Shown piece after piece: positions 1 through 64,000 of a stretch of DNA of 64,000 nt. Numbering within the stretch: position 1 is the first letter of the stretch; each line of letters begins with the position of its first letter. Source of the stretch: Alcaligenaceae bacterium (GTDB lineage Bacteria; Pseudomonadota; Gammaproteobacteria; Burkholderiales; Burkholderiaceae_B); the NCBI GenBank assembly GCA_013416405.1, contig JACCET010000003.1:310001-374000 (forward strand), in the 5' to 3' direction. Below the pieces are notes generated by a model. That model did no database searches and was not told the origin of the DNA. It saw nothing but the letters and a program-made list of their open reading frames with translations. The position numbers were made by a program, and so were the translations under genes.

Positions 1-1372
1 TGAACTGCCCGGCGGCACTCTTGGCGTCGCGGCAGGCAACCAGATTGGTCAGGGAATTGGCGGCGTCAATCGAGCTGGGCGTCCAGCCCAGCAGATACAT
101 GCTGGTATTGTTGCCGGCCTGCAGCAGCACCTTGGCGAAGTACTTGGACTTGGTTTGTGCCAGCAGATCGATTTTGATGCCGATGCGTGCCAGCATACTG
201 GCCACCGCCTGGCAGATTTTTTCATCGTTCACGTAGCGATCGTTCGGGCAGTCAAGCTGAACACTGAAGCCATCGGGGTAGCCCGCTTCGGTCATCAGTT
301 TCTTTGCCTTATCGAGATCGGGTTTGTATGGGGCGCCAAACGATTCATCGTAGCCATTGATCTTGTCGCCGATCAGGGTGCCCAGGGGTTTGGCTGCACC
401 GCGCATGATCTTCTGATTGATCACATTGGTGTCGACGGTTAAATCGATGGCCTGGCGAACACGCTTGTCTTTGAAGGGGTTCTTGCCTTTGATGTTGGAA
501 AACAGCAGCTCGTCGCGATGCTGATCCATGCCGATGAAAACGGAGCGGGCTTCCGGCTCATTCATGACCTTCACGTTGGGCTCGCTTTCCAGTCGTGACC
601 AGTCTTGAACCGGCACAGGAATGACGATGTCCATTTCGCCCGAAATCAGGGCGGCTACGCGCGTTGATTCCTGTGAAATGGGCTGGAAGACAATGTCGGT
701 GACATTGGTGGGCATGTCTTTGTTCCAGTAACCGTCGTAGCGCTTGAGCGTAGTCTTGACGTCGGGCTGGCGATCGACAATGGTAAAGGGACCTGTGCCA
801 TTTTCGTTCATGTTGGCGTAGTTGCTTTCCCCGCCCTTTACGTTGGTGGCCTCTGTTGTGTTGTTCTTTTCGGCCCAATCTTTGCTCATGATGTATAGGA
901 AAGTCCAGTCACGAGGGAAAATGGGGTTGGGTGTGGGAGTGATCACTTCGATGGTGTGATCGTCGATTTTTTTGATTTCGCTGGCCTTGGCACCGTAACC
1001 TTTCATGTCGGAGCCTGGCGTCAGGCTGCGTTTCCAGGAAAAAATCACATCATCGGCGGTAAACGGGCTGCCGTCATGGAAGGTGACCCCTTTGCGCAAA
1101 TGGAAAACCCATTTGGTGGGTTCGGGGTTTTCCCATTTTTCAGCCAGCATGGGCACCAGTTTCAGGTCTTTATCGTAAGCGGTCAGGGTTTCGTAGAACC
1201 AGCTTTGAAAGCCCAGCGTGAAGGTTTCATTGAGCGCCATGGGGTCCAGCGACGCCATGTCGCCCTGGTACGACCAGCGTAGAGTCTTGGCCTCGGTTGA
1301 ATGGCCCAGACTCAGGCTAAGGGCGAGTGTGGCGGTAATGGCCGTGTGCTTGAGCAGCTTGGATAATTTCAT
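1..1372 (-). CDS. Peptide-type ABC transporter substrate-binding protein (C-terminus outside window)
   Basis: Periplasmic binding component of a dipeptide/oligopeptide-type ABC importer (SBP family 5). The frame is open from the ATG at 1372 to the window edge (457 codons, no stop), so the protein is partial. Residues 1-28 form a Sec signal peptide (lysine-rich start MKLSKLLKH, hydrophobic core, then a small-residue cleavage region). Mature protein begins LRWSYQGDMASLDP, and WVFHLRKGVTFHDG (about residues 88-101) is the usual family signature. It lies 94 bases downstream of argE on the same strand, so co-transcription is possible. The permease and ATPase genes are not in view. The ligand cannot be told from sequence: peptides, opines and glutathione are all bound within this family. 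Confidence 0.9.
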   Translation of the reverse strand, partial: MKLSKLLKHTAITATLALSLSLGHSTEAKTLRWSYQGDMASLDPMALNETFTLGFQSWFYETLTAYDKDLKLVPMLAEKWENPEPTKWVFHLRKGVTFHDGSPFTADDVIFSWKRSLTPGSDMKGYGAKASEIKKIDDHTIEVITPTPNPIFPRDWTFLYIMSKDWAEKNNTTEATNVKGGESNYANMNENGTGPFTIVDRQPDVKTTLKRYDGYWNKDMPTNVTDIVFQPISQESTRVAALISGEMDIVIPVPVQDWSRLESEPNVKVMNEPEARSVFIGMDQHRDELLFSNIKGKNPFKDKRVRQAIDLTVDTNVINQKIMRGAAKPLGTLIGDKINGYDESFGAPYKPDLDKAKKLMTEAGYPDGFSVQLDCPNDRYVNDEKICQAVASMLARIGIKIDLLAQTKSKYFAKVLLQAGNNTSMYLLGWTPSSIDAANSLTNLVACRDAKSAAGQF

Positions 1373-1466
1373 GTTGTCTCCTGCCTATCATAATGTTGGC
1401 GGTTTAAATTGCACATGATGCTAGGGTTGGCGCGTATGCGATACCCTTTATTGTCTGGCAGTCCCC

Positions 1467-2618
1467 TCAGGCACTGGCCAGTTGATCGGTCAGCTTCTCC
1501 AGAAATGCCTCGCACGCAGTGACCTGCGAAATATCAATGTATTCATTGGGTTGATGGGCCTGGTCGATAGAACCCGGCCCGCACAGCACGACCGAGAAAC
1601 CGCGTTCCTGGAACTGACCGGCTTCGGCCGCGTAGGGCGCGACGCCTGTGCTGCTGTGGCCGCACAGGTTGAACACCAACTGCTGCGCGACACCCCCCTG
1701 ATCCTGCAGGGGCGGTGCATCGGCCAGGATCTCGGTGCTGATGGATGCTTCGGGAGCAATCGCCTGCATGGCCGGCAACAGGCTGTTGGCATAGGCCTGG
1801 AAGCGCTCCAGGTAAGTGCGCCAGTTGTCGCCGGGCAGCATGCGTATGTCCCAAGTGAAGCTGCATTCGCGTGAAATGATATTCAGGGCCGTACCGCCAT
1901 GCACTACACCGACGTGCAGTGTGGTGTAGGGCGGATCGAAACGGCATTCGGGATCGGTGGCGGCCTTGTTTTCGGCCATCATGTCGTCAATGAAGGTGAT
2001 AAGCCGGGCGGCGGTCATGACGGCGCTGACACCGCGCTGCACCTGGCTGGAATGGGCCTCGTGCCCGATTACGGTGGTGCGCAGTGCGGCGATGCCCTTA
2101 TGGGCCACGATGGGCCGCATGCTGGTGGGCTCGCCGACAATCACGGCGCTGGGCTTGGCAATATCTGTTACCAGCCTGTCTATCATGGAAGGTGCGCCAA
2201 AGCAGCCGATTTCTTCGTCGTAACTGAGCGCGAAATGAATGGGGCGCTTCAGGCCCTTTTTCAGCATATCGGGCACCAGGGCCAGCGCTATTGCTGAAAA
2301 AGCCTTCATGTCGCAAGTGCCACGGCCATACAGCCTATCGTTTTTTTGCACGATGGAAAACGGGTCGGTGTCCCAGGGCTGGCCATCGACGGGCACCACA
2401 TCGGTATGGCCCGACAGCACGATGCCGCCTTCCACGTTGGGGCCAACGGTGGCAAACAGATTGGCTTTGGTCTGGTCCTGGTTGGCAACCAGGTGGCTTT
2501 CCACGCCGTGCCCTGCCAGGTAATCGCGAACGTAGTGGATGAGTGCCAGGTTGGAGTTGCGCGATACGGTATCGAAACCGACAAGTTGGGTGATCATGTT
2601 CAGCGATTGGGGTTTCAC
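1467..2618 (-). CDS. argE: Acetylornithine deacetylase (M20 metallopeptidase family)
   Basis: Predicted to hydrolyse N2-acetylornithine to ornithine and acetate in arginine synthesis; cytoplasmic. The 383-residue length is normal for ArgE. Metal-binding motifs of the M20 family are all visible: SGHTDVVPVDGQ (His71, Asp73), GRGTCDMK (Asp103) and the catalytic-base segment YDEEIGCFGAP (Glu135/136). The central dimerisation region follows, and a late histidine sits in DQAHQPNEYI. Most betaproteobacteria use ArgJ for the acetyl cycle, so in this position, directly before a peptide-binding protein gene, it may instead act on other N-acyl amino acids. The fold and chemistry are secure; the exact substrate is less so. 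Confidence 0.88.
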   Translation of the reverse strand: MKPQSLNMITQLVGFDTVSRNSNLALIHYVRDYLAGHGVESHLVANQDQTKANLFATVGPNVEGGIVLSGHTDVVPVDGQPWDTDPFSIVQKNDRLYGRGTCDMKAFSAIALALVPDMLKKGLKRPIHFALSYDEEIGCFGAPSMIDRLVTDIAKPSAVIVGEPTSMRPIVAHKGIAALRTTVIGHEAHSSQVQRGVSAVMTAARLITFIDDMMAENKAATDPECRFDPPYTTLHVGVVHGGTALNIISRECSFTWDIRMLPGDNWRTYLERFQAYANSLLPAMQAIAPEASISTEILADAPPLQDQGGVAQQLVFNLCGHSSTGVAPYAAEAGQFQERGFSVVLCGPGSIDQAHQPNEYIDISQVTACEAFLEKLTDQLASA

Positions 2619-2753
2619 TACCTTGTTCTCCGTGGATACCTGGGGTATGTCGGGTCGGTGGCCCGAATCCTGAGCCGCCAGTTTAGTGAGGTTTTATCTC
2701 GCTGTGCAGGTGGGTTATCCCGATGATTTGCGATTGGCCGTGCAAAACGTTTA

Positions 2754-3218
2754 TCACCGCGGCAGAAACATTCTTTCGTCGTACATGAAATCAAAAACCT
2801 CATTAGCAACCACATTCTTTAGCGCGGGATGCATTGGGTTGATCACAATGTTGCGTTCAAGCGGCAGCACAGCAGAAGGGACTATCAGGCCCAGGTGCGT
2901 CTTTCCTTGAAGCCATCTAGTGCCGAACGTCATGCTTGGGCGATCTGGCGGAAGTGCTTCCCACCCTTGCGGCAATTCCGCAGGATTCGGCTCAAGATAA
3001 AGTGCTTCATCGTCCGGCAAGGTGAAGCGCGTGATCTTCAGCGGCAAGGCCGGATAGTGCGTCGTATGTACAAAAGTCTCAAGACAGCAGATTGCTGGCG
3101 AAAGTCCCATATAGACAGCTCGAACCTCTGCTTCATTCCAGCGCCCTCCATCAAGCGCAGCACCGAAACCGGACAGATCTCGAGCTCGTTTGGCTTTGGT
3201 GATTCTCCAGGCAAGCAT
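2754..3218 (-). CDS. RES-domain toxin of a type II toxin-antitoxin pair
   Basis: Small protein of 154 residues with the RES domain, named after conserved Arg, Glu and Ser. The sequence shows GGRWNEAEVRAVYMG, CLETFVH and the VPSAVLPLERNIVINP segment. Characterised RES toxins are NAD-degrading or ADP-ribosylating enzymes that arrest growth. An upstream ATG at 3236 exists, but the ATG at 3218 is preferred because its A is also the last base of the antitoxin stop codon (TGATG), the arrangement expected for translational coupling. The partner gene lies directly upstream. Family assignment is by motif and gene pairing; toxicity is inferred. Confidence 0.85.
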   Translation of the reverse strand: MLAWRITKAKRARDLSGFGAALDGGRWNEAEVRAVYMGLSPAICCLETFVHTTHYPALPLKITRFTLPDDEALYLEPNPAELPQGWEALPPDRPSMTFGTRWLQGKTHLGLIVPSAVLPLERNIVINPMHPALKNVVANEVFDFMYDERMFLPR

Positions 3219-3682
3219 CAGGCCACACCGCCCCACTCCAGGGCATTGAGGATGCGGCGTACCTGTTGAGCGCCTATCGCGGTCTCACAGCGCATGACGG
3301 GAATGTGTCCTCCCAATGCAGTATTCGGCGCTGACATCCATACTGACGCCGCATGCTTGTCCTCAAACACTTCTTCGGCCAGAAGCGCCACGGTCGCAAT
3401 GCGGTCGAGTCGCTCGGAGGCTACGGCGTCCAGCGGCTTGGAGTCCCGGCGGCGACGTTCATACGTGGCGACAGATAAGTTCAGTAACTCCACTAAGCCC
3501 TGGCTTGTCATCTGGAAGGTCTGTTTGGCCGCATCGGCCACCTCCACCGAAAAGCCCATCTTGATCCACTTGATGCGGTCCGACTCGCTCATGCCGCCCA
3601 GGACATGGGCAATCTTCCAGAAGTCGGATCCCAGGTTAGGAGCACCCGGAATTGCAATTGGAGGGCGATCAATCACTTCCAT
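3218..3682 (-). CDS. Xre/MbcA/ParS-type antitoxin (DUF2384)
   Basis: Antitoxin partner of the RES toxin, 154 residues. The N-terminal half (about residues 25-85) is helical and resembles the Xre-like helix-turn-helix region of this family, including LLNLSVATYERRRR. The C-terminal part SVWMSAPNTALGGHIPVM followed by a G-x-x-x-V-x-x-x-L pattern matches the MbcA/ParS toxin-binding domain. It comes before the toxin gene and its stop overlaps the toxin start by one base. Such antitoxins normally repress their own promoter, which would lie in 3683-3780. No palindromic operator was obvious there. Confidence 0.85.
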   Translation of the reverse strand: MEVIDRPPIAIPGAPNLGSDFWKIAHVLGGMSESDRIKWIKMGFSVEVADAAKQTFQMTSQGLVELLNLSVATYERRRRDSKPLDAVASERLDRIATVALLAEEVFEDKHAASVWMSAPNTALGGHIPVMRCETAIGAQQVRRILNALEWGGVA

Positions 3683-3782
3683 GGTGGATTCCTTATTTCA
3701 ATCAATTGATGCGTTTTATTTTATCAAATGACGAATAACAGAGCAACCGATAATGGGGAAGAGCCCACGAACCTGCAAAAGC

Positions 3783-3812
3783 AAAAACGCCAACCCCGAA
3801 GGATTGGCGTGG
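3783..3812 (-). terminator. Rho-independent terminator after tRNA-Thr
   Basis: On the minus strand a stem ACGCCAAtCC / GGgTTGGCGT closes a TTCG tetraloop (3787-3810) and is followed by TTTTGCTTTTG. It lies 17 bases past the encoded CCA of the tRNA, so it ends that transcript. Confidence 0.85.
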
Positions 3813-3826
3813 ATGCTTGATTTCAT

Positions 3827-3902
3827 TGGTGCCGGTTAGAAGAGTCGAACTCCTGACCTTCGCATTACAAGTGCGCTGCTCTACCAACTGAGCTAAACCG
3901 GC
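3827..3902 (-). tRNA. tRNA-Thr (anticodon TGT)
   Basis: The minus strand folds into a full cloverleaf of 76 bases: acceptor GCCGGTT pairs with AACCGGC, the D-arm is GCTCAGTTGGTAGAGC, the anticodon stem GCGCA/TGCG holds the loop CTTGTAA with anticodon TGT, and the T-arm reads GGAGTTCGACTCT-like with the TTCGA core. The 3' CCA is encoded (3827-3829). A good terminator follows at once. It appears to be a single-gene transcription unit. Confidence 0.96.
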
Positions 3903-4051
3903 AAGACCGACATTCTACTAGAAAATTCGATGGTGCGCTTTCGGGTTGTCTGATTCCCGCTTATGGCCTGACCTGCCACTGGCAGGCGGCCAAAATCGAT
4001 GCCCTGTCGGTTTTCTGTTGTGCAATCAGCAGGCTCAGGCGCAAGCGCAGC

Positions 4052-4141
4052 TTACTCGAAATCGGCCGCATAAGCGGTAGAGGCCGACATGATGGCGGCC
4101 ATGCTTAGCAAGCCTAGTTTTTTCAAGGAAAATTTGGACAT
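4052..4141 (-). pseudogene. Orphan signal peptide: remnant of a deleted exported-protein gene
   Basis: A 29-codon frame directly after the amidase gene has a proper ribosome site (GGAG, six bases before the ATG at 4141) and a textbook Sec signal peptide: MSKFSLKKLGLLSMAAIM then STAYA-ADFE, where AYA-A looks like a signal-peptidase I site. It stops at TAA four residues after the cleavage site. Nothing downstream to 3903 reads as a mature protein. I read it as the surviving 5' end of a periplasmic protein gene, perhaps a transporter binding protein that served with the amidase, whose body was deleted. It could also be an expressed tiny peptide, which is less likely. Confidence 0.6.
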
Positions 4142-4176
4142 AAGTGCTCCTGCCAGATTGGTTTATCAACGGTAAA

Positions 4177-5565
4177 TTACCGTAGGTTAGGGGGCGTACC
4201 CAATATATCTTGGGCTTGGCCAAGTTCCTGCTCGATTCGGCCAGCGATGGCCAGCAGGCGTGCTTCCTGCCGGGGGCCTGCCATAAGTTGCAGGCCCACC
4301 GGCATGTTCTGATCATCTTTGCCCGCCGGCATGGTGACGGCGGATAAAGTCATGAGATTGGCAATGCTGGTGTTACGCAAGACCATCATATTGGCGTGAC
4401 GATAAGCTGCCGGGTCGCTCAGGGTGCTGACGGCGGGTGGCGATATGGCAACGGTAGGAGTCAGCAACACGTCGAATTCGTCGAAGATCTTCGCTGCCGT
4501 CGCAGATGCCTGCTTCAGGGCTCGCACGCGGCGAAGATATTCCGTGGCCGTCATGTTTTCGGCGGCCTCGACGCGCATGCGCACAATGGGATCCAGTTGG
4601 CTGATGTGTTCCGGGTGCCGGGAAGCCAGGAACTCGGACAGTTCGGGCGCGCCCAAACCGCCGGCCTGAAAGATCTCGTAGACGGTATCGCAGCCGTGCA
4701 TGGCCATTTTGACAACTTCCGCGCCGACCGCTTCAAGGCGCTGAACGGCCGACTGCACGCAAGCAACTATCGATGCGTCGCAATCTTTCCAGAAAAAGTT
4801 TTCCGGTATGCCTATCCGCAGGCCCTTAAGACTGGGCAAAGCATGGCAAGGCGTTGTTTCACTGGTGAGCAATGGGTCTATAGCTTCGAAACCGAAGGCA
4901 AGATCAGCAATGCTGCGTGCCAACAAACCGGGGCTGTCCAATGATGATGACAGCGGCACGATGCCTTCGTTGGACCAGCGGCCATAAGTGGTTTTTAGTG
5001 CGGTGTTTCCTGTCAGCGAGGCGGGAATTCGTACGGAGCCGGCTGTATCCGTGCCCAGAGCCAGCAATGCCGACCCCTGCACGAGCGAAACGCCTGCGCC
5101 GGAACTGGAGCCGCCCGGAATCCGATGCTGGCTGGCATCCCATGGGTTGTAAGGGGTGCCCCAGTGGGGGTTAATGCCTATGCCTCCGAATGCGAATTCC
5201 ACCGTGTGAGTCTTGCCTGTGATCACACCCAGCTGGGACTGTATGGCGCGTATGACCGGACCAGGTTCGCTCCAGCCGACCAACGCCTGAGCGCTACCGG
5301 CAAAAGTAGACATGCCGGGTACGGCATAGAGATCTTTGACCGAGACGGGTATGCCCATGAGAGGGCCAAGATTGATGCCGGACTTCAGAAGGGTGTCGGC
5401 CGCTTTGGCCTGTTCAAGCGCCGTGTCGCCAGCCCAGGTTTTATAGGCCTGCAAACGGTTTTCGCTGCTTTCGTAAGAAGTGATGCACGCTTGCATCAGT
5501 GCGGACGCGCTAAGGCTTCCTGCACGAAGCTGGCCGCAAATATGACGTAAAGGCGGTAGTTGCAC
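4177..5565 (-). CDS. Amidase signature family hydrolase
   Basis: Cytoplasmic amide hydrolase of the Ser-cisSer-Lys family, about 462 residues. The triad is visible: Lys77 in GIPVSVKDLY, the cis-serine within GGSSSGAG (residues 151-158) and the nucleophile Ser177 in GTDTAGSVRIP. An ATG exists at 5583 but has no ribosome site. AGGAGAG inside its first codons is well placed to serve the GTG at 5565, so I choose that start; the protein would begin QLPPLRHICGQ after the initiator. The natural amide is unknown; relatives include GatA, AtzF and general amidases. It faces a LysR gene that has lost its effector domain, and is followed by a signal-peptide remnant, so it sits in a decaying locus. Confidence 0.88.
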   Translation of the reverse strand: MQLPPLRHICGQLRAGSLSASALMQACITSYESSENRLQAYKTWAGDTALEQAKAADTLLKSGINLGPLMGIPVSVKDLYAVPGMSTFAGSAQALVGWSEPGPVIRAIQSQLGVITGKTHTVEFAFGGIGINPHWGTPYNPWDASQHRIPGGSSSGAGVSLVQGSALLALGTDTAGSVRIPASLTGNTALKTTYGRWSNEGIVPLSSSLDSPGLLARSIADLAFGFEAIDPLLTSETTPCHALPSLKGLRIGIPENFFWKDCDASIVACVQSAVQRLEAVGAEVVKMAMHGCDTVYEIFQAGGLGAPELSEFLASRHPEHISQLDPIVRMRVEAAENMTATEYLRRVRALKQASATAAKIFDEFDVLLTPTVAISPPAVSTLSDPAAYRHANMMVLRNTSIANLMTLSAVTMPAGKDDQNMPVGLQLMAGPRQEARLLAIAGRIEQELGQAQDILGTPPNLR

Positions 5566-5674
5566 GACTGAAGCTCTCCTCATTACTTTTTTATATTTAC
5601 TGTGTGCCAGGGAAGTCTACGTGGGGTCGCCCTACAATACAATTCAAATAAGTTAAAACAGAATTGACTAAATC

Positions 5675-6094
5675 ATGAATAAGCTTGCCAATGCCCTGTC
5701 CAGTGTTTCTCTGGATGGCTTGAAGATATTTTGTGTTGCGGCCGAGCATCTGAGCTTCTCACGGGCCGCGCAGGCGCTGGGTATTTCCCCGGCCTACGTA
5801 TCCAGGCGTATGCAGGCACTTGAAAGCGAGCTCGATACACGACTTTTTCACCGCAGTACACGTCAAATCAGCCTGACCGAGCAAGGCATTGTGCTGCGTT
5901 CCATCTGGGATGTGCTTCCGCATCTGGAGGCTGGTCGACTGCAAAGAGTGCTGCCTGCTTACAGGCAGGATGCAAGCATATGGGCGGTCTACCCCGAGCG
6001 CCTGGGAGCCACTGCCAAGGTATCGACCTGTGTGAAGCACATGGAAGAATACTTCAAGAACTGGCAGGCGCCGCCGGATCCCATGCAAGGATGA
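5675..6094 (+). pseudogene. LysR-family regulator with in-frame internal deletion
   Basis: The first 73 or so residues are a normal LysR DNA-binding domain (LDGLKIFCVAAEHLSFSRAA, then LGISPAYVSRRMQALESELD and LFHRSTRQISLTEQG). The frame then jumps to what is normally the extreme C-terminus of a LysR protein (HLEAGRLQRVLPAYR, then IWAVYPERL and FKNW). Total length is 139 residues against about 300 for the family, so some 160 effector-domain residues are missing with the frame kept. It is divergent from the amidase gene, its likely old target. An AATTC-N15-GAATT repeat (5641-5665) sits just before it. The product could still bind DNA as an uninducible mini-regulator; calling it a pseudogene is my judgement. 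Confidence 0.75.
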
Positions 6095-6096
6095 TG

Positions 6097-6113
6097 CCCG
6101 CTAACGTAGCGGG
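6097..6113. terminator. Hairpin between convergent lysR remnant and sspB
   Basis: CCCGCTA-acg-TAGCGGG is a perfect 7-bp stem in the 36-base gap between two converging genes. No long T-run follows (the plus strand continues ACAAACGCTTTT), so it is a weak or bidirectional terminator candidate. Confidence 0.5.
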
Positions 6114-6130
6114 ACAAACGCTTTTACCCG

Positions 6131-6586
6131 CTACTTGATCACCGTAAGCTTGGGCGGTTTCTTGGGCGTGTCGGATGTATCGCCCGAAGCGACAGCGCTG
6201 CCGCTGTCCGGGACTTCTTCCAGATTGGTCTCGCCGGCATCAGCGGCTTCGCCGCCGCCCGGATAGGGCTGCGATGCAAGTACATCAAACCCCATGCCGG
6301 CGCCGGTTTCACGCGCGTAAATGGCCGACACCGCCGCCACGGGCACGAATATATGTTCGGTTACGCCGCTGAAGCGGGTTTGGAACTCGATATAGTCATT
6401 GCCCAGGGTCAGGCGGTTGGTGGCCATGGTGCCTATGTTCAGCGTGATCTGGCCGTCGTGTATATGCGCCACCGGCACGACGGTGTTGGCATCGACGGTA
6501 ACCACGATGTGGGGCGTATAGCCGTTGTCGGTGCACCATTCGTGCAGGGCGCGTATCAGGTAAGGCTTGGTAGATGACTCTTGCAT
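6131..6586 (-). CDS. sspB: ClpXP protease specificity-enhancing factor SspB
   Basis: Adaptor that delivers ssrA-tagged proteins to ClpXP; cytoplasmic, 151 residues. The N-terminal substrate-binding domain is typical (STKPYLIRALHEWCTDNGYT, then HIVVTVD and IxLNIG followed by the NDYIEFQTRFSGV segment). A low-complexity acidic linker follows. The C-terminal tail KKPPKLTVIK is the ClpX-docking peptide of the family. It lies ten bases after sspA, the usual sspAB operon order. Confidence 0.93.
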   Translation of the reverse strand: MQESSTKPYLIRALHEWCTDNGYTPHIVVTVDANTVVPVAHIHDGQITLNIGTMATNRLTLGNDYIEFQTRFSGVTEHIFVPVAAVSAIYARETGAGMGFDVLASQPYPGGGEAADAGETNLEEVPDSGSAVASGDTSDTPKKPPKLTVIK

Positions 6587-6596
6587 GTTTTCGGGC

Positions 6597-7205
6597 TTAA
6601 CGGCGCATAACCTTTTCGGAAGGCGTCAGCGCTTCAATGTAGGCAGGGCGCGAGAAAATGCGCTCGGCGTATTTCTGGATAGGCGCAGCGTTCTTGGGCA
6701 GTTCTATGCCGTAGTGATCCAGGCGCCACAACAAGGGAGCAACGGCTACGTCGAGCATGGAGAACTCGTCGCCCAGCATGAATTTGTTTTTCAGCAGCAA
6801 GGGGGCGAGTTGTGCAAGGCGGTCGCGTATGTTTTGGCGAGCGATTTCCTGGGCCTTGGTGTCGGTGGAGCTACGGTCTTCCAGGGCCGATACGTGTATG
6901 AACAACTCTTTTTCGAAGTTGTACAGGAACAGCCGGGTACGCGCGCGCATGACCGGATCGGCCGGCATGAGCTGCGGGTGGGGAAAACGCTCGTCTATGT
7001 ACTCGTTGATAATGTTGGACTCGTACAGAATCAAGTCGCGTTCGACCAGAATGGGTACTTGGCCATAGGGGTTCATGACCGCGATGTCTTCCGGTTTGTT
7101 GTACAGGTCGATATCACGGATTTCAAAATCCATGCCTTTTTCAAACAACACAAACCGGCAGCGTTGTGAGAACGGGCAGGTCGTTCCAGAATAGAGCACC
7201 ATCAT
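6597..7205 (-). CDS. sspA: Stringent starvation protein A (GST-fold, RNA polymerase-associated)
   Basis: GST-fold protein of 202 residues that associates with RNA polymerase in proteobacteria. It carries a thioredoxin-like N-domain (MVLYSGTTCPFSQRCRFV, then YNKPEDIAVMNPYGQVPIL) and an all-helical C-domain. An earlier in-frame ATG at 7247 would add 14 residues unlike the family, so the ATG at 7205, preceded by GGAATCC, is preferred. It is followed by sspB. A terminator ends the petABC operon just upstream, so sspA needs its own promoter in roughly 7206-7262. Confidence 0.92.
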   Translation of the reverse strand: MMVLYSGTTCPFSQRCRFVLFEKGMDFEIRDIDLYNKPEDIAVMNPYGQVPILVERDLILYESNIINEYIDERFPHPQLMPADPVMRARTRLFLYNFEKELFIHVSALEDRSSTDTKAQEIARQNIRDRLAQLAPLLLKNKFMLGDEFSMLDVAVAPLLWRLDHYGIELPKNAAPIQKYAERIFSRPAYIEALTPSEKVMRR

Positions 7206-7262
7206 GTTGCGGATTCCAATCGTATGAATAAGAACAAGAGCGTGCATTGAAAATGCCGCTCC

Positions 7263-7295
7263 GCAAAAAGCAGAGGCGTATAAAGCTACGCCTCT
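7263..7295 (-). terminator. Rho-independent terminator of petABC
   Basis: On the minus strand a perfect 9-bp stem AGAGGCGTA / TACGCCTCT with a six-base loop (arms 7287-7295 and 7272-7280) is followed by GCTTTTTGCGG. It lies between petC and sspA and separates the two operons. Confidence 0.85.
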
Positions 7296-7350
7296 GGAGG
7301 CCGGCAGCTTGATCGTAAGACAGGCGCTGCCGGTAGTAGTTTAGGCCAGT

Positions 7351-8205
7351 TTACTTGACATGCTTCCAGTATGCCGCATTCAAGCGCCATGCGACGATCA
7401 GGAACAAGGACAGGAACAGCAGAACCCATACGCCCAGTTTCTGGCGCTGCAACTGCATAGGTTCGGCCATCCAGCCCAGGAAGTTGCTTAGATCGGCTAC
7501 CTGGTTGTCGAAATTCGCGGCTGCGGCTGCGTCGGGTACCGTAAAGGTGGCTTTGCTGACCGCGCTGCCACTGTAGTTCTGCAAGGCCTCGGTTTTGATT
7601 TCCGAGAAGCCCTGGCCGTCGTAGTTGGCGGTAATGCGTTCCCACTGCAGCGTGCCGTCTTCTTTTTCGACTTCGTGTATGGTCACGTGTTCGAGCGAAC
7701 GCGGGCCTTCCAGTTGCCACAGCACGTTGGGCATGCCCACGCTGGGGAATACCAGGTTGTTCCAGCCCGTGGTTTTGGAGGTGTCGCGGTAGAACGTGCG
7801 CAAGAAGGTGTAGACGTAGTCGACGCCCGATGGGCCCATGGTGGTGGACTTGGCGCGTGCAATGACGGACAGGTCGGGCGGCGCGGCGCCAAACCATTTC
7901 TTGGCGTCAGCGGGCGTCATGGCGATATGCATGAGGTCGCCGATCTTGTCGGTGGTGAACAGCAGGTTCTTTTTGATTTGCTCGTCGGTCAGGCCGATGT
8001 CGGTGAGCTTGTTATAGCGCATGGAGTTGGCGCTATGACAGCCCAGACAGTAGTTGACGAACAGTTTGGCGCCGTTTTGCAACGCAGCCATGTCGTTGAT
8101 GCGATCGGGCGCGGTGTCGAGCTTGTGACCACCGCCGGCGGCGAATGAAACCGCGCAGGTCAGTGATAAAGCAATAGTGCCTAGCAGCTTTTTAATCATG
8201 ATCAT
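7351..8205 (-). CDS. petC: Ubiquinol-cytochrome c reductase, cytochrome c1
   Basis: Membrane-anchored c-type cytochrome of complex III that passes electrons from the Rieske protein to soluble cytochrome c. It has 284 residues. An N-terminal signal sequence (MIKKLLGTIALSLTCAVSFA) precedes the haem site CLGCH near residue 55; the axial-methionine region is around HIAMTPADAKKWFGAAPPD. A single C-terminal membrane helix GVWVLLFLSLFLIVAWRL ends in a basic tail. It is the last gene of petABC, 20 bases after petB, and is followed by a terminator. Confidence 0.96.
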   Translation of the reverse strand: MIMIKKLLGTIALSLTCAVSFAAGGGHKLDTAPDRINDMAALQNGAKLFVNYCLGCHSANSMRYNKLTDIGLTDEQIKKNLLFTTDKIGDLMHIAMTPADAKKWFGAAPPDLSVIARAKSTTMGPSGVDYVYTFLRTFYRDTSKTTGWNNLVFPSVGMPNVLWQLEGPRSLEHVTIHEVEKEDGTLQWERITANYDGQGFSEIKTEALQNYSGSAVSKATFTVPDAAAAANFDNQVADLSNFLGWMAEPMQLQRQKLGVWVLLFLSLFLIVAWRLNAAYWKHVK

Positions 8206-8225
8206 TCCGTAACGTATTGGTGGCC

Positions 8226-9614
8226 TTAATGAGCGTGAAACGTGATGCGATCGGGGACTTGCTTAAAGGTGCCCAGACGGCTCCAGACGGGCATCAGCAG
8301 GAAGAAGCCCAGATAGATCAGTGTTCCGATTTGGCTCATGAGGTTAAAGGTGGGATTAGGCGCTTGCGTACCCAGATAGCCCAACATCAGGAAGTTGACG
8401 ATGAAAATGCCGTACAGATACTTGTGCCAGGTGGGGCGGTAGCGTATGGACTTGACCGGCGAGTGGTCGAGCCACGGCAGGAAGAACAGAATCACGACCG
8501 CGCCGCCCATGGCCACCACACCCCAGAACTTGGCGTCGATGGTGCGCAGCGTTACGGCTACCAGGATCAGCACGACAGGCACGGCGATACGCCAGATGCC
8601 CTTCAGGTTGCCCTTGATGAACAGGGCAAGGGCTGCCAGGACGGCGGCGCCAGCCAGCACCCAGGTGAAGTCGGCGGTGATGGCGCGTAGCATGGAGTAG
8701 AACGGTGTGAAATACCAGACCGGAGCAATATGTGGCGGCGTCTTGAGCGGATCGGCCGGGATGAAGTTGTTGTACTCAAGGAAGTACCCGCCCATTGCTG
8801 GCGCGAAGAAGATAATGGCGGCAAAGACGATCAGGAAGCCAGCCACGCCCATGATGTCGTGCACCGAGTAGTAGGGGTGGAAGGGAATGCCATCTAGCGG
8901 ACGGCCATAGCGATCTTTGGGGCCTTGCTTGATTTCCACACCGTCTGGGTTGTTCGAGCCCACTTCATGCAATGCAATGATGTGTGCAACCACCAGGCCG
9001 ATCAGCACCAAGGGGATGGCGATGACGTGGAAGGCGAAGAAGCGGTTCAGCGTGGCATCGGACACAACGTAGTCGCCGCGGATCCAGATGGCCAGTTCAG
9101 GGCCGATGAAAGGAATGGCCGAGAACAGGTTCACAATAACCTGGGCGCCCCAGTACGACATTTGGCCCCAAGGCAGCAGGTAGCCCATGAAGGCTTCGCC
9201 CATCAGGCACAGGAAGATGGCAACGCCGAAAATCCAGACCAGTTCACGCGGTTTGCGGTACGAGCCATAGAACAGGCCGCGCAGCATGTGCAGGTAGACC
9301 ACCACGAAGAACATGGAGGCACCGGTAGAGTGCATATAGCGGATCAGCCAGCCCCAGGGTACTTCGCGCATGATGTATTCAACAGACTCGAACGCCAGCT
9401 TGGCGTCGGGTTTGTAGCTCATGACCAGGAAGATGCCGGTGACGATCTGGATGACCAGAACCAGCATGGCCAGCGAGCCAAAGAAATACCAAAAATTGAA
9501 GTTTTTGGGTGCATAGTATTCAGACATATGCTCTTTGAACATGGAAGTAAGCGGGAAGCGCCTATCTATCCATCCTAAGAGTCCTGTCGTTTCGACGGTT
9601 TTCTCGCCAGCCAT
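8226..9614 (-). CDS. petB: Ubiquinol-cytochrome c reductase, cytochrome b
   Basis: Integral di-haem subunit of the bc1 complex that carries the quinol-oxidising and quinone-reducing sites; 462 residues with eight or nine hydrophobic helices. Haem ligands are visible in IRYMHSTGAS, VYLHMLRG, FFAFHVIAIP and VAHIIALHEVGSNNP. The Qo-site motif reads PVWY (in APVWYFTPFYSMLRA) rather than the PEWY of mitochondria and alphaproteobacteria; PVWY-type variants are known from beta- and gammaproteobacteria. It sits between petA and petC. Confidence 0.97.
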   Translation of the reverse strand: MAGEKTVETTGLLGWIDRRFPLTSMFKEHMSEYYAPKNFNFWYFFGSLAMLVLVIQIVTGIFLVMSYKPDAKLAFESVEYIMREVPWGWLIRYMHSTGASMFFVVVYLHMLRGLFYGSYRKPRELVWIFGVAIFLCLMGEAFMGYLLPWGQMSYWGAQVIVNLFSAIPFIGPELAIWIRGDYVVSDATLNRFFAFHVIAIPLVLIGLVVAHIIALHEVGSNNPDGVEIKQGPKDRYGRPLDGIPFHPYYSVHDIMGVAGFLIVFAAIIFFAPAMGGYFLEYNNFIPADPLKTPPHIAPVWYFTPFYSMLRAITADFTWVLAGAAVLAALALFIKGNLKGIWRIAVPVVLILVAVTLRTIDAKFWGVVAMGGAVVILFFLPWLDHSPVKSIRYRPTWHKYLYGIFIVNFLMLGYLGTQAPNPTFNLMSQIGTLIYLGFFLLMPVWSRLGTFKQVPDRITFHAH

Positions 9615-9689
9615 GAAACGGCTCCTTTTGTTATCTTACGAGGCGTATTACGGGTTCAGTTCACGGGCGTTTGCGCGCCCGCATTGGCA

Positions 9690-10334
9690 TCAAGCCTTGT
9701 TGTTCTCGTCGACACCGATGGTGATGTGCGAACCATCGGCGGAGTAGGTGTACGGAGGTACTTCAAGGTTGTCGGGCGCGGGCTTGTTGCTGTAGACGCG
9801 TCCGGCCAGATCGAAGTAAGACCCGTGACAAGGACAAAAGAAACCGCCTTTCCAGTCGGAGGGCAGGCCAGGTTGCGGACCGGGTGTGAAAGCCGGCGAA
9901 GGCGAGCAACCCAGGTGGGTGCAGATGCCAACGCAGACGAAGAGCTCGGGCTTGCGTGAACGGTACTCGTTTTTTGCGTATTCGGGCGTGTAGCCGGGCC
10001 GATCGGACTGTGGGTCGGCCAGTTCGCCGTCGAGGGTTTTCAGGCCAGCCAGCTGTGCATCGGTACGGTGCATGATCCATACCGGCTTGCCGCGCCATTC
10101 GACTGTAAGCATTTCGCCGAGACCGATATTAGAGACGTCGACTTCGACCGGGGCGCCTGCGGCGCGCGCCTTTTCCGACGGCGCAAAAGAGCTGACGAAG
10201 GGAACCGCTGTGGCGGCACCCGCGGCGCCGCCGACGGCACAGGCGGTAGCTACCCAGAAACGGCGAGATGGGTCTGGCGGCAGGTTGGGATCAACCGCGC
10301 CGGAATCATCAAGCGATGTCGTAATCTGACTCAT
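9690..10334 (-). CDS. petA: Ubiquinol-cytochrome c reductase, Rieske iron-sulfur subunit
   Basis: Rieske [2Fe-2S] protein of complex III, 214 residues. The N-terminal twin-arginine-type anchor is SRRFWVATACAVGGAAG, so export and membrane anchoring probably go through Tat (tatABC is present at 13-14.5 kb). Cluster ligands are in CTHLGC and CPCHGSYFD, with the disulphide cysteines at the usual places. First gene of petABC; its promoter should lie in the 124-base region shared with mscL. Confidence 0.96.
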   Translation of the reverse strand: MSQITTSLDDSGAVDPNLPPDPSRRFWVATACAVGGAAGAATAVPFVSSFAPSEKARAAGAPVEVDVSNIGLGEMLTVEWRGKPVWIMHRTDAQLAGLKTLDGELADPQSDRPGYTPEYAKNEYRSRKPELFVCVGICTHLGCSPSPAFTPGPQPGLPSDWKGGFFCPCHGSYFDLAGRVYSNKPAPDNLEVPPYTYSADGSHITIGVDENNKA

Positions 10335-10458
10335 TCTAGTATCCTTAATTCATGCCCGAGCCGGGCATACCAATCACTGTTTTTAGCTGTGTACTATCTT
10401 ATCAACCGCGTATTATAGCGTTAGCCCGCTATCGGGTGTAACTGCAAAGGAACACGTT

Positions 10459-10920
10459 ATGAGCAAAGCACGGGGTTTTATACAAGAATTCCAAGAGTTC
10501 GCCGTCAAGGGCAACATGATAGACCTGGCGGTTGGTGTCATTATCGGCGCGGCATTCAGCAAGATTATCGACTCGCTGGTCAAAGACATCATCATGCCCA
10601 TCATCTCGTTCATACTGGGCGGGGAAGTTGATTTCACCAGCAAGTTCCTGTTGTTGCGCGCGCCCGAAGGCTACACCGGTCCGCAAACCTACGACGCGCT
10701 CACAGACGCCGGTGCCGTCCTGCTCTCGTGGGGCAATTTCATTACCATCCTCATCAACTTCGTTCTGCTGGCCTTTGTGGTGTTCTGCCTGGTCAAAGCA
10801 GTGAATTCGGCCCGCGAGCGCGTGTCCCACCGAGAGCATGTGGAACAAGCCGCCGCACCTGCCCCTACGCCTGAAGACGTAGCACTGCTGCGCGAAATCC
10901 GTGATTTGCTGAAGAAATAA
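10459..10920 (+). CDS. mscL: Large-conductance mechanosensitive channel
   Basis: Homopentameric inner-membrane channel that releases solutes on hypo-osmotic shock; 153 residues. It shows the N-terminal amphipathic helix and TM1 ([20 protein letters not shown], with [15 protein letters not shown] following), a periplasmic loop, TM2 ([20 protein letters not shown]) and a charged C-terminal helix. AAAGGA precedes the ATG. It diverges from petA and ends at a hairpin facing the Nif3-like gene. Confidence 0.95.
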
Positions 10921-10930
10921 AAAGGCACGC

Positions 10931-10951
10931 GGGCGGCTTGCGCAGCCGCCC
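10931..10951. terminator. GC-rich hairpin between mscL and the Nif3-like gene
   Basis: GGGCGGCT-tgcgc-AGCCGCCC is a perfect 8-bp stem in the 50-base gap between two converging stop codons. It has no T-run on either side, so it is a bidirectional terminator candidate only. Confidence 0.55.
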
Positions 10952-10970
10952 TGCGGCAACCGGCCCGGCT

Positions 10971-11747
10971 TCAGATCGGGTTATCGATATCCACAAAATC
11001 CACCCGGATGCCGAATTCGTTTGCTATGGCCTGGCCTAGAGCCTGTACGCCATAGCGCTCGGTGGCGTGGTGGCCGGCGCCTATGAACGCCGTGCCAGTT
11101 TCCTGCGCCAGATGATAGGTGGGTTCCGAAGCCTCGCCCGTCAGGTAGGCATCGACACCGGCATCAACGGCCGCCTGCATCATGCCTTGGGCTCCGCCCG
11201 TGCACCAGGCAATCCGTCGGATATTCTGTTGTAGATTCCCCACAAGCAGCGGGGGTCTTTGCAAAGCATTGCAAACACGGTTTCCCAGTGCTTCCAGCGT
11301 GGTGCCTTCGGGGCAGTGGCCCAGCCAGATCAGGTCGTCGGGCCCGCATAGCCGTGGTTTGCCGTCGGCATCCAGCTCAGGCGCCAAGCCCAATACTCGC
11401 GCCAGTTGTGCGTTATTGCCCAGGGTGGGGTGGGCATCCAGAGGCAGGTGGTAGGCGAACACATTCAACTGATGCGCCAGCGCCAGTGCCAGGCGCGTGC
11501 GCTTGGTGCCGCGCACGACCGGATCTTCGTTTTTCCAGAACCAGCCGTGGTGCACCAGTATGGCGTCGGCATTTCTTTCCACGGCCACTTCAAGCAGCGC
11601 CTGTGTGGCGGTAACTCCGGTGATAATGTGGCTTATGCTGGATTTGCCTTCCACTTGCAGCCCGTTGGGGCAATAATCCTTGAAGCGCTGGGGCTGCAAG
11701 GTGGTGTTCAGCCAGTCAGACAGCTGTTGTGTGGGAACCTGATTCAT
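10971..11747 (-). CDS. Nif3-like dinuclear metal-centre protein (YbgI/DUF34 family)
   Basis: Hexameric dinuclear-metal protein family of debated function; members are linked to GTP cyclohydrolase I-like activity or metal handling. It has 258 residues. Metal ligands are seen in ILVHHGWFW (about residues 58-66) and near the C-terminus in GAGHHATERYGVQALG. Only 25 bases separate its start from the divergent protease gene, so the promoters of both must overlap coding sequence. Confidence 0.88.
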   Translation of the reverse strand: MNQVPTQQLSDWLNTTLQPQRFKDYCPNGLQVEGKSSISHIITGVTATQALLEVAVERNADAILVHHGWFWKNEDPVVRGTKRTRLALALAHQLNVFAYHLPLDAHPTLGNNAQLARVLGLAPELDADGKPRLCGPDDLIWLGHCPEGTTLEALGNRVCNALQRPPLLVGNLQQNIRRIAWCTGGAQGMMQAAVDAGVDAYLTGEASEPTYHLAQETGTAFIGAGHHATERYGVQALGQAIANEFGIRVDFVDIDNPI

Positions 11748-11772
11748 TGATTATCCTTTTCTGAATAGCCTT

Positions 11773-12918
11773 ATGCGTCGATTGTGGTTGCTATTTGCCC
11801 AAACGGTAACGATATGCCTGGGCATTTTATTCATCGTGACGACCTTGCGCCCCGATTGGATGAACGGGTCGTCCAGGGTGGCCGATCCCGGCCAGCTTGC
11901 GCCGCCTGCCGCATCCACGCCACAGGTATTGTCTTACCACGACGCGGTCGAGCAGGCTACGCCGTCGGTGGTCAACATATACACCAGCAAACACGTCAAT
12001 GTACCGCTGATTCCCCTACCCGCCGATCCCGAGCTTGAACGCCTGTTCCGTGAGACCCCGGGGTTCAGCCGCCGCAAGGCTGCCACCAGCCTGGGTTCGG
12101 GCGTAATCGTCAGGCAGGACGGCTATATTCTGACCAACTACCATGTGGTCGAGGCGGCCGATGCCATACAGGTTGCCCTGAGCGACGGGCGCGCCGCCCG
12201 GGCCGAACTGGTGGGCGCCGACCCTGAAAGCGATCTGGCCGTGCTCAAGATAGACCTGCCCGAACTCAAAGCCATCGCCTTTAATGGCGACCATGCGGTG
12301 CGCATAGGCGATGTGGTGCTGGCCATAGGCAATCCCTTTGGCGTGGGGCAAACCACCACTATGGGTATCGTCTCGGCGCTGGGGCGCAATCGCCTGGGCA
12401 TCAATATTTACGAGAACTTCATCCAGACCGATGCCGCCGTCAATCCGGGCAACTCTGGCGGGGCGCTTATCGATACATCGGGGCGCCTGGTGGGGATCAA
12501 TACGGCCATTTATTCCGAGACCGGCGGTTCGCTGGGCATAGGCTTTGCCATACCGGCCGGGGCCGCGCAAATCATCATGGATCAAATCATCGAGCATGGT
12601 GCAGTAACCCGCGGCTGGCTGGGTGTGGAGCCGCAGGACATCACGCCGGATCTGGCCAGGGCATTCAAGCTCAAGCAGGATGACGGTGTGATTGTGGCGG
12701 GTGTGCTGCGTGACGGCCCCGCATTCAAGGCCGGCCTTAAAGTGGGCGACATTATTGTGAAGATGAACGCTAAGCCCGTGCTGGACTCGATAGATTTCCT
12801 GAACCAGATTGCACCACTGGCGCCAGGTCAGCGCGTTACGCTGGCCCTGGTGCGCGACGGCCGCTTGCGCAACGTGGAAGTGGAAATGGGCATTCGGCCG
12901 CGCATACGGCGGCCTTGA
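11773..12918 (+). CDS. DegS/AlgW-like periplasmic serine protease, single PDZ
   Basis: Trypsin-fold HtrA protease of 381 residues, anchored by an N-terminal helix (about residues 4-24). Catalytic residues are His124 (TNYHVVEA), Asp154 (PESDLAVLKID) and Ser228 (NPGNSGGALID). One PDZ domain follows (about 280-375), ending with the GLKVGDIIVKMN segment. The membrane anchor plus a single PDZ point to the DegS/AlgW type, which senses misfolded outer-membrane proteins and cuts an anti-sigma factor, rather than the two-PDZ DegP. No rseA-like gene is in the window. Confidence 0.9.
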   Translation: MRRLWLLFAQTVTICLGILFIVTTLRPDWMNGSSRVADPGQLAPPAASTPQVLSYHDAVEQATPSVVNIYTSKHVNVPLIPLPADPELERLFRETPGFSRRKAATSLGSGVIVRQDGYILTNYHVVEAADAIQVALSDGRAARAELVGADPESDLAVLKIDLPELKAIAFNGDHAVRIGDVVLAIGNPFGVGQTTTMGIVSALGRNRLGINIYENFIQTDAAVNPGNSGGALIDTSGRLVGINTAIYSETGGSLGIGFAIPAGAAQIIMDQIIEHGAVTRGWLGVEPQDITPDLARAFKLKQDDGVIVAGVLRDGPAFKAGLKVGDIIVKMNAKPVLDSIDFLNQIAPLAPGQRVTLALVRDGRLRNVEVEMGIRPRIRRP

Positions 12919-12929
12919 ACGTGTTGGGA

Positions 12930-13730
12930 TCAGTCGTTGCGCGTGGTGATTTCGTCGGTGCTGTCGTCAAGGTCTTCTTCATCGACCCTTTCCGCCCGTT
13001 TCTTTTTAAGCATGCTGGCCAGGATTACTCCGACCTCGAACAGCAGGCATAAAGGAACGGCCAGCATGAACTGGCTGACCACATCGGGCGGTGTAACCAC
13101 CGCCGCAATAACAAAAGCACCGACCACGACATAGCCGCGCGCGGCGCGCAGCTTTTCAACGGTGACCATGCCGCTCATGACCAGCAGAATGACCGCGATA
13201 GGCACTTCGAAGGTGACGCCAAAGGCCACGAACATGGTCAGTACAAAGCTGACATAGGCTTCGATATCAGGCGCGGGTGTGATGGATTCAGGCGCAAAGC
13301 CCGCGATAAAGTGGAAGACCGTACGGAATACGAAAAAATAACAGAAGGCCATGCCCAGCAGGAAGAGCGCGGTGCTGGAGGCGATCAGGGGCAGGGCCAG
13401 GCGCTGTTCATGCTTGTACAGGCCGGGCGCCACAAAGGCCCAGGCCTGATACAGCACCACGGGCAGGGCAATGACAAAGGCGGCCAACATGGTGACCTTG
13501 ATGGGCACCATGAAGGGGGTAATCACGCCCGTGGCGATCATGCGTGTGCCTTCGGGCAGGGAAGCCAGCATGGGCTGCGCCAGCACGTCGTAGATGGCTG
13601 ATGGGCCCGGGTAGATGAACAGGACGATGAAGACGGCCAGCATGGCCACAACGGCCTTGAGCAGGCGGGTGCGCAGTTCAACCAGATGGGAGATGAAAGT
13701 GTCTTGCGACGGGGATGCTTCCTGTGTCAC
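12930..13730 (-). CDS. tatC: Sec-independent protein translocase TatC
   Basis: Six-helix core subunit of the twin-arginine translocase that binds the signal peptide together with TatB; 266 residues. It opens with FISHLVELRTRLLKA, the family signature, and has the expected helices plus the PIKVTMLAAFVIALPVVLYQ and WAFVAPGLYKHEQR segments. The C-terminal tail is acidic (DEEDLDDSTDE). Its start overlaps the tatB stop by four bases. Rieske PetA is an obvious local substrate. Confidence 0.96.
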   Translation of the reverse strand: MTQEASPSQDTFISHLVELRTRLLKAVVAMLAVFIVLFIYPGPSAIYDVLAQPMLASLPEGTRMIATGVITPFMVPIKVTMLAAFVIALPVVLYQAWAFVAPGLYKHEQRLALPLIASSTALFLLGMAFCYFFVFRTVFHFIAGFAPESITPAPDIEAYVSFVLTMFVAFGVTFEVPIAVILLVMSGMVTVEKLRAARGYVVVGAFVIAAVVTPPDVVSQFMLAVPLCLLFEVGVILASMLKKKRAERVDEEDLDDSTDEITTRND

Positions 13731-14170
13731 GTTGGCGTCCCTGTTTTTGTTTTGTCTGTGTCGGTGAAGCCCGGCAGCGGCAGCGTGTCGGGATCGCTGG
13801 ATGCGGGTTCAGGGGTGTTTGCCGGCGCCGTGGCGTCGGCCTTGGCGCTGTCTACCAGATTTTCGACCGAGGCCGAGGCTTCTTTCAGGGCCTGCTGGGC
13901 TTCGTCCAGTGGTGCCTTCAGGGCGCTGGTGGCATCTTCCATGGATGACTTGACCGACTTGGCGGCGTCTTCCATCTGGCCTTTCAGGTTGCTGAGCTCG
14001 TCCAGATCCATTTCGCGCTGGATATCTGTTTTGACGTCGCCGACATAACGTTGCGCGCGACCGATCAGGTGCCCGATGGTACGGGCCACTTTGGGCAGGC
14101 GCTCGGGCCCGATGACGATCAGCGCGATCACGCCGACCAGCATAAGTTCACTAAAGCTGACGTCAAACAT
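13727..14170 (-). CDS. tatB: Sec-independent protein translocase TatB
   Basis: Single-helix subunit with a following amphipathic helix; 147 residues. Residues 1-30 read MFDVSFSELMLVGVIALIVI then GPERLPKVARTIG, the TatB signature. A long charged helix and a Pro/Thr-rich tail follow. It works with TatC in signal-peptide recognition. It lies 50 bases after tatA and overlaps tatC. Confidence 0.95.
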   Translation of the reverse strand: MFDVSFSELMLVGVIALIVIGPERLPKVARTIGHLIGRAQRYVGDVKTDIQREMDLDELSNLKGQMEDAAKSVKSSMEDATSALKAPLDEAQQALKEASASVENLVDSAKADATAPANTPEPASSDPDTLPLPGFTDTDKTKTGTPT

Positions 14171-14220
14171 GAGTAACCGGTTCGCTTAAAAGAAAGACAA
14201 GAAGAAATGCGTTGACCGGG

Positions 14221-14451
14221 TCAGACGTCGGATTTTTCCTTGGCCTGGACGTCGATGGTGTCTTCGCTTTGCACGCGCTGTTGCGTGACCGCTTCCGGTG
14301 CCTTGTCGTCTTTGGCTTCGTTCATGCCTTTCTTGAAGCCTTTGACTGCGCCGCCCAGGTCTTCACCCATATTGCGGATTTTCTTGGTGCCGAACACCAG
14401 CGCAACGATGACCAGAACGATCAGCCAATGCCAGATACTGAAACTACCCAT
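14221..14451 (-). CDS. tatA: Sec-independent protein translocase TatA
   Basis: Pore-forming subunit of the Tat system, 76 residues. It shows a short membrane helix and hinge ([20 protein letters not shown] then [20 protein letters not shown]), with the FGTKK motif typical of TatA, then an acidic C-terminus. It begins eight bases after hinT, as in Bordetella-type his-tat clusters. Confidence 0.95.
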
Positions 14452-14459
14452 GATTTCTC

Positions 14460-14828
14460 CTACGCAGCCGGGGCTGCACGTTTGTCCCAGGGGCGTGGGC
14501 CCCCAATAATATGCAAATGCAGATGGTCAACTTCTTGCCCGCCTTCAATGCCTGTGTTTATGACTAATCTGTAACCGCCCTCGTGGCCCGGCGTGCAGCC
14601 GTTTTCGTCGGCCAATTTTGCGGCCAGGGCCATCATTCTACCTAACCATTGCGCATCGTCGGCTTGTACCGCCTGCATGGAAACAATATGTTGTTTCGGT
14701 ATAAGCAGCAAGTGTACGGGAGCCGCAGGATTTATGTCGTGAAACGCGAAAAAATCGTCGTCTTCATGGACTTTTTTTGATGGAATCTGGCCTTGGGCAA
14801 TTTTGCAGAACAGGCAATTTTCGCTCAT
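14460..14828 (-). CDS. hinT: HIT-family purine phosphoramidase (HinT-like)
   Basis: Histidine-triad protein of 122 residues that hydrolyses nucleotide phosphoramidates. The N-terminus [20 protein letters not shown] and the triad [13 protein letters not shown] are both canonical; the cysteines suggest bound zinc. It is embedded between hisE and tatA with 5- and 8-base gaps and so is carried on the his transcript. This position is a common synteny in betaproteobacteria. Confidence 0.93.
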
Positions 14829-14833
14829 GTGGA

Positions 14834-15199
14834 TTATTTTCCGTTTTCAGGGTTGTCGGTGGGTGCGCGGGCAGCCTTTTCGGCCAGCCCCGACATGCCC
14901 TCGCGGCGCGCCAGTTCGGCCAGCACCTGTTCGGGCCGCAGGCCGTAATAAGCCAGTGCCACCAGGCTGTGGAACCATAGGTCGGCGGTTTCACTGACGA
15001 TGCGATCGGGGGTGTTGTCTTTGGCCGCCATGACCAGCTCGGTGGCTTCTTCGCCTATTTTCTTCAGGAAGGAATCAGGCCCCTTGGCCAACAGCCTTGC
15101 GGTGTAGGAACTGGCCGGATCGCCGCCATTGGCAGGCAGGCGTGATTCCAGCGTGTCGGCCAGGCGTGCGAGCAGGGTGGCGGTATCGGCGGAAGTCAT
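14834..15199 (-). CDS. hisE: Phosphoribosyl-ATP diphosphatase
   Basis: Second step of histidine synthesis: PR-ATP to PR-AMP plus diphosphate. Stand-alone HisE of 121 residues of the MazG-like fold, with the metal-binding helix [13 protein letters not shown] and [19 protein letters not shown]. It overlaps hisI by four bases. The protein ends with a disordered Ala/Pro-rich tail. Confidence 0.95.
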
Positions 15200-15600
15200 T
15201 TGTAGATGTGCTCGGGGTCTTTCAGGACTGGATCGACGGTGGTCCAGGTGGCGTTTTCGGGTGTGCCGTCAAGGCGCCGGTAAAAGCAGCTGGCCCGGCC
15301 GGTGTGGCAGGCAATGCCGCCCTCTTGCTGCACTTTCAGCAAAATAACATCGCCGTCGCAATCCAGGCGTATTTCGTGCACGACCTGCACATGGCCGGAC
15401 TCTTCACCTTTGCGCCACAAGCGCTGACGCGAACGCGACCAATAAACCGCCTGGCCGGTGGCCACGGTTTCGTCCAGCGATTCGGCGTTCATCCAGGCCA
15501 CCATCAGTATGGCACCCGAATCCACGTCTTGTGCAATGGCCGGGATCAGCCCGGTGTCGTCGAAGGTGATGGCGTCCAGCCACGTAAGATCTTGCTTCAT
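15196..15600 (-). CDS. hisI: Phosphoribosyl-AMP cyclohydrolase
   Basis: Third step of histidine synthesis: opens the purine ring of PR-AMP. A monofunctional HisI of 134 residues, not fused to HisE. Metal-site segments are [19 protein letters not shown] and [13 protein letters not shown]. It overlaps both hisF and hisE by four bases (ATGA-type junctions), so translation is coupled. Confidence 0.96.
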
Positions 15601-16403
15601 GCGGTCAATCGTACCTTAATACCTTGTGCAGCCATGAATTCCTTGGCTTGCTGCACTGTGTATTCGCCATAGTGAAAGATGCTGGCGGCGAGCACGGCAC
15701 TGGCCCTGCCCGTGGTGACGCCGTCGGCCAAATGCTGCAGATTGCCCACGCCGCCCGAGGCGATGACGGGCACTGGCACGGCGTCGGAGACGGCTCGTGT
15801 CAGTTCAAGGTCGAAGCCGGATTTGGTGCCGTCGCGATCCATGCTGGTCAGCAACAGTTCGCCCGCACCGTATTCAGCCATTTTCCTGGCCCATGCGATG
15901 GCGTCGATGCCGGTGGCCTTGCGCCCGCCGTGCGTGAAAATTTCCCAGCGGGGAGGGTCGTTGGGGGCCGATACGCGGCGTGCATCGATGGCCACCACTA
16001 TACATTGCGAGCCGTGGTAGTCGGCCGCGGCGCGCACCAGTTCGGGGTTGGCGACAGCGGCGCTGTTAATGGAAACCTTGTCGGCGCCGGCATTGAGCAG
16101 GCGCTGGATGTCGGCCACCTGGCGCACGCCGCCACCCACCGTAAGGGGAATGAAGACCTGGCTGGCCACCGATTCGATAATGGGCAGAATCAGATCGCGT
16201 TCGTCGCTGGTGGCGGTGATGTCCAGGAAGGTGAGCTCATCGGCGCCCTGTTCGTTGTATTTGCGGGCGATCTCGATGGGATCGCCGGCGTCGACCAGGT
16301 CGACAAAGTTCACGCCCTTGACCACGCGTCCGGCCGTGACATCCAGGCAGGGGATGATACGGCGGGTCAGTTCGCTGCTGGCGGTATCGGGCATGGCTGT
16401 CAT
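15597..16403 (-). CDS. hisF: Imidazole glycerol phosphate synthase, cyclase subunit
   Basis: TIM-barrel cyclase that, with the HisH glutaminase, makes imidazole glycerol phosphate and AICAR; 268 residues. Catalytic aspartates lie in [15 protein letters not shown] and in [12 protein letters not shown]; phosphate-binding loops [10 protein letters not shown] and GGGVRQ are present. It overlaps hisA and hisI by four bases each. Confidence 0.97.
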
Positions 16404-17143
16404 GACGGGCTCAGTTCGTCGGCCAGATCTTGCGCGGCAGCGAAGTCAAGCGTGCCTTCGTAGATGCTGCGCCCGAGTATGGCGCCTTCGACGCCTTCTT
16501 CTTCGACTGCGCACAGTGCTTCGATGTCTTTAAGGTCGGTGACGCCGCCCGATGCGATGACGGGAATGTTCACGTGCTGGGCCAGCTTGACCGTGGCTTC
16601 GATATTAACGCCCGACAGCATGCCGTCGCGGCCTATATCGGTGTAGATGATGGCTTCGCAGCCATAGTCTTCGAACTTGCGGGCAAGGTCGAGCACATCG
16701 TGGCGGGTGAGCTTGCTCCAGCCGTCGGTGGCCACCTTGCCGTCGCGGGCGTCAAGGCCAACGATGATGTGGCCCGGGAAGGCGCTGCACGCGTCGCGCA
16801 GGAAGCCTGGGTCTTTGACCGCGGCGGTGCCGATGATTACATACGAAATGCCTGCGTCTAGATAGCGCTCTATGGTGCCAAGGTCGCGTATGCCGCCCCC
16901 GATTTGTACGGGGATGTCGTCGGCGACTGCCGCTATGATGGACTTGATGGCGGCTTCGTTCTTGGGCTTGCCGGCCACGGCGCCGTTCAGGTCGACCAGA
17001 TGCAGGCGGCGCGCGCCCTGATCCAGCCATTGGGTGGCCATGGCGGCGGGGTCTTCGGAAAAAACAGTAGCGTCGTCCAGATCGCCTTGGCGCAGACGCA
17101 CGCAACGCCCGTCTTGGAGGTCGATGGCGGGTATGAGTAGCAT
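16400..17143 (-). CDS. hisA: ProFAR isomerase (HisA)
   Basis: TIM-barrel isomerase converting ProFAR to PRFAR, 247 residues from the chosen ATG at 17143 ([17 protein letters not shown]). An earlier in-frame ATG at 17167 would add eight residues reaching into the hisH stop region and is less likely. Catalytic segments are AIDLQDG and [14 protein letters not shown]; phosphate loop GGGIRD. Part of the hisGDBHAFIE train. Confidence 0.96.
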
Positions 17144-17147
17144 GATG

Positions 17148-17816
17148 TTATGGATTCCAATCAACAAAGTTCCGGTACAGACGCAAACCGTGGCTGGCGC
17201 TTTTTTCGGGATGGAACTGTACTGCGAAAATGTTAGCTGCTGCGACTGCGCAGGTAAAGCGCATGCCGTAATGGCTTACCCCAACAGTCAGCTCGGGATC
17301 GCCGGGTGCAGCGTAATAACTGTGCACAAAATAAAAATGGCTGTGGTCGGGAATGCCCTTCCACAAGGCGTGGCTTTTGACCTGCTGCACTGGGCTCCAG
17401 CCCATGTGCGGTACCTTTAGCAATTCGGGTCCGTCGGTGGGCGAAGCCGCTTGCGCAAACTGCGGCCCTGCAAAGCGTTTGACCTGGCCGGGGAAGATGT
17501 CCAGGCAATCCACATTGCCCTCTTCGCTGGCGCTGAACAGCATTTGCTCGCCCACGCACACGCCCAGCAAAGGCTTGCTGCGCGCGGCGCGCAGCACGGC
17601 CTCGCGCAGGCCCGAGGTATTGAGTGTGCGCATGCAGTCGGGCATGGCGCCCTGGCCGGGAAACACCACGCGTGAAGCCTGGTCTATTTCCTGGGCGGTA
17701 TTGCATATTCTTATGTCGGCATCGGGCGCGGCCGCCTGCAGTGCGCGGGCGACCGAATGGAAGTTGCCCATGCCGTAATCAACGATTGCAATAGTATTCA
17801 CGGTGTAGCCGTTCAA
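17148..17816 (-). CDS. hisH: Imidazole glycerol phosphate synthase, glutaminase subunit
   Basis: Class I glutamine amidotransferase that feeds ammonia to HisF; 222 residues. The nucleophile is Cys87 in GVCVGEQML (usually G-x-C-x-G-x-Q), and the His/Glu pair is in VQFHPEKS near the C-terminus. It lies 18 bases after hisB and just before hisA. Confidence 0.96.
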
Positions 17817-17834
17817 AGAGAGAAGGCAGGCGGT

Positions 17835-18422
17835 TTACAGAACGCCTTTGGTGGATGGCACGACACCCTCGTTGCGGGGGTCGTGTTCGACAGCCATGCG
17901 CAGGGCGCGACCAAAGGCCTTGAACACCGTTTCGCATTGATGGTGCGAGTTTTCACCGCGCAGATTGTCGATATGCAGGGTGACCAGGGCGTGATTGACG
18001 AAGCCCTGGAAAAACTCGCGCGCCAGGTCGACGTCGAAGTGGCCTATGTGCGAACGCGTGAAGGGAATATGGTAGTACAGGCCCGGACGGCCCGAAAAGT
18101 CTATGACCACGCGGGACAGGGCCTCGTCGAGCGGCACATAGGAATGGCCGTAGCGACGCAGGCCGGCCTTGCTGCCCACGGCGGCGGCGAAGGCTTGCCC
18201 GAGCGTGATGCCCACGTCTTCGACCGTGTGGTGGTCGTCGATGTGCGTGTCGCCGTCGCAATGGATGTCCAGGTCGATCAGGCCGTGGCGTGCGATCTGG
18301 TCCAGCATATGGTCCAGGAAGGGCACGCCGGTATTGATGGTTTGCCGGCCGGTGCCGTCTAGATTAATGGAAACGCGCACGCGCGTTTCGTTGGTGTTTC
18401 GGGTGATGTCGGCAGTACGCAT
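17835..18422 (-). CDS. hisB: Imidazoleglycerol-phosphate dehydratase
   Basis: Monofunctional IGP dehydratase of 195 residues. Metal-binding repeats are [24 protein letters not shown], then [14 protein letters not shown] and [15 protein letters not shown]. It starts two bases after the hisD stop region. In many relatives hisC lies between hisD and hisB; here there is no room for it. Confidence 0.97.
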
Positions 18423-18424
18423 GA

Positions 18425-19741
18425 TCAGGAATCAGTAGAGGTTGAGTGCAGGCGGTATTCGGCGCTGGCGGCATGGGCTTGCAGCCCTTCGCCGTAGGCC
18501 AGCGTGGCCGCCACACGCCCCAGGACCTGGGCGCCTTCTTGCGAGACATGGATCAGACTGGAGCGTTTCTGGAAATCATACACGCCCAGCGGTGAAGAAA
18601 AGCGGGCGGTACGGGAAGTGGGTAATACGTGGTTGGGGCCGGCGCAGTAGTCGCCCAGCGATTCGGAGCTGTAGCGGCCCAGGAAAATGGCGCCTGCGTG
18701 GCGTATCAGGTCGGCCCATTGCTGCGGGTTCTCGGTGGAGATCTCCAGGTGCTCGGGGGCGATGTCATTGGCGATGTCACAGGCTTGTTCCATGCTTTGT
18801 ACATGAATGAGCGCGCCCCGATGGGCAAGGCTGCTGCGTATGATGTCGGCGCGCGGCATGGTGGGCAGCAGGCGCTCTATGGCGGCCTGGACTTCGTTCA
18901 GATATTGCAGATTGGGGCTGAGCAAAATGGCCTGGGCCAGTTCATCGTGCTCGGCCTGCGAGAACAGGTCCATGGCGATCCAGTCGGCCGGCGTGCTGCC
19001 GTCGGCAATGATCAGGATTTCGCTGGGCCCGGCGATCATGTCTATGCCCACCGTGCCGTATACGCGGCGCTTGGCGGCGGCCACATAGGCATTGCCCGGC
19101 CCCACGATCTTGTCGACGGGCGCCAGCGTGTCGGTGCCGTAGGCCAGCGCAGCCACGGCTTGCGCGCCGCCTATGCCCCAGACCTGATCCACGCCGCCCA
19201 CGGCGGCCGCAGCCAGCACAATGGGATTGTGCACGCCGTCGGGCGTGGGGGTGACCATGATGACTTCGGGCACGCCCGCCACCTTGGCCGGAATGGCGTT
19301 CATAAGCACCGACGAAGGGTAGGCCGCCTTGCCGCCGGGTACATACAGGCCCACGCGGTCCAGCGGCGTGATCTTTTGCCCCAGCACGGTGCCGTCGTCT
19401 TCGGTGTAGGTCCAGCTTTGTGCGCGCTGATGCTCGTGATAGCGGCGCACGCGCTCGGCGGCCGCTTCCAGCGCCTTGCGCTGTTCCGTGGGCAGGGCGT
19501 CGAGCGCGGCCAGCCAGGCGCTGCGCGGAATTTCCAGCTCGGCCAAGGTTCCGGCCGATACGCGGTCAAAGCGCTGCGTGTAGTCCAGTACCGCCTGGTC
19601 GCCGCGCGCCCGCACGTTCTTCAGGATGTCGGCGGTGGCCTGTTCAATGGACTCGTCTTGCGAGGCGTCGAAGGCCAGCAATGTGCGCAAGGTTTGCTTG
19701 AACTGCTCCGACTGGGTGCTGAGTCGATTTATGGAAGACAT
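18425..19741 (-). CDS. hisD: Histidinol dehydrogenase
   Basis: NAD-dependent oxidation of histidinol to histidine, last two steps of the pathway; 438 residues. Typical segments are [20 protein letters not shown], the zinc-site region [14 protein letters not shown] and the conserved [14 protein letters not shown]. It sits between hisG (62-base gap) and hisB. Confidence 0.97.
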
Positions 19742-19803
19742 GATTCAAAAGGCAAAGCAATATTTCAGTTCAGCCAGTGTATACCGTAACGGGGCAGGGC
19801 CGC

Positions 19804-20478
19804 TTATTGGCCCCCGGATGCCCGAGCAAAGGCGTCTATCAGTGGCTGCAGTGCGTCGGAGCGCGTTTTCAGCGAGGCCTGATTCACGATCAGCCGCGAC
19901 GATATCTGCGCTACGTCTTCCACGGCGACCAGATTGTTGGCCTTGAGCGTGCCGCCCGTGGAGACCAGGTCGACGATGGCGTCGGCCAGGCCCACCAGGG
20001 GGGCGAGTTCCATGGAGCCATAAAGCTTGATGATGTCCACGTACACGCCTTTGCGGGCGAAATGCTCGCGCGCGGCCTGCACGTATTTGGTCGCGATGCG
20101 CAGGCGCGAGCCCTGACGCACGGCGGCTTCATAATCAAAGCCCTGACGCACCGCCACGCACAGGCGGCAGCGCGCGATGTTCAGGTCTATGGGCTGATAC
20201 AGGCCGCCGGGGTGTTCGGCCGCGTGTTCCACCAGCACGTCTTTGCCGGCAATGCCGAAGTCGGCAGCACCATACTGCACATAGGTGGGCACGTCGGTGG
20301 CGCGCACGATGATCAGCTGCAAATGAGGGCTGCTGGTGGGCAGGATCAGTTTGCGTGAGGTTTCGGGGTTCTCGGTAACCTGTATGCCGGCGGCGGCCAG
20401 CAAGGGCATGGTTTCTTCGAAAATCCGGCCTTTGGACAAGGCCAGCGTTAGTGGGCGATCAAGGCTGGCAGGGCTCAT
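19804..20478 (-). CDS. hisG: ATP phosphoribosyltransferase, short form
   Basis: First and feedback-controlled step of histidine synthesis. At 224 residues it lacks the C-terminal regulatory domain and so is the HisG_S type that needs HisZ as partner; hisZ is not in the window. Typical segments are [18 protein letters not shown], then [12 protein letters not shown] and [15 protein letters not shown]. Its start overlaps the murA stop by four bases. Confidence 0.96.
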
Positions 20479-21737
20479 GCGGCATCCTTCAGACGTTCAA
20501 TCTGGGCACCGACCGAGCGCAGCTTCTCTTCCATGCGCTCATAGCCTCGGTCCAGGTGGTAAATGCGTTCGACCACGGTGTCGCCAAACGCGGCCAGGCC
20601 GGCAATGACCAGGCTGGCCGAGGCGCGCAGGTCGGTGGCCATGACGGTGGCACCCGACAATTGCGGTACGCCGGTCACGACGGCAGTGTGGCCGTCGATA
20701 TCGATTTGCGCACCCATGCGGCACAGTTCCTGCACGTGCATGAAACGATTCTCGAAAATGTTTTCGACGATGACCGAGGTGCCGTCGGCGATGGTGTTCA
20801 GTGCCATCAGTTGGGCCTGCATGTCGGTGGGAAAGCCGGGGTATTCACGGGTGCGAAAGCCGGTGGCACGCGGGCGCCGGTTCATGGCGGCGCGTATCCA
20901 GTCGTCGCCGCACTCTATGGTCAGGCCGGCTTCTTCCAGTTTGTTGATGACGGCGCCCATGGTGTGTGGCGCAGCCTGGCGCAGCATGATTTCGCCGCCC
21001 GTGGCGCCTACGGCGCACAAAAAGGTGCCGGCCTCGATGCGGTCGGCCACCACGTGATGGCTGGCGCCGTGCAGGCGTTCGACGCCGTCGATAATGACGC
21101 GGTCGCTGCCGTGGCCTTGAATGCGGGCGCCCATTTTGTTCAGCAATTCGGCCAGATCAACGATTTCAGGTTCGCGTGCGGCGTTTTCCAGCGTGGTGCG
21201 GCCCTCGGCCAGTACGGCGGCCATCATCAGGTTTTCCGTGCCGGTGACGGTCACCATGTCGGTGCGTATGGACGCGCCCTTCAGGCGCTGGGCCTTGGCC
21301 ACCACAAAACCGTGTTCAATCTTGATGTCGGCACCCATGGCCTCCAGGCCCTTGATGTGCTGATCGACGGGACGTTGGCCGATGGCGCAGCCACCCGGCA
21401 GGCTAACCTTGGCTTCGCCGAAACGGGCCAGCAGCGGGCCCAGCACCAGGATGGAGGCGCGCATGGTCTTGACCAGTTCATAAGGCGCTTCCAGGCTGTC
21501 GACCCGAGAGGCGTCCAGGTGCACGAGGCCGTCCTGGCTGTGGTCGGATTGCACGCCCAGCTGCTTAAGCAGCTTCAGTGTGGTGCCGATGTCGTTCAAG
21601 GCGGGCACATTGTGCAGCGTGATCGTGTCTGCCGTGAGCAGGCTGGCGCACAAAATGGGCAGGGCGGCGTTCTTCGCGCCCGATATGGTGACCTCGCCGG
21701 CCAGGCGATTGCCTCCGGTGATATGGAGTTTATCCAT
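20475..21737 (-). CDS. murA: UDP-N-acetylglucosamine 1-carboxyvinyltransferase
   Basis: First committed step of peptidoglycan synthesis: transfer of enolpyruvate from PEP to UDP-GlcNAc; 420 residues. It opens [20 protein letters not shown] then AKNAALPIL. The usual active-site cysteine loop appears in [18 protein letters not shown]-like form ([13 protein letters not shown]), giving a fosfomycin-type Cys. Embedded between the bolA-like gene and hisG with overlapping ends. Confidence 0.96.
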
Positions 21738-21987
21738 TCGGGTTCGCCTTGTATTCTTCGGGCGTCAGGGTGCGCATGGACAGCGCGTGAATTTCGGCCT
21801 TCATGCGGTCGCCCAGCGCGGCATACACCAATTGGTGGCGGGCAATAAGCCGCTTTCCTTCGAAAGCCGGACTCACGATCAAGGCTTCAAAATGGGCGCC
21901 ATCGCCCTGCACCTGCAGCTGCTCGCATTCCAGGTTGTCGGCAATATATTGGCGTACTTGTTCAGGGGTGGGCATCATGGCGATCAA
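21730..21987 (-). CDS. BolA-family protein (IbaG-like)
   Basis: BolA/IbaG-like protein of 85 residues. It has the family pattern [20 protein letters not shown] followed by [17 protein letters not shown], with the conserved histidine that can co-ordinate an Fe-S cluster with a monothiol glutaredoxin. A bolA-like gene directly before murA is a common proteobacterial order. It overlaps both neighbours. Confidence 0.93.
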
Positions 21988-22778
21988 TTCCGAAGTTTAT
22001 AGCCACTGGCCAGCAGGCGCAGGGCAAAAAGACAAAGCACGGCGAAAACGGCGGTAACAACCGCCAGGCTGTGCCACGGCGAGACGTCTGACACGGCGAA
22101 AAAGCCGTAGCGAAAGCCGTCTATCGTGTAGAAGACGGGATTCCAGTGCGAAACCGCCTGCCAGAATGGCGGCAGACTATGTATGGAATAAAACACGCCG
22201 GACAAAAAAGTGGCCGGCATGATCAGGAAATTCTGGAAAGCCGCCAGTTGGTCGAATTTTTCAGACCACAGGCCGGCAACCAGCCCCAGCGTGCCCATAA
22301 TGCCGCAAGACAGTACGGCAAACACCAGCACCCACAGTATATTGGCTACAGGCAGGCGTACAAAGAACAGCGCCACCAGCCATACACAGGCGCCCACGCA
22401 CAGTCCGCGCACTATCGACGCCAGCAAATAGGCGCTGAAGATTTCGCGGTGCGAAAGCGGAGGCAGCAAAATGAATACCAGATTGCCGGTGATGCGGCTT
22501 TGTATCAGCGAGGACGAGGGGTTGGCAAAGGAGTTTTGCAACATGCTCATCATCATCAGGCCTGGAATCAGGAACGATGTATAGGGTACGGAGTTGTAGA
22601 CCTGTACACGGCCTTCCAGCACGTGGGCGAAAATCAGCAGATACAGCAAGGCCGTAAGCACCGGCGCGGCGATGGTCTGGAAGGCGACCTTCGAGAAGCG
22701 CGAGAGCTCTTTGCGCAGCAGTGTGGGAAAGCCCGAACCCATGTCCTGGCGCGGCTTGATGATGGGGGTTGAACTCAT
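21984..22778 (-). CDS. ABC-2 type exporter permease
   Basis: Integral membrane subunit of an ABC exporter, 264 residues with about six hydrophobic helices. It resembles YadH-type permeases (FLIPGLMMMSMLQNSFANP, SSSLIQSRITGNLVFIL, then LSGVFYSIHSLPPFWQ). The ATPase gene lies immediately upstream with a four-base overlap. The cargo is unknown. The same pair precedes bolA-murA in related genomes, so it is probably a house-keeping exporter. Confidence 0.9.
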   Translation of the reverse strand: MSSTPIIKPRQDMGSGFPTLLRKELSRFSKVAFQTIAAPVLTALLYLLIFAHVLEGRVQVYNSVPYTSFLIPGLMMMSMLQNSFANPSSSLIQSRITGNLVFILLPPLSHREIFSAYLLASIVRGLCVGACVWLVALFFVRLPVANILWVLVFAVLSCGIMGTLGLVAGLWSEKFDQLAAFQNFLIMPATFLSGVFYSIHSLPPFWQAVSHWNPVFYTIDGFRYGFFAVSDVSPWHSLAVVTAVFAVLCLFALRLLASGYKLRN

Positions 22779-23575
22779 GCCATGGCCTCTTGTTGGTTCT
22801 CGGCGTGCATGATGCGCACGAAGGCGTCTTCCAGGTCGGCGCCGCCCACACGGGCCAGCAGCGCCTGGGTGGTGTCCAGCGCCACCATGCGGCCGTTTTT
22901 AAGCATGGCAATACGCCCGCACAGCGCCTCGGCCTCTTCAAGATAGTGCGTGGTCAGCAAAATGGTGTGGCCTTCCTTGTTCAGGCGGGCAATGAATTCC
23001 CACAGGGTGCGGCGCAGATCGACATCGACCCCTGCAGTGGGTTCATCAAGAATAATGACGGGCGGGCGGTGCACCAGGGCCTGTGCCACCAGTACACGAC
23101 GCTTCATGCCGCCCGACAGGGCGCGCATATTGGTTTGCGCCTTGTCGGCCAGTCCCAGATTGCCCAGTATCTCGTCTATCCAGTCGTCGTTGTTGCGCAG
23201 CCCGAAGTAGCCCGACTGTATCCGCAGGGTTTCGCGCACCGTAAAGAACGGGTCGTAGACAATTTCCTGGGGCACCACGCCCAACGAGCGGCGCGACTGG
23301 CGAAAGTCGTTGACCACATCGTAGCCGCAGACGCGCGCCGTGCCGGCCGAGGCCTGGGCCAGGCCGGCCAGGATGGAGATGAGCGAAGTCTTGCCTGCGC
23401 CGTTGGGGCCCAGCAAACCAAAGAACTCGCCATGCTCCACGGTGAAGCTGACGTCATTCAGCGCCTGGAAGCCTGATGGCGCGGGCACGCCCGTTAGCCG
23501 CTCTTTCCAGCTGCGGCTGCGCGGTGCATAGGTTTTTGAAATGTGTTCTAGGACTAGGGCTGACATGGCATACAA
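22775..23575 (-). CDS. ABC exporter ATP-binding protein
   Basis: ATPase partner of the ABC-2 permease, 266 residues. Walker A is GPNGAGKTS, the signature is LSGGMKRRV, Walker B is VIILDEPTAGVD and the switch histidine lies in LLTTHYLEEAE. YadG-like. It heads the long minus-strand train, just after the terminator of the mla operon, so the promoter for the train should lie close to 23576-23670. Confidence 0.94.
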   Translation of the reverse strand: MYAMSALVLEHISKTYAPRSRSWKERLTGVPAPSGFQALNDVSFTVEHGEFFGLLGPNGAGKTSLISILAGLAQASAGTARVCGYDVVNDFRQSRRSLGVVPQEIVYDPFFTVRETLRIQSGYFGLRNNDDWIDEILGNLGLADKAQTNMRALSGGMKRRVLVAQALVHRPPVIILDEPTAGVDVDLRRTLWEFIARLNKEGHTILLTTHYLEEAEALCGRIAMLKNGRMVALDTTQALLARVGGADLEDAFVRIMHAENQQEAMA

Positions 23576-23607
23576 AAAAAGCTTGGCCCCGAATCAGGCC
23601 AAGCTTT
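23573..23607 (-). terminator. Rho-independent terminator of the mla operon
   Basis: On the minus strand AAAGCTTGGCC / GGCCAAGCTTT forms an 11-bp stem (23578-23607) with an eight-base loop, and the stem runs on into seven T. It lies between mlaC and the ABC exporter ATPase gene and marks the end of mlaFEDAC. Confidence 0.92.
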
Positions 23608-23670
23608 GCATTATAGTCGGTGTGCCGGATATTGCTGCCGGCTGCATATGCGCCAGAGGCCCATGCGGAA

Positions 23671-24330
23671 TCAGCCGCCGCTACGGTTCAGGGCGGCAAT
23701 CAGGCCGTCGATGCCGTTCTGGGAAATCTGTTGTGCAAACTGATTGCGATAGTTCTGGATCAGCCAGATGCCTTCCACATTCAAATCATAGATTTTCCAG
23801 CCTTGCGGCGTTTTTTCCAGGCGGTAGTCTATGGCTACTTCGGGGCCATTGCTTTGTGTCATGGTGGAACGCACCACGACATCATCGGCCGATGCGTCGC
23901 CACGGAAAGGCTGCATCTTGAAAGCCGACTGCTGGTCAACCTTGGTCAGGGCGCCGCTATAGGTGCGCACCAGGGTGCCCTTGAAGGCCTGAACCAGATC
24001 CTTTTGCTGCTGTGGCGTGGCCTGGCGCCAGTAGCGGCCTGCGGCCAGGCGCGTGGTCTTTTCAAAATTCACATAAGGCATCACGTACTGGTCTATGGCC
24101 TGATGTATGCGTTTCATATCGCCCGAACGCACTGCCTGATCCTTCTTGACCGCCTCCAGGGCGTTGTTGGCCACTTCTTGCACGTAATCGTTGGGCGCCG
24201 CGTTGGGGTCGACCTGGTCCTGGGCCAGCGCGGGCAAGGACACGGCCAGCGTGGCCAGCGCGAACAGGGCGGCGGCCAGCAGGCGCTGCATGCCCTGCGT
24301 ATTCAGGTGGATGATGGATGTATTCAGCAT
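23671..24330 (-). CDS. mlaC: Periplasmic phospholipid-binding protein MlaC
   Basis: Periplasmic shuttle of the Mla lipid-asymmetry system; 219 residues, Ttg2D family. A signal peptide runs to about residue 36 (LLAAALFALATLAVSLPALA). Family segments include YVMPYVNFEKTTRLAAGRYW and the late WKIYDLNVEGIWLIQNYRNQ. It is the last gene of the operon, followed directly by a strong terminator. Confidence 0.94.
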   Translation of the reverse strand: MLNTSIIHLNTQGMQRLLAAALFALATLAVSLPALAQDQVDPNAAPNDYVQEVANNALEAVKKDQAVRSGDMKRIHQAIDQYVMPYVNFEKTTRLAAGRYWRQATPQQQKDLVQAFKGTLVRTYSGALTKVDQQSAFKMQPFRGDASADDVVVRSTMTQSNGPEVAIDYRLEKTPQGWKIYDLNVEGIWLIQNYRNQFAQQISQNGIDGLIAALNRSGG

Positions 24331-24388
24331 AAATCGGACTCCTTGCTGTGTGGGCCTGGCCAGCGCGCGACGCCGGCCAGTGCCGCGA

Positions 24389-25243
24389 TTACTTTAGTGC
24401 GCCTGCCGCAGCGGGCGCCGCTGCATCGGTGGTGTCTTCGGGGTCGGAATAGTCAGGCAGATCGTCGTCGGAATAGTCGGGCAGGTTGGCGTCGCCCTCG
24501 CCGGGGGCGCGCTGGCCGGCGCGGCGGCTATTGACCATGGAATTGCGCTGCTGCAGGTAGGCATCGCGAATGAAGCTGTAGCGGTCAAGCGCGATATCGT
24601 CGACCAGCTTGTCGGCGTCGAGCAGGCCGGCGCGGGTATCGATGATATACAGGCCGGCTATAGCGTTGCGCGCCGCGACGTGATCCATTTGGGTGACAGG
24701 GGTAATGGGCGAAACACCGGCGGCAAAGGTGCCCACGGTGGCCGAGCCGTCGCGTACCGTGCTGGATCCCAGGAAAGGCAGTACCACATAGGGGCCCGAG
24801 CCCACTCCCCACACGCCCAGCGTGGTGCCGAAGTCGTTGCGGATGCGTCGTGAGCCGTTCATGGAGGCCACATCGATACAGCCGCCCAGGCCCATGGTGG
24901 TGTTGAACAGCACTCGTCCCAGGGTATTGGCGAAATCGTGCCCGCGGCCCTGCAGGAAGCTGTTCGCGGCCGACCAGACATCACCCAGGTTGTTGAAAAT
25001 ATTGCGCACGCAATTTTGCGCCGGATCGGGCATAAGCGTGTCGTAGCCAATGGCGACAGGCTTGAGCAAAGCGCGGTCAACCGTATCGTTGAAGGCATAC
25101 ATGCTGCGGTTATAGCTTTCCCAGGGGTCGTCGGGCGTGGGATTGGGTACGCTGGCACAGCCGGCGGCCAGTGCCGTGGCGCCCAGCAGGCCGCTCATCC
25201 GCAGGAATCGCAGGGCATTAGGAGAAGCTGAAGTAGTAGTCAT
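24389..25243 (-). CDS. mlaA: Outer-membrane lipoprotein MlaA (VacJ)
   Basis: Outer-membrane component that removes phospholipids from the outer leaflet and passes them to MlaC; 284 residues. Lipobox LAAGC (about residues 25-29) gives a lipidated cysteine. The VacJ core is visible: DPWESYNRSMYAFNDTVDRA, then NVFNNLGD-like NIFNNLGDVWSAAN and DFGTTLGVWGVG, with GPYVVLPFLGSSTVRD. The tail holds repeats of LPDYSDDD-type acidic sequence. Here it lies inside the operon between mlaD and mlaC, unlike in E. coli. Confidence 0.95.
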   Translation of the reverse strand: MTTTSASPNALRFLRMSGLLGATALAAGCASVPNPTPDDPWESYNRSMYAFNDTVDRALLKPVAIGYDTLMPDPAQNCVRNIFNNLGDVWSAANSFLQGRGHDFANTLGRVLFNTTMGLGGCIDVASMNGSRRIRNDFGTTLGVWGVGSGPYVVLPFLGSSTVRDGSATVGTFAAGVSPITPVTQMDHVAARNAIAGLYIIDTRAGLLDADKLVDDIALDRYSFIRDAYLQQRNSMVNSRRAGQRAPGEGDANLPDYSDDDLPDYSDPEDTTDAAAPAAAGALK

Positions 25244-25304
25244 AGGTACGTAACGGTTGGCAGCAGTCGTAGGATTGTAAGCGTGTTATCGGCTGTTGGG
25301 GCTG

Positions 25305-25814
25305 TCAGGGCCGGGATTCCCCGGGGGGCGTCAGGGTGGGCGCCGCGGACTGCCCGCCTTCTTTTTCGGCGGAGCTATACAGGAACTTGCTGATCAGTTC
25401 TTCAAGCACCACCGCGCTCTGCGTGTATTGAATCTGGCCGTCTTGCGCCAGATTCTTTTCTTCGCCGCCCGGGGTCAGGCCTATGTATTGTTCGCCCAAC
25501 AGGCCCGAGGTCAGTATGGATGCCGACGAATCAGTGGGAAATGAGTATTTTTCTTCCAGATCCAGCGTAACAACGGCCTGGAAGCGCTGATTGTCAAAGC
25601 CCACGTTCGCCACCCGGCCGACCACGACGCCGCTGCTCTTTACAGGCGCGCGCACCTTGAGCCCGCCAAGGTTGTCGAAATGGGCTTGCACCTGGTAGGT
25701 GGAGGCAAAGGAGAACGAGCTCATGTTGCCGGCGCGCAGCGCCAGGAACAGCAAGGCGAGGGCGCCCAGCAATACAAACAGGCCTACCCAGAAATCGGTT
25801 TTTTCACGTGTCAT
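25305..25814 (-). CDS. mlaD: MCE-domain lipid transport protein MlaD
   Basis: Inner-membrane-anchored hexameric MCE protein, 169 residues. One N-terminal helix (FWVGLFVLLGALALLFLAL) is followed by the MCE domain (VQAHFDNLGGLKVRAPVKSS, then GLLGEQYIGLTPGG). The C-terminus is a Pro/Ser-rich tail. It lies 33 bases after mlaE. Confidence 0.95.
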   Translation of the reverse strand: MTREKTDFWVGLFVLLGALALLFLALRAGNMSSFSFASTYQVQAHFDNLGGLKVRAPVKSSGVVVGRVANVGFDNQRFQAVVTLDLEEKYSFPTDSSASILTSGLLGEQYIGLTPGGEEKNLAQDGQIQYTQSAVVLEELISKFLYSSAEKEGGQSAAPTLTPPGESRP

Positions 25815-25847
25815 ATTAATAGACCCTAATCTTGATCCGTAAGTATT

Positions 25848-26636
25848 TTAATTGCTGAACATCAGCGCAGTCAGGATGAAATCCAGGCCCAGAACGACCA
25901 GCGAGCCGCTGACCACGGTACGAGTGGTGGCGCGCGAGACACCTTCGGGGGTGGCCTTGGCCGTCCAGCCCGCATGCAGTGCTATCAGGGTGACCGCCAC
26001 GCCAAAGACCAGGCTTTTGAACACGCCATTAAGCACATCCTTGAAGACATCGACGCCGCCCTGCATCTGCGACCAGAAAGCGCCCGGGTCTATGCCTATA
26101 AGCAATACACCCACTATCCAGCCGCCTATGATACCCACCATGGAGAATACGGCGGCCAGTACCGGCATGGCGATTACACCGCCCCAAAAGCGCGGCACCA
26201 GCACCCGGCGTATGGGATCTACCGCCATGACTTCCATGGCGGCAATTTGTTCGCCGGCCTTCATCAGGCCGATTTCGGCGGTCAGCGAGGTGCCTGCCCG
26301 TCCGGCAAACAGCAAGGCGGTGACCACAGGCCCAAGCTCGCGCGTCAGCGAGAGCGCCACCAGCAGGCCCAGTGCTTCTTCGGAGCCGTAGCGGTTCAGC
26401 GTGTAATAGCCTTGCAGCCCCAGCACAAAGCCCACGAACAGGCCCGATACGGCAATGATCAGCAGCGAATAATTGCCGATGAAATGGATTTGCTGGGAAA
26501 TCAGCCCGGGGCGCTTGAATACGATGCTGCTGCGGGCCAGGATGGCTCCGGCCAGCCGCATGAAAGCGCCCAGCCCACTGATACCGTTGCGTACCCGCGC
26601 GCCCAGCGTCGTAATGAGTTGAACAGGCGATGTCAT
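25848..26636 (-). CDS. mlaE: Lipid transport permease MlaE
   Basis: Permease of the MlaFEDB complex, 262 residues from the ATG at 26636, whose first bases overlap the mlaF stop (ATGA). The frame is open further upstream inside mlaF, but that start is not credible. Family signatures are LTRELGPVVTALLFAGRAGT then SLTAEIGLMKAGEQIAAMEV and DPIRRVLVPRFWGG. About five hydrophobic helices. Confidence 0.95.
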   Translation of the reverse strand: MTSPVQLITTLGARVRNGISGLGAFMRLAGAILARSSIVFKRPGLISQQIHFIGNYSLLIIAVSGLFVGFVLGLQGYYTLNRYGSEEALGLLVALSLTRELGPVVTALLFAGRAGTSLTAEIGLMKAGEQIAAMEVMAVDPIRRVLVPRFWGGVIAMPVLAAVFSMVGIIGGWIVGVLLIGIDPGAFWSQMQGGVDVFKDVLNGVFKSLVFGVAVTLIALHAGWTAKATPEGVSRATTRTVVSGSLVVLGLDFILTALMFSN

Positions 26637-27460
26637 GAGCGTTTGCCGTGTTGATCCAGCCACTTCGTGAAGGCAGGGGTGGCGGGGTAATGAAAAGCAA
26701 TGGGGCCGTCGGGCTGGCCGTCGAGAAACTGGCGCACATAGCTGTCTTGCGAGTCTGACAGCGATGCCGGCGTACCGCTGGCGATCAGCCGGCCTTGCCC
26801 GACCATATAGACCTGGTCGGCAATGGCGAATGATTCGACCACATCGTGTGTGATCAGCACCGAAGCGCACTGCAGGCGGTCGGTCAGATTGCGTATAAGC
26901 TGGGCCGTAATACCCAGCGAAATGGGATCCAGGCCGGCAAAAGGCTCGTCGTACAGCACCAGTTCAGGCTCCAGCACCACGGCGCGGGCCAGCGCAACAC
27001 GGCGGGCCATGCCGCCGGAAATTTCCGAAATCTTCAGGTGTGCTGCGGCCCGCAGGCCGACAGCATCGAGCTTGTCGAGCACACGTTCGATGATCTGGCC
27101 TTCGGATACCTGGGTGTGTTCGCGTAGCGGGAAAGCCACGTTTTCAAAGACATTCAGGTCGGTGAACAGCGCGCCCTGCTGGAACAGCACGCCCATGCGC
27201 TGGCGCAATTCGCGTAATTTTTCGCCTTTTGCCTGCGCAATGTTGCTGCCGAAGACCTGGATATTGCCTTGCTGTGGCGCGATCTGGCCGGTGGTGGCGC
27301 GCAGCAGCGTGGTCTTGCCCGACCCGGATCCGCCCATCATGGCCACGACCTGACCCTGGCGCACTTCCAGGTCTATGTCTTGCAGGACGGTAAAGTCGCC
27401 GTAGCCCAGGGCTACGTTGCTGAACTTTACGATGATGTCGCGGGTGGTGGGTGCATTCAT
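26633..27460 (-). CDS. mlaF: Lipid transport ATP-binding protein MlaF
   Basis: ATPase of the Mla phospholipid transporter, about 275 residues from the ATG at 27460 (MNAPTTRDIIVKFSNV); an ATG nine codons earlier is possible. Walker A GGSGSGKTT, signature SGGMARRVALARA, Walker B LVLYDEPFAGLDP and VLITHDVVES are clear. First gene of mlaFEDAC. The STAS partner MlaB, usually encoded after mlaC, was not found. Confidence 0.95.
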   Translation of the reverse strand: MNAPTTRDIIVKFSNVALGYGDFTVLQDIDLEVRQGQVVAMMGGSGSGKTTLLRATTGQIAPQQGNIQVFGSNIAQAKGEKLRELRQRMGVLFQQGALFTDLNVFENVAFPLREHTQVSEGQIIERVLDKLDAVGLRAAAHLKISEISGGMARRVALARAVVLEPELVLYDEPFAGLDPISLGITAQLIRNLTDRLQCASVLITHDVVESFAIADQVYMVGQGRLIASGTPASLSDSQDSYVRQFLDGQPDGPIAFHYPATPAFTKWLDQHGKRS

Positions 27461-27585
27461 AGGCAAGTGCCCTGGTCGGCTGGACAATCAGCTTTGCATT
27501 GTACCTGTTCACCCCGGCATCAAATCGTCTGTCGGGTGTAACCCTTGAAAGTGCGCATTTCAGCGGGTTGCCACCTTTCAGCGCT

Positions 27586-29049
<1,464 letters not shown>

Positions 29050-29060
29050 GTTCGTATTCC

Positions 29061-33767
<4,707 letters not shown>

Positions 33768-34002
33768 GGCAGTTTCGCTAGGATTGGTGCAGTGCAAGAT
33801 TGCAACAATACTGCCAATGAGGTATCAGCACAATAAAAATAAATAGGGTGCGTCCCTAATTATTATTGACCTAATATTATCTAATACAAAATAGGGACGC
33901 ATCTAATTCAATGTTTATTATGAACTTATTGTTCATAACATTTTTTGAAAAACGCTGCGGGCGTAAAGCAGTCGATTTATTTTGTGGAATTTATTGTCGT
34001 TT
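33768..34002. other. AT-rich intergenic region with inverted repeats upstream of gltB
   Basis: This 235-base gap is clearly richer in A and T than its neighbours. It holds two inverted repeats. One has the arms TGCGTCCCTA (about 33850-33859) and TAgGGACGCA (about 33891-33901). The other is a perfect TTATGAAC-ttatt-GTTCATAA (33918-33938) followed on the plus strand by six T. The region must contain the gltBD promoter and the end of the yhhQ transcript. No protein-coding frame with family features was seen. Confidence 0.6.
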
Positions 34003-34665
34003 TCAGGCCGCCACTGCATCGCCCCGCTTCATGGCCCGCACAATAAGATTCAGCAGCATTCCGTACATCGGCACGAACAGCAGCAGGCTGACGCTCAGCT
34101 TGATCACGTAATCCACCACGGCAATTTCGCCCCAGTGCGCGGCCATGAAGGGATTGCTGCTGCGCCAGAAGGCAATGCTGAAGAAGGCGGCCGTATCCAG
34201 CGCCTGCCCAAACAAGGAAGCGGCCGCCGGCGCGACCCACCACTGTATGTGCTTGCGGCGCATGCGATCGAATACCTGTACGTCCAGCAACTGGCCTAAT
34301 ACATAGGCGGCGAAGCTGGCCAGGGCTATGCGAAATACAAAGCTGTTGAACTCGCTCAAGGCGACCAGGCCATTGAATGCGCCTTCGTGGAACAACACTG
34401 AAACGATATAAGAGGCGATCAACGCAGGAAGCATGGCCCGGGTAATCACGCTGCGCGCCTCGGTCTTGCCTATCAGGCGCACGGTCAGGTCGGTAGCCAG
34501 GAATACAAAGGGAAAGCTGAATGCGCCCCAGGTGCTGTGAAAGCCGAACAGGTCTATGGGCAGCTGCACCAGATAATTGCTGGCGATGATGATAAGAATG
34601 TGGAACGCGACCAGCAGGCCAACGTAAAACGGTACCCGCGATGGCGGGACGGATGTGGGGGTCAT
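34003..34665 (-). CDS. yhhQ: Queuosine precursor transporter (YhhQ/VUT family)
   Basis: Inner-membrane importer of preQ0/preQ1-type deazapurines used for queuosine in tRNA; 220 residues with about six hydrophobic helices. Family signatures are FPFVFLATDLTVRLIGK, ASFAAYVLGQLLDVQVFDR and LFGQALDTAAFFSIAFW. Its leader carries a preQ1-I-like aptamer whose tail covers the ribosome site, which independently supports the ligand assignment. A different frame across the same span is a shadow. Confidence 0.92.
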   Translation of the reverse strand: MTPTSVPPSRVPFYVGLLVAFHILIIIASNYLVQLPIDLFGFHSTWGAFSFPFVFLATDLTVRLIGKTEARSVITRAMLPALIASYIVSVLFHEGAFNGLVALSEFNSFVFRIALASFAAYVLGQLLDVQVFDRMRRKHIQWWVAPAAASLFGQALDTAAFFSIAFWRSSNPFMAAHWGEIAVVDYVIKLSVSLLLFVPMYGMLLNLIVRAMKRGDAVAA

Positions 34666-34670
34666 AGTGA

Positions 34671-34703
34671 ACCTTTTTGTTGGATGGGGTTAGGGAACCC
34701 ATG
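34671..34703 (-). promoter_or_regulatory. preQ1-I-type riboswitch controlling yhhQ translation
   Basis: On the minus strand the leader reads AUGGG-UUC-CCU-AAC-CCCAU-CCAACAAAA-AGG. P1 is AUGGG (34702-34698) pairing with CCCAU (34688-34684). The loop CCU (34694-34692) can pair with AGG (34674-34672) to make the H-type pseudoknot, and the A-rich tail crosses the P1 groove. That AGG is also the ribosome site, six bases from the ATG at 34665. Ligand binding would therefore hide the ribosome site. Class assignment rests on this layout plus the YhhQ product. Confidence 0.82.
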
Positions 34704-34715
34704 GATAAGGGCAGC

Positions 34716-34744
34716 ATTGTACTACCCGCAGCATCAGCCGTCAG
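34716..34744 (-). promoter_or_regulatory. Candidate promoter of yhhQ
   Basis: A -10 box TACAAT (34721-34716) lies 17 bases from CTGACG (34744-34739, four of six matches to TTGACA). Transcription would start near 34709, so the riboswitch would form the very 5' end of the mRNA. The -35 lies inside the end of the upstream transposase-like gene. Confidence 0.45.
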
Positions 34745-35519
34745 TAGCCGATATGCCGCCAGTTGGCTCTTGCCCTTGGGCCGGCACTTGCACTTTCCTG
34801 GGTCGTCCGCGCGGCGCGGGCGTCATGCGCCGCGAGGTTTGCGAGGCCAGCCTGACCAGGAAGTCAGCCTCGCCCAAGACCCATTGCCCGAACAGGGCCT
34901 GATCTATGCGCGCTATCTGGCTGCCGGACAAGCCCCGGCTCAGGCGCCCACGATAGTGAGCCTGGCGCGCAAACGGGGTATTGCCGTCTTGCCAGTAATC
35001 GTGGTGGTCAGTCAACAAGGTTTGCCCCGGGTGAGGCGGCGCAGTAGACGATGCCGTGGAGGGCAGTGAGTGCTGTGCACGCAGACCGGTGTGTGCGCCT
35101 GCCGACGACCAGGGCCAGCGTTCGGCCTGATCCACATAATGCAGCCGCACGGGCAGGGATTCCAGCCAGATCATCGCGGGCAGCACCCATTGCCCCGGTT
35201 CTACCAGGGCGCTGCGGTAGCGGCCCGCAAAAACCCGGCCGTGCCGCATGGTGGTGGCCATGCGCCGCCCCAGCGACTGTATCAGGCGCGCCATGCCTTG
35301 TGCATCGCCAGGCGTGGCCAGCAGGGTGATGCGGTCATTAAGCAGCAGCCAGCCGTGCAAGGCAATACGGCATTCGCGCACATCGCGCTGCAGCCATTGC
35401 TGCAGTTGGTCGAGTTGGTCTTGGGGGGTGGGATCTTGTACCGCTGCCAGCGGGTAGGCAAATTCTGCCTGGACAAGCTGCGGAATTTTCGGAGCGTAAA
35501 GGCGTGGCAGTCTAGCCAT
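34734..35519 (-). CDS. RAYT-like (Y1 transposase family) protein lacking HUH histidines
   Basis: A 261-residue relative of the IS200/REP-associated tyrosine transposases. The shape is kept: RLPRLYAPKIPQLV start, FAGRYRSALVEPGQWVLPAM, then LESLPVRLHYVD and WPWSSAGAHTGL, which correspond to RYK, the NPVRAGLV region and YPWSSY of the family. Where the family has PNHxHLL with the metal-binding HUH pair, this protein has LLNDRITLLATP, so both histidines are gone. The C-terminal half (about 190-261) is not recognised. No terminal repeats or REP arrays were seen around it. It looks like a domesticated or inactive copy, not a mobile element. Confidence 0.75.
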   Translation of the reverse strand: MARLPRLYAPKIPQLVQAEFAYPLAAVQDPTPQDQLDQLQQWLQRDVRECRIALHGWLLLNDRITLLATPGDAQGMARLIQSLGRRMATTMRHGRVFAGRYRSALVEPGQWVLPAMIWLESLPVRLHYVDQAERWPWSSAGAHTGLRAQHSLPSTASSTAPPHPGQTLLTDHHDYWQDGNTPFARQAHYRGRLSRGLSGSQIARIDQALFGQWVLGEADFLVRLASQTSRRMTPAPRGRPRKVQVPAQGQEPTGGISATDG

Positions 35520-35668
35520 GGTGACGGTTCAATAACATAGGTCAGTCGCATATTCTAACGCGTGCAAGCGCAACGGGAATGAACTAATCTAAGATATTGA
35601 ACCGAGGCCAGGCACGCGCTTTGCTGCCTTGTCTGCTTGCTCGGCCTATCGAGATCAGGGGGTTTACC

Positions 35669-38086
35669 ATGCAGTTGAATCAGTCTGTCCGTTTCCATGT
35701 GCGCAAGGTGGCGGTGTGCGGCGCGGGTGTCATGGGGGCGCAAATTGCAGCCCATTGCGTCAATGCCGGAGTGCCGGTGGTACTGTTCGACCTGCCCGCC
35801 AAGCAGGGTGACAAAAACGCCATTGCACAGAAAGCCATCGCACAGTTGCGCAAGTTCAAGCCGGCGCCGCTGGGCTCGCCCGATCTGGCAGACCTGATCA
35901 CCCCCGCCAATTACGAAGAAGACCTGGCCAAACTGGCCGATTGTGATCTGGTCATAGAAGCCATTGCCGAACGCATGGACTGGAAGCGCGATCTTTACCA
36001 CAAGCTGGCGCCGGCAATCCGCCCCGACGCCATTGTGGCCAGCAATACATCAGGCCTGTCCATTACCGAACTGGCGCAGGCCCTGCCCGAGTCGCTGCGC
36101 CAGCGCTTTTGCGGCGTACATTTCTTTAACCCGCCGCGCTATATGTCGCTGGTGGAACTGATACCCACCGTCGACACTCAGCCCGAACTGCTCGATACAC
36201 TGGAAACCTTTCTGGTGTCGCAATTGGGCAAGAGCGTGGTGCGCGCCAAAGACACACCCAATTTCGTGGGCAACCGCATTGGCGTTTTCGGCATTTTGTC
36301 TGTCTTTGCACAGGCAGAAAAGTTCGGACTGTCTTATGAACAAGTCGACGATCTAACCGGCACTCGGCTGGGGCGCGCCAAGTCAGGCACTTTCCGTACC
36401 GCCGACGTGGTCGGGCTGGATACGCTGGCGCACGTTATAGGCACCATGCACGAACAGCTGCCCAATGACCCCTTCCATGCCCATTTCGGGGTGCCGCCGG
36501 TACTGGCGGCCCTGATCGAACAAGGCGCCCTGGGTCAGAAAACTGGCGTGGGTTTTTTCCGCAGGGAAGGCAAGGCCATCTTGCGTCTGGATCCGGCCAC
36601 AAAGCAGTATGTGCCGGCCGATGCCAAAATCGACGAGTCCGTGGCGGCCATGCTGGCCGAGCGCGACCCGGCCAAAAAGCTCAAGGCGCTGCACGACTCC
36701 GATCATCCACAGGCCCAGTTCGTATGGGCGGTACTGCGCGACAGCTTCCATTACAGTGCCGTGCATCTGGCCGACATTGCTGGAACCGCCCGTCACCTTG
36801 ATCAGGCCATGAAATGGGGCTTTGGCCATGCCCAGGGTCCCTTCGAAATCTGGCAAGCGGCGGGCTGGCGTCAGGTCGCCGAATGGCTACAGCAAGACAT
36901 CAAGAACGGCAAGGCATTGTCCGACGCACCGCTGCCCGAATGGGTTACCCGGGGTCCGGTCTGGGAAGCGCAGGGTGTGCATACGTCGGCAGGTTCCTGG
37001 AACCCGCGCGAACAGCGCTTTGAAGGGCGCAGCCAGCTGCCCGTTTACCAGCGCCAGATCGGTGCGCCGCGCATGGTGGGTGAAGCCGATGCGCTGGAAA
37101 CCATCACTGTCTATGAAGACGATGCGGTGCGGTGCTGGACACTGCCTGCCCCTCATCCCCAAGACGTCTTGATACTGTCGTTCAAGACCAAGATGAACAC
37201 CATCAGCCCACAAGTCGTGCAGGGCATCATGCATGCTGTTGACCTGGCCGAAGCCTCGTATCAGGCGCTGGTCATAGGCCAGTCGGGCGAGCCATTCTCG
37301 GCGGGTGCCGACCTTGCGGCCATGCTGCCCGCGTTCAAGCAGGGCGGCTCGGCCGCGCTTGAACCCATAGAGCGCGAGATGCAAGACATGGCGCAGCGCC
37401 TGCGTTATGCGCAGGTGCCTGTTGTGGCGGCATTGGCGGGCATGGCGCTGGGGGGCGGTTGCGAACTGGCTGTGCACTGCGCCCACAGGGTGGCGCATTT
37501 TGAAACCTATATAGGCCTGGTCGAAGCCGGCATAGGCCTGGTTCCCGGCGCCGGTGGGCTGGCTTATTGCGCACGCCGTGCCGCGCAGCAGCAGGCCGAG
37601 TCGGCACCCGATGCGCCCTTGCTGGCCTGCCTTAAGAAGTTTGCCTTGTCGGTGGCCACGGCCCAGGTTTCCACATCGGCGCTTGACGCCCGCCACATAG
37701 GTTATCTGTTGCCGTCCGACACCATCGTCATGCAGCGCTACGAACTGTTGTATGTGGCTGTGCGCCAGGCGCGCACGCTGGCCGATTCCGGGTACCGTCC
37801 GCCCTTGGCCCGGCGCTTTCCCGTGGCAGGGCGCGACGCCATTGCCACCCTGACCGCGCAACTGGTCAATATGAAAGTGGGTGGCTATATATCCGAGCAT
37901 GATTTCACGGTTGCGCAAAACGTCGCGCACGTTATCTGCGGCGGCGATGTCGATCCGGACTCAATGGTGGACGACGCCTGGATGCTGACGCTGGAACGCG
38001 AAGCCTTCCTGCATCTGCTGATGCAGCCCAAGACCCAGGAACGCATTGCCGGCTTGCTGAAAACAGGCAAGCCCGTACGTAACTAA
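35669..38086 (+). CDS. 3-Hydroxyacyl-CoA dehydrogenase / enoyl-CoA hydratase (FadN-like order)
   Basis: Bifunctional beta-oxidation enzyme of 805 residues from the ATG at 35669, which has a GGGGG ribosome site; the frame upstream is not credible. The dehydrogenase comes first (NAD motif VAVCGAGVMGAQIAAHC, HFFNPPRYMSLVELIP, then GNRIGVFG) and the hydratase/isomerase crotonase domain is C-terminal (SAGADLAAM, GMALGGGCELAVHCAHRVAH, LVEAGIGLVPGAGG). This order is opposite to E. coli FadB and like FadN. The thiolase gene follows nine bases later. Acts on acyl-CoA chains in the cytoplasm. Confidence 0.93.
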   Translation: MQLNQSVRFHVRKVAVCGAGVMGAQIAAHCVNAGVPVVLFDLPAKQGDKNAIAQKAIAQLRKFKPAPLGSPDLADLITPANYEEDLAKLADCDLVIEAIAERMDWKRDLYHKLAPAIRPDAIVASNTSGLSITELAQALPESLRQRFCGVHFFNPPRYMSLVELIPTVDTQPELLDTLETFLVSQLGKSVVRAKDTPNFVGNRIGVFGILSVFAQAEKFGLSYEQVDDLTGTRLGRAKSGTFRTADVVGLDTLAHVIGTMHEQLPNDPFHAHFGVPPVLAALIEQGALGQKTGVGFFRREGKAILRLDPATKQYVPADAKIDESVAAMLAERDPAKKLKALHDSDHPQAQFVWAVLRDSFHYSAVHLADIAGTARHLDQAMKWGFGHAQGPFEIWQAAGWRQVAEWLQQDIKNGKALSDAPLPEWVTRGPVWEAQGVHTSAGSWNPREQRFEGRSQLPVYQRQIGAPRMVGEADALETITVYEDDAVRCWTLPAPHPQDVLILSFKTKMNTISPQVVQGIMHAVDLAEASYQALVIGQSGEPFSAGADLAAMLPAFKQGGSAALEPIEREMQDMAQRLRYAQVPVVAALAGMALGGGCELAVHCAHRVAHFETYIGLVEAGIGLVPGAGGLAYCARRAAQQQAESAPDAPLLACLKKFALSVATAQVSTSALDARHIGYLLPSDTIVMQRYELLYVAVRQARTLADSGYRPPLARRFPVAGRDAIATLTAQLVNMKVGGYISEHDFTVAQNVAHVICGGDVDPDSMVDDAWMLTLEREAFLHLLMQPKTQERIAGLLKTGKPVRN

Positions 38087-38095
38087 GGAAACTCC

Positions 38096-39292
38096 ATGAG
38101 CACTTTGCAACAAGCCTATATCGTCGCTGCCACGCGCAGCCCCATTGGCAAGGCGCCGCGCGGCATGTTTTCGCACACACGTCCCGACGACTTGCTGGCC
38201 ACCGTCATTCAGGGTCTGCTGGCGCAAACGCCGGGCCTGGACCCGGCCGCCATTGAAGACGCCATCGTTGGCTGCGCCATACCGGAAGGCCCGCAAGGCC
38301 TGAACGTAGGGCGCGTGGCTGCTTTGCTGTCGGGCTTGCCCACGTCGGTGGCGGGTGTAACCGTGAACCGTTTTTGCGCCTCGGGTCTTACGGCCATTGC
38401 CATGGCGGCCGACCGCATACGTGTGGGCGAGGCCGATGTCATCATCGCGGCCGGCACCGAGTCCATGAGCCTGGTGCCCACCATGGGCGTCAGCACCTCG
38501 TTCAGCCCCAACATCTTCACGCGCGACGAGAACTTGGGCATAGCCTATGGCATGGGCCTGACCGCCGAACAAGTGGCCACACAATGGAAGGTATCGCGCG
38601 AAGACCAGGACGCCTTCGCCCTGCAATCGCACCAGCGCGCGCTGGCGGCCCAGCAGGCCGGTGAATTCACCGACGAAATCCTGCCCATAGATGTCGTGCG
38701 GCGCACGCCCAACCTGCATACCGGCAAGGTCAACGAGCAGCACACCACCGTTGCGCTGGATGAAGGTCCGCGCGCCGATACCAGCCTGGAAGCGCTGGCC
38801 AGGCTGCGCCCCGCCTTTGCGGCGCGCGGCAGCGTGACCGCCGGCAACAGCTCGCAAATATCCGATGGCGCGGGCGCCTTGCTGGTGGTGTCCGAGCGTG
38901 CCCTGAAAACCCATAACCTGACGCCGCTGGCGCGTTTCGTGTCTTTTGCCGTGAAGGGTGTGCCGCCTGAAATCATGGGCATAGGTCCCAAGTTTGCCAT
39001 CCCGCATGTACTCAAGGTGGCTGGGCTGAAGCTGGATCAGATGGGCTGGATAGAGCTGAACGAAGCCTTTGCGGCCCAGTCGCTGGCCGTGATGCGCGAT
39101 GTGGGTCTGGATCCGGCCATCGTCAATCCGCTGGGCGGCGCCATTGCCCTGGGGCATCCACTGGGCGCCACCGGCGCCATACGCGCGGCCACTGTCATAC
39201 ACGGCATACGCCGACGCAAGCTGGATTACGGCATGCTGACCATGTGCGTGGGCACAGGCATGGGCGCTGCGGGGATCTTTGAGCGGGTGTAG
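38096..39292 (+). CDS. fadA: Acetyl-CoA acyltransferase (thiolase)
   Basis: Last step of beta-oxidation: thiolytic release of acetyl-CoA; 398 residues. The nucleophilic cysteine is in VNRFCASGLTAIAMAADRI; the C-terminal motifs are NPLGGAIALGHPLGATGA and GMLTMCVGTGMGAAGIFE with the second active cysteine. It forms an operon with the preceding bifunctional enzyme. A degradative rather than biosynthetic thiolase is inferred from this pairing. Confidence 0.94.
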   Translation: MSTLQQAYIVAATRSPIGKAPRGMFSHTRPDDLLATVIQGLLAQTPGLDPAAIEDAIVGCAIPEGPQGLNVGRVAALLSGLPTSVAGVTVNRFCASGLTAIAMAADRIRVGEADVIIAAGTESMSLVPTMGVSTSFSPNIFTRDENLGIAYGMGLTAEQVATQWKVSREDQDAFALQSHQRALAAQQAGEFTDEILPIDVVRRTPNLHTGKVNEQHTTVALDEGPRADTSLEALARLRPAFAARGSVTAGNSSQISDGAGALLVVSERALKTHNLTPLARFVSFAVKGVPPEIMGIGPKFAIPHVLKVAGLKLDQMGWIELNEAFAAQSLAVMRDVGLDPAIVNPLGGAIALGHPLGATGAIRAATVIHGIRRRKLDYGMLTMCVGTGMGAAGIFERV

Positions 39293-39325
39293 CCGCAGAC
39301 GGTATCAGCGCGCTTGCGGGGCGGC

Positions 39326-40207
39326 CTAGCGGCGCAGCCCGGTTTGATGTCGCCCAAACAATTCGCACACAGCCCGGGTAATGGGCTGTTTGCCGTGCTC
39401 TCGTCTTTCAAGCATGCCTACCCGGCGCACAATTGGCGGGCCGGGTAGCTGCTTGATCGCGAGTTGCTGGCTGGACCATTCGGCATTTGAAAGCTGGGGC
39501 ACGATGGCCACGCCATAATGCTGGCGTACCAATTGGGCGATGGCTTCAATGGAGTTCAGTTCTAGCGCGATGACAGGCGTCACGCCCAGTTGCTCGAGCG
39601 CATGGTCAATCAGCCGGCCTGTCCAGAGCGAACGGTCAAACTGCAAGAAGGGTTCGTGCTGCAGAAGATCCATGACCGGTCTGCGTGCCAAGTCTTGCGC
39701 CACGATCAAGACCAGCCGCTCCTGGTACAGGGGCGTCCACATCAGGCCCTGCGTGACGGTCTGCGGCGGTTCGGCGACCACGGCGGCGTCCAGCTCACCC
39801 TTGGTCACCATGCCGGCGAATTGTGCTGACTGCCCCGCGAGCAGCCGTACATCAAGATCGGGGTATTCGCGTTTGATGTCGGCCAGTGCACTGCCAAACG
39901 AGCCCATCAGGGCCGACACCAGGGCGCCCATATGCAAGGTGCCCCGCAGGGCGCCATCGGGCTGCAACAGCAGGCTGTCGTAGTCGGCGACCAGTTTTTC
40001 CAGGCGATCCAGCAACTGGCGCCCATCGGGCGTAACGGTGAAAGTCTGGGCGCCGCGCTCAAATAGACGCACATTGAGCTCAGATTCCAGGTTTTTTATT
40101 TGCAGGCTGACAGCGGCTTGGGTCAGGCCGATTTGACGGCCGACCTCGGCAAAGCTACCCAGCCTGGCTGCCGCGAGGGCAGTCCGGAACTGTCGAATGG
40201 AAGACAT
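39326..40207 (-). CDS. LysR-family transcriptional regulator
   Basis: Full-length LysR regulator, 293 residues. HTH: FRTALAAARLGSFAEVGRQ then IGLTQAAVSLQIKNLE and VRLFERGAQTFTVTPDG. The effector domain follows to the end. It diverges from the seven-gene frd-like/fumarase operon with 131 bases between starts, so it most probably controls that operon. An inverted repeat TTTGCT-N19-AGCAAA (40212-40242) lies right before its start. The effector is unknown. Confidence 0.92.
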   Translation of the reverse strand: MSSIRQFRTALAAARLGSFAEVGRQIGLTQAAVSLQIKNLESELNVRLFERGAQTFTVTPDGRQLLDRLEKLVADYDSLLLQPDGALRGTLHMGALVSALMGSFGSALADIKREYPDLDVRLLAGQSAQFAGMVTKGELDAAVVAEPPQTVTQGLMWTPLYQERLVLIVAQDLARRPVMDLLQHEPFLQFDRSLWTGRLIDHALEQLGVTPVIALELNSIEAIAQLVRQHYGVAIVPQLSNAEWSSQQLAIKQLPGPPIVRRVGMLERREHGKQPITRAVCELFGRHQTGLRR

Positions 40208-40211
40208 AATG

Positions 40212-40242
40212 TTTGCTATAAAAAATACTTGGTCTAAGCAAA
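40212..40242. promoter_or_regulatory. Candidate LysR operator between lysR and the frd-like operon
   Basis: Arms TTTGCT (40212-40217) and AGCAAA (40237-40242) are perfect inverted repeats, with an inner CTT-ggtct-AAG nested between them. It begins five bases from the lysR start codon. A weak plus-strand promoter (TTGTCA 40262-40267, TATAGG 40287-40292) follows, giving an activator-like layout. Function is inferred from position. Confidence 0.45.
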
Positions 40243-40338
40243 ATAATTAATAGTTTTACTTTTGTCAAGCTTGGGGTGATCATAGGTATAGGACTGTTCA
40301 AGCACGCACACTCAGATTTTCAGGGAACCGTTTTTCTT

Positions 40339-41082
40339 ATGTCGGAATCTACAACTTTGCGCGTCGAGGTTTGGCGGGGCGGCGAACAAGGAAAGTACGA
40401 GACTTTCCAGGTACCGCGCCGCGCCAACCAAACGGTGCTCGATATCGTCACGCATATCCAGCATCACCAAGACTCAACGCTGTCCTATCGCTTTGCCTGT
40501 CGTGTCGGTATGTGCGGTTCCTGTGCCATGCAGGTCAACGGGGTGGCGCGCTGGACGTGCCGCACGCATGTATCCAAGGTCTGTACCGACGGGCGCCTGC
40601 AACTGGCGCCCTTGTCCAATCTGCCTATCGTGAAAGATCTGGTCGTTAACATGGATCCTTTCTTTGAAAAGATGCAGGCGGCGCACGGCCGTTTTGTGGG
40701 CGAGCGTACCCGGCACGATCCGGTTGCGCCGGTCAAGCCCGATAGCCCTGAACGCCAAGAGGCCGAGGCCGGCATTGAATGCATAGGCTGTGGGGTATGC
40801 TATTCGTCCTGCGATGTAGTCAGCTGGCGACCCGACTATCTGGGGCCGGCCGCCTTGAACCGTGCCTGGACACTGGTCAATGACCTGCGCGATATCGATT
40901 TTCTGCGTTTGTCGGCCGTGGCGGGCGATGCGGGCTGTCATTCCTGCCATACCCAGGGCTCCTGTACGCAGCACTGTCCCAAGCAAATATCACCCACGGG
41001 CAGCATCGCGGGCTTGAAGCGCACGACGGCGCGTGCCGCCATGCGGGGCGAGCTTGGCGCCGAGACCACAAGGAGGCGCTAA
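40339..41082 (+). CDS. Fumarate reductase/succinate dehydrogenase-like iron-sulfur subunit
   Basis: Electron-transfer subunit of 247 residues from the ATG at 40339 (MSESTTLRVEVWRGGEQGK). It has three clusters: [2Fe-2S] ligands in CRVGMCGSCAMQVNGVARWTC-type sequence (CRVGMCGSC plus a later Cys), [4Fe-4S] in CIGCGVCYSSCDVV and a third in CHSCHTQGSCTQHCPKQ. The middle cluster followed by LGPAALNRAW resembles FrdB of fumarate reductases. First gene of a seven-gene operon; its TAA shares a base with the next ATG. The flavoprotein partner is five genes downstream. Confidence 0.9.
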   Translation: MSESTTLRVEVWRGGEQGKYETFQVPRRANQTVLDIVTHIQHHQDSTLSYRFACRVGMCGSCAMQVNGVARWTCRTHVSKVCTDGRLQLAPLSNLPIVKDLVVNMDPFFEKMQAAHGRFVGERTRHDPVAPVKPDSPERQEAEAGIECIGCGVCYSSCDVVSWRPDYLGPAALNRAWTLVNDLRDIDFLRLSAVAGDAGCHSCHTQGSCTQHCPKQISPTGSIAGLKRTTARAAMRGELGAETTRRR

Positions 41083-41438
41083 TGGCCGGTATCAACGCCC
41101 AAGGCGCCCGCCGTTGGTACTGGCAGCGCATCACGGCCATGGCGATGGCCCTGTTTGTCACCATCCATCTTGTGGTCATGATCTATGCCATCAACGGTGG
41201 TCTGAGTGCGGCTGAAGTGCTTGCGCGCACTCGCGGCAATATGTTGTGGGGACTGTTCTACACCGCGTTCGTCGGCCTGGTGGCGGTGCATGCTTCCATA
41301 GGTATACGCAATGTGCTGGTCGAATGGGCCGGCCTGCGCGACGCCGCCGCAGCTTGGGTATCGCGGCTGTTGGCGCTGATCCTGCTTGTCATGGGTTTGC
41401 GGGCGGTCTGGGCGGTCACCATAGGGGGTGGAGCGTGA
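41082..41438 (+). CDS. Membrane anchor subunit, SdhD-like
   Basis: A 118-residue protein with three hydrophobic helices. WYWQRITAMAMALFVTIHLV recalls the QRxTA motif of SdhD, and VGLVAVHASIGIRNVLVEW carries a probable haem-ligand histidine and the conserved RxxxxE. A perfect AGGAGG (41071-41076) serves the ATG, which overlaps the previous stop (TAATG). Forms the quinone-reactive membrane part with the next gene product. Confidence 0.82.
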   Translation: MAGINAQGARRWYWQRITAMAMALFVTIHLVVMIYAINGGLSAAEVLARTRGNMLWGLFYTAFVGLVAVHASIGIRNVLVEWAGLRDAAAAWVSRLLALILLVMGLRAVWAVTIGGGA

Positions 41439-41788
41439 AGAAAAATGATTTTCGGGCTCGCAAGCATGCCAGCTGGCTGGCGTTTGGCGTGCATCGGCTG
41501 TCCGGCGTCTTGCTGACTGTCTTTCTACCCTTCCATTTCTGGACACTGGGCCTGGCACTGGAAGGCGAGGCCGCGCTGAATACCGCCCTAAGTTGGTACG
41601 AGGCTCCCGTCTTCAAGGTGGGCGAATGGCTGCTGGTGTTTTTGCTGGCGGTGCATGCGCTGGGAGGCCTACGCCTATTGCTGATTGAGTTCAAGCCGTG
41701 GCGCAGCCTGCGCTTGGGCTGGATATCGGCCAGCCTGGGTACCGCTGCGGCGGTTTCTGTTGTCTTTCTTATTGCATCACTGAGCTGA
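41435..41788 (+). CDS. Cytochrome b subunit, SdhC-like (GTG start)
   Basis: A 117-residue membrane protein with three hydrophobic helices. It starts at a GTG at 41435 that overlaps the previous TGA (GTGA). Near its N-terminus is VHRLSGVLLTVFLPFHFWTL, matching the HRxxG haem/quinone motif of SdhC; a second histidine is in VHALGGLRLLLIEF. Together with the SdhD-like protein it would bind haem b and quinone, so electrons from the flavoprotein would enter the quinone pool. Three bases separate it from the fumarase alpha gene. Confidence 0.82.
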   Translation: MKKNDFRARKHASWLAFGVHRLSGVLLTVFLPFHFWTLGLALEGEAALNTALSWYEAPVFKVGEWLLVFLLAVHALGGLRLLLIEFKPWRSLRLGWISASLGTAAAVSVVFLIASLS

Positions 41789-41791
41789 ATC

Positions 41792-42670
41792 ATGAACCAA
41801 ATCGATTACACACAAGTGGAAGAAGCCGCCCGTGAGCTATATATCCGGGCGCTCAAAATATTACCTGACGACATCAAGGATGGCTTCACGCAACTGCAGG
41901 ACATGGAAACGTCTGAACGGGCCCGCGGGATACTGGGAACGATGGTGACCAATATTCGTGTGGCTGAAGACAACCAAAACCTGTTATGCCAAGATACGGG
42001 CATTCCCATTTACAACGTTCATATAGGCCGGAATGTGGCCGTCGATGGCTGGCGCCTCAAGCAGGCCATTGCCAAAGGCTGCGAACGTGCTACGCGTGAG
42101 CACCCTTTGCGCTCCAGCGTGGTGCATCCGATCAGTCGAAAAAATAACCACACCTCCTGTGGGCCCGGTGTGCCGGTGATTCATATCGATTTCGTCGAAG
42201 ATCCCGACAGGTTCGAGATTCAGATGATCCCCAAAGGCAGCGGCTCCGAAAACAACTCCTTCCTGCGCATGGCCATACCGGCCGAGGGTTTGGCGGCAGT
42301 CAAGCGCTTTGTCATAGACTGCGTGATCAATGCGGGTGGCAAGACCTGTCCGCCCACTATTGTGGGTGTAGGGGTGGGCGGCACATCGGACTTGTGTGTG
42401 CATTTGGCCAAGAAGGCCGCCACGCGTCCACTGGGCTCTGTCTGCGACGATCCGCTGGGCGCTGAACTTGAACGCGAGTTGTCGCAGGCCGTTAATCAGT
42501 TGGGCGTAGGGCCGCAAGGGCTGGGGGGTGACGCCACGGCCTTTGCCGTTCATGTAGAGCTGGCGGCGACCCACATCACCATGAACCCGGTGGCCGTCAA
42601 CATGCAGTGTCATTCGGCCCGGCGGGCGCTTGCCAGCCTGAGCGCCAACGGCATCGAATACGGTTTCTAA
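41792..42670 (+). CDS. Class I fumarase-type hydratase, alpha subunit
   Basis: Iron-sulfur hydro-lyase alpha subunit, 292 residues (TtdA/FumA N-terminal family). Typical segments: LLCQDTGIPIYNVHIG, the catalytic-loop region PKGSGSENNSFLRM, CPPTIVGVGVGGTSDLC and LGGDATAFAVHVELAATHI. Three cysteines suitable for a [4Fe-4S] cluster are present (in CQDTG, TCPPT and NMQCHS). Relatives hydrate fumarate, mesaconate or dehydrate tartrate. It lies inside a respiratory-complex operon, between the SdhC-like and flavoprotein genes, so its substrate should be the product of that complex. Confidence 0.9.
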   Translation: MNQIDYTQVEEAARELYIRALKILPDDIKDGFTQLQDMETSERARGILGTMVTNIRVAEDNQNLLCQDTGIPIYNVHIGRNVAVDGWRLKQAIAKGCERATREHPLRSSVVHPISRKNNHTSCGPGVPVIHIDFVEDPDRFEIQMIPKGSGSENNSFLRMAIPAEGLAAVKRFVIDCVINAGGKTCPPTIVGVGVGGTSDLCVHLAKKAATRPLGSVCDDPLGAELERELSQAVNQLGVGPQGLGGDATAFAVHVELAATHITMNPVAVNMQCHSARRALASLSANGIEYGF

Positions 42671-42680
42671 GGGGAACATC

Positions 42681-43289
42681 ATGGCTCATTACGACTTGCC
42701 TATGCCCATCACCGAAGATCAGGTTCGCACCTTGCGTGTCGGCGATACGGTCACACTGCAAAAAACCTTGTTCGGCATCCGAGACGCAACTTATATCGCC
42801 ATGTTCGATCAGGGACGCAAGACCCGCTTCGATTTGAACGGCCATGCCGTTATTCACACGGCGCCCAATGTGCGCAAGGTAGAGGTGTCTGAAGAATTCC
42901 CGGCAGGCTATCAATCGGTTTGTATCGGTACCACGACATCGTCGCGCATGGAGCGCTTCACGGAGCAACTGATAGAGCAGTGTGGCGTGCGCATCATTAT
43001 CGGCAAAGGCGGCATGCACGAGGGTTCCAAGCAGGCCTTTAAAGATCTTGGGGGGGTGTACCTGGGCATCGTGGGCGGCACCGCGGCGTTGGAAACCACC
43101 TGGATAGAACAAATCGAAGATGTGGATATGGACGACCTGAACCCCGAATCGCTCTGGAAATTCCGAATCCGCGATTTCGGTCCTTTGCTGGTCGCCATGG
43201 ACAGCCATGGCAATTCGCTATATGACGATGTCAGCGATGAGGTTCAACGCCGGCGCGATGCCGTGCTGGCGTCGTTGGGGGCCAACTGA
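42681..43289 (+). CDS. Class I fumarase-type hydratase, beta subunit
   Basis: Beta subunit of 202 residues (TtdB/FumA C-terminal family). It shows VGDTVTLQKTLFGIRDATYI, then the substrate-binding TTTSSRMERFTEQLI and IIIGKGGMHEG, with GVYLGIVGGTAAL. The separate alpha and beta chains match the two-subunit fumarase/tartrate dehydratase form. Its TGA shares a base with the ATG of the flavoprotein gene (TGATG), so the hydratase and the dehydrogenase are translationally linked. Confidence 0.9.
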   Translation: MAHYDLPMPITEDQVRTLRVGDTVTLQKTLFGIRDATYIAMFDQGRKTRFDLNGHAVIHTAPNVRKVEVSEEFPAGYQSVCIGTTTSSRMERFTEQLIEQCGVRIIIGKGGMHEGSKQAFKDLGGVYLGIVGGTAALETTWIEQIEDVDMDDLNPESLWKFRIRDFGPLLVAMDSHGNSLYDDVSDEVQRRRDAVLASLGAN

Positions 43290-45022
43290 TGGAAGCCTTT
43301 GACGTCGTTACCACTGATATTCTGATCCTGGGCTCGGGTGGCGCCGGGCTTTTTGCCGCCCTGCATGCGCACGATGCCGATCCTTCGCTGGACATTACCG
43401 TTGCGGTCAAAGGTCTGCTGGGCAAATGTGGCTGCACGCGCATGGTGCAAGGCGGCTATAACGTCGCACTGGCCGAAGGCGATTCACCCGAGCGCCACTT
43501 CATGGACACCATTACAGGTGGCAAATGGCTGCCTGACCAGGAGCTGGCCTGGAAGCTGGTCAATACCGCAGTCGAACGTATCCACGAGCTGGAAAATGAA
43601 CTGGGTTGCTTCTTCGATCGCAATGCGGATGGTTCGCTGCATCAAAAAGCTTTTGCGGGCCAAACCTTTGACCGCACCGTGCACAAGGGCGATCTGACCG
43701 GCATCGAGATCATCAATCGTTTGGCTGAACAAGTTTGGGCACGCAAGATCAAACGGCTCGAAGAGCACCGCGCCATCGAGCTGATCGCATCGTCAGACGG
43801 CCAGGGTATTGCTGGCGTCATGATGATAGACCTGCGTACCGGCAAGTACCGGCTGGTGCGCGCCAAGGCGGTCTTGCTGGCAACAGGCGGCGGCCCGACC
43901 ATGTATAAATTCCACACCCCTTCGGGTGATAAAAGCTGCGATGGCCTGGCCATGGCGCTAAGGGCGGGCCTGGGCCTGCGCGACATGGAAATGGTGCAGT
44001 TCCATCCCACCGGGCTACTGGCCGGAACCGATACCCGCATGACGGGTACCGTACTGGAAGAAGGCTTGCGCGGCGCCGGCGGCTACTTGTTGAATGGTGA
44101 CCATGAACGCTTTATGCATAATGTTGATCCGCGCGGTGAGCGGGCCACGCGCGATGTCGTGTCGCGTGGCATTTTTGCGGAAATGCGTGCTGGTCGTGTC
44201 AGTCCCAATGGTGGTGTCTATATACAAATGAACCACTTGGGGCCAGACGCCGTACGCAAGCAATTCAAAGGCATGGTCGAGCGTTGCGCAGATTGTGGTT
44301 TTGACTTGGCGGGTGGCCTGGTCGAAGTGGTTCCCACCGCGCATTACATGATGGGTGGTGTCATGTTCAAGCCAGACTGCAGCACCGAATGGTCGGGCCT
44401 GTTTGCCGCAGGCGAAGACACCGGTGGCGTGCATGGCGCCAATCGCCTGGGTGGCAATGGTGTGGCCAATTCCACGGTGTTTGGCGGTGTTGCCGGCGAT
44501 ACCATGGCGCAATGGGTGCAAGGACGCGTTCTGTTGGATTACAACCGCGAACAGGCGCAGCAGGCAATAGCGATGGCTGATAGACCCTTTGGGCAGCCGC
44601 CGGGTGATTTATACGCACTACGAGAACGACTGGCCGAATGCATGTGGAATGACGCCGGGATTGTGCGTGACAAGGCCGGCCTTGAGCGTGTCGCCGCTCA
44701 GCTCGAGGCCTTGCACCAAGAGTTGCTGACCGTTGGGGTGGCAGACGAGAATCGTGCCTACAACCTGACCTGGCATGATTGGCTCAACCTGGACAGTCTG
44801 CTGCATGTCAGCCAGGCCATCGTGTATGCGGCGCTGGCGCGTGAAGACTCGCGTGGGGCTCATTTTCGCGACGATTACCCTGATGTGCACGATCTTGAAA
44901 ATTCGTGGTTCTCAATCGTTCGACAGCAAGCGGGCGAGCTGAAACTAGAGCGACGGCCTGTCGTCTTTACCCGGGTTGCGCCCGGTCAAACCATACTGTC
45001 GGAAGAAGAGGCTAGTACATGA
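43289..45022 (+). CDS. Succinate dehydrogenase/fumarate reductase-like flavoprotein without the covalent-FAD histidine
   Basis: Catalytic flavoprotein of 577 residues. FAD motif ILILGSGGAGLFAALHA; substrate residues of the family are kept: His in QFHPTGLLAG, Glu in VLEEGLRGAGGYL, Arg in RATRDVVSRGI, His in PTAHYMMGGVMF and Arg in GANRLGGNG. This implies a succinate-like substrate with two acidic groups. The residue that carries FAD covalently in SdhA/FrdA (His in SHT-x-A-x-GG) is Cys49 here (CGCTRMVQGG), so FAD is probably not covalently bound as usual. The unusual gene order places fumarase between it and its iron-sulfur partner. Confidence 0.88.
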   Translation: MEAFDVVTTDILILGSGGAGLFAALHAHDADPSLDITVAVKGLLGKCGCTRMVQGGYNVALAEGDSPERHFMDTITGGKWLPDQELAWKLVNTAVERIHELENELGCFFDRNADGSLHQKAFAGQTFDRTVHKGDLTGIEIINRLAEQVWARKIKRLEEHRAIELIASSDGQGIAGVMMIDLRTGKYRLVRAKAVLLATGGGPTMYKFHTPSGDKSCDGLAMALRAGLGLRDMEMVQFHPTGLLAGTDTRMTGTVLEEGLRGAGGYLLNGDHERFMHNVDPRGERATRDVVSRGIFAEMRAGRVSPNGGVYIQMNHLGPDAVRKQFKGMVERCADCGFDLAGGLVEVVPTAHYMMGGVMFKPDCSTEWSGLFAAGEDTGGVHGANRLGGNGVANSTVFGGVAGDTMAQWVQGRVLLDYNREQAQQAIAMADRPFGQPPGDLYALRERLAECMWNDAGIVRDKAGLERVAAQLEALHQELLTVGVADENRAYNLTWHDWLNLDSLLHVSQAIVYAALAREDSRGAHFRDDYPDVHDLENSWFSIVRQQAGELKLERRPVVFTRVAPGQTILSEEEAST

Positions 45023-46650
45023 GCGAAGCAAGCCCGCGAGGCGCCACTATGCTGGTTCGATCCATCAAGCAGGCCGGCGTGAAAACCGTTATCTCCTTGT
45101 CGGGCAACCACATCATGCCGGTATACGACGCCTTGTTCGACGAAAAACTGCGCATCGTACATACGCGTCATGAAGCAGCGACGGTGCATATGGCCGATGC
45201 CTGGGCGCGGTTGACCGCGACCGTTGGCGTGGCACTGGTCACCGGCGGCCCGGGTCATGCCAATGCCGTGTCCGCGTTGTATACCGCTTATATGTCCGAG
45301 TCGCCCGTCGTCTTGCTGTCGGGCCATGCGCCCTTGTCGCAATTGGGTGCGGGCGCCTTTCAGGAAATGGATCAGGTCGCCATGGCGCGGCCGGTCGTCA
45401 AGGCGGCTTGGGCTGCCGACAACCCGGACACCATTGCCGCTGATTTTGCCAAGGCCTGCCGGATAGCGCAGGAAGGGCGGCCTGGGCCGGTACACCTGAG
45501 CTTGCCGACTGACATTCTCGAAGGTCTTGCCCAGCATATCGAGCTGCCCGCCACGGGCGATTATGCGCCCCAAGCCATGCCGCTCGATGGCGCGATCGCC
45601 ACGAGTCTGCTGGCCCGTCTGCGCCAGGCCAAGCGGCCGATGGTTCTTGTCGGGCCGCAAGGCCTGACGGATGCCGGACGTGCGGCCGTGGCGCGTCTGC
45701 AGCAGGCTTGCGGCCTGCCCGTGGTCGCCACGGAAAGCCCGCGCGGCAGCAACGACCCAAGCCTGGGAGCGTTTGCGCCTTTGCTGAGCCAGGCCGATTG
45801 CGTATTGCTGATTGGCAAAAGATTGGACTTTACCCTGGGGTTTGGGCGTGCGCCTGTCTTTTCGCCAGATTGCGTCTTCCTGCAGGTTGACGCGGATGAC
45901 GACGAGCTCAAGCGCAGCGACCGAGCCGTAGGCGACCGGCTGCAAGCCAGGCACGAGGCCGACGCGCACTCCGCGTTGGCGGCACTGGCCGCAGCGGGGG
46001 GTGCGAACCCATTGCATGAACAATGGTTGGCGCAAGTAGGGCAGGCGCTGGCTTATCGGCCGCCTGCCTGGCAGCAGCCGTCGTCTCCCGAAGGCACTTT
46101 GCATCCCGCCCAGATCTTTGCTTCGGTACAGAAGGTACTCGACAGCCATTCCGATGCCGTGCTGGTGGTCGATGGCGGTGAAATCGGCCAATGGGCGCAA
46201 GCCTGCCTGACGGCGCCGCACCGTGTGATCAATGGGGCGGCCGGCGCCATTGGCGCCGCATTGCCCATGGCAATCGGGGCGCAGTTGGCCTATCCAGATG
46301 CGCCCGTTGTTGCCGTCATGGGCGATGGCACTTTTGGCTTTCATTGCGCCGAACTCGACACCGCCTTGCGTTGCGATGCGCCGATACTTTGTGTGGTGGG
46401 CAACGATGCACGCTGGAATGCAGAATATCAAATACAGCTGCGCAGCTATGGCTCGGACCGTACGATAGGCTGCGAACTGCTGCCATCGCGTTATGAACGT
46501 GTGTGCACGGCGTTTGGCGGCCATGGTGAGTACGTCGACGAGGCGGCGGAACTTCCTGCCGCATTGCAGCGGGCGCGAACCTCGGGCTTGCCAGCCTGCG
46601 TCAACGTCAGCCTTGACGGCTTGCCTGCACCCGTCATACGTCAGGGGTAA
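45019..46650 (+). CDS. Thiamine diphosphate-dependent enzyme of the acetolactate synthase family
   Basis: A 543-residue ThDP enzyme with the three-domain layout of the IlvB/decarboxylase family. The cofactor-activating glutamate is Glu52 in HTRHEAATVHMADAW. The Mg/ThDP motif is MGDGTFGFHCAELDTA with the downstream ND of VVGNDARWNAEYQ. The Glu excludes glyoxylate carboligase. Its start overlaps the flavoprotein stop (ATGA), so it belongs to the same operon. The substrate is unknown; a 2-oxo acid formed from the hydratase product, for example an oxaloacetate analogue, is the simplest idea. It ends at the left arm of a 103-base inverted repeat. Confidence 0.82.
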   Translation: MSEASPRGATMLVRSIKQAGVKTVISLSGNHIMPVYDALFDEKLRIVHTRHEAATVHMADAWARLTATVGVALVTGGPGHANAVSALYTAYMSESPVVLLSGHAPLSQLGAGAFQEMDQVAMARPVVKAAWAADNPDTIAADFAKACRIAQEGRPGPVHLSLPTDILEGLAQHIELPATGDYAPQAMPLDGAIATSLLARLRQAKRPMVLVGPQGLTDAGRAAVARLQQACGLPVVATESPRGSNDPSLGAFAPLLSQADCVLLIGKRLDFTLGFGRAPVFSPDCVFLQVDADDDELKRSDRAVGDRLQARHEADAHSALAALAAAGGANPLHEQWLAQVGQALAYRPPAWQQPSSPEGTLHPAQIFASVQKVLDSHSDAVLVVDGGEIGQWAQACLTAPHRVINGAAGAIGAALPMAIGAQLAYPDAPVVAVMGDGTFGFHCAELDTALRCDAPILCVVGNDARWNAEYQIQLRSYGSDRTIGCELLPSRYERVCTAFGGHGEYVDEAAELPAALQRARTSGLPACVNVSLDGLPAPVIRQG

Positions 46651-46752
46651 TTCCGTTTCTAAATCTATCGTGAACGCGAAGGCAAAGCGCAGACATTACT
46701 AGCGTAAGGCAAGCGCAGCCGACAAAGTGCACGATAGATTTAGAAATGGAAT
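46650..46752. repeat. 103-bp MITE-like element with 23-bp terminal inverted repeats
   Basis: Arms 46650-46672 and 46730-46752 are reverse complements at 22 of 23 positions (shared core TTTCTAAATCTATCGTG). The left arm starts inside the stop codon of the ThDP enzyme gene and the right arm ends 13 bases before the permease start. The 57-base interior contains a degenerate direct repeat (GCGaAGGCAAAGCGCAG, then GCGtAAGGCAAGCGCAG). No coding frame is inside. It could be a miniature transposable element or a long transcript hairpin. Confidence 0.7.
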
Positions 46753-46765
46753 AAGCGACCGAATA

Positions 46766-47518
46766 ATGGAAATCTGGATTTTTGTTGTCATAGGCAGTGT
46801 GCTGGCCGCCTTTGTCCAGGGTCTGGCCGGCTTTGGTTTCGGCATGGTGTCGCTGGCGGTCTGGTCCTGGGTCATGGAGCCGGCCCTGGCGGTGCCCCTG
46901 GTTGTTTTTGGGTCTTTGCTGGGGCAGTTGCTGGCGGTTGGTGCTTTGCGCCAAGGCTTCAATTGGCAGCGGCTACAGCCCTTTTTAATTGGCGGCATCG
47001 TGGGGATACCCACCGGCTTGTGGCTACTGAAAATCCTGGATCCCTTGTTTTTCAAGTTTGGCGTGGGTGTGCTGCTGGCGGTGTACTGCAGCGCCATGCT
47101 GTTGCTGGCTCGCATTCCCCGTGTGAAACACGGCGGCCGCAAGGCCGATGGCCTGATAGGCTGGGTGGGCGGAACCATGAGTGGCTTTGGCGGCCTGCCG
47201 GGCGCCATTCCTACCCTGTGGTGCACCTTGCGTGGCTGGCCCAAAGACCAGCAGCGCAATGTATTTCAAGCTTTCAACCTGTTCATGCACATCCTGACCA
47301 TGCTAGCGTTTACCGCCAATGGCATGATTACGTCTGAGGTGCTTGGGCTTTTTGCCTTGGTAGGGCCGGTCATGCTGATCCCTTCTATCGTAGGCATACG
47401 CCTGTACCGCCGTTTTTCAGACAGCTCATTCAAGATGGTGGTACTGGGTTTGCTTACCATTTCGGGCGTCATGCTGCTGGTGTCAACCGCCCCGAAAGTA
47501 TGGGCGCTACTCACTTAA
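46766..47518 (+). CDS. TauE/SafE-family permease (probable sulfite/sulfonate exporter)
   Basis: Inner-membrane protein of 250 residues with about eight hydrophobic helices and the duplicated TauE/SafE pattern: VQGLAGFGFGMVSLAVW near the start and GWVGGTMSGFGGLPGAI in the second half. The ATG at 46766 is chosen because the in-frame upstream ATG lies within the inverted repeat. In sulfonate catabolic clusters such proteins export sulfite released by desulfonation, and suyAB is two genes away. It may be read from the upstream operon or from its own promoter. A 15-bp hairpin follows. Confidence 0.85.
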   Translation: MEIWIFVVIGSVLAAFVQGLAGFGFGMVSLAVWSWVMEPALAVPLVVFGSLLGQLLAVGALRQGFNWQRLQPFLIGGIVGIPTGLWLLKILDPLFFKFGVGVLLAVYCSAMLLLARIPRVKHGGRKADGLIGWVGGTMSGFGGLPGAIPTLWCTLRGWPKDQQRNVFQAFNLFMHILTMLAFTANGMITSEVLGLFALVGPVMLIPSIVGIRLYRRFSDSSFKMVVLGLLTISGVMLLVSTAPKVWALLT

Positions 47519-47521
47519 TCT

Positions 47522-47562
47522 AGGCCTGTTAACACCATTGAAGAATAGGTGTTAACAGGCCT
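47522..47562. terminator. Bidirectional hairpin between permease and tctC-like genes
   Basis: A perfect 15-bp stem, AGGCCTGTTAACACC with GGTGTTAACAGGCCT, and an 11-base A-rich loop fills the gap between two converging genes. No T-run follows, but the stem length and position make it a likely terminator for both. Confidence 0.75.
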
Positions 47563-47568
47563 TGGCGA

Positions 47569-48573
47569 TCAGCCGCCGCTGCTGATGGTGATGTTGCGTT
47601 CTTTGATGACTTTCGCCCACCTATCGGATTCTTCTTTGATGTTGTTGGCAAACTCTTCGGAAGAGTTTCCAACCGCTTGCATGCCCAATGACGACAGTTT
47701 TTCTTTCACGTCTTTCATGGCCAGCACCTTGACCGTGTCTTGCTGAATCTTGCGTACGATATCGTTGGGGGTGCCTTTGGGTACAACGAAACCGAACCAG
47801 CCGTAGTTTTCAAAACCCGGCACGCCGGCTTCCGATACCGTTGGAACATCCGGCAGCATCGCCGCCCTGTCTTTGCTGGTGACTGCCAGTACGTTGATCA
47901 TGCCGCTTTGGATGTGCGGTGTTGCCGCGCCTATGTTGCCCACCATCAGATCAATCTGGCCGGCCAACAGGTCGCTAAGGCCTGCTGCTTCGCCACGATA
48001 GGGCACGTGGGTAAACTCGACTTTTGCGGCGTACGAGAAGTTCTCGCCCGCCATGTGAACCTGGCTGCCCATGCCTGCTGAGCCCATATTGAGCTTTTTG
48101 GGGTTCTTCTTGGCCATGTCCAGAAGCTCTTGCAATGTCTTGACCTTAACCTTCTTGGCGGTTACCACGACCATAGGGCCTTGGGCTATGTTCGTAACGG
48201 GAAGAAAATCGTTGTCGACGTCGAAAGGCAGGGAAGCATACAGATGCGGATTGACCGTCAGGATACTGCCAGAGGCCAACAAGATGGTGTAGCCGTCGGG
48301 CTTGGACTGGGCCACAGCGGCGCTGCCAATATTGCCGCCTGCGCCCAGCTTATTCTCGATAACAACACTTTGGCCCCACATTTGCCCCAGCTTGTTTGCA
48401 ATCAGGCGTCCGACGACGTCGGTGGTGCCGCCGGCGGAAAAGGGCACAACGACGGTTACCGCTCTGTCAGGCCAGTCTGCAGCACAGACAGGGGCGGAAA
48501 AAAGCCCGGCCGTTAAGGCCGAGGCTGCAAATAAAAGGCTAAGACGCCGCTTGGGAATGAATCGATCGTGCAT
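47569..48573 (-). CDS. TctC/Bug-family periplasmic binding protein
   Basis: Extracytoplasmic solute receptor of the tripartite tricarboxylate type, 334 residues. A signal peptide ends near AADWPDRAVTVVVPFSAGG, the latter being the family start, with TDVVGRLIANKLGQMW following. Other marks are LGAGGNIGSAAVAQSKPDGY and MINVLAVTSKDRAAMLPDVP. No TctA/TctB permease genes are in the window, as is common for the many Bug proteins of Alcaligenaceae. It follows suyB by 219 bases on the same strand, so sulfolactate or a related sulfonate is a reasonable ligand guess, comparable to SlcH of TTT-type sulfolactate uptake. Confidence 0.9.
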   Translation of the reverse strand: MHDRFIPKRRLSLLFAASALTAGLFSAPVCAADWPDRAVTVVVPFSAGGTTDVVGRLIANKLGQMWGQSVVIENKLGAGGNIGSAAVAQSKPDGYTILLASGSILTVNPHLYASLPFDVDNDFLPVTNIAQGPMVVVTAKKVKVKTLQELLDMAKKNPKKLNMGSAGMGSQVHMAGENFSYAAKVEFTHVPYRGEAAGLSDLLAGQIDLMVGNIGAATPHIQSGMINVLAVTSKDRAAMLPDVPTVSEAGVPGFENYGWFGFVVPKGTPNDIVRKIQQDTVKVLAMKDVKEKLSSLGMQAVGNSSEEFANNIKEESDRWAKVIKERNITISSGG

Positions 48574-48630
48574 GGATGTCTCCGGATTGAGTTGTTATAC
48601 GTACAGCTCGTGTTGCCGTGATAAACAGCC

Positions 48631-48649
48631 GAATGCCAGGCTGGCATTC
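48631..48649. promoter_or_regulatory. Perfect 19-bp palindrome upstream of the tctC-like gene
   Basis: GAATGCCAG-g-CTGGCATTC has 9-bp perfect arms with one central base. It lies 58 bases before the tctC-like start and 144 bases after the suyB stop. It could be an operator or a hairpin that ends part of the suyAB transcript. It is unlike the suyA/slcC operator. Confidence 0.45.
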
Positions 48650-48792
48650 TTCTTGGATAGGCGTTGCGTTGGCCGCAGTGGGCCGTTCGCCCTAATAATG
48701 CAGGTCGTGTTGCGGTGTTGGTTTTATTGAATTAACTGCGCCCCCGCGCTGTGTGGATGACATGCGAGGGCGGGTTCCGTTATAAGACGGTG

Positions 48793-49968
48793 TTACGCAC
48801 TTTCAAACAAGCGTGTCAGCACGAATTCGCGATGACCCAGTGCTTCGGCCGAGGTCCAGCGGCCATTGGCGGTAGCCAGCATGCTTTCCAGCAGTTTGTC
48901 GCCAGCTTGGTCCAAATCGATTTCGCGCTGCAGCAGGCCGCTGGTGTCGACGTCGACGTGTTCCGACATGGTGCGCACCGTACGCGGGTTGGCGCAAATC
49001 TTGATCACGGGCAAGATGGGATTGCCAATGACGTTGCCTTGTCCGGTGGGAAAGAAGTGCACGGCAAAGCCCGATGCGGCGCATAGCGTGACCATTTCGG
49101 CGGCGGCCGACGATGAGTCCATGAACCACAGACCTTTGTGGGTGGGCGTCTCGGCTTTATCGAGCACTCCGTCTACGGTGCATTTCTTGCCGATTTTCTG
49201 AATATTGCCCATCGCTTTTTCTTCGATGGTGGTCAGGCCGCCCGCGATATTGCCCTTGGTGGGCTGTGATTCAGACAAGTCGCTGGTCTTCCAGCGGTTG
49301 ATCATGTCTTGGTAGCGGTTGAACATGAACATGAAGCGCTCGCGCACTTCATCGTTGGCACAACGCTCGGCAACAATATGCTCGCCGCCGGTGATTTCCG
49401 AGGTCTCGCCAAACACCAGCGTGCTGCCTAGTTCATACAGTTTGTCGAAGGCATTGCCCACGGTGGGGTTGGAGCCACAGCCCGAGGTGGTGTCGGACTC
49501 GCCGCATTTGGTGGACACCCACAAGTCGCTGATCGGGCATTCTTCGCGGTTCAGACCGGTAGCGTAATGCACGTATTCCTTGGCCTTGGCAGAGGCGCGC
49601 ATGATGGTGCTGTGGTCGCCGTTTAGTTCGATGCTGAAGCCAGCTACGGGTTTGCCCGTGGCGGCAATGCCGTCGACCACACGCTTGGTCCAGCCTTCTT
49701 CAATGCCGATCACAATGACAGCGGCCACGTTTGGATTGCTGCCGGTGCCTATCAGTGTGCGGAAATGTAATTCCAGATCTTCACCGAACTGCAGGCGGCC
49801 GTAAGGGTGTGGTATGGCCAGCGTGCCCTTGATGTTGTTGGCGACGGCCTCGGCGGCCGCGTTCGAGATATCGTCTACAGTCAGAACGATGACATGATTG
49901 CGTACGCCCACGCGACCGTTGTCGCGGCGGTATCCCATGAAGGTGGTGTTGGCGGAAATAACAGCCAT
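48793..49968 (-). CDS. suyB: (2R)-sulfolactate sulfo-lyase, large subunit
   Basis: Large subunit of the lyase that splits (R)-3-sulfolactate into pyruvate and sulfite; 391 residues of the UxaA/altronate-dehydratase superfamily. Marks: [57 protein letters not shown] and [20 protein letters not shown] with cysteines suited to an Fe-S cluster. The same superfamily has altronate and galactarate dehydratases. SuyB is preferred because of the small partner gene suyA and the slcC-comC pair nearby. It lies 43 bases after suyA. Confidence 0.86.
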
Positions 49969-50011
49969 GGTTGATGCTCCTTTTCTTAAGCTTTAAATAG
50001 TGCGTTCGGGA

Positions 50012-50293
50012 TTACCAGCGCTTGGTCTTGATGTTCTGGACGTGGGCGTGGTCGCCTGCCTTGATGGGGGCCACCACCTTGCCGATATCGACGCCATACT
50101 TGAAGATGGTGTCGCCCGGATTCATGTCTTGCAGGGCCACTTTGTGACCTATGGGGATATCTTGTTGTGCTTTGACGTGGATCATTTTGTCTTCGTCCAT
50201 AATCCAGGCGGTCATTTCGGTACCGGCGGTTATGCCTTCGACCACGGCTACTGCCACCGTGTCCTTGGCGTCGTGCAATACGGCATGAATCAT
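50012..50293 (-). CDS. suyA: (2R)-sulfolactate sulfo-lyase, small subunit
   Basis: Small SAF-domain subunit of 93 residues, starting at the ATG at 50293 (MIHAVLHDAKDTVAVAVVEG) with AGAGGA in front. An upstream in-frame ATG is not credible because it lies beyond the promoter. The ending GVDIGKVVAPIKAGDHAHVQ then NIKTKRW is typical of SuyA and of UxaA N-terminal domains. It is the first gene after a strong promoter and precedes suyB. Confidence 0.87.
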   Translation of the reverse strand: MIHAVLHDAKDTVAVAVVEGITAGTEMTAWIMDEDKMIHVKAQQDIPIGHKVALQDMNPGDTIFKYGVDIGKVVAPIKAGDHAHVQNIKTKRW

Positions 50294-50352
50294 TTTCGTC
50301 CTCTCTTTCCAAAAAATCGGCAGGCCATGCTGCCTAGTATTAGTCCTGGAAA

Positions 50353-50381
50353 ATACTAGCCCCATAAAACATACATGTCAA
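50353..50381 (-). promoter_or_regulatory. suyA promoter (perfect TTGACA, TAGTAT)
   Basis: On the minus strand TTGACA (50381-50376) is 17 bases from TAGTAT (50358-50353), giving a start near 50346 and a leader of about 50 bases. One base upstream of the -35 is the operator shared with slcC. The -10 also lies in the right arm of an inverted repeat CTAGTATT-N10-AATACTAG (50334-50359). Confidence 0.8.
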
Positions 50382-50382
50382 A

Positions 50383-50401
50383 TAGATCATCTATATGAAT
50401 T
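50383..50401. promoter_or_regulatory. Operator shared with slcC (suyA/gntR intergenic copy)
   Basis: Minus strand: AATTCATATAGATGATCTA, with a symmetric core TCAT-N4-ATGA. It matches the slcC copy (51325-51343) at 16 of 19 positions, and both lie exactly one base upstream of a perfect TTGACA. It also contains part of the palindrome ATAGAT-c-ATCTAT (50382-50394). The likely binder is the GntR/UTRA protein encoded next door. The position just upstream of -35 suggests activation. Confidence 0.7.
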
Positions 50402-50513
50402 ATGCGAGAATAGAAGAATATGTGAATGGCGCTCGCCAGGTTGTAGCGTGTGGTGCTGGCGCAGGCGACTCTGGATACAATGGAAGCACTTACTCTTTGA
50501 CGCTCACGTGTTT

Positions 50514-51266
50514 ATGACTTCAACCTTGTCGCAACTCAGTCCCTCGGGAATCCCGCTGTATCAGCAAGTCAAACGGGCGGTACTGGCGGCGCTCGCCTCT
50601 GGCGAGTGGGTGCAGGGCGAAGCCATTCCACCCGAAAAACTGCTGGCCGAGCGCTTCAGCGTGTCTATAGGCACCTTGCGCAAGGCGATTGACGAGCTCG
50701 AAGCCGAAAACATTCTGGTTCGCCATCAAGGGCGTGGCACTTTTGTCGCCATACACTCGCGCAATCAGCATTTTTTTCGGTTTTTCCGTGTGGTCCGCCA
50801 AGACGGAAAAAAAGCCTATCCTGAAACCGAGTTGCAACGCTTCAGACGGGTGCGTGCCAACGAAGAAGTCCGCGCAAAACTCGCCTTGGGCAAAGGCGCT
50901 TTTGTGTACGAGTTCGTTAATCTGCTCAGCCTGAATGGCGACAAGGTCATTGTCGATACCATCGCCGTGCCCGAAGTGCTTTTTCGCGACCTGACACGCG
51001 AGCAGTTGCGCGACCGGCCCAGCACGCTATACAGTTTTTATCAGGAAATGTTCGGCATCAACGTCATCAGCACATCGGAAACGGTGCGCGCCACGCTGGC
51101 CGATGCAGAGCATGCCGGCTGGTTGGGCGTCGCGCCAGGCGCGCCTTTGCTGAGCGTGCGTCGGGTGGCGTATTCGTATAACAAACTGCCCATAGAATGG
51201 CGTATTTCAACGCTGCACACCGGGCGCTACGAATATATCAGTCAGGATACGAGCGGCGGGTCTTGA
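50514..51266 (+). CDS. GntR-family regulator with UTRA domain (SuyR-like)
   Basis: Regulator of 250 residues. The winged HTH is PLYQQVKRAVLAALASGEWV, then AIPPEKLLAERFSVSIGTLR and HQGRGTFVA; the C-terminal UTRA ligand domain runs from about residue 95 to the end. The ATG at 50514 is chosen because the HTH starts normally from there; the upstream frame is not conserved-looking. It stands between suyAB (divergent) and slcC-comC (same direction), and the shared operator lies in both control regions. The effector is probably sulfolactate or sulfopyruvate (inference). Confidence 0.88.
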   Translation: MTSTLSQLSPSGIPLYQQVKRAVLAALASGEWVQGEAIPPEKLLAERFSVSIGTLRKAIDELEAENILVRHQGRGTFVAIHSRNQHFFRFFRVVRQDGKKAYPETELQRFRRVRANEEVRAKLALGKGAFVYEFVNLLSLNGDKVIVDTIAVPEVLFRDLTREQLRDRPSTLYSFYQEMFGINVISTSETVRATLADAEHAGWLGVAPGAPLLSVRRVAYSYNKLPIEWRISTLHTGRYEYISQDTSGGS

Positions 51267-51324
51267 TAGCCCGCGCAGCAGGCGCAATGCCATTTCCTGT
51301 AAGCACGCACGCTTTCTAAGCATC

Positions 51325-51343
51325 AATTCATCTGTATGATCTA
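51325..51343. promoter_or_regulatory. Operator shared with suyA (slcC copy)
   Basis: Plus strand: AATTCATCTGTATGATCTA, core TCAT-N4-ATGA. It differs from the suyA copy only at positions 8, 10 and 11 and, like it, is followed by one base and TTGACA. Confidence 0.7.
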
Positions 51344-51344
51344 G

Positions 51345-51374
51345 TTGACATGGCTTGCGCCGCGGGAGTAGCAT
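51345..51374 (+). promoter_or_regulatory. slcC promoter (perfect TTGACA, TAGCAT)
   Basis: TTGACA (51345-51350) is 18 bases from TAGCAT (51369-51374, four of six matches to consensus). Transcription would start near 51381, about 19 bases before the slcC ATG. The operator abuts the -35. Confidence 0.7.
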
Positions 51375-51399
51375 CGATGGCTTCTTCCAAGGGGGTGTC

Positions 51400-52350
51400 A
51401 TGAAGATCATCATTTCCGAGTTGATGGACGCGGCGGTCGTCGATCAGTTACGCGACCGTTTTGACGTCAGCTACGATGCCGGCCTGGTCGACCGGCCCGA
51501 TGACCTGCTTAAGGCTGTGGCGAATGCCGACGCCCTGATTGTGCGCAACCGCACCCAGGTCAATGCGCGGTTGTTGGCAGCGGCGCCCCAGCTTAAAGCG
51601 GTAGGCCGTCTGGGCGTTGGGCTGGACAACATCGATGTTGCCGCTTGCGAACAACGCGGCATTCAGGTGCTGCCGGCAACGGGCGCCAATGCACTGGCAG
51701 TGGCCGAATACGTGATCGCTTCAGCTATGTTGTTGCTGCGCGGCGCTTATTTTGCCTCGGCCGACGTTGCCAGCGGCGCCTGGCCCCGGAACCAGCTTTC
51801 CGATGGGCGTGAGACCAGCGGCAAGGCTTTGGGTCTGGTGGGTTTTGGGGGCATCGGGCAATTGACGGCATCATTGGCGGTCAAGCTGGGCATGACGGTA
51901 TACGCCTACGATCCAGCGCTGGCTGACGACGCGCCAATTTGGCGCGATACCGGTGTTCATCCTGTGCCACTAAACCGGCTGGTTTCCGAGGCCGACGTCA
52001 TCAGCCTGCACATCCCCCTGATGGACAGTACCAAAGGCCTGTTCGATGCTAATTTGATTGCACAAATGAGGCCGGGCGCCGTGCTTGTTAATACTTCGCG
52101 CGGAGGCATTGTCGATGAAGCTGCACTGGTGCAGGCACTACAGCAGGGCCGTATTGGCGGCGCCGCGCTGGATGTGTTCGAGAATGAACCGCTACCGGCG
52201 GGCAACGCCTTCCCATCGTTGCCCAATCTGTTGCTTACGCCCCATATTGCGGGGCTGACGGCTGAGTCCAATCAAAGGGTTAGCCAGCTGATTGCGCAAC
52301 GCGTAACCGACAGTCTGTCGGCGGCGTCGGCGGCGTCGGCGCGAGAGTAA
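51400..52350 (+). CDS. slcC: (S)-sulfolactate dehydrogenase (D-2-hydroxyacid dehydrogenase family)
   Basis: NAD-dependent 2-hydroxyacid dehydrogenase, 316 residues from the ATG at 51400. NAD motif GLVGFGGIGQLTASLAVKLG; catalytic Arg in VNTSRGGIVDE, Glu in DVFENEPLP and His in LLTPHIAGLT. The family also includes 3-phosphoglycerate dehydrogenase; SlcC is preferred from context (suyAB, comC, UTRA regulator). SlcC oxidises (S)-sulfolactate to sulfopyruvate, and ComC then reduces it to the (R) form that SuyAB cleaves, so the pair acts as a racemase. Starts from an operator-linked promoter. Confidence 0.85.
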   Translation: MKIIISELMDAAVVDQLRDRFDVSYDAGLVDRPDDLLKAVANADALIVRNRTQVNARLLAAAPQLKAVGRLGVGLDNIDVAACEQRGIQVLPATGANALAVAEYVIASAMLLLRGAYFASADVASGAWPRNQLSDGRETSGKALGLVGFGGIGQLTASLAVKLGMTVYAYDPALADDAPIWRDTGVHPVPLNRLVSEADVISLHIPLMDSTKGLFDANLIAQMRPGAVLVNTSRGGIVDEAALVQALQQGRIGGAALDVFENEPLPAGNAFPSLPNLLLTPHIAGLTAESNQRVSQLIAQRVTDSLSAASAASARE

Positions 52351-52360
52351 AGGAAGGGTC

Positions 52361-53353
52361 ATGACGGTTCATTCGATAGACGCATTGATAGACCAGGCCA
52401 GCGGTGCCTTGCTGCGAGCTGGCGCCAGCCAGACCATGGCCCGCAGTACGGCAAAGTCGCTGGTCATGGCCGAGGCGCAGGGCTTGGGTTCGCATGGCTT
52501 GTCACGCGTCAGCCAATATGCTTCGCACTTGCGCAGCGGACGGGTCAACGGTCAGGCGCAGGCGAGCATAGTCAAATCGCACGGGGCAGGCTTGCTGGTC
52601 GATGCCGACGAGGGTCTGGCCTTTCCGGCCTGTGAGCTGGCCATTACCGAGGCCATCGATCGTGCACGCCAGTTCACCGTGGCCTTTGCCGGCGTGACGC
52701 GCAGCCATCACTTCGGCATGGCAGGCCTGCATCTTGAAAGTGTGGCCGAACAAGGCATGGTCGGCTTTGCGTTCAGCAACTCTCCAGCCGCCATGCCGGC
52801 ATGGGGCGGCGGCCAGGCCTTGTTTGGCACCAACCCCATTGCCGCCGTTTTTCCGCGCAGCAATGGTGATCCCATTGTCATCGATCTGTCGTTGTCGGAA
52901 GTGGCGCGTGGCAAACTCATGGTGGCTGCCCGCGAGGGCCGCAGCATACCTGAAGGCTGGGCGCTCGATAAAAACGGGCAGCCCACCACTGATCCACAAG
53001 CCGGACTGGACGGCATGATGTGTCCAGCGGGTGGCGTCAAGGGCGCCATGCTGGCCCTGATGGTCGAATTGCTTTGCGTGGCCCTGACGGGCGCGTCTTT
53101 TGGCTACGAGGCCGATTCCTTCTTCAGCGCCGACGGCAACCGGCCGCATATCGGCCACGTTTTCCTGGTCATTGATCCGTCGGCGCTGGCGGGCCGCGAT
53201 GTGTATTTCGACAGGGTAGATACCCTGGTGGCGGCCATGATCAGTGACGAAAACGTACGCTTGCCCGGCAGCCGACGTTCCGCCTTGGTGCAACGCAGCC
53301 TGGAACAAGGCATAGAAGTGCCTGATGGCATGTGGGCGCAGTTGCAGGCCTAG
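52361..53353 (+). CDS. comC: (2R)-3-sulfolactate dehydrogenase, ComC type
   Basis: Dehydrogenase of the malate/L-sulfolactate (Ldh2) family, 330 residues. Marks: AEAQGLGSHGLSRVSQYASH, the SHHFGMAGLH motif with the catalytic His, FGTNPIAAVFPR and the late GGVKGAMLALMVELL. It follows slcC by ten bases with an AGGAAGG site. With SlcC it would interconvert sulfolactate isomers through sulfopyruvate using NAD(P)H. It converges on pgi with a 12-base gap and no visible terminator. Confidence 0.85.
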   Translation: MTVHSIDALIDQASGALLRAGASQTMARSTAKSLVMAEAQGLGSHGLSRVSQYASHLRSGRVNGQAQASIVKSHGAGLLVDADEGLAFPACELAITEAIDRARQFTVAFAGVTRSHHFGMAGLHLESVAEQGMVGFAFSNSPAAMPAWGGGQALFGTNPIAAVFPRSNGDPIVIDLSLSEVARGKLMVAAREGRSIPEGWALDKNGQPTTDPQAGLDGMMCPAGGVKGAMLALMVELLCVALTGASFGYEADSFFSADGNRPHIGHVFLVIDPSALAGRDVYFDRVDTLVAAMISDENVRLPGSRRSALVQRSLEQGIEVPDGMWAQLQA

Positions 53354-53365
53354 GGCCGCCTGCCG

Positions 53366-54928
53366 TTACCCTTTCAGTGACTTCGCAAAGGTTTGCACCC
53401 AATGCGCCGTCGAGGCATCGTGCGGCGTGCTGTCGGCTGATGCCTGGCCCGACAACTGCGCTGTAATACCTTGGGCCAGTACCTTGCCGTATTCCACGCC
53501 CCACTGATCAAAGGGGTTGATGCCCCAGATCACCCCCTGCACAAACACCTTGTGTTCGTACATGGCCAGCAGCGCACCCAGGGTGTAGGGCGAGAGCCGT
53601 GACAGCACAATCAGGTTGGAAGGGCGCCCGCCGGGGTGCACGCGATGGCGGGCCACCTTGGTGGCCTTTTCTTGCGACAGGCCGGAGTCCAGGCATTCCT
53701 GCAAGGCGGCTTCGTAGCTTTTGCCTTGCAGCAAGGCTTCGCGCTGTGCCAGGCAATTGGCCAGCAGGCTGGTGTGATGCTCGGGCCAGCCATGGTCGGC
53801 GTGCTGGCAAACGATGAAGTCAACCGGTGCGCCGTCGCTGCCCTGATGCAGCCACTGAAAGAAGGTGTGCTGGGCATCTGTGCCGGGCATGCCCCACACC
53901 GCGGGCCCGGTGGGTACTTCCACGGCCTGGCCGTCCAGGTCTACCGACTTGCCCAGCGACTCCATTTCCAGCTGCTGCACATATGGCACCAGGGCGGCCA
54001 GGCGAAAGTCGTAAGGAGCGATATTCAAGGATCCATAGTCCAGCACGCTGCGATTGACGATGCCGGCCAAAGCCATTTGCACGGGTGCGTTCTGCTCTAT
54101 GGGGGCCTGGGCAAAGTGGGTGTCCATGGCATTGGCACCGGCCAGCATGCCGGCCACCACATCTTCGCTGACAGCCAGTGCCGTGGTCAGGTTAACGGCC
54201 GACCACAGGGAAAAGCGGCCGCCCACCCAGTCCCACAGCTTGAAGATATTTGTTTCGGGCACACCCCATTTCATGGCCACTTCAGGGCGCGCCGTAATGG
54301 CCACGACCTGTGCGTGGGGGTTTTCCACGCCGGCGGCCTGCAGCCATTCCAGCGCCCGTTTCCCGTTTTGCAGGGTCTCGGCCGTGGTGAATGACTTGGA
54401 CGCCATCACAATCAGCGTATCGTGCGGGTCCAGCCCCGCCAGCCCGCCCTGTATGGCATGGCCATCGATATTGGCCACGAAATGCACTTGCCGCCAGGTG
54501 CCCGCATAGCCGAAGGCATTGACAGCCAGCCGCACGCCCCAATCACTGCCGCCTATGCCTATGTGAACGATATTGCGCCAGCGGCGCTCGGAATCGGCCA
54601 GGCGCACAAAGGCGTTCAGGCGCTGGCGCTCGATAGCGACTTCTTTAATGGGGGCGGGTGCGCGCAGTGCGGTGTGCCAGGCGGCGCGTTCTTCAGTGGT
54701 GTTGGCGATGCCGCCCGACAACAGGCGTTCGCGCATGGCAGTGAAGTCGCGTGCGGCCAGCAAGGCCTGGCCGGCTTCAGTTAGCGCGGGAGAGCTGACT
54801 TGCCCGCTGATGTCCAGGTCTATGCCTGCGATCTGGATCAGACGCAGGTTCTGGACATTGACGGAGGACTTGCTGGCGGCATCTTTGAATGCCAGCCATT
54901 CGGGCAGATTGCTTAACGCACAAGACAC
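53366..54928 (-). CDS. pgi: Glucose-6-phosphate isomerase
   Basis: Interconverts glucose 6-phosphate and fructose 6-phosphate; cytoplasmic; 520 residues. Marks: VHIGIGGSDWGVRLAVNAF, VMASKSFTTAETLQNG, the GVPETNIFKLWDWVGGRFS loop and the C-terminal GVIWGINPFDQWGVEYGK. It is convergent with comC and follows infA on the same strand with a 60-base gap. Confidence 0.96.
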   Translation of the reverse strand: MSCALSNLPEWLAFKDAASKSSVNVQNLRLIQIAGIDLDISGQVSSPALTEAGQALLAARDFTAMRERLLSGGIANTTEERAAWHTALRAPAPIKEVAIERQRLNAFVRLADSERRWRNIVHIGIGGSDWGVRLAVNAFGYAGTWRQVHFVANIDGHAIQGGLAGLDPHDTLIVMASKSFTTAETLQNGKRALEWLQAAGVENPHAQVVAITARPEVAMKWGVPETNIFKLWDWVGGRFSLWSAVNLTTALAVSEDVVAGMLAGANAMDTHFAQAPIEQNAPVQMALAGIVNRSVLDYGSLNIAPYDFRLAALVPYVQQLEMESLGKSVDLDGQAVEVPTGPAVWGMPGTDAQHTFFQWLHQGSDGAPVDFIVCQHADHGWPEHHTSLLANCLAQREALLQGKSYEAALQECLDSGLSQEKATKVARHRVHPGGRPSNLIVLSRLSPYTLGALLAMYEHKVFVQGVIWGINPFDQWGVEYGKVLAQGITAQLSGQASADSTPHDASTAHWVQTFAKSLKG

Positions 54929-54988
54929 GGTACTTCCTTGCAGGCATGATGACGAACAAGGATTGTATGCCAGTGTGCTGCTTGCGGT

Positions 54989-55246
54989 TTAGCGGCGGCG
55001 CTGGCTTGGGCCGCCGGGGGCGCGTCCGGCAATGTGGCGGAACGTGATGCGACCCTTGCTCAGGTCGTAGGGAGACATTTCCAGCGAGACTTTGTCGCCG
55101 GCGAGAATACGGATGTGGTGCTTGCGCATTTTTCCGCCGGTGTACGCGACGACGGGGTGTCCGTTATCGAGCGTTACACGAAAGCGGGAGTCGGGCAAAA
55201 CTTCAGTAACGAGACCGCCCATTTCAATCAATTCTTCTTTGGCCAT
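54989..55246 (-). CDS. infA: Translation initiation factor IF-1
   Basis: Small OB-fold factor that binds the ribosomal A site; 85 residues from the ATG at 55246 ([20 protein letters not shown]). Marks: [20 protein letters not shown] and [20 protein letters not shown]. The tail ends in a basic GGPSQRRR longer than that of E. coli IF-1, as in the second, stand-alone infA copy of several betaproteobacteria. No ribosomal-protein operon surrounds it, so another infA copy may exist elsewhere. Confidence 0.93.
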
Positions 55247-55630
55247 GTAGGGTTCCTGTAAACGTTGACAAAAAGCACCCATGCGTCGGACTCGCTGTGC
55301 GTGGCATCCGGCAAACCGCGTGTTGCAGTTGAATGATGAAAGGTGCTTCGTGACGCCAAATGGCGTTTGGTGCTGCGTTCCGGGACTGGAACGTATGAGT
55401 TGCGGGCATGAGGTGAAAGTTGAAAATACAGCCGTTCGCTTGACAAAAACCCGCGTTTAACCTAGCAATGATACCACAAGTGCTTGTCATAGCGGACTTT
55501 TATTTCCAGCGGGCTGGTTTCGCAAGGGATCCCCCTGATTCAATTTCTGCACACGGTACGTATTTACTGCTACGATCAACGCACGCTTCTAATTAGTCAC
55601 AAAAGGCAACTAAAATTTTCAAGGTTGACT
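55247..55630. other. Intergenic region between infA and the HD-GYP gene
   Basis: These 384 bases separate divergent genes. I see no convincing coding frame. A minus-strand extended -10-like TGGTATCAT (about 55475-55483) could serve infA. The part next to the HD-GYP gene is AT-rich and must hold its promoter. No repeats or RNA fold was recognised. Confidence 0.5.
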
Positions 55631-58528
55631 ATGACAAAGTCTGCAAGTAGAGGCATATCGCTACGGCTGCTTTTTTCCCTGGCCATTTCATGCACGACCC
55701 TGCTGATGGGCAGCTTGCTGGCCTGGCAGCACTATCGCAGCGCGGAAACGGCCATGATTTCGGCCGCGGGCCAGGCAGTAGACCAGTTGGGCAAGGTATT
55801 GGCCGAGCGTTCACGCAGCCTGATAGAGCCGCCCAGCAACGTGCTGCACGTGCTGGCCTACAACCCCCTCCTGCAAGACAAGACCCGGGATCAAAGGCTG
55901 GAGCGCCTGCCCCAGATGGTTGAAAGCCTTAGGGTAAGCAATGTGGTCAGCGCCGTATTCGTGGGCTACCCCAACGGCGAATTCTTCATGGTAAGAAAGC
56001 TGACGGGTGGCGACCTGAAAACCCGTTTCTCGGCACCCGAAGGCGCGGTGTACATGGTGCGCAGCACCAGCCTTGCGGCAGACGGCAGCATGGCGCGTCA
56101 ATGGCGTTTCTACGACGTGAACCAGAGCCTGATCGAGGTTCGCGTCAGCCCCGACCATGGCTTCGATCCACGCACCCGGCCCTGGTTCCAGCAGGCATCG
56201 CAGCAGACCGATCTGGTTCTGGTCAAGCCCTACCTGTTTTACATGACCCAGCGCACGGGCGTTACATTAGCGCAACGCGATGCGATGGGCAGCGGGGCGG
56301 TGGTGGGCATAGACCTGGCCATCGATGACCTGAATTTCGCATTGACCGACCTGCACGTGACCGAAAGCGCCGAGGTGGCCGTACTGGGCATGAGTGGCTC
56401 GGTGATCGCCTACCCCGGTGGGTTGCCGGGAAACCTGCGCATACCGCAACTGCAAAGTGATGGCATGGGTGTGAAACTGCCTCACATCCGCGAACTGGCC
56501 TCGGCCGGCCTGGCCCACGTCTTTGAACACCCTCCACCTGACGGCGATCCGCGCCTTTACCACATCGACGGACGCAAATGGTATGGCATAAGCGCGCCGC
56601 TGGCGCTTTTTTCCGTGGGCCAAAGCCACCTGGTGGTTGCAGTGCCTGCCGATGAGCTTTTGCACGAGGCGCGCGCGGCTTTGGCGATCGGCATGAGCTG
56701 GACGGCGGGCCTGACGCTATTGCTGCTGGTGCTGGGCTGGATCCTGAGCCGACGCCTGAGCCGCCCCTTGCGGCTGCTGGCGGAACAGGCGCGCGCGCGG
56801 TCCCGGTTCGATTTCAGTGGCGACATGGGGGTGAAGTCCTCCATCACCGAAGTGCGCGAACTCAGTGGTGTGCTGGAGCGAATGTCGCATGCCATACACG
56901 CCTTCCAGTCGATTGCGCTGGCACTCAATCATGAAACGCAGCTGGATCGCATGCTGGACGAGGTTGTGGACAAGCTGGTTCATGCCCTGGAGGTCGAAGG
57001 CGGCGCTGTTTACCTGCTGGATGCCGAGGCCGACAAGCTGCAATTGGCCAACCGCTGTGCGGTCCGCAATATTCCCAACGCGATCGCCCTGAATACCGAT
57101 GGCCCTTACAAGCTGTCGGATGCCGTTACCGCGGCGCTGGGCGCAGGCAGCCAGTATTTCTGTTTCGAATTGAACAACCGCCAGGGCAGCAGCCTGGGCG
57201 TGCTGGTGTTGTGGCTGACAACGCAGCAGCAGAACAGAGACGGCGTGCAGGACGCCTTCGAACGCTTTGCGCGCGAATTGTCCAGCGCGGCCGCCATCGC
57301 CATCGAGACGCGTCAATTGCTGGAAGCGCAGCAACAGCTGATGGACTCCATGATCAAGTTGCTGGCCAATGCCGTCGATGCCAAGAGCCCGTACACCGGG
57401 GGTCATTGCGAGCGTGTGCCGCTATTGGCCGAGCTGTTGCTTACGCAGGTCATTGCCACCGACAACGGCCCTTATGCCGACTTCAAAATGGATGAAGCTG
57501 AACGCCACGAGTACCGCGTTGCCGCCTGGCTGCACGACTGCGGCAAGATCACCACGCCCGAGTCGGTCATGGACAAGGCCACCAAGCTGGAAATGGTCTA
57601 CAACCGCATTCATGTCATACGCACGCGATTCGAGATCTTGTGGCGCGATGCGTCGGTGGAATACTGGCAAGCGCTGGCCAATGGCGGCGACCCACAGTCG
57701 CTGCAAGCTACGCTGCAGCGCCGGCAGCAACAGCTGCAGGATGATTTCGCCTTTGTCGCCCAGGCCAACATCGGTGGCGAAAGCCTTGAAGACCAGGATA
57801 TCGAGCGCCTGCGCCAGATAGGCGCGCAGCGTTGGCAGCGTAATTTCAACCGGCGCCTGGGACTGGCGCGCCATGAGCTTGCCCGCCTGGGCCCGGGGCC
57901 CGAGCTTTTGCCCAACCAGGCCTATCTGTTGTCCGACCGGCCCGAGCATCTGGTTGCCTGGGGCGACCACAAACCTCCGGTTGACAAGGATGACCCGGCC
58001 AACGTCTGGGGCTTCGACATGAAGGTGCCCGAACACGCCTACAACCATGGCGAAATCTACAATCTAAGCATACGGCGCGGCACGCTGACCCCCGAAGAGC
58101 GTTTCCAGGTCAACGAGCACATCATCCAGACCATCATCATGCTGAGCAGCCTGCCGCTGCCGCCCAACCTGAAACGCGTACCCCATCTTGCCGGCACGCA
58201 CCATGAGAAAATGGATGGCACCGGCTACCCGCGCCGCCTGGGCAAGGAAGACCTGGGCGTGCCCGAACGGGTAATGATGATCGCCGACATCTTCGAAGCC
58301 CTGACCGCGTCGGACCGCCCCTACAAAACGCCCAAGACCCTGTCGGAATCGCTGGCCATCATGACGGACATGGCGCGCCAGGGGCATATCGATGTCGATA
58401 TGTTCCGCCTGTTTCTGAGCGACCGCGTATACCTGAACTATGCCAAGGTGTTTCTGCTGCCCGCGCAGATAGACGACGTGGACGAGCAGGTTTACTTGGC
58501 CAGGCTTGAGGACGGACCCGAGGACTGA
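55631..58528 (+). CDS. Cache-HAMP-GAF-HD-GYP signalling protein (probable c-di-GMP phosphodiesterase)
   Basis: Membrane sensor of 965 residues from the ATG at 55631, six bases after AAGG. It has TM1 (about 11-31), a periplasmic double-Cache-like region (about 35-345) with FDPRTRPWFQQA, and TM2 (about 355-375). A HAMP-like linker follows, then a GAF domain (about 430-560) and an HD-GYP domain. HD residues are in HCERVPLLAELL and HDCGKITTPE; the GYP motif is in HHEKMDGTGYPRRLG. Between HDCGK and the LTPEERFQVNEH helix lie about 160 extra residues, so this is an enlarged HD-GYP domain. It ends 37 bases inside the converging ligase gene. Confidence 0.88.
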   Translation: MTKSASRGISLRLLFSLAISCTTLLMGSLLAWQHYRSAETAMISAAGQAVDQLGKVLAERSRSLIEPPSNVLHVLAYNPLLQDKTRDQRLERLPQMVESLRVSNVVSAVFVGYPNGEFFMVRKLTGGDLKTRFSAPEGAVYMVRSTSLAADGSMARQWRFYDVNQSLIEVRVSPDHGFDPRTRPWFQQASQQTDLVLVKPYLFYMTQRTGVTLAQRDAMGSGAVVGIDLAIDDLNFALTDLHVTESAEVAVLGMSGSVIAYPGGLPGNLRIPQLQSDGMGVKLPHIRELASAGLAHVFEHPPPDGDPRLYHIDGRKWYGISAPLALFSVGQSHLVVAVPADELLHEARAALAIGMSWTAGLTLLLLVLGWILSRRLSRPLRLLAEQARARSRFDFSGDMGVKSSITEVRELSGVLERMSHAIHAFQSIALALNHETQLDRMLDEVVDKLVHALEVEGGAVYLLDAEADKLQLANRCAVRNIPNAIALNTDGPYKLSDAVTAALGAGSQYFCFELNNRQGSSLGVLVLWLTTQQQNRDGVQDAFERFARELSSAAAIAIETRQLLEAQQQLMDSMIKLLANAVDAKSPYTGGHCERVPLLAELLLTQVIATDNGPYADFKMDEAERHEYRVAAWLHDCGKITTPESVMDKATKLEMVYNRIHVIRTRFEILWRDASVEYWQALANGGDPQSLQATLQRRQQQLQDDFAFVAQANIGGESLEDQDIERLRQIGAQRWQRNFNRRLGLARHELARLGPGPELLPNQAYLLSDRPEHLVAWGDHKPPVDKDDPANVWGFDMKVPEHAYNHGEIYNLSIRRGTLTPEERFQVNEHIIQTIIMLSSLPLPPNLKRVPHLAGTHHEKMDGTGYPRRLGKEDLGVPERVMMIADIFEALTASDRPYKTPKTLSESLAIMTDMARQGHIDVDMFRLFLSDRVYLNYAKVFLLPAQIDDVDEQVYLARLEDGPED

Positions 58529-59766
58529 CGCTCTTCCTGGCGCATGCAGCCCCACAACACCATGAGGGTGATGAAGAAAAACAGCAAGGTGTCATTGCGG
58601 TACAGCACCACATGAGAGGCGCCCAGCATGCCGAACACAACCAGCTGGCAGGTGCCGGCTATGGCCAGTATGCGCACATTGCACGACCCGGCGCGCAGCC
58701 GCCGGAAAAAGAACAGGAATGGGAATACGAACAGGGCCAGTATGGGTATCAGGCCAACCAGGCCCTGGCGCAGCATGGTTTCCAGATACAGATTGTGAGT
58801 ATGGGCCAGATTCAGCACATGCGGATCCAGCTCTTTATTGGCCACCTGCTCTTCCAGTCTGGCCCGGTAATCCCTTTCATTCCAGCCGAAAATCGGCTTG
58901 TCGGGGATGTTGATCAGGGCGGCGCGCCAGAGCTCGAAGCGTCCGCTGATTGAACCCTGGGCATTGCCGTTTTCCACATAGCCCGAAATATCTTCCACGG
59001 CCTGGTCATAGCCCGCCTTGAGCGGGTTGCTGGGCACGACGACATACCAGGCGCCCGCCGCCAGCAGGATGACCAGTGCCGCCATACAGGCGCGGTACAG
59101 ATTGCCGCGATTGAAAGTACCCAGGCAAAACAGCACAAACACCAGCGGCAGGGAAATCCAGGCGCCGCGAGTGCCTGACATAAGCGAGCCATAGCCGGCG
59201 GCCAATACACCCAGGCACAGTGCCAGCCGCCACGGCCACGGATGCGCAGTATTGTCACGCCGTGCCCAGAGCAGGCCTGCCACGCACAGTATCGCCAGCA
59301 TGGTGCAAATGCCGCCAAAGCGCACGCCATTGGTCAGGCCATCCACATCGTCCATGCCCAGCCCGTAGATCTGCCACAAGGCGACTCCGCCCGCACCATA
59401 CGAGCCCACGGCAACACCGGCCCAAAGCCACGACAGTCGCGGCGGTACCTGGATAAGCATCAGGAAAACTGGAATGGCCAGCAGGAAGCGGCTGGGTACA
59501 TCCAGGGTAGACAGGGGGTTGCCGTGCCAGAAATAGATGAACACCGCCACGACAAAGAAGCCGGCCAGCGCGGCGATGCTGATTTTTTCTTCCATCGTCA
59601 GCGTGGGCAGGGGGCCTTGCGCCAGATAGAATGCACTGGCTACCAGCAATAGGGCGGCGCCCACCGAATAGCCGGACGGCACCGATTGATTGATGGCGTA
59701 AAACAAAAAAACACTAATAGAAGTAATTAGTAGGTATTGCTTACGTTTTGTTTCGAAACTAGGCAT
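58492..59766 (-). CDS. O-antigen ligase/polymerase-like membrane protein (Wzy_C family)
   Basis: Polytopic inner-membrane protein of 424 residues with about ten to eleven helices. A large periplasmic loop contains GTRGAWISLPLVFVLF before it and IFGWNERDYRARLEEQ, then LAHTHNLYLETMLRQGLVGL, which is the conserved H-N-x-x-L-E region of WaaL/Wzy proteins. It joins O-antigen to lipid A-core or polymerises repeat units. It follows two GT2 genes in the same direction. Its 3' end overlaps the converging HD-GYP gene by 37 bases. Confidence 0.85.
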   Translation of the reverse strand: MPSFETKRKQYLLITSISVFLFYAINQSVPSGYSVGAALLLVASAFYLAQGPLPTLTMEEKISIAALAGFFVVAVFIYFWHGNPLSTLDVPSRFLLAIPVFLMLIQVPPRLSWLWAGVAVGSYGAGGVALWQIYGLGMDDVDGLTNGVRFGGICTMLAILCVAGLLWARRDNTAHPWPWRLALCLGVLAAGYGSLMSGTRGAWISLPLVFVLFCLGTFNRGNLYRACMAALVILLAAGAWYVVVPSNPLKAGYDQAVEDISGYVENGNAQGSISGRFELWRAALINIPDKPIFGWNERDYRARLEEQVANKELDPHVLNLAHTHNLYLETMLRQGLVGLIPILALFVFPFLFFFRRLRAGSCNVRILAIAGTCQLVVFGMLGASHVVLYRNDTLLFFFITLMVLWGCMRQEERQSSGPSSSLAK

Positions 59767-59822
59767 CAGTCATGAGCACGCAAGGAAGTGGGCGGTGGCC
59801 TATTGTAGCGACTCTGTCGCGC

Positions 59823-60713
59823 TTAGGGCATGGGCCCGTAGCGCCCCGCCAGGCCGTCTTTAATGCCCCTAAGCATATACCCCAGCCGCCTGGCGCCCTG
59901 ATCCAGGGCAAAGGGGTAGACCAGCAGCTTGAAGGCCATTTTGGCCAGGCTGGAAAACCGCCAGTACCAGGGCGTATAGCCGCGTTTCATAAGGTGTAGG
60001 GCATTGCGAAAGGCATAGTAGTGTCGAAACGGTGCGGGCAAGCCCACCCAGACCAGCCCCAGCACCTTTTTGCGGCCCTCGCCCAGCCTATGCCCCAGCA
60101 GGGCGGCCGGGTTCTTCACCACCCGATAGCCGTGCGACCTTAATCGCCAGCAATATTCAAAATCGACGGCGTCTATGAACAGGCCGTCGTCCATGCCGCC
60201 CACCACGTCGTACACCGCTTTGGGAATCAGGCTGCCCGAACTCAGGGTTTCAGACAGGCTGATGTAATCGGTGCCTGCTATGACCTGGCCTTTTTGAATG
60301 CGTGGCTGGCTGACTGCACCCGTCAGCTTGTCGTAGTCTTGCGGGCCCACCAGTCCGGGCTTGTGGCCGCCATGGCACAGCTCGTCGTAGGCCTGCACCA
60401 GACGGGCCACCATATGCTCATCGGCCACGCTGTCTTGATCCATTTGCAGGACAAAGTCGGCGCCTTGCTTGAAAGCGTGGGCCATGCCCAGGCTTTGCGC
60501 CCTGGCCACCCCCAGGTTGTCCTGAAAATTCAGCACATCTACCATGCCGGCCGTATAGGTAAACGCAGTGGCCGAGTTATTGCAGACCACCACGGCGTCT
60601 ACCTGGCTGGCGATGTTTGCAACGGCCTGCTCAAGCTCCGCCGGCGGCATGTTGTAGGCCACCAGCACGGCGCTTATTTTTCTGGAATCCGATCCAGAGT
60701 TGGTTGTCATCAA
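59823..60713 (-). CDS. Family 2 glycosyltransferase (rhamnosyltransferase-like)
   Basis: GT-A fold transferase of 296 residues. Nucleotide-sugar region ISAVLVAYNMPPAELEQAVA and the metal site in FVLQMDQDSV (DQD in place of DxD) are seen, then FIDAVDFEYCWRLRSHGYRV. The shape resembles WbbL/RfbF-type rhamnosyltransferases, which agrees with the rfb genes next door; the donor sugar is inferred. Its start overlaps the stop of the other GT2 gene by four bases. Confidence 0.85.
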   Translation of the reverse strand: MMTTNSGSDSRKISAVLVAYNMPPAELEQAVANIASQVDAVVVCNNSATAFTYTAGMVDVLNFQDNLGVARAQSLGMAHAFKQGADFVLQMDQDSVADEHMVARLVQAYDELCHGGHKPGLVGPQDYDKLTGAVSQPRIQKGQVIAGTDYISLSETLSSGSLIPKAVYDVVGGMDDGLFIDAVDFEYCWRLRSHGYRVVKNPAALLGHRLGEGRKKVLGLVWVGLPAPFRHYYAFRNALHLMKRGYTPWYWRFSSLAKMAFKLLVYPFALDQGARRLGYMLRGIKDGLAGRYGPMP

Positions 60714-61543
60714 GCATGACCCCGCAACTGGCTATAAATGGCCCGCCTAAGCTGTGTTGGCACCAGCCTGGCCGCCGAGCGGGTCAGGAATATAGGCCAA
60801 GCCTTCCAGAAGGGCGTCATGCCCTGGACGATAAAGTAACGAGTAATCAGAAATTCGCTCTTGACGTAAGCCATGCCGCCACGCCGATCCAGCATTTGCG
60901 TGCCGGCCCGCGCCCTGACCAGGCACAGGGGCAGATTGGCGCCCGCGTAGCCTGCGTGCATCAGCCTGGCCCACAAATACCAATCCTCCATCATGGGGAA
61001 GCTTTGGTAATTGCCCACGGCCAGCACGGCCGACTTCCGAAAGACCACGGTCATGTGATTGAAGGGATTTCGATAAGGCAGGCGCGCCCGTATATCGCTG
61101 CCCGACAGCGGCACGGTGCGCGTGCCCAGCCTGTCTTCGGTATTCGGGTCAATTTCAACTATGCAGGAACCGCAAAGGGCCAATTCGGGGTGTTGCGTCA
61201 GAAAGGAAATCTGCTGCTGAAAGCGGTCGGGTTCGCACAGATCATCGGTATCCATGCGGGCCACCAGTTCGTGGTGGCAAGCTTGCAGCCCTTGCGCCAG
61301 TGCGGGTCCCAGGCCCACGTTTTCAGGCAGGGGCAAGGTTCTGATGGGCAGCTTGCCGGCCCACTGTTCGACCACCGTCTGTAAGGTTGCCGGTATGGGG
61401 CCGTCAAAGACCAGTACAATTTCTGTCGCGGGCAATGTTTGGGCAAGCAGGCTATTGAAGCAAGCGTCCAGATAGCCCGGATTTTCCTTGTGATACAGCG
61501 ACATCAGTACTGAAAATGGGATCTCACTGCTCGCTGGGGACAT
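60710..61543 (-). CDS. Family 2 glycosyltransferase
   Basis: GT-A glycosyltransferase of 277 residues. It starts with [20 protein letters not shown], has the DxD-type metal site in [15 protein letters not shown] and the later [17 protein letters not shown], then [12 protein letters not shown] with the probable catalytic base region. Members of this group add hexoses or rhamnose to LPS or capsule. First gene of the GT2-GT2-ligase operon, divergent from rfbBDA with 180 bases between. Confidence 0.87.
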
Positions 61544-61723
61544 AGCGCTTATCGCTCAGGTGTGTGGTACGAAGGCGTAGCCATTATAGTCAATGGCAAA
61601 TACGCTACATTTACTTACATGACCGGCCGCCTGCGCTTGATCAATTACGTGCAATCCATTCCAATAGCGTCAATAAACAGAATGGCCGCCCATCAAGGCG
61701 CCTATACAGGAATAAGAAAACAC

Positions 61724-62794
61724 ATGACCATCATAGTCACCGGCGGCGCCGGGTTTATCGGCTCGAACTTTGTCATCGACTGGCTGGCCCAGAGCGACGA
61801 ACCCGTTGTTAATCTAGACAAGCTGACTTATGCCGGCAACCTGGCCAATCTGGCCGCTTTGCAGGGCGATGCCCGTCACCACTTCGTGCAGGGTGATATA
61901 GGCGACGCCGCGCTGCTGGCCCGCCTGCTTTCTGAACATCGCCCGCGCGCCGTGATCAATTTCGCAGCCGAAAGCCATGTGGATCGCTCCATACATGGGC
62001 CGGAAGATTTCATACAGACCAATATCGTGGGCACCTTCCATTTGCTGGAAGCCGTTCGGGCCTACTGGAATGCGCTGGAAGGCGAAGAAAAAACCGATTT
62101 CCGCCTGCTGCACGTTTCCACCGACGAAGTATATGGTTCGCTGGACAAATCCGACCCGGCCTTTACCGAGACGCATCGCTACGAGCCCAACAGCCCTTAT
62201 TCGGCCAGCAAGGCGGCCAGCGATCATCTGGTGCGCGCCTACCACCACACCTATGGCCTGCCGGTACTGACCACCAACTGCTCGAACAACTACGGCCCCT
62301 ATCATTTCCCCGAAAAGCTCATCCCGCTGATGATAGTGAATGCGCTGGCGGGCAAGCCCCTGCCCATCTACGGCGACGGCCAGCAGGTGCGCGACTGGCT
62401 GTATGTAAAAGACCACTGCAGCGCCATACGCCGCGTGCTGCAGGCCGGCGAGCTGGGCGAAGTCTACAACGTGGGCGGCTGGAACGAAAAGCCTAATCTT
62501 GACATCGTCCATACCGTTTGCGCTCTGCTTGACGAACTGCGCCCACGTCCCGACGGCAAAGCCTATAAAGATCAGATCAGCTATGTTACCGATCGCCCCG
62601 GCCACGATAGGCGCTACGCCATAGACGCGCGCAAGCTGGAGCGCGAACTGGGCTGGAAGCCCGCCGAAACCTTTGAAACCGGCATACGCAAAACCGTGCA
62701 ATGGTATCTGGACAACCAGGAGTGGGTGGCGCAGGTGCAATCGGGCGCCTACCGCGATTGGGTCGACCAAAACTATAGCCAGCGCAAGGCCTAG
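61724..62794 (+). CDS. rfbB: dTDP-glucose 4,6-dehydratase
   Basis: Second step of dTDP-L-rhamnose synthesis; 356 residues from the ATG at 61724 ([20 protein letters not shown]). The long upstream frame has no family similarity. NAD motif GGAGFIGSN; catalytic region [13 protein letters not shown] and the YxxxK of [29 protein letters not shown] follows. First gene of rfbBDA. Confidence 0.96.
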
Positions 62795-62802
62795 CCGCTT
62801 AG

Positions 62803-63690
62803 ATGAAAATATTATTACTGGGAAAAAACGGCCAACTGGGCTGGGAGCTGCAGCGCAGCCTGGCACCCTTGGGCGAGGTCGTGGCCTTCGGGTCCAGCGG
62901 CCAGGGTAATCTGGCCGACCTGGATGGCCTGGCGCAAACCGTAAGCAGCGTAGCGCCCGACGTCATCGTCAATGCCGGGGCCTACACGGCGGTGGACAAA
63001 GCCCAGAGCGAACCCGGGCTGGCCCAGCTTGTGAATGCCAGCGCGCCGGGCGTATTGGCCGACCAGGCCAGGCGGCTGGGCGCCTGGCTGCTGCACTATT
63101 CCACCGATTATGTGTTCGACGGCTCGGGCGACACCCCATGGCGCGAATCCGACCCCACCGGCCCGCTCAATGTGTATGGACGCAGCAAGCTGGCGGGCGA
63201 AGCCGCCATCCTGGCCTCGGGCTGTCGGCACCTGATTTTTCGCACCAGCTGGGTGTATGCGGCACGTGGTGGCAATTTTGCCAAGACCATGCTGCGCCTG
63301 GGCGGCGAGCGCGACCAACTTACCGTGATAGCCGATCAGTTTGGCGCGCCCACCGGCGCCGACCTGCTGGCCGATGTCAGCGCCCACGCCATCCGCTCGG
63401 CCATCCAGCGCCCGGAAGTGAGCGGTCTTTACCACCTGGTGGCGGGCGGCGAAACCAGTTGGCACGGCTACGCCAGCCATGTGCTGGAATGGGCGCGCAA
63501 GGCCGGCCGGCCCATCAAGGTGGCGCCCGAGGCCATTGCGCCCGTGCCCACCAGCGCCTTTCCCACCCCGGCCCGGCGCCCCGGCAATTCGCGCCTGAAC
63601 ACCCAAAAACTACAAACTACCTTCGGGCTCACGCTGCCGCATTGGCAAACAGGCGTGGAACGCCTGCTGACCGAAATTCTAGAGAACTGA
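62803..63690 (+). CDS. rfbD: dTDP-4-dehydrorhamnose reductase
   Basis: Last step of dTDP-L-rhamnose synthesis, NADPH-dependent; 295 residues. NAD(P) motif [43 protein letters not shown] and the active-site [11 protein letters not shown] are clear. Eight bases after rfbB and four before rfbA. In this operon rfbC (the epimerase gene) is not yet seen and may follow rfbA beyond the window. Confidence 0.95.
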
Positions 63691-63694
63691 AACC

Positions 63695-64000
63695 ATGACG
63701 CAACGCAAAGGCATTATCCTGGCCGGAGGCTCCGGCACCCGCCTGCACCCCGCCACGCTGGCCATCAGCAAGCAATTGCTGCCGGTCTACGACAAACCCA
63801 TGATCTACTACCCGCTCAGCACATTGATGCTGGCCGGCATACGCGACATTCTGATTATTTCCACGCCGCAAGACACCCCGCGATTCGAACAATTGCTGGG
63901 CGACGGCAGCCAGTGGGGGCTGAACCTGCAGTATGCCGTGCAGCCCAGTCCCGACGGCCTGGCGCAGGCCTTCGTGATAGGCAAGGACTTCATAGGCAAT
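63695..64000 (+). CDS. rfbA: Glucose-1-phosphate thymidylyltransferase (cut by window end)
   Basis: First step of dTDP-L-rhamnose synthesis. Only the first 102 codons are in the window. They show the nucleotidyltransferase signature [20 protein letters not shown], then [20 protein letters not shown] and [16 protein letters not shown]. The frame is open to the edge. Confidence 0.95.

Follow-up and report, generated by a model that had tools for sequence, protein, structure and literature searches.

A gene cluster in the window, by which we mean the whole stretch of 64,000 nucleotides of Alcaligenaceae DNA that was analysed, probably encodes a catabolic route for 3-sulfopropionate that passes through sulfoacrylate and (R)-sulfolactate to the sulfo-lyase SuyAB. 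3-Sulfopropionate is an isostere of succinate, with one carboxylate swapped for a sulfonate. In the proposed route, a membrane-bound enzyme of four subunits that resembles complex II (40339-41788 and 43289-45022) would oxidise 3-sulfopropionate to 3-sulfoacrylate and pass the electrons to quinone, and an Fe-S hydratase whose genes are interleaved with those of the dehydrogenase (41792-43289) would hydrate 3-sulfoacrylate to 3-sulfolactate. From the stereochemistry of fumarase we infer that the product would be the (R) form: it matches L-malate in space, the sulfur altering the naming priority, and it is the substrate of SuyAB. SuyAB (48793-50365), highly identical to a known pair, would then split it into pyruvate and sulfite, and the sulfite would leave the cell, perhaps through TauE. 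SlcC and ComC, to judge by their families, may convert the two enantiomers of sulfolactate, (S) and (R), into each other by way of sulfopyruvate.

3-Sulfopropionate is formed from homotaurine, as described in PMC5320631, and also arises by gut sulfoglycolysis, according to PMC11489063. Conversion of homotaurine to 3-sulfopropanoate is reported for Cupriavidus necator H16 (Mayer & Cook 2009, in the references of PMC5320631). One review states that its degradation calls for further investigation, especially in anaerobes (PMC9594981), and another calls the way in which Bilophila degrades it unclear (PMC12890257). In a search of titles, abstract openings and term counts, with most subscription papers and preprints outside its scope, none of the papers listed links genes for succinate dehydrogenase or fumarase with either 3-sulfopropionate or sulfoacrylate. 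The cluster probably holds missing genes for 3-sulfopropionate breakdown and offers candidates for the aerobic steps; if this is true, a respiratory complex II-type enzyme has been recruited for a sulfonate.

Seven open reading frames are present at 40339-46650 and were identified by Pfam and NCBIfam profiles (Table 1). They run in the order iron-sulfur subunit, SdhD-like, SdhC-like, hydratase alpha, hydratase beta, flavoprotein and ThDP enzyme, and their six junctions are, in gene order, an overlap of 1 base, an overlap of 4, gaps of 3 and 10, and overlaps of 1 and 4. A preliminary description of this DNA had given both the order and the junction lengths, and both were reproduced from the open reading frames and profiles. 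The search of genomes that it had proposed, for the same seven-gene order and its companions, found the same seven, identically arranged, on a Methylobacterium radiotolerans (Alphaproteobacteria) plasmid. Downstream of them lie TauE, suyA, suyB, genes for an NAD(P)-dependent oxidoreductase and an Ldh-family enzyme, and a GntR regulator, with transporter genes interspersed. The LysR-type gene that diverges from the operon in the window possibly encodes its regulator; LysR relatives at a set threshold occur in 55 of 80 named loci versus only 4 of 38 loci from the order. A scan for regulatory sites gave 8 promoter-like sites versus 6.2 expected and 34 terminator-like sites versus 14.9 expected. 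The suyAB genes and their neighbours lie just downstream of the operon, beyond the coordinates of the preliminary description.

Table 1. Genes of the proposed 3-sulfopropionate cluster, with positions in the window
Feature	Position	Strand	Basis
LysR-type regulator, divergent from operon	39326..40207	-	ORF map
Iron-sulfur subunit (SdhB/FrdB-like)	40339..41082	+	TIGR00384 182.7 bits, cut-off 88
SdhD-like membrane anchor	41082..41438	+	Sdh_cyt PF01127 31.8 bits, above 25.8; TIGR02968 33.2, below cut-off 41.8
SdhC-like cytochrome b subunit	41435..41788	+	TIGR02970 57 bits, cut-off 52.3; GTG start overlaps sdhD stop
Class I (Fe-S) fumarase-type hydratase alpha, proposed sulfoacrylate hydratase	41792..42670	+	PRK06246 314.6 bits, cut-off 276; PDB 7xky_A E 2e-69
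Class I fumarase-type hydratase beta	42681..43289	+	TIGR00723 154.5, cut-off 145.15; PDB 7xky_B
Complex II-type flavoprotein, proposed 3-sulfopropionate dehydrogenase	43289..45022	+	PF00890, PF02910
ThDP enzyme, acetolactate synthase / 2-hydroxyacyl-CoA lyase kind	45019..46650	+	Profile matches
TauE/SafE family exporter	46727..47518	+	PF01925 104.8 bits, cut-off 32.6
TTT (Bug/TctC-type) solute-binding protein	47569..48573	-	33% identical relative (locus L102) annotated TTT substrate-binding protein
SuyB, putative (R)-sulfolactate sulfo-lyase large subunit	48793..49968	-	PF20629, PF04295; identity to C. pinatubonensis
SuyA, putative small subunit	50012..50365	-	Identity to C. pinatubonensis; start probably codon 25 of ORF
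GntR-family regulator	50520..51266	+	ORF runs from 50448, start provisional
SlcC-like D-2-hydroxyacid dehydrogenase	51397..52350	+	PGDH family 274.6 bits, below cut-off 454; ORF opens 51355
ComC-like sulfolactate dehydrogenase (Ldh family)	52361..53353	+	NF040650 216.5 bits, below cut-off 500

The dehydrogenase was compared with complex II subunit by subunit. Its iron-sulfur subunit has 13 cysteines, including those at positions 54, 59, 62, 74, 148, 151, 154, 158, 203, 209 and 213, which by comparison with SdhB we take to be the ligands of the 2Fe-2S, 4Fe-4S and 3Fe-4S clusters. As in SdhB and FrdB, ligands for three clusters are present, and the subunit lies above the TIGR00384 cut-off. The flavoprotein is below every NCBIfam cut-off among the matches listed (25 of 31 matched families); against the SdhA/FrdA models it scored 428.6 bits (TIGR01812, cut-off 567.3) and 340.4 bits (TIGR01816, cut-off 727.35), and in a quick tree its family formed a clade of its own versus four SdhA/FrdA rows. 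In FrdA the catalytic residues are H232, R287, H355 and R390, H44 links FAD and T244 belongs to the carboxylate site. The catalytic H, R, H and R are kept in 132 of 132 flavoprotein relatives, and the same motifs occur in the window. The threonine at the substrate-carboxylate site is replaced by Glu in all 132 relatives and in the window. Where SdhA and FrdA have the covalent-FAD histidine, the alignment shows a gap for 132 of 132 relatives; this stretch reads GCTRM in 133 of 133 sequences, window included, and a HMMER alignment places the Cys at the His column.

The pairing of this dehydrogenase with a hydratase is conserved. We collected 127 neighbourhoods of the flavoprotein gene in sets of 38 (from the order), 9 and 80 (named loci), from genome samples that may share species; gene counts were taken from tblastn maps, as maps of open reading frames drop some small overlapping genes. 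In 125 of the 127, a hydratase of the class I fumarase type accompanies the flavoprotein, at a distance of about 7 kb in three of these, and the other two neighbourhoods stop at contig edges. Because the flavoprotein gene is preceded by the hydratase genes in 35 of the 38 neighbourhoods from the order, the gene order of the window is not a local accident; two of the remaining three have a different hydratase downstream and one is cut by a contig end. A different hydratase is also found in the loci that we call type B, its alpha subunit being 30% identical to that of the window, which in turn shares 31% identity with the second class I fumarase of the genome.

The assignment of the enzyme acting after the hydratase depends on the genes downstream. 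SuyB is 84% identical to a protein of Cupriavidus pinatubonensis that adjoins suyA, hpsN and hpsO, and SuyA is 77% identical over 93 amino acids to a protein of the same species (strain HN-2, with hpsN and hpsO of a dihydroxypropanesulfonate locus annotated near its pair). SuyAB is thus a two-part enzyme of the UxaA/GarD type that is close to the pair of this locus, and by its high identity to a known pair it would be an (R)-sulfolactate sulfo-lyase that releases sulfite. It is likely the next enzyme to act on the hydratase product, and lies outside the span covered by the preliminary description. A reading of 48793-49968 as a galactarate/altronate dehydratase was tried and rejected: the match to the galactarate dehydratase NCBIfam family is far below its cut-off, and the SuyB of C. 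pinatubonensis scores alike. Since the family models could not decide, the SuyB call rests on identity. The TauE/SafE exporter possibly carries sulfite; at a set threshold, only 3 of the 38 loci from the order had a TauE relative close to the flavoprotein, and 33 had a relative of the solute-binding protein there. GntR relatives adjoin suyAB in many loci. The best NCBIfam match of 52361-53353 is L-sulfolactate dehydrogenase (NF040650), yet it falls below the cut-off. No SlcC family was among the NCBIfam matches of 51397-52350, which is named SlcC-like because of the neighbouring ComC-like and SuyAB genes.

The flavoprotein family is common, with an ortholog in 39 of 300 genomes of the order and in 11 of 398 of the phylum. 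SuyB was found in 38 of the 39 flavoprotein-positive genomes of the order versus 13 of the 261 negative ones (Fisher p 8e-36, with shared ancestry left in), and lay within 15 kb of the flavoprotein gene in 29 of the 39; a single positive genome had no SuyB match. In Rhodococcus jostii RHA1 (Actinomycetota), flavoprotein and SuyB genes are on one plasmid, ≈19 kb apart, and plasmid spread could have carried the linkage between lineages. One relative's locus has the sulfite dehydrogenases SorA and SoxC adjoining, both above cut-off; near another are a sulfolactaldehyde-reductase-like enzyme (324.3 bits, below the cut-off of 348) and an enzyme of the SSADH family that exceeds its subfamily cut-off. 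The dehydrogenase can occur without SuyAB nearby: of the 80 named loci, nearly all of them type B, just 2 have SuyB within the stretch that was fetched. In some relatives of this second kind, suyAB is missing from that stretch and the genes adjoin one for a CoA-acylating (methyl)malonate-semialdehyde dehydrogenase. A joint reading of both kinds, which we regard as doubtful, is that on at least two occasions bacteria have coupled one dedicated sulfonate-oxidising complex II with a hydratase of the Fe-S fumarase type. In the lineage of the window the hydratase would hydrate the carboxylate-adjacent carbon and supply SuyAB with sulfolactate. The other hydratase, in some of the second-kind relatives, would hydrate the sulfonate-bearing carbon; the resulting bisulfite adduct of malonate semialdehyde would decompose and release sulfite, which would make this hydratase the desulfonating enzyme.

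We asked which parts of the proposed route could be read otherwise. The main flux could run from sulfolactate over sulfopyruvate and sulfoacetaldehyde to Xsc, with the ThDP enzyme at its centre and SuyAB secondary; this alternative shares its first two steps with the 3-sulfopropionate route ending in SuyAB and, although unlikely, is the one that survives best. The genome does have an Xsc, encoded elsewhere (TIGR03457 1012.9 bits, cut-off 676.4), Xsc occurs in 22 of 39 flavoprotein-positive versus 13 of 261 negative genomes of the order, and at one locus (L090) the ThDP gene overlaps a gene for a GlcD-like hydroxyacid oxidase, itself below the GlcD cut-off. Xsc does not, however, track the ThDP gene, being present in 16 of 28 positive genomes with that gene (one of the 16 below the curated cut-off) and in 6 of 11 without it, and this negative co-occurrence test does not support the idea that the ThDP enzyme feeds Xsc. 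The ThDP gene is optional (15 of 38, 3 of 9 and 19 of 80 flavoprotein neighbourhoods). Its homologs away from the cluster adjoin apparent biotin genes or other unrelated genes, and with several of nine ThDP-gene neighbourhoods in unrelated contexts a sulfonate role for the whole family was dropped. The operon enzyme is below every ThDP family cut-off among the matches listed (25 of 52 matched families), and it scores 194.8 bits against the Xsc model TIGR03457, below the cut-off of 676.4. It might conceivably decarboxylate sulfopyruvate to sulfoacetaldehyde for the genome's Xsc; its role is unsettled, and sulfopyruvate decarboxylase is a guess. The preliminary description, which gave no substrate, had dehydrogenase and hydratase acting in series on one substrate and the ThDP enzyme acting on the product. 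The first part stands by inference, for a dedicated operon and a substrate that is probably not succinate; the second, in that form, is not supported.

A substrate other than 3-sulfopropionate is improbable within the same sulfonate context. The example that we considered is sulfosuccinate, oxidised to sulfofumarate, hydrated to hydroxysulfosuccinate and split into oxaloacetate and sulfite: complex II and fumarase bind two carboxylates, and on chemical grounds a substituted diacid would retain both. The residue at the carboxylate site is, however, altered across the whole flavoprotein family examined, SuyAB is 77-84% identical to a pair from a sulfolactate pathway, a sulfolactate dehydrogenase homolog lies nearby, and the pathway cited for Roseovarius nubinhibens names 3-sulfopropionate and sulfoacrylate. 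We consider it very improbable that the operon provides an alternative succinate dehydrogenase and fumarase, serving the TCA cycle or stress, with incidental sulfonate neighbours. Every domain is indeed of the complex II or class I fumarase type, but the flavoprotein is below the SdhA/FrdA cut-offs and altered at the substrate site, SuyB accompanies it in nearly all positive genomes, and the linkage recurs in Methylobacterium and Rhodococcus. An ordinary TCA-cycle operon, the reading that would apply if this were the genome's only such set, is rejected: the genome encodes three PF02910 flavoproteins, class I fumarases at two loci and a class II FumC that exceeds its cut-off, which leaves two SdhA-type flavoproteins and two fumarases besides those of the operon. 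Least probable of all is the reverse direction, in which sulfoacrylate would serve as an electron sink and be reduced to 3-sulfopropionate. In its favour, the NCBIfam family that the flavoprotein matches best is a fumarate reductase, TfrA (506 bits, below the cut-off of 718). Against it, several relatives have exporters and sulfite dehydrogenases nearby, which suggests that sulfite is released during oxidative catabolism, and R. nubinhibens is reported to consume 3-sulfopropionate.

The closest described precedent for the proposed 3-sulfopropionate route is in R. nubinhibens ISM, in which homotaurine is degraded over 3-sulfopropionate, sulfoacrylate and sulfolactate according to a thesis cited in PMC11489063. 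This strain was reached by a scan whose query was led by a roseobacter sequence, chosen for that purpose, and it carries an orthologous dehydrogenase-hydratase operon (L137). At least 10 other Roseovarius matched in the same scan, so the match is not, as far as known, specific to homotaurine users. The proposed chemistry is the same and the dehydrogenase orthologous; the hydratase of R. nubinhibens, unlike that of the window, is of the other type and encoded downstream of the flavoprotein gene. Because the type B hydratase differs, the tie to this strain runs via the dehydrogenase and not via the hydratase of the window. With complex II the window's enzyme shares the four-subunit plan, three Fe-S clusters, two anchors and the catalytic His and Arg positions; it differs in its separate clade (in a quick tree), in lacking the FAD-linking His at the SdhA/FrdA position, in the change of Thr to Glu, and in the hydratase genes that sit among its subunit genes. 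The hydratase resembles class I fumarase and L-tartrate dehydratase, alpha and beta exceeding the NCBIfam cut-offs (fumarate hydratase alpha; TtdB/FumA-C beta), and unlike class I fumarase it is linked to sulfonate genes. SuyAB, SlcC/ComC and TauE are shared with the back half of the sulfolactate pathway as described for Chromohalobacter, Paracoccus and Cupriavidus (PMC12421959); in the pathways described, sulfolactate is supplied externally or formed from dihydroxypropanesulfonate or sulfolactaldehyde, whereas here it would arise from 3-sulfopropionate by dehydrogenation and hydration. The step-for-step analogue of the front half is the end of the GABA shunt, from succinate semialdehyde over succinate and fumarate to malate, with a sulfonate here in place of one carboxylate.

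The seven genes and their junctions lie where, and as, the preliminary description had placed them, in the order iron-sulfur subunit, SdhD-like, SdhC-like, class I fumarase-type alpha and beta, flavoprotein and ThDP enzyme; beyond that description, sdhC starts with GTG at 41435. The operon had been allowed to be an ordinary TCA-cycle one if it held the only sdh/frd and fumarase set in the genome. The window's genome (3.66 Mb, 59 contigs) encodes two more SdhA-type flavoproteins (contigs C22 and C55), a class I fumarase in a single frame (C59) and a class II fumarase above cut-off (C11), and that objection therefore falls.

Genes downstream of the operon, outside the preliminary description
Feature	Position	Relation to operon
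TauE/SafE exporter	46727-47518	directly downstream
TTT solute-binding protein		downstream
SuyAB enzyme pair	48793-50365	downstream
GntR regulator		downstream
D-2-hydroxyacid dehydrogenase		downstream
Ldh-family dehydrogenase		downstream

The window's SuyB and SuyA are 84% (391 aa) and 77% (93 aa) identical to their counterparts in Cupriavidus pinatubonensis HN-2, a reference pair encoded by adjacent genes near annotated hpsN and hpsO. By this high identity, the pair is predicted to be SuyAB, the (R)-sulfolactate sulfo-lyase which, according to a review, was identified in C. pinatubonensis JMP134 (PMC12890257). The best NCBIfam match of the Ldh-family protein is L-sulfolactate dehydrogenase, below cut-off. 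SlcC and ComC have been described as a two-enzyme sulfolactate racemase, together with SuyAB and TauE (PMC12421959), and SlcHFG as a TTT system for sulfolactate (PMC5812351). Elsewhere in the window, fadJ-like and thiolase genes (35597-39292), beta-oxidation genes by appearance, lie just upstream of a divergent LysR gene, and polysaccharide-like frames, judged by eye (O-antigen ligase-like, two glycosyltransferases, RmlB- and RmlD-like), occupy 58492-63690.

3-Sulfopropionate is an isostere of succinate. In the route that we propose, it would be dehydrogenated to sulfoacrylate, which would be hydrated to sulfolactate, and SuyAB would convert sulfolactate to pyruvate and sulfite; this would assign a place to all of the cluster's catalytic genes other than that of the ThDP enzyme. 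It can be deduced that an L-malate-like hydration product would, under the naming rules, be (R)-sulfolactate, the SuyAB substrate.

Flavoprotein relatives (matches at E up to 1e-120; identity 66-100%) were found in 39 of 300 genomes of the order, the window's included. SuyB was found in 51 of the same 300, namely 38 of the 39 flavoprotein-positive genomes versus 13 of the remaining 261 (Fisher p 8e-36, a statistic that ignores shared ancestry). It lay at most 15 kb from the flavoprotein in 29 of the 39 and farther away on the same contig in two; in the other eight it was on a different contig or, in one flavoprotein-positive genome (G211), a search for SuyB gave no match. In the phylum sample, 11 of 398 genomes were flavoprotein-positive.

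The closest solved relatives of the ThDP enzyme are 2-hydroxyacyl-CoA lyases, and it falls below every curated cut-off among the matches listed. An ortholog (match at E up to 1e-130) was present in 29 of the 300 genomes, 28 of them flavoprotein-positive. Were the enzyme to supply Xsc as a sulfopyruvate decarboxylase, Xsc would be expected to follow its gene. Xsc occurred in 16 of the 28 genomes with the ThDP gene (one match being below the curated cut-off), in 6 of the 11 flavoprotein-positive genomes without it and in 13 of 261 others. Thus, Xsc accompanies the operon but not the ThDP gene. Several of nine neighbourhoods taken for ThDP genes were unrelated contexts; in four genomes (loci L195-L198), ThDP homologs sit beside biotin-synthesis-like genes, away from sulfonate genes.

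Operon forms were sorted by tblastn over 127 flavoprotein neighbourhoods (38 order, 9 phylum, 80 named). Named relatives were drawn from 15 plasmid records and a genome-contig scan, which kept the best 80 of its 581 candidates (the 581 not being individually checked). A fumarase-type hydratase gene was found within the stretch in 125 of the 127, about 7 kb distant in three; the two exceptions (L073 and L176) both stop at a contig edge. In type A, the interleaved form (36 neighbourhoods), a window-like hydratase is encoded upstream of the flavoprotein gene; in type B (89 neighbourhoods), a different class I hydratase is encoded downstream, its alpha subunit sharing 30% identity with that of the window in the pair compared. 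Among order loci, 35/38 were type A and 25/38 had SuyB within the stretch; among named loci, 79/80 were type B, one being cut, and 2/80 had SuyB. TauE relatives, at the threshold applied, were found in 49/80 named loci versus only 3/38 order loci; TauE is therefore a regular neighbour of type B, not of type A. A quick tree puts type B on one side of a weakly supported branch (13) and separates all 73 family rows from four SdhA/FrdA rows at full support.

In eight type A neighbourhoods (L060:4667-6076, L041, L042, L043, L047, L049, L053 and L055), a member of one gene family sits between the TTT gene and the anchor genes; the member tested is a sulfatase (PF00884), and a sulfate-ester precursor may be involved. 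HpsN-like (histidinol-dehydrogenase-type) genes occur near the flavoprotein cluster (L090:17061-18371, L050, L045, L093, L140, L143, L155), a hint of shared C3-sulfonate islands. In L091:13150-14013, L070, L072, L191 and L192:15676-16515, the type B hydratase genes are followed by one for an amidohydrolase, identified in L192 by annotation only.

A Methylobacterium radiotolerans plasmid (Alphaproteobacteria) carries the identical seven-gene set and order and, further on, TauE, suyA, suyB, an NAD(P)-dependent oxidoreductase, an Ldh-family enzyme and GntR, with transporter genes between. On a Rhodococcus jostii RHA1 plasmid, the flavoprotein (54% identical) is accompanied by fumA- and fumB-like genes, suyAB (SuyB 61%, SuyA 32%; flavoprotein-to-SuyB distance about 19 kb) and SlcC- and ComC-like genes. 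Between its two sulfonate regions, another frame separates two aldehyde-dehydrogenase-like frames (L105:18610-21434), a gene that may be broken. Type B lies about 20 kb from suyAB in Paracoccus versutus, with an SDR gene and one annotated hisD in the interval; in Pseudorhizobium NT-26 near an enzyme just below the sulfolactaldehyde 3-reductase cut-off and an SSADH-family enzyme above its subfamily cut-off; and in Methylobacterium nodulans near two sulfite dehydrogenases, SorA and SoxC, each above its cut-off. As these loci are plasmids, their common linkage may in part reflect transfer. A Sulfitobacter sp. THAF37 plasmid has an annotated 3-sulfinopropanoyl-CoA desulfinase near a type B operon (L108:26415-27587).

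The type B hydratase genes of Pseudomonas sp. MPC6 continue into a gene for a CoA-acylating methylmalonate-semialdehyde dehydrogenase (above cut-off), with a sulfite oxidase gene about 5 kb further on and no suyAB among the annotations of the stretch. Cupriavidus sp. P-10 (62%) and L091 (at least 50%) have relatives of this dehydrogenase close to type B; at a threshold of at least 50%, none was found in the 80 named loci. Type B loci with CoA-acylating (methyl)malonate-semialdehyde dehydrogenase relatives and no suyAB in the stretch include L107:17337-18827, L191:7612-9132 and L091. These neighbours suggest another fate of the hydratase product. In a speculative reading, water would be added to the sulfonate-bearing carbon, and the product would be the bisulfite adduct of malonate semialdehyde.

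The operon of Roseovarius nubinhibens ISM (L137) is of type B; TTT genes lead into it, and TauE and LysR lie on the opposite strand. PMC11489063 cites a Konstanz thesis in which homotaurine is metabolised by this strain through the intermediate 3-sulfopropionate, further degraded over sulfoacrylate and sulfolactate. The match is a prediction come true, but not a specific one, because the scan's query had a roseobacter sequence placed first in the hope of this strain and many Roseovarius matched.

Compared with FrdA, the flavoprotein family keeps the catalytic positions but has no histidine for covalent FAD attachment, and Glu replaces the Thr that helps bind a carboxylate in the window flavoprotein and 132/132 relatives; these changes would fit a changed substrate without indicating which one. 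No paper among the matches listed in our literature search assigns these genes to 3-sulfopropionate. By the account in PMC11489063, the compound can serve Bilophila wadsworthia as an electron acceptor, and its bacterial degradation had no earlier report apart from the Konstanz thesis. The pathway idea itself is already in that thesis, and the gene cluster would be a variant of C3-sulfonate catabolism.
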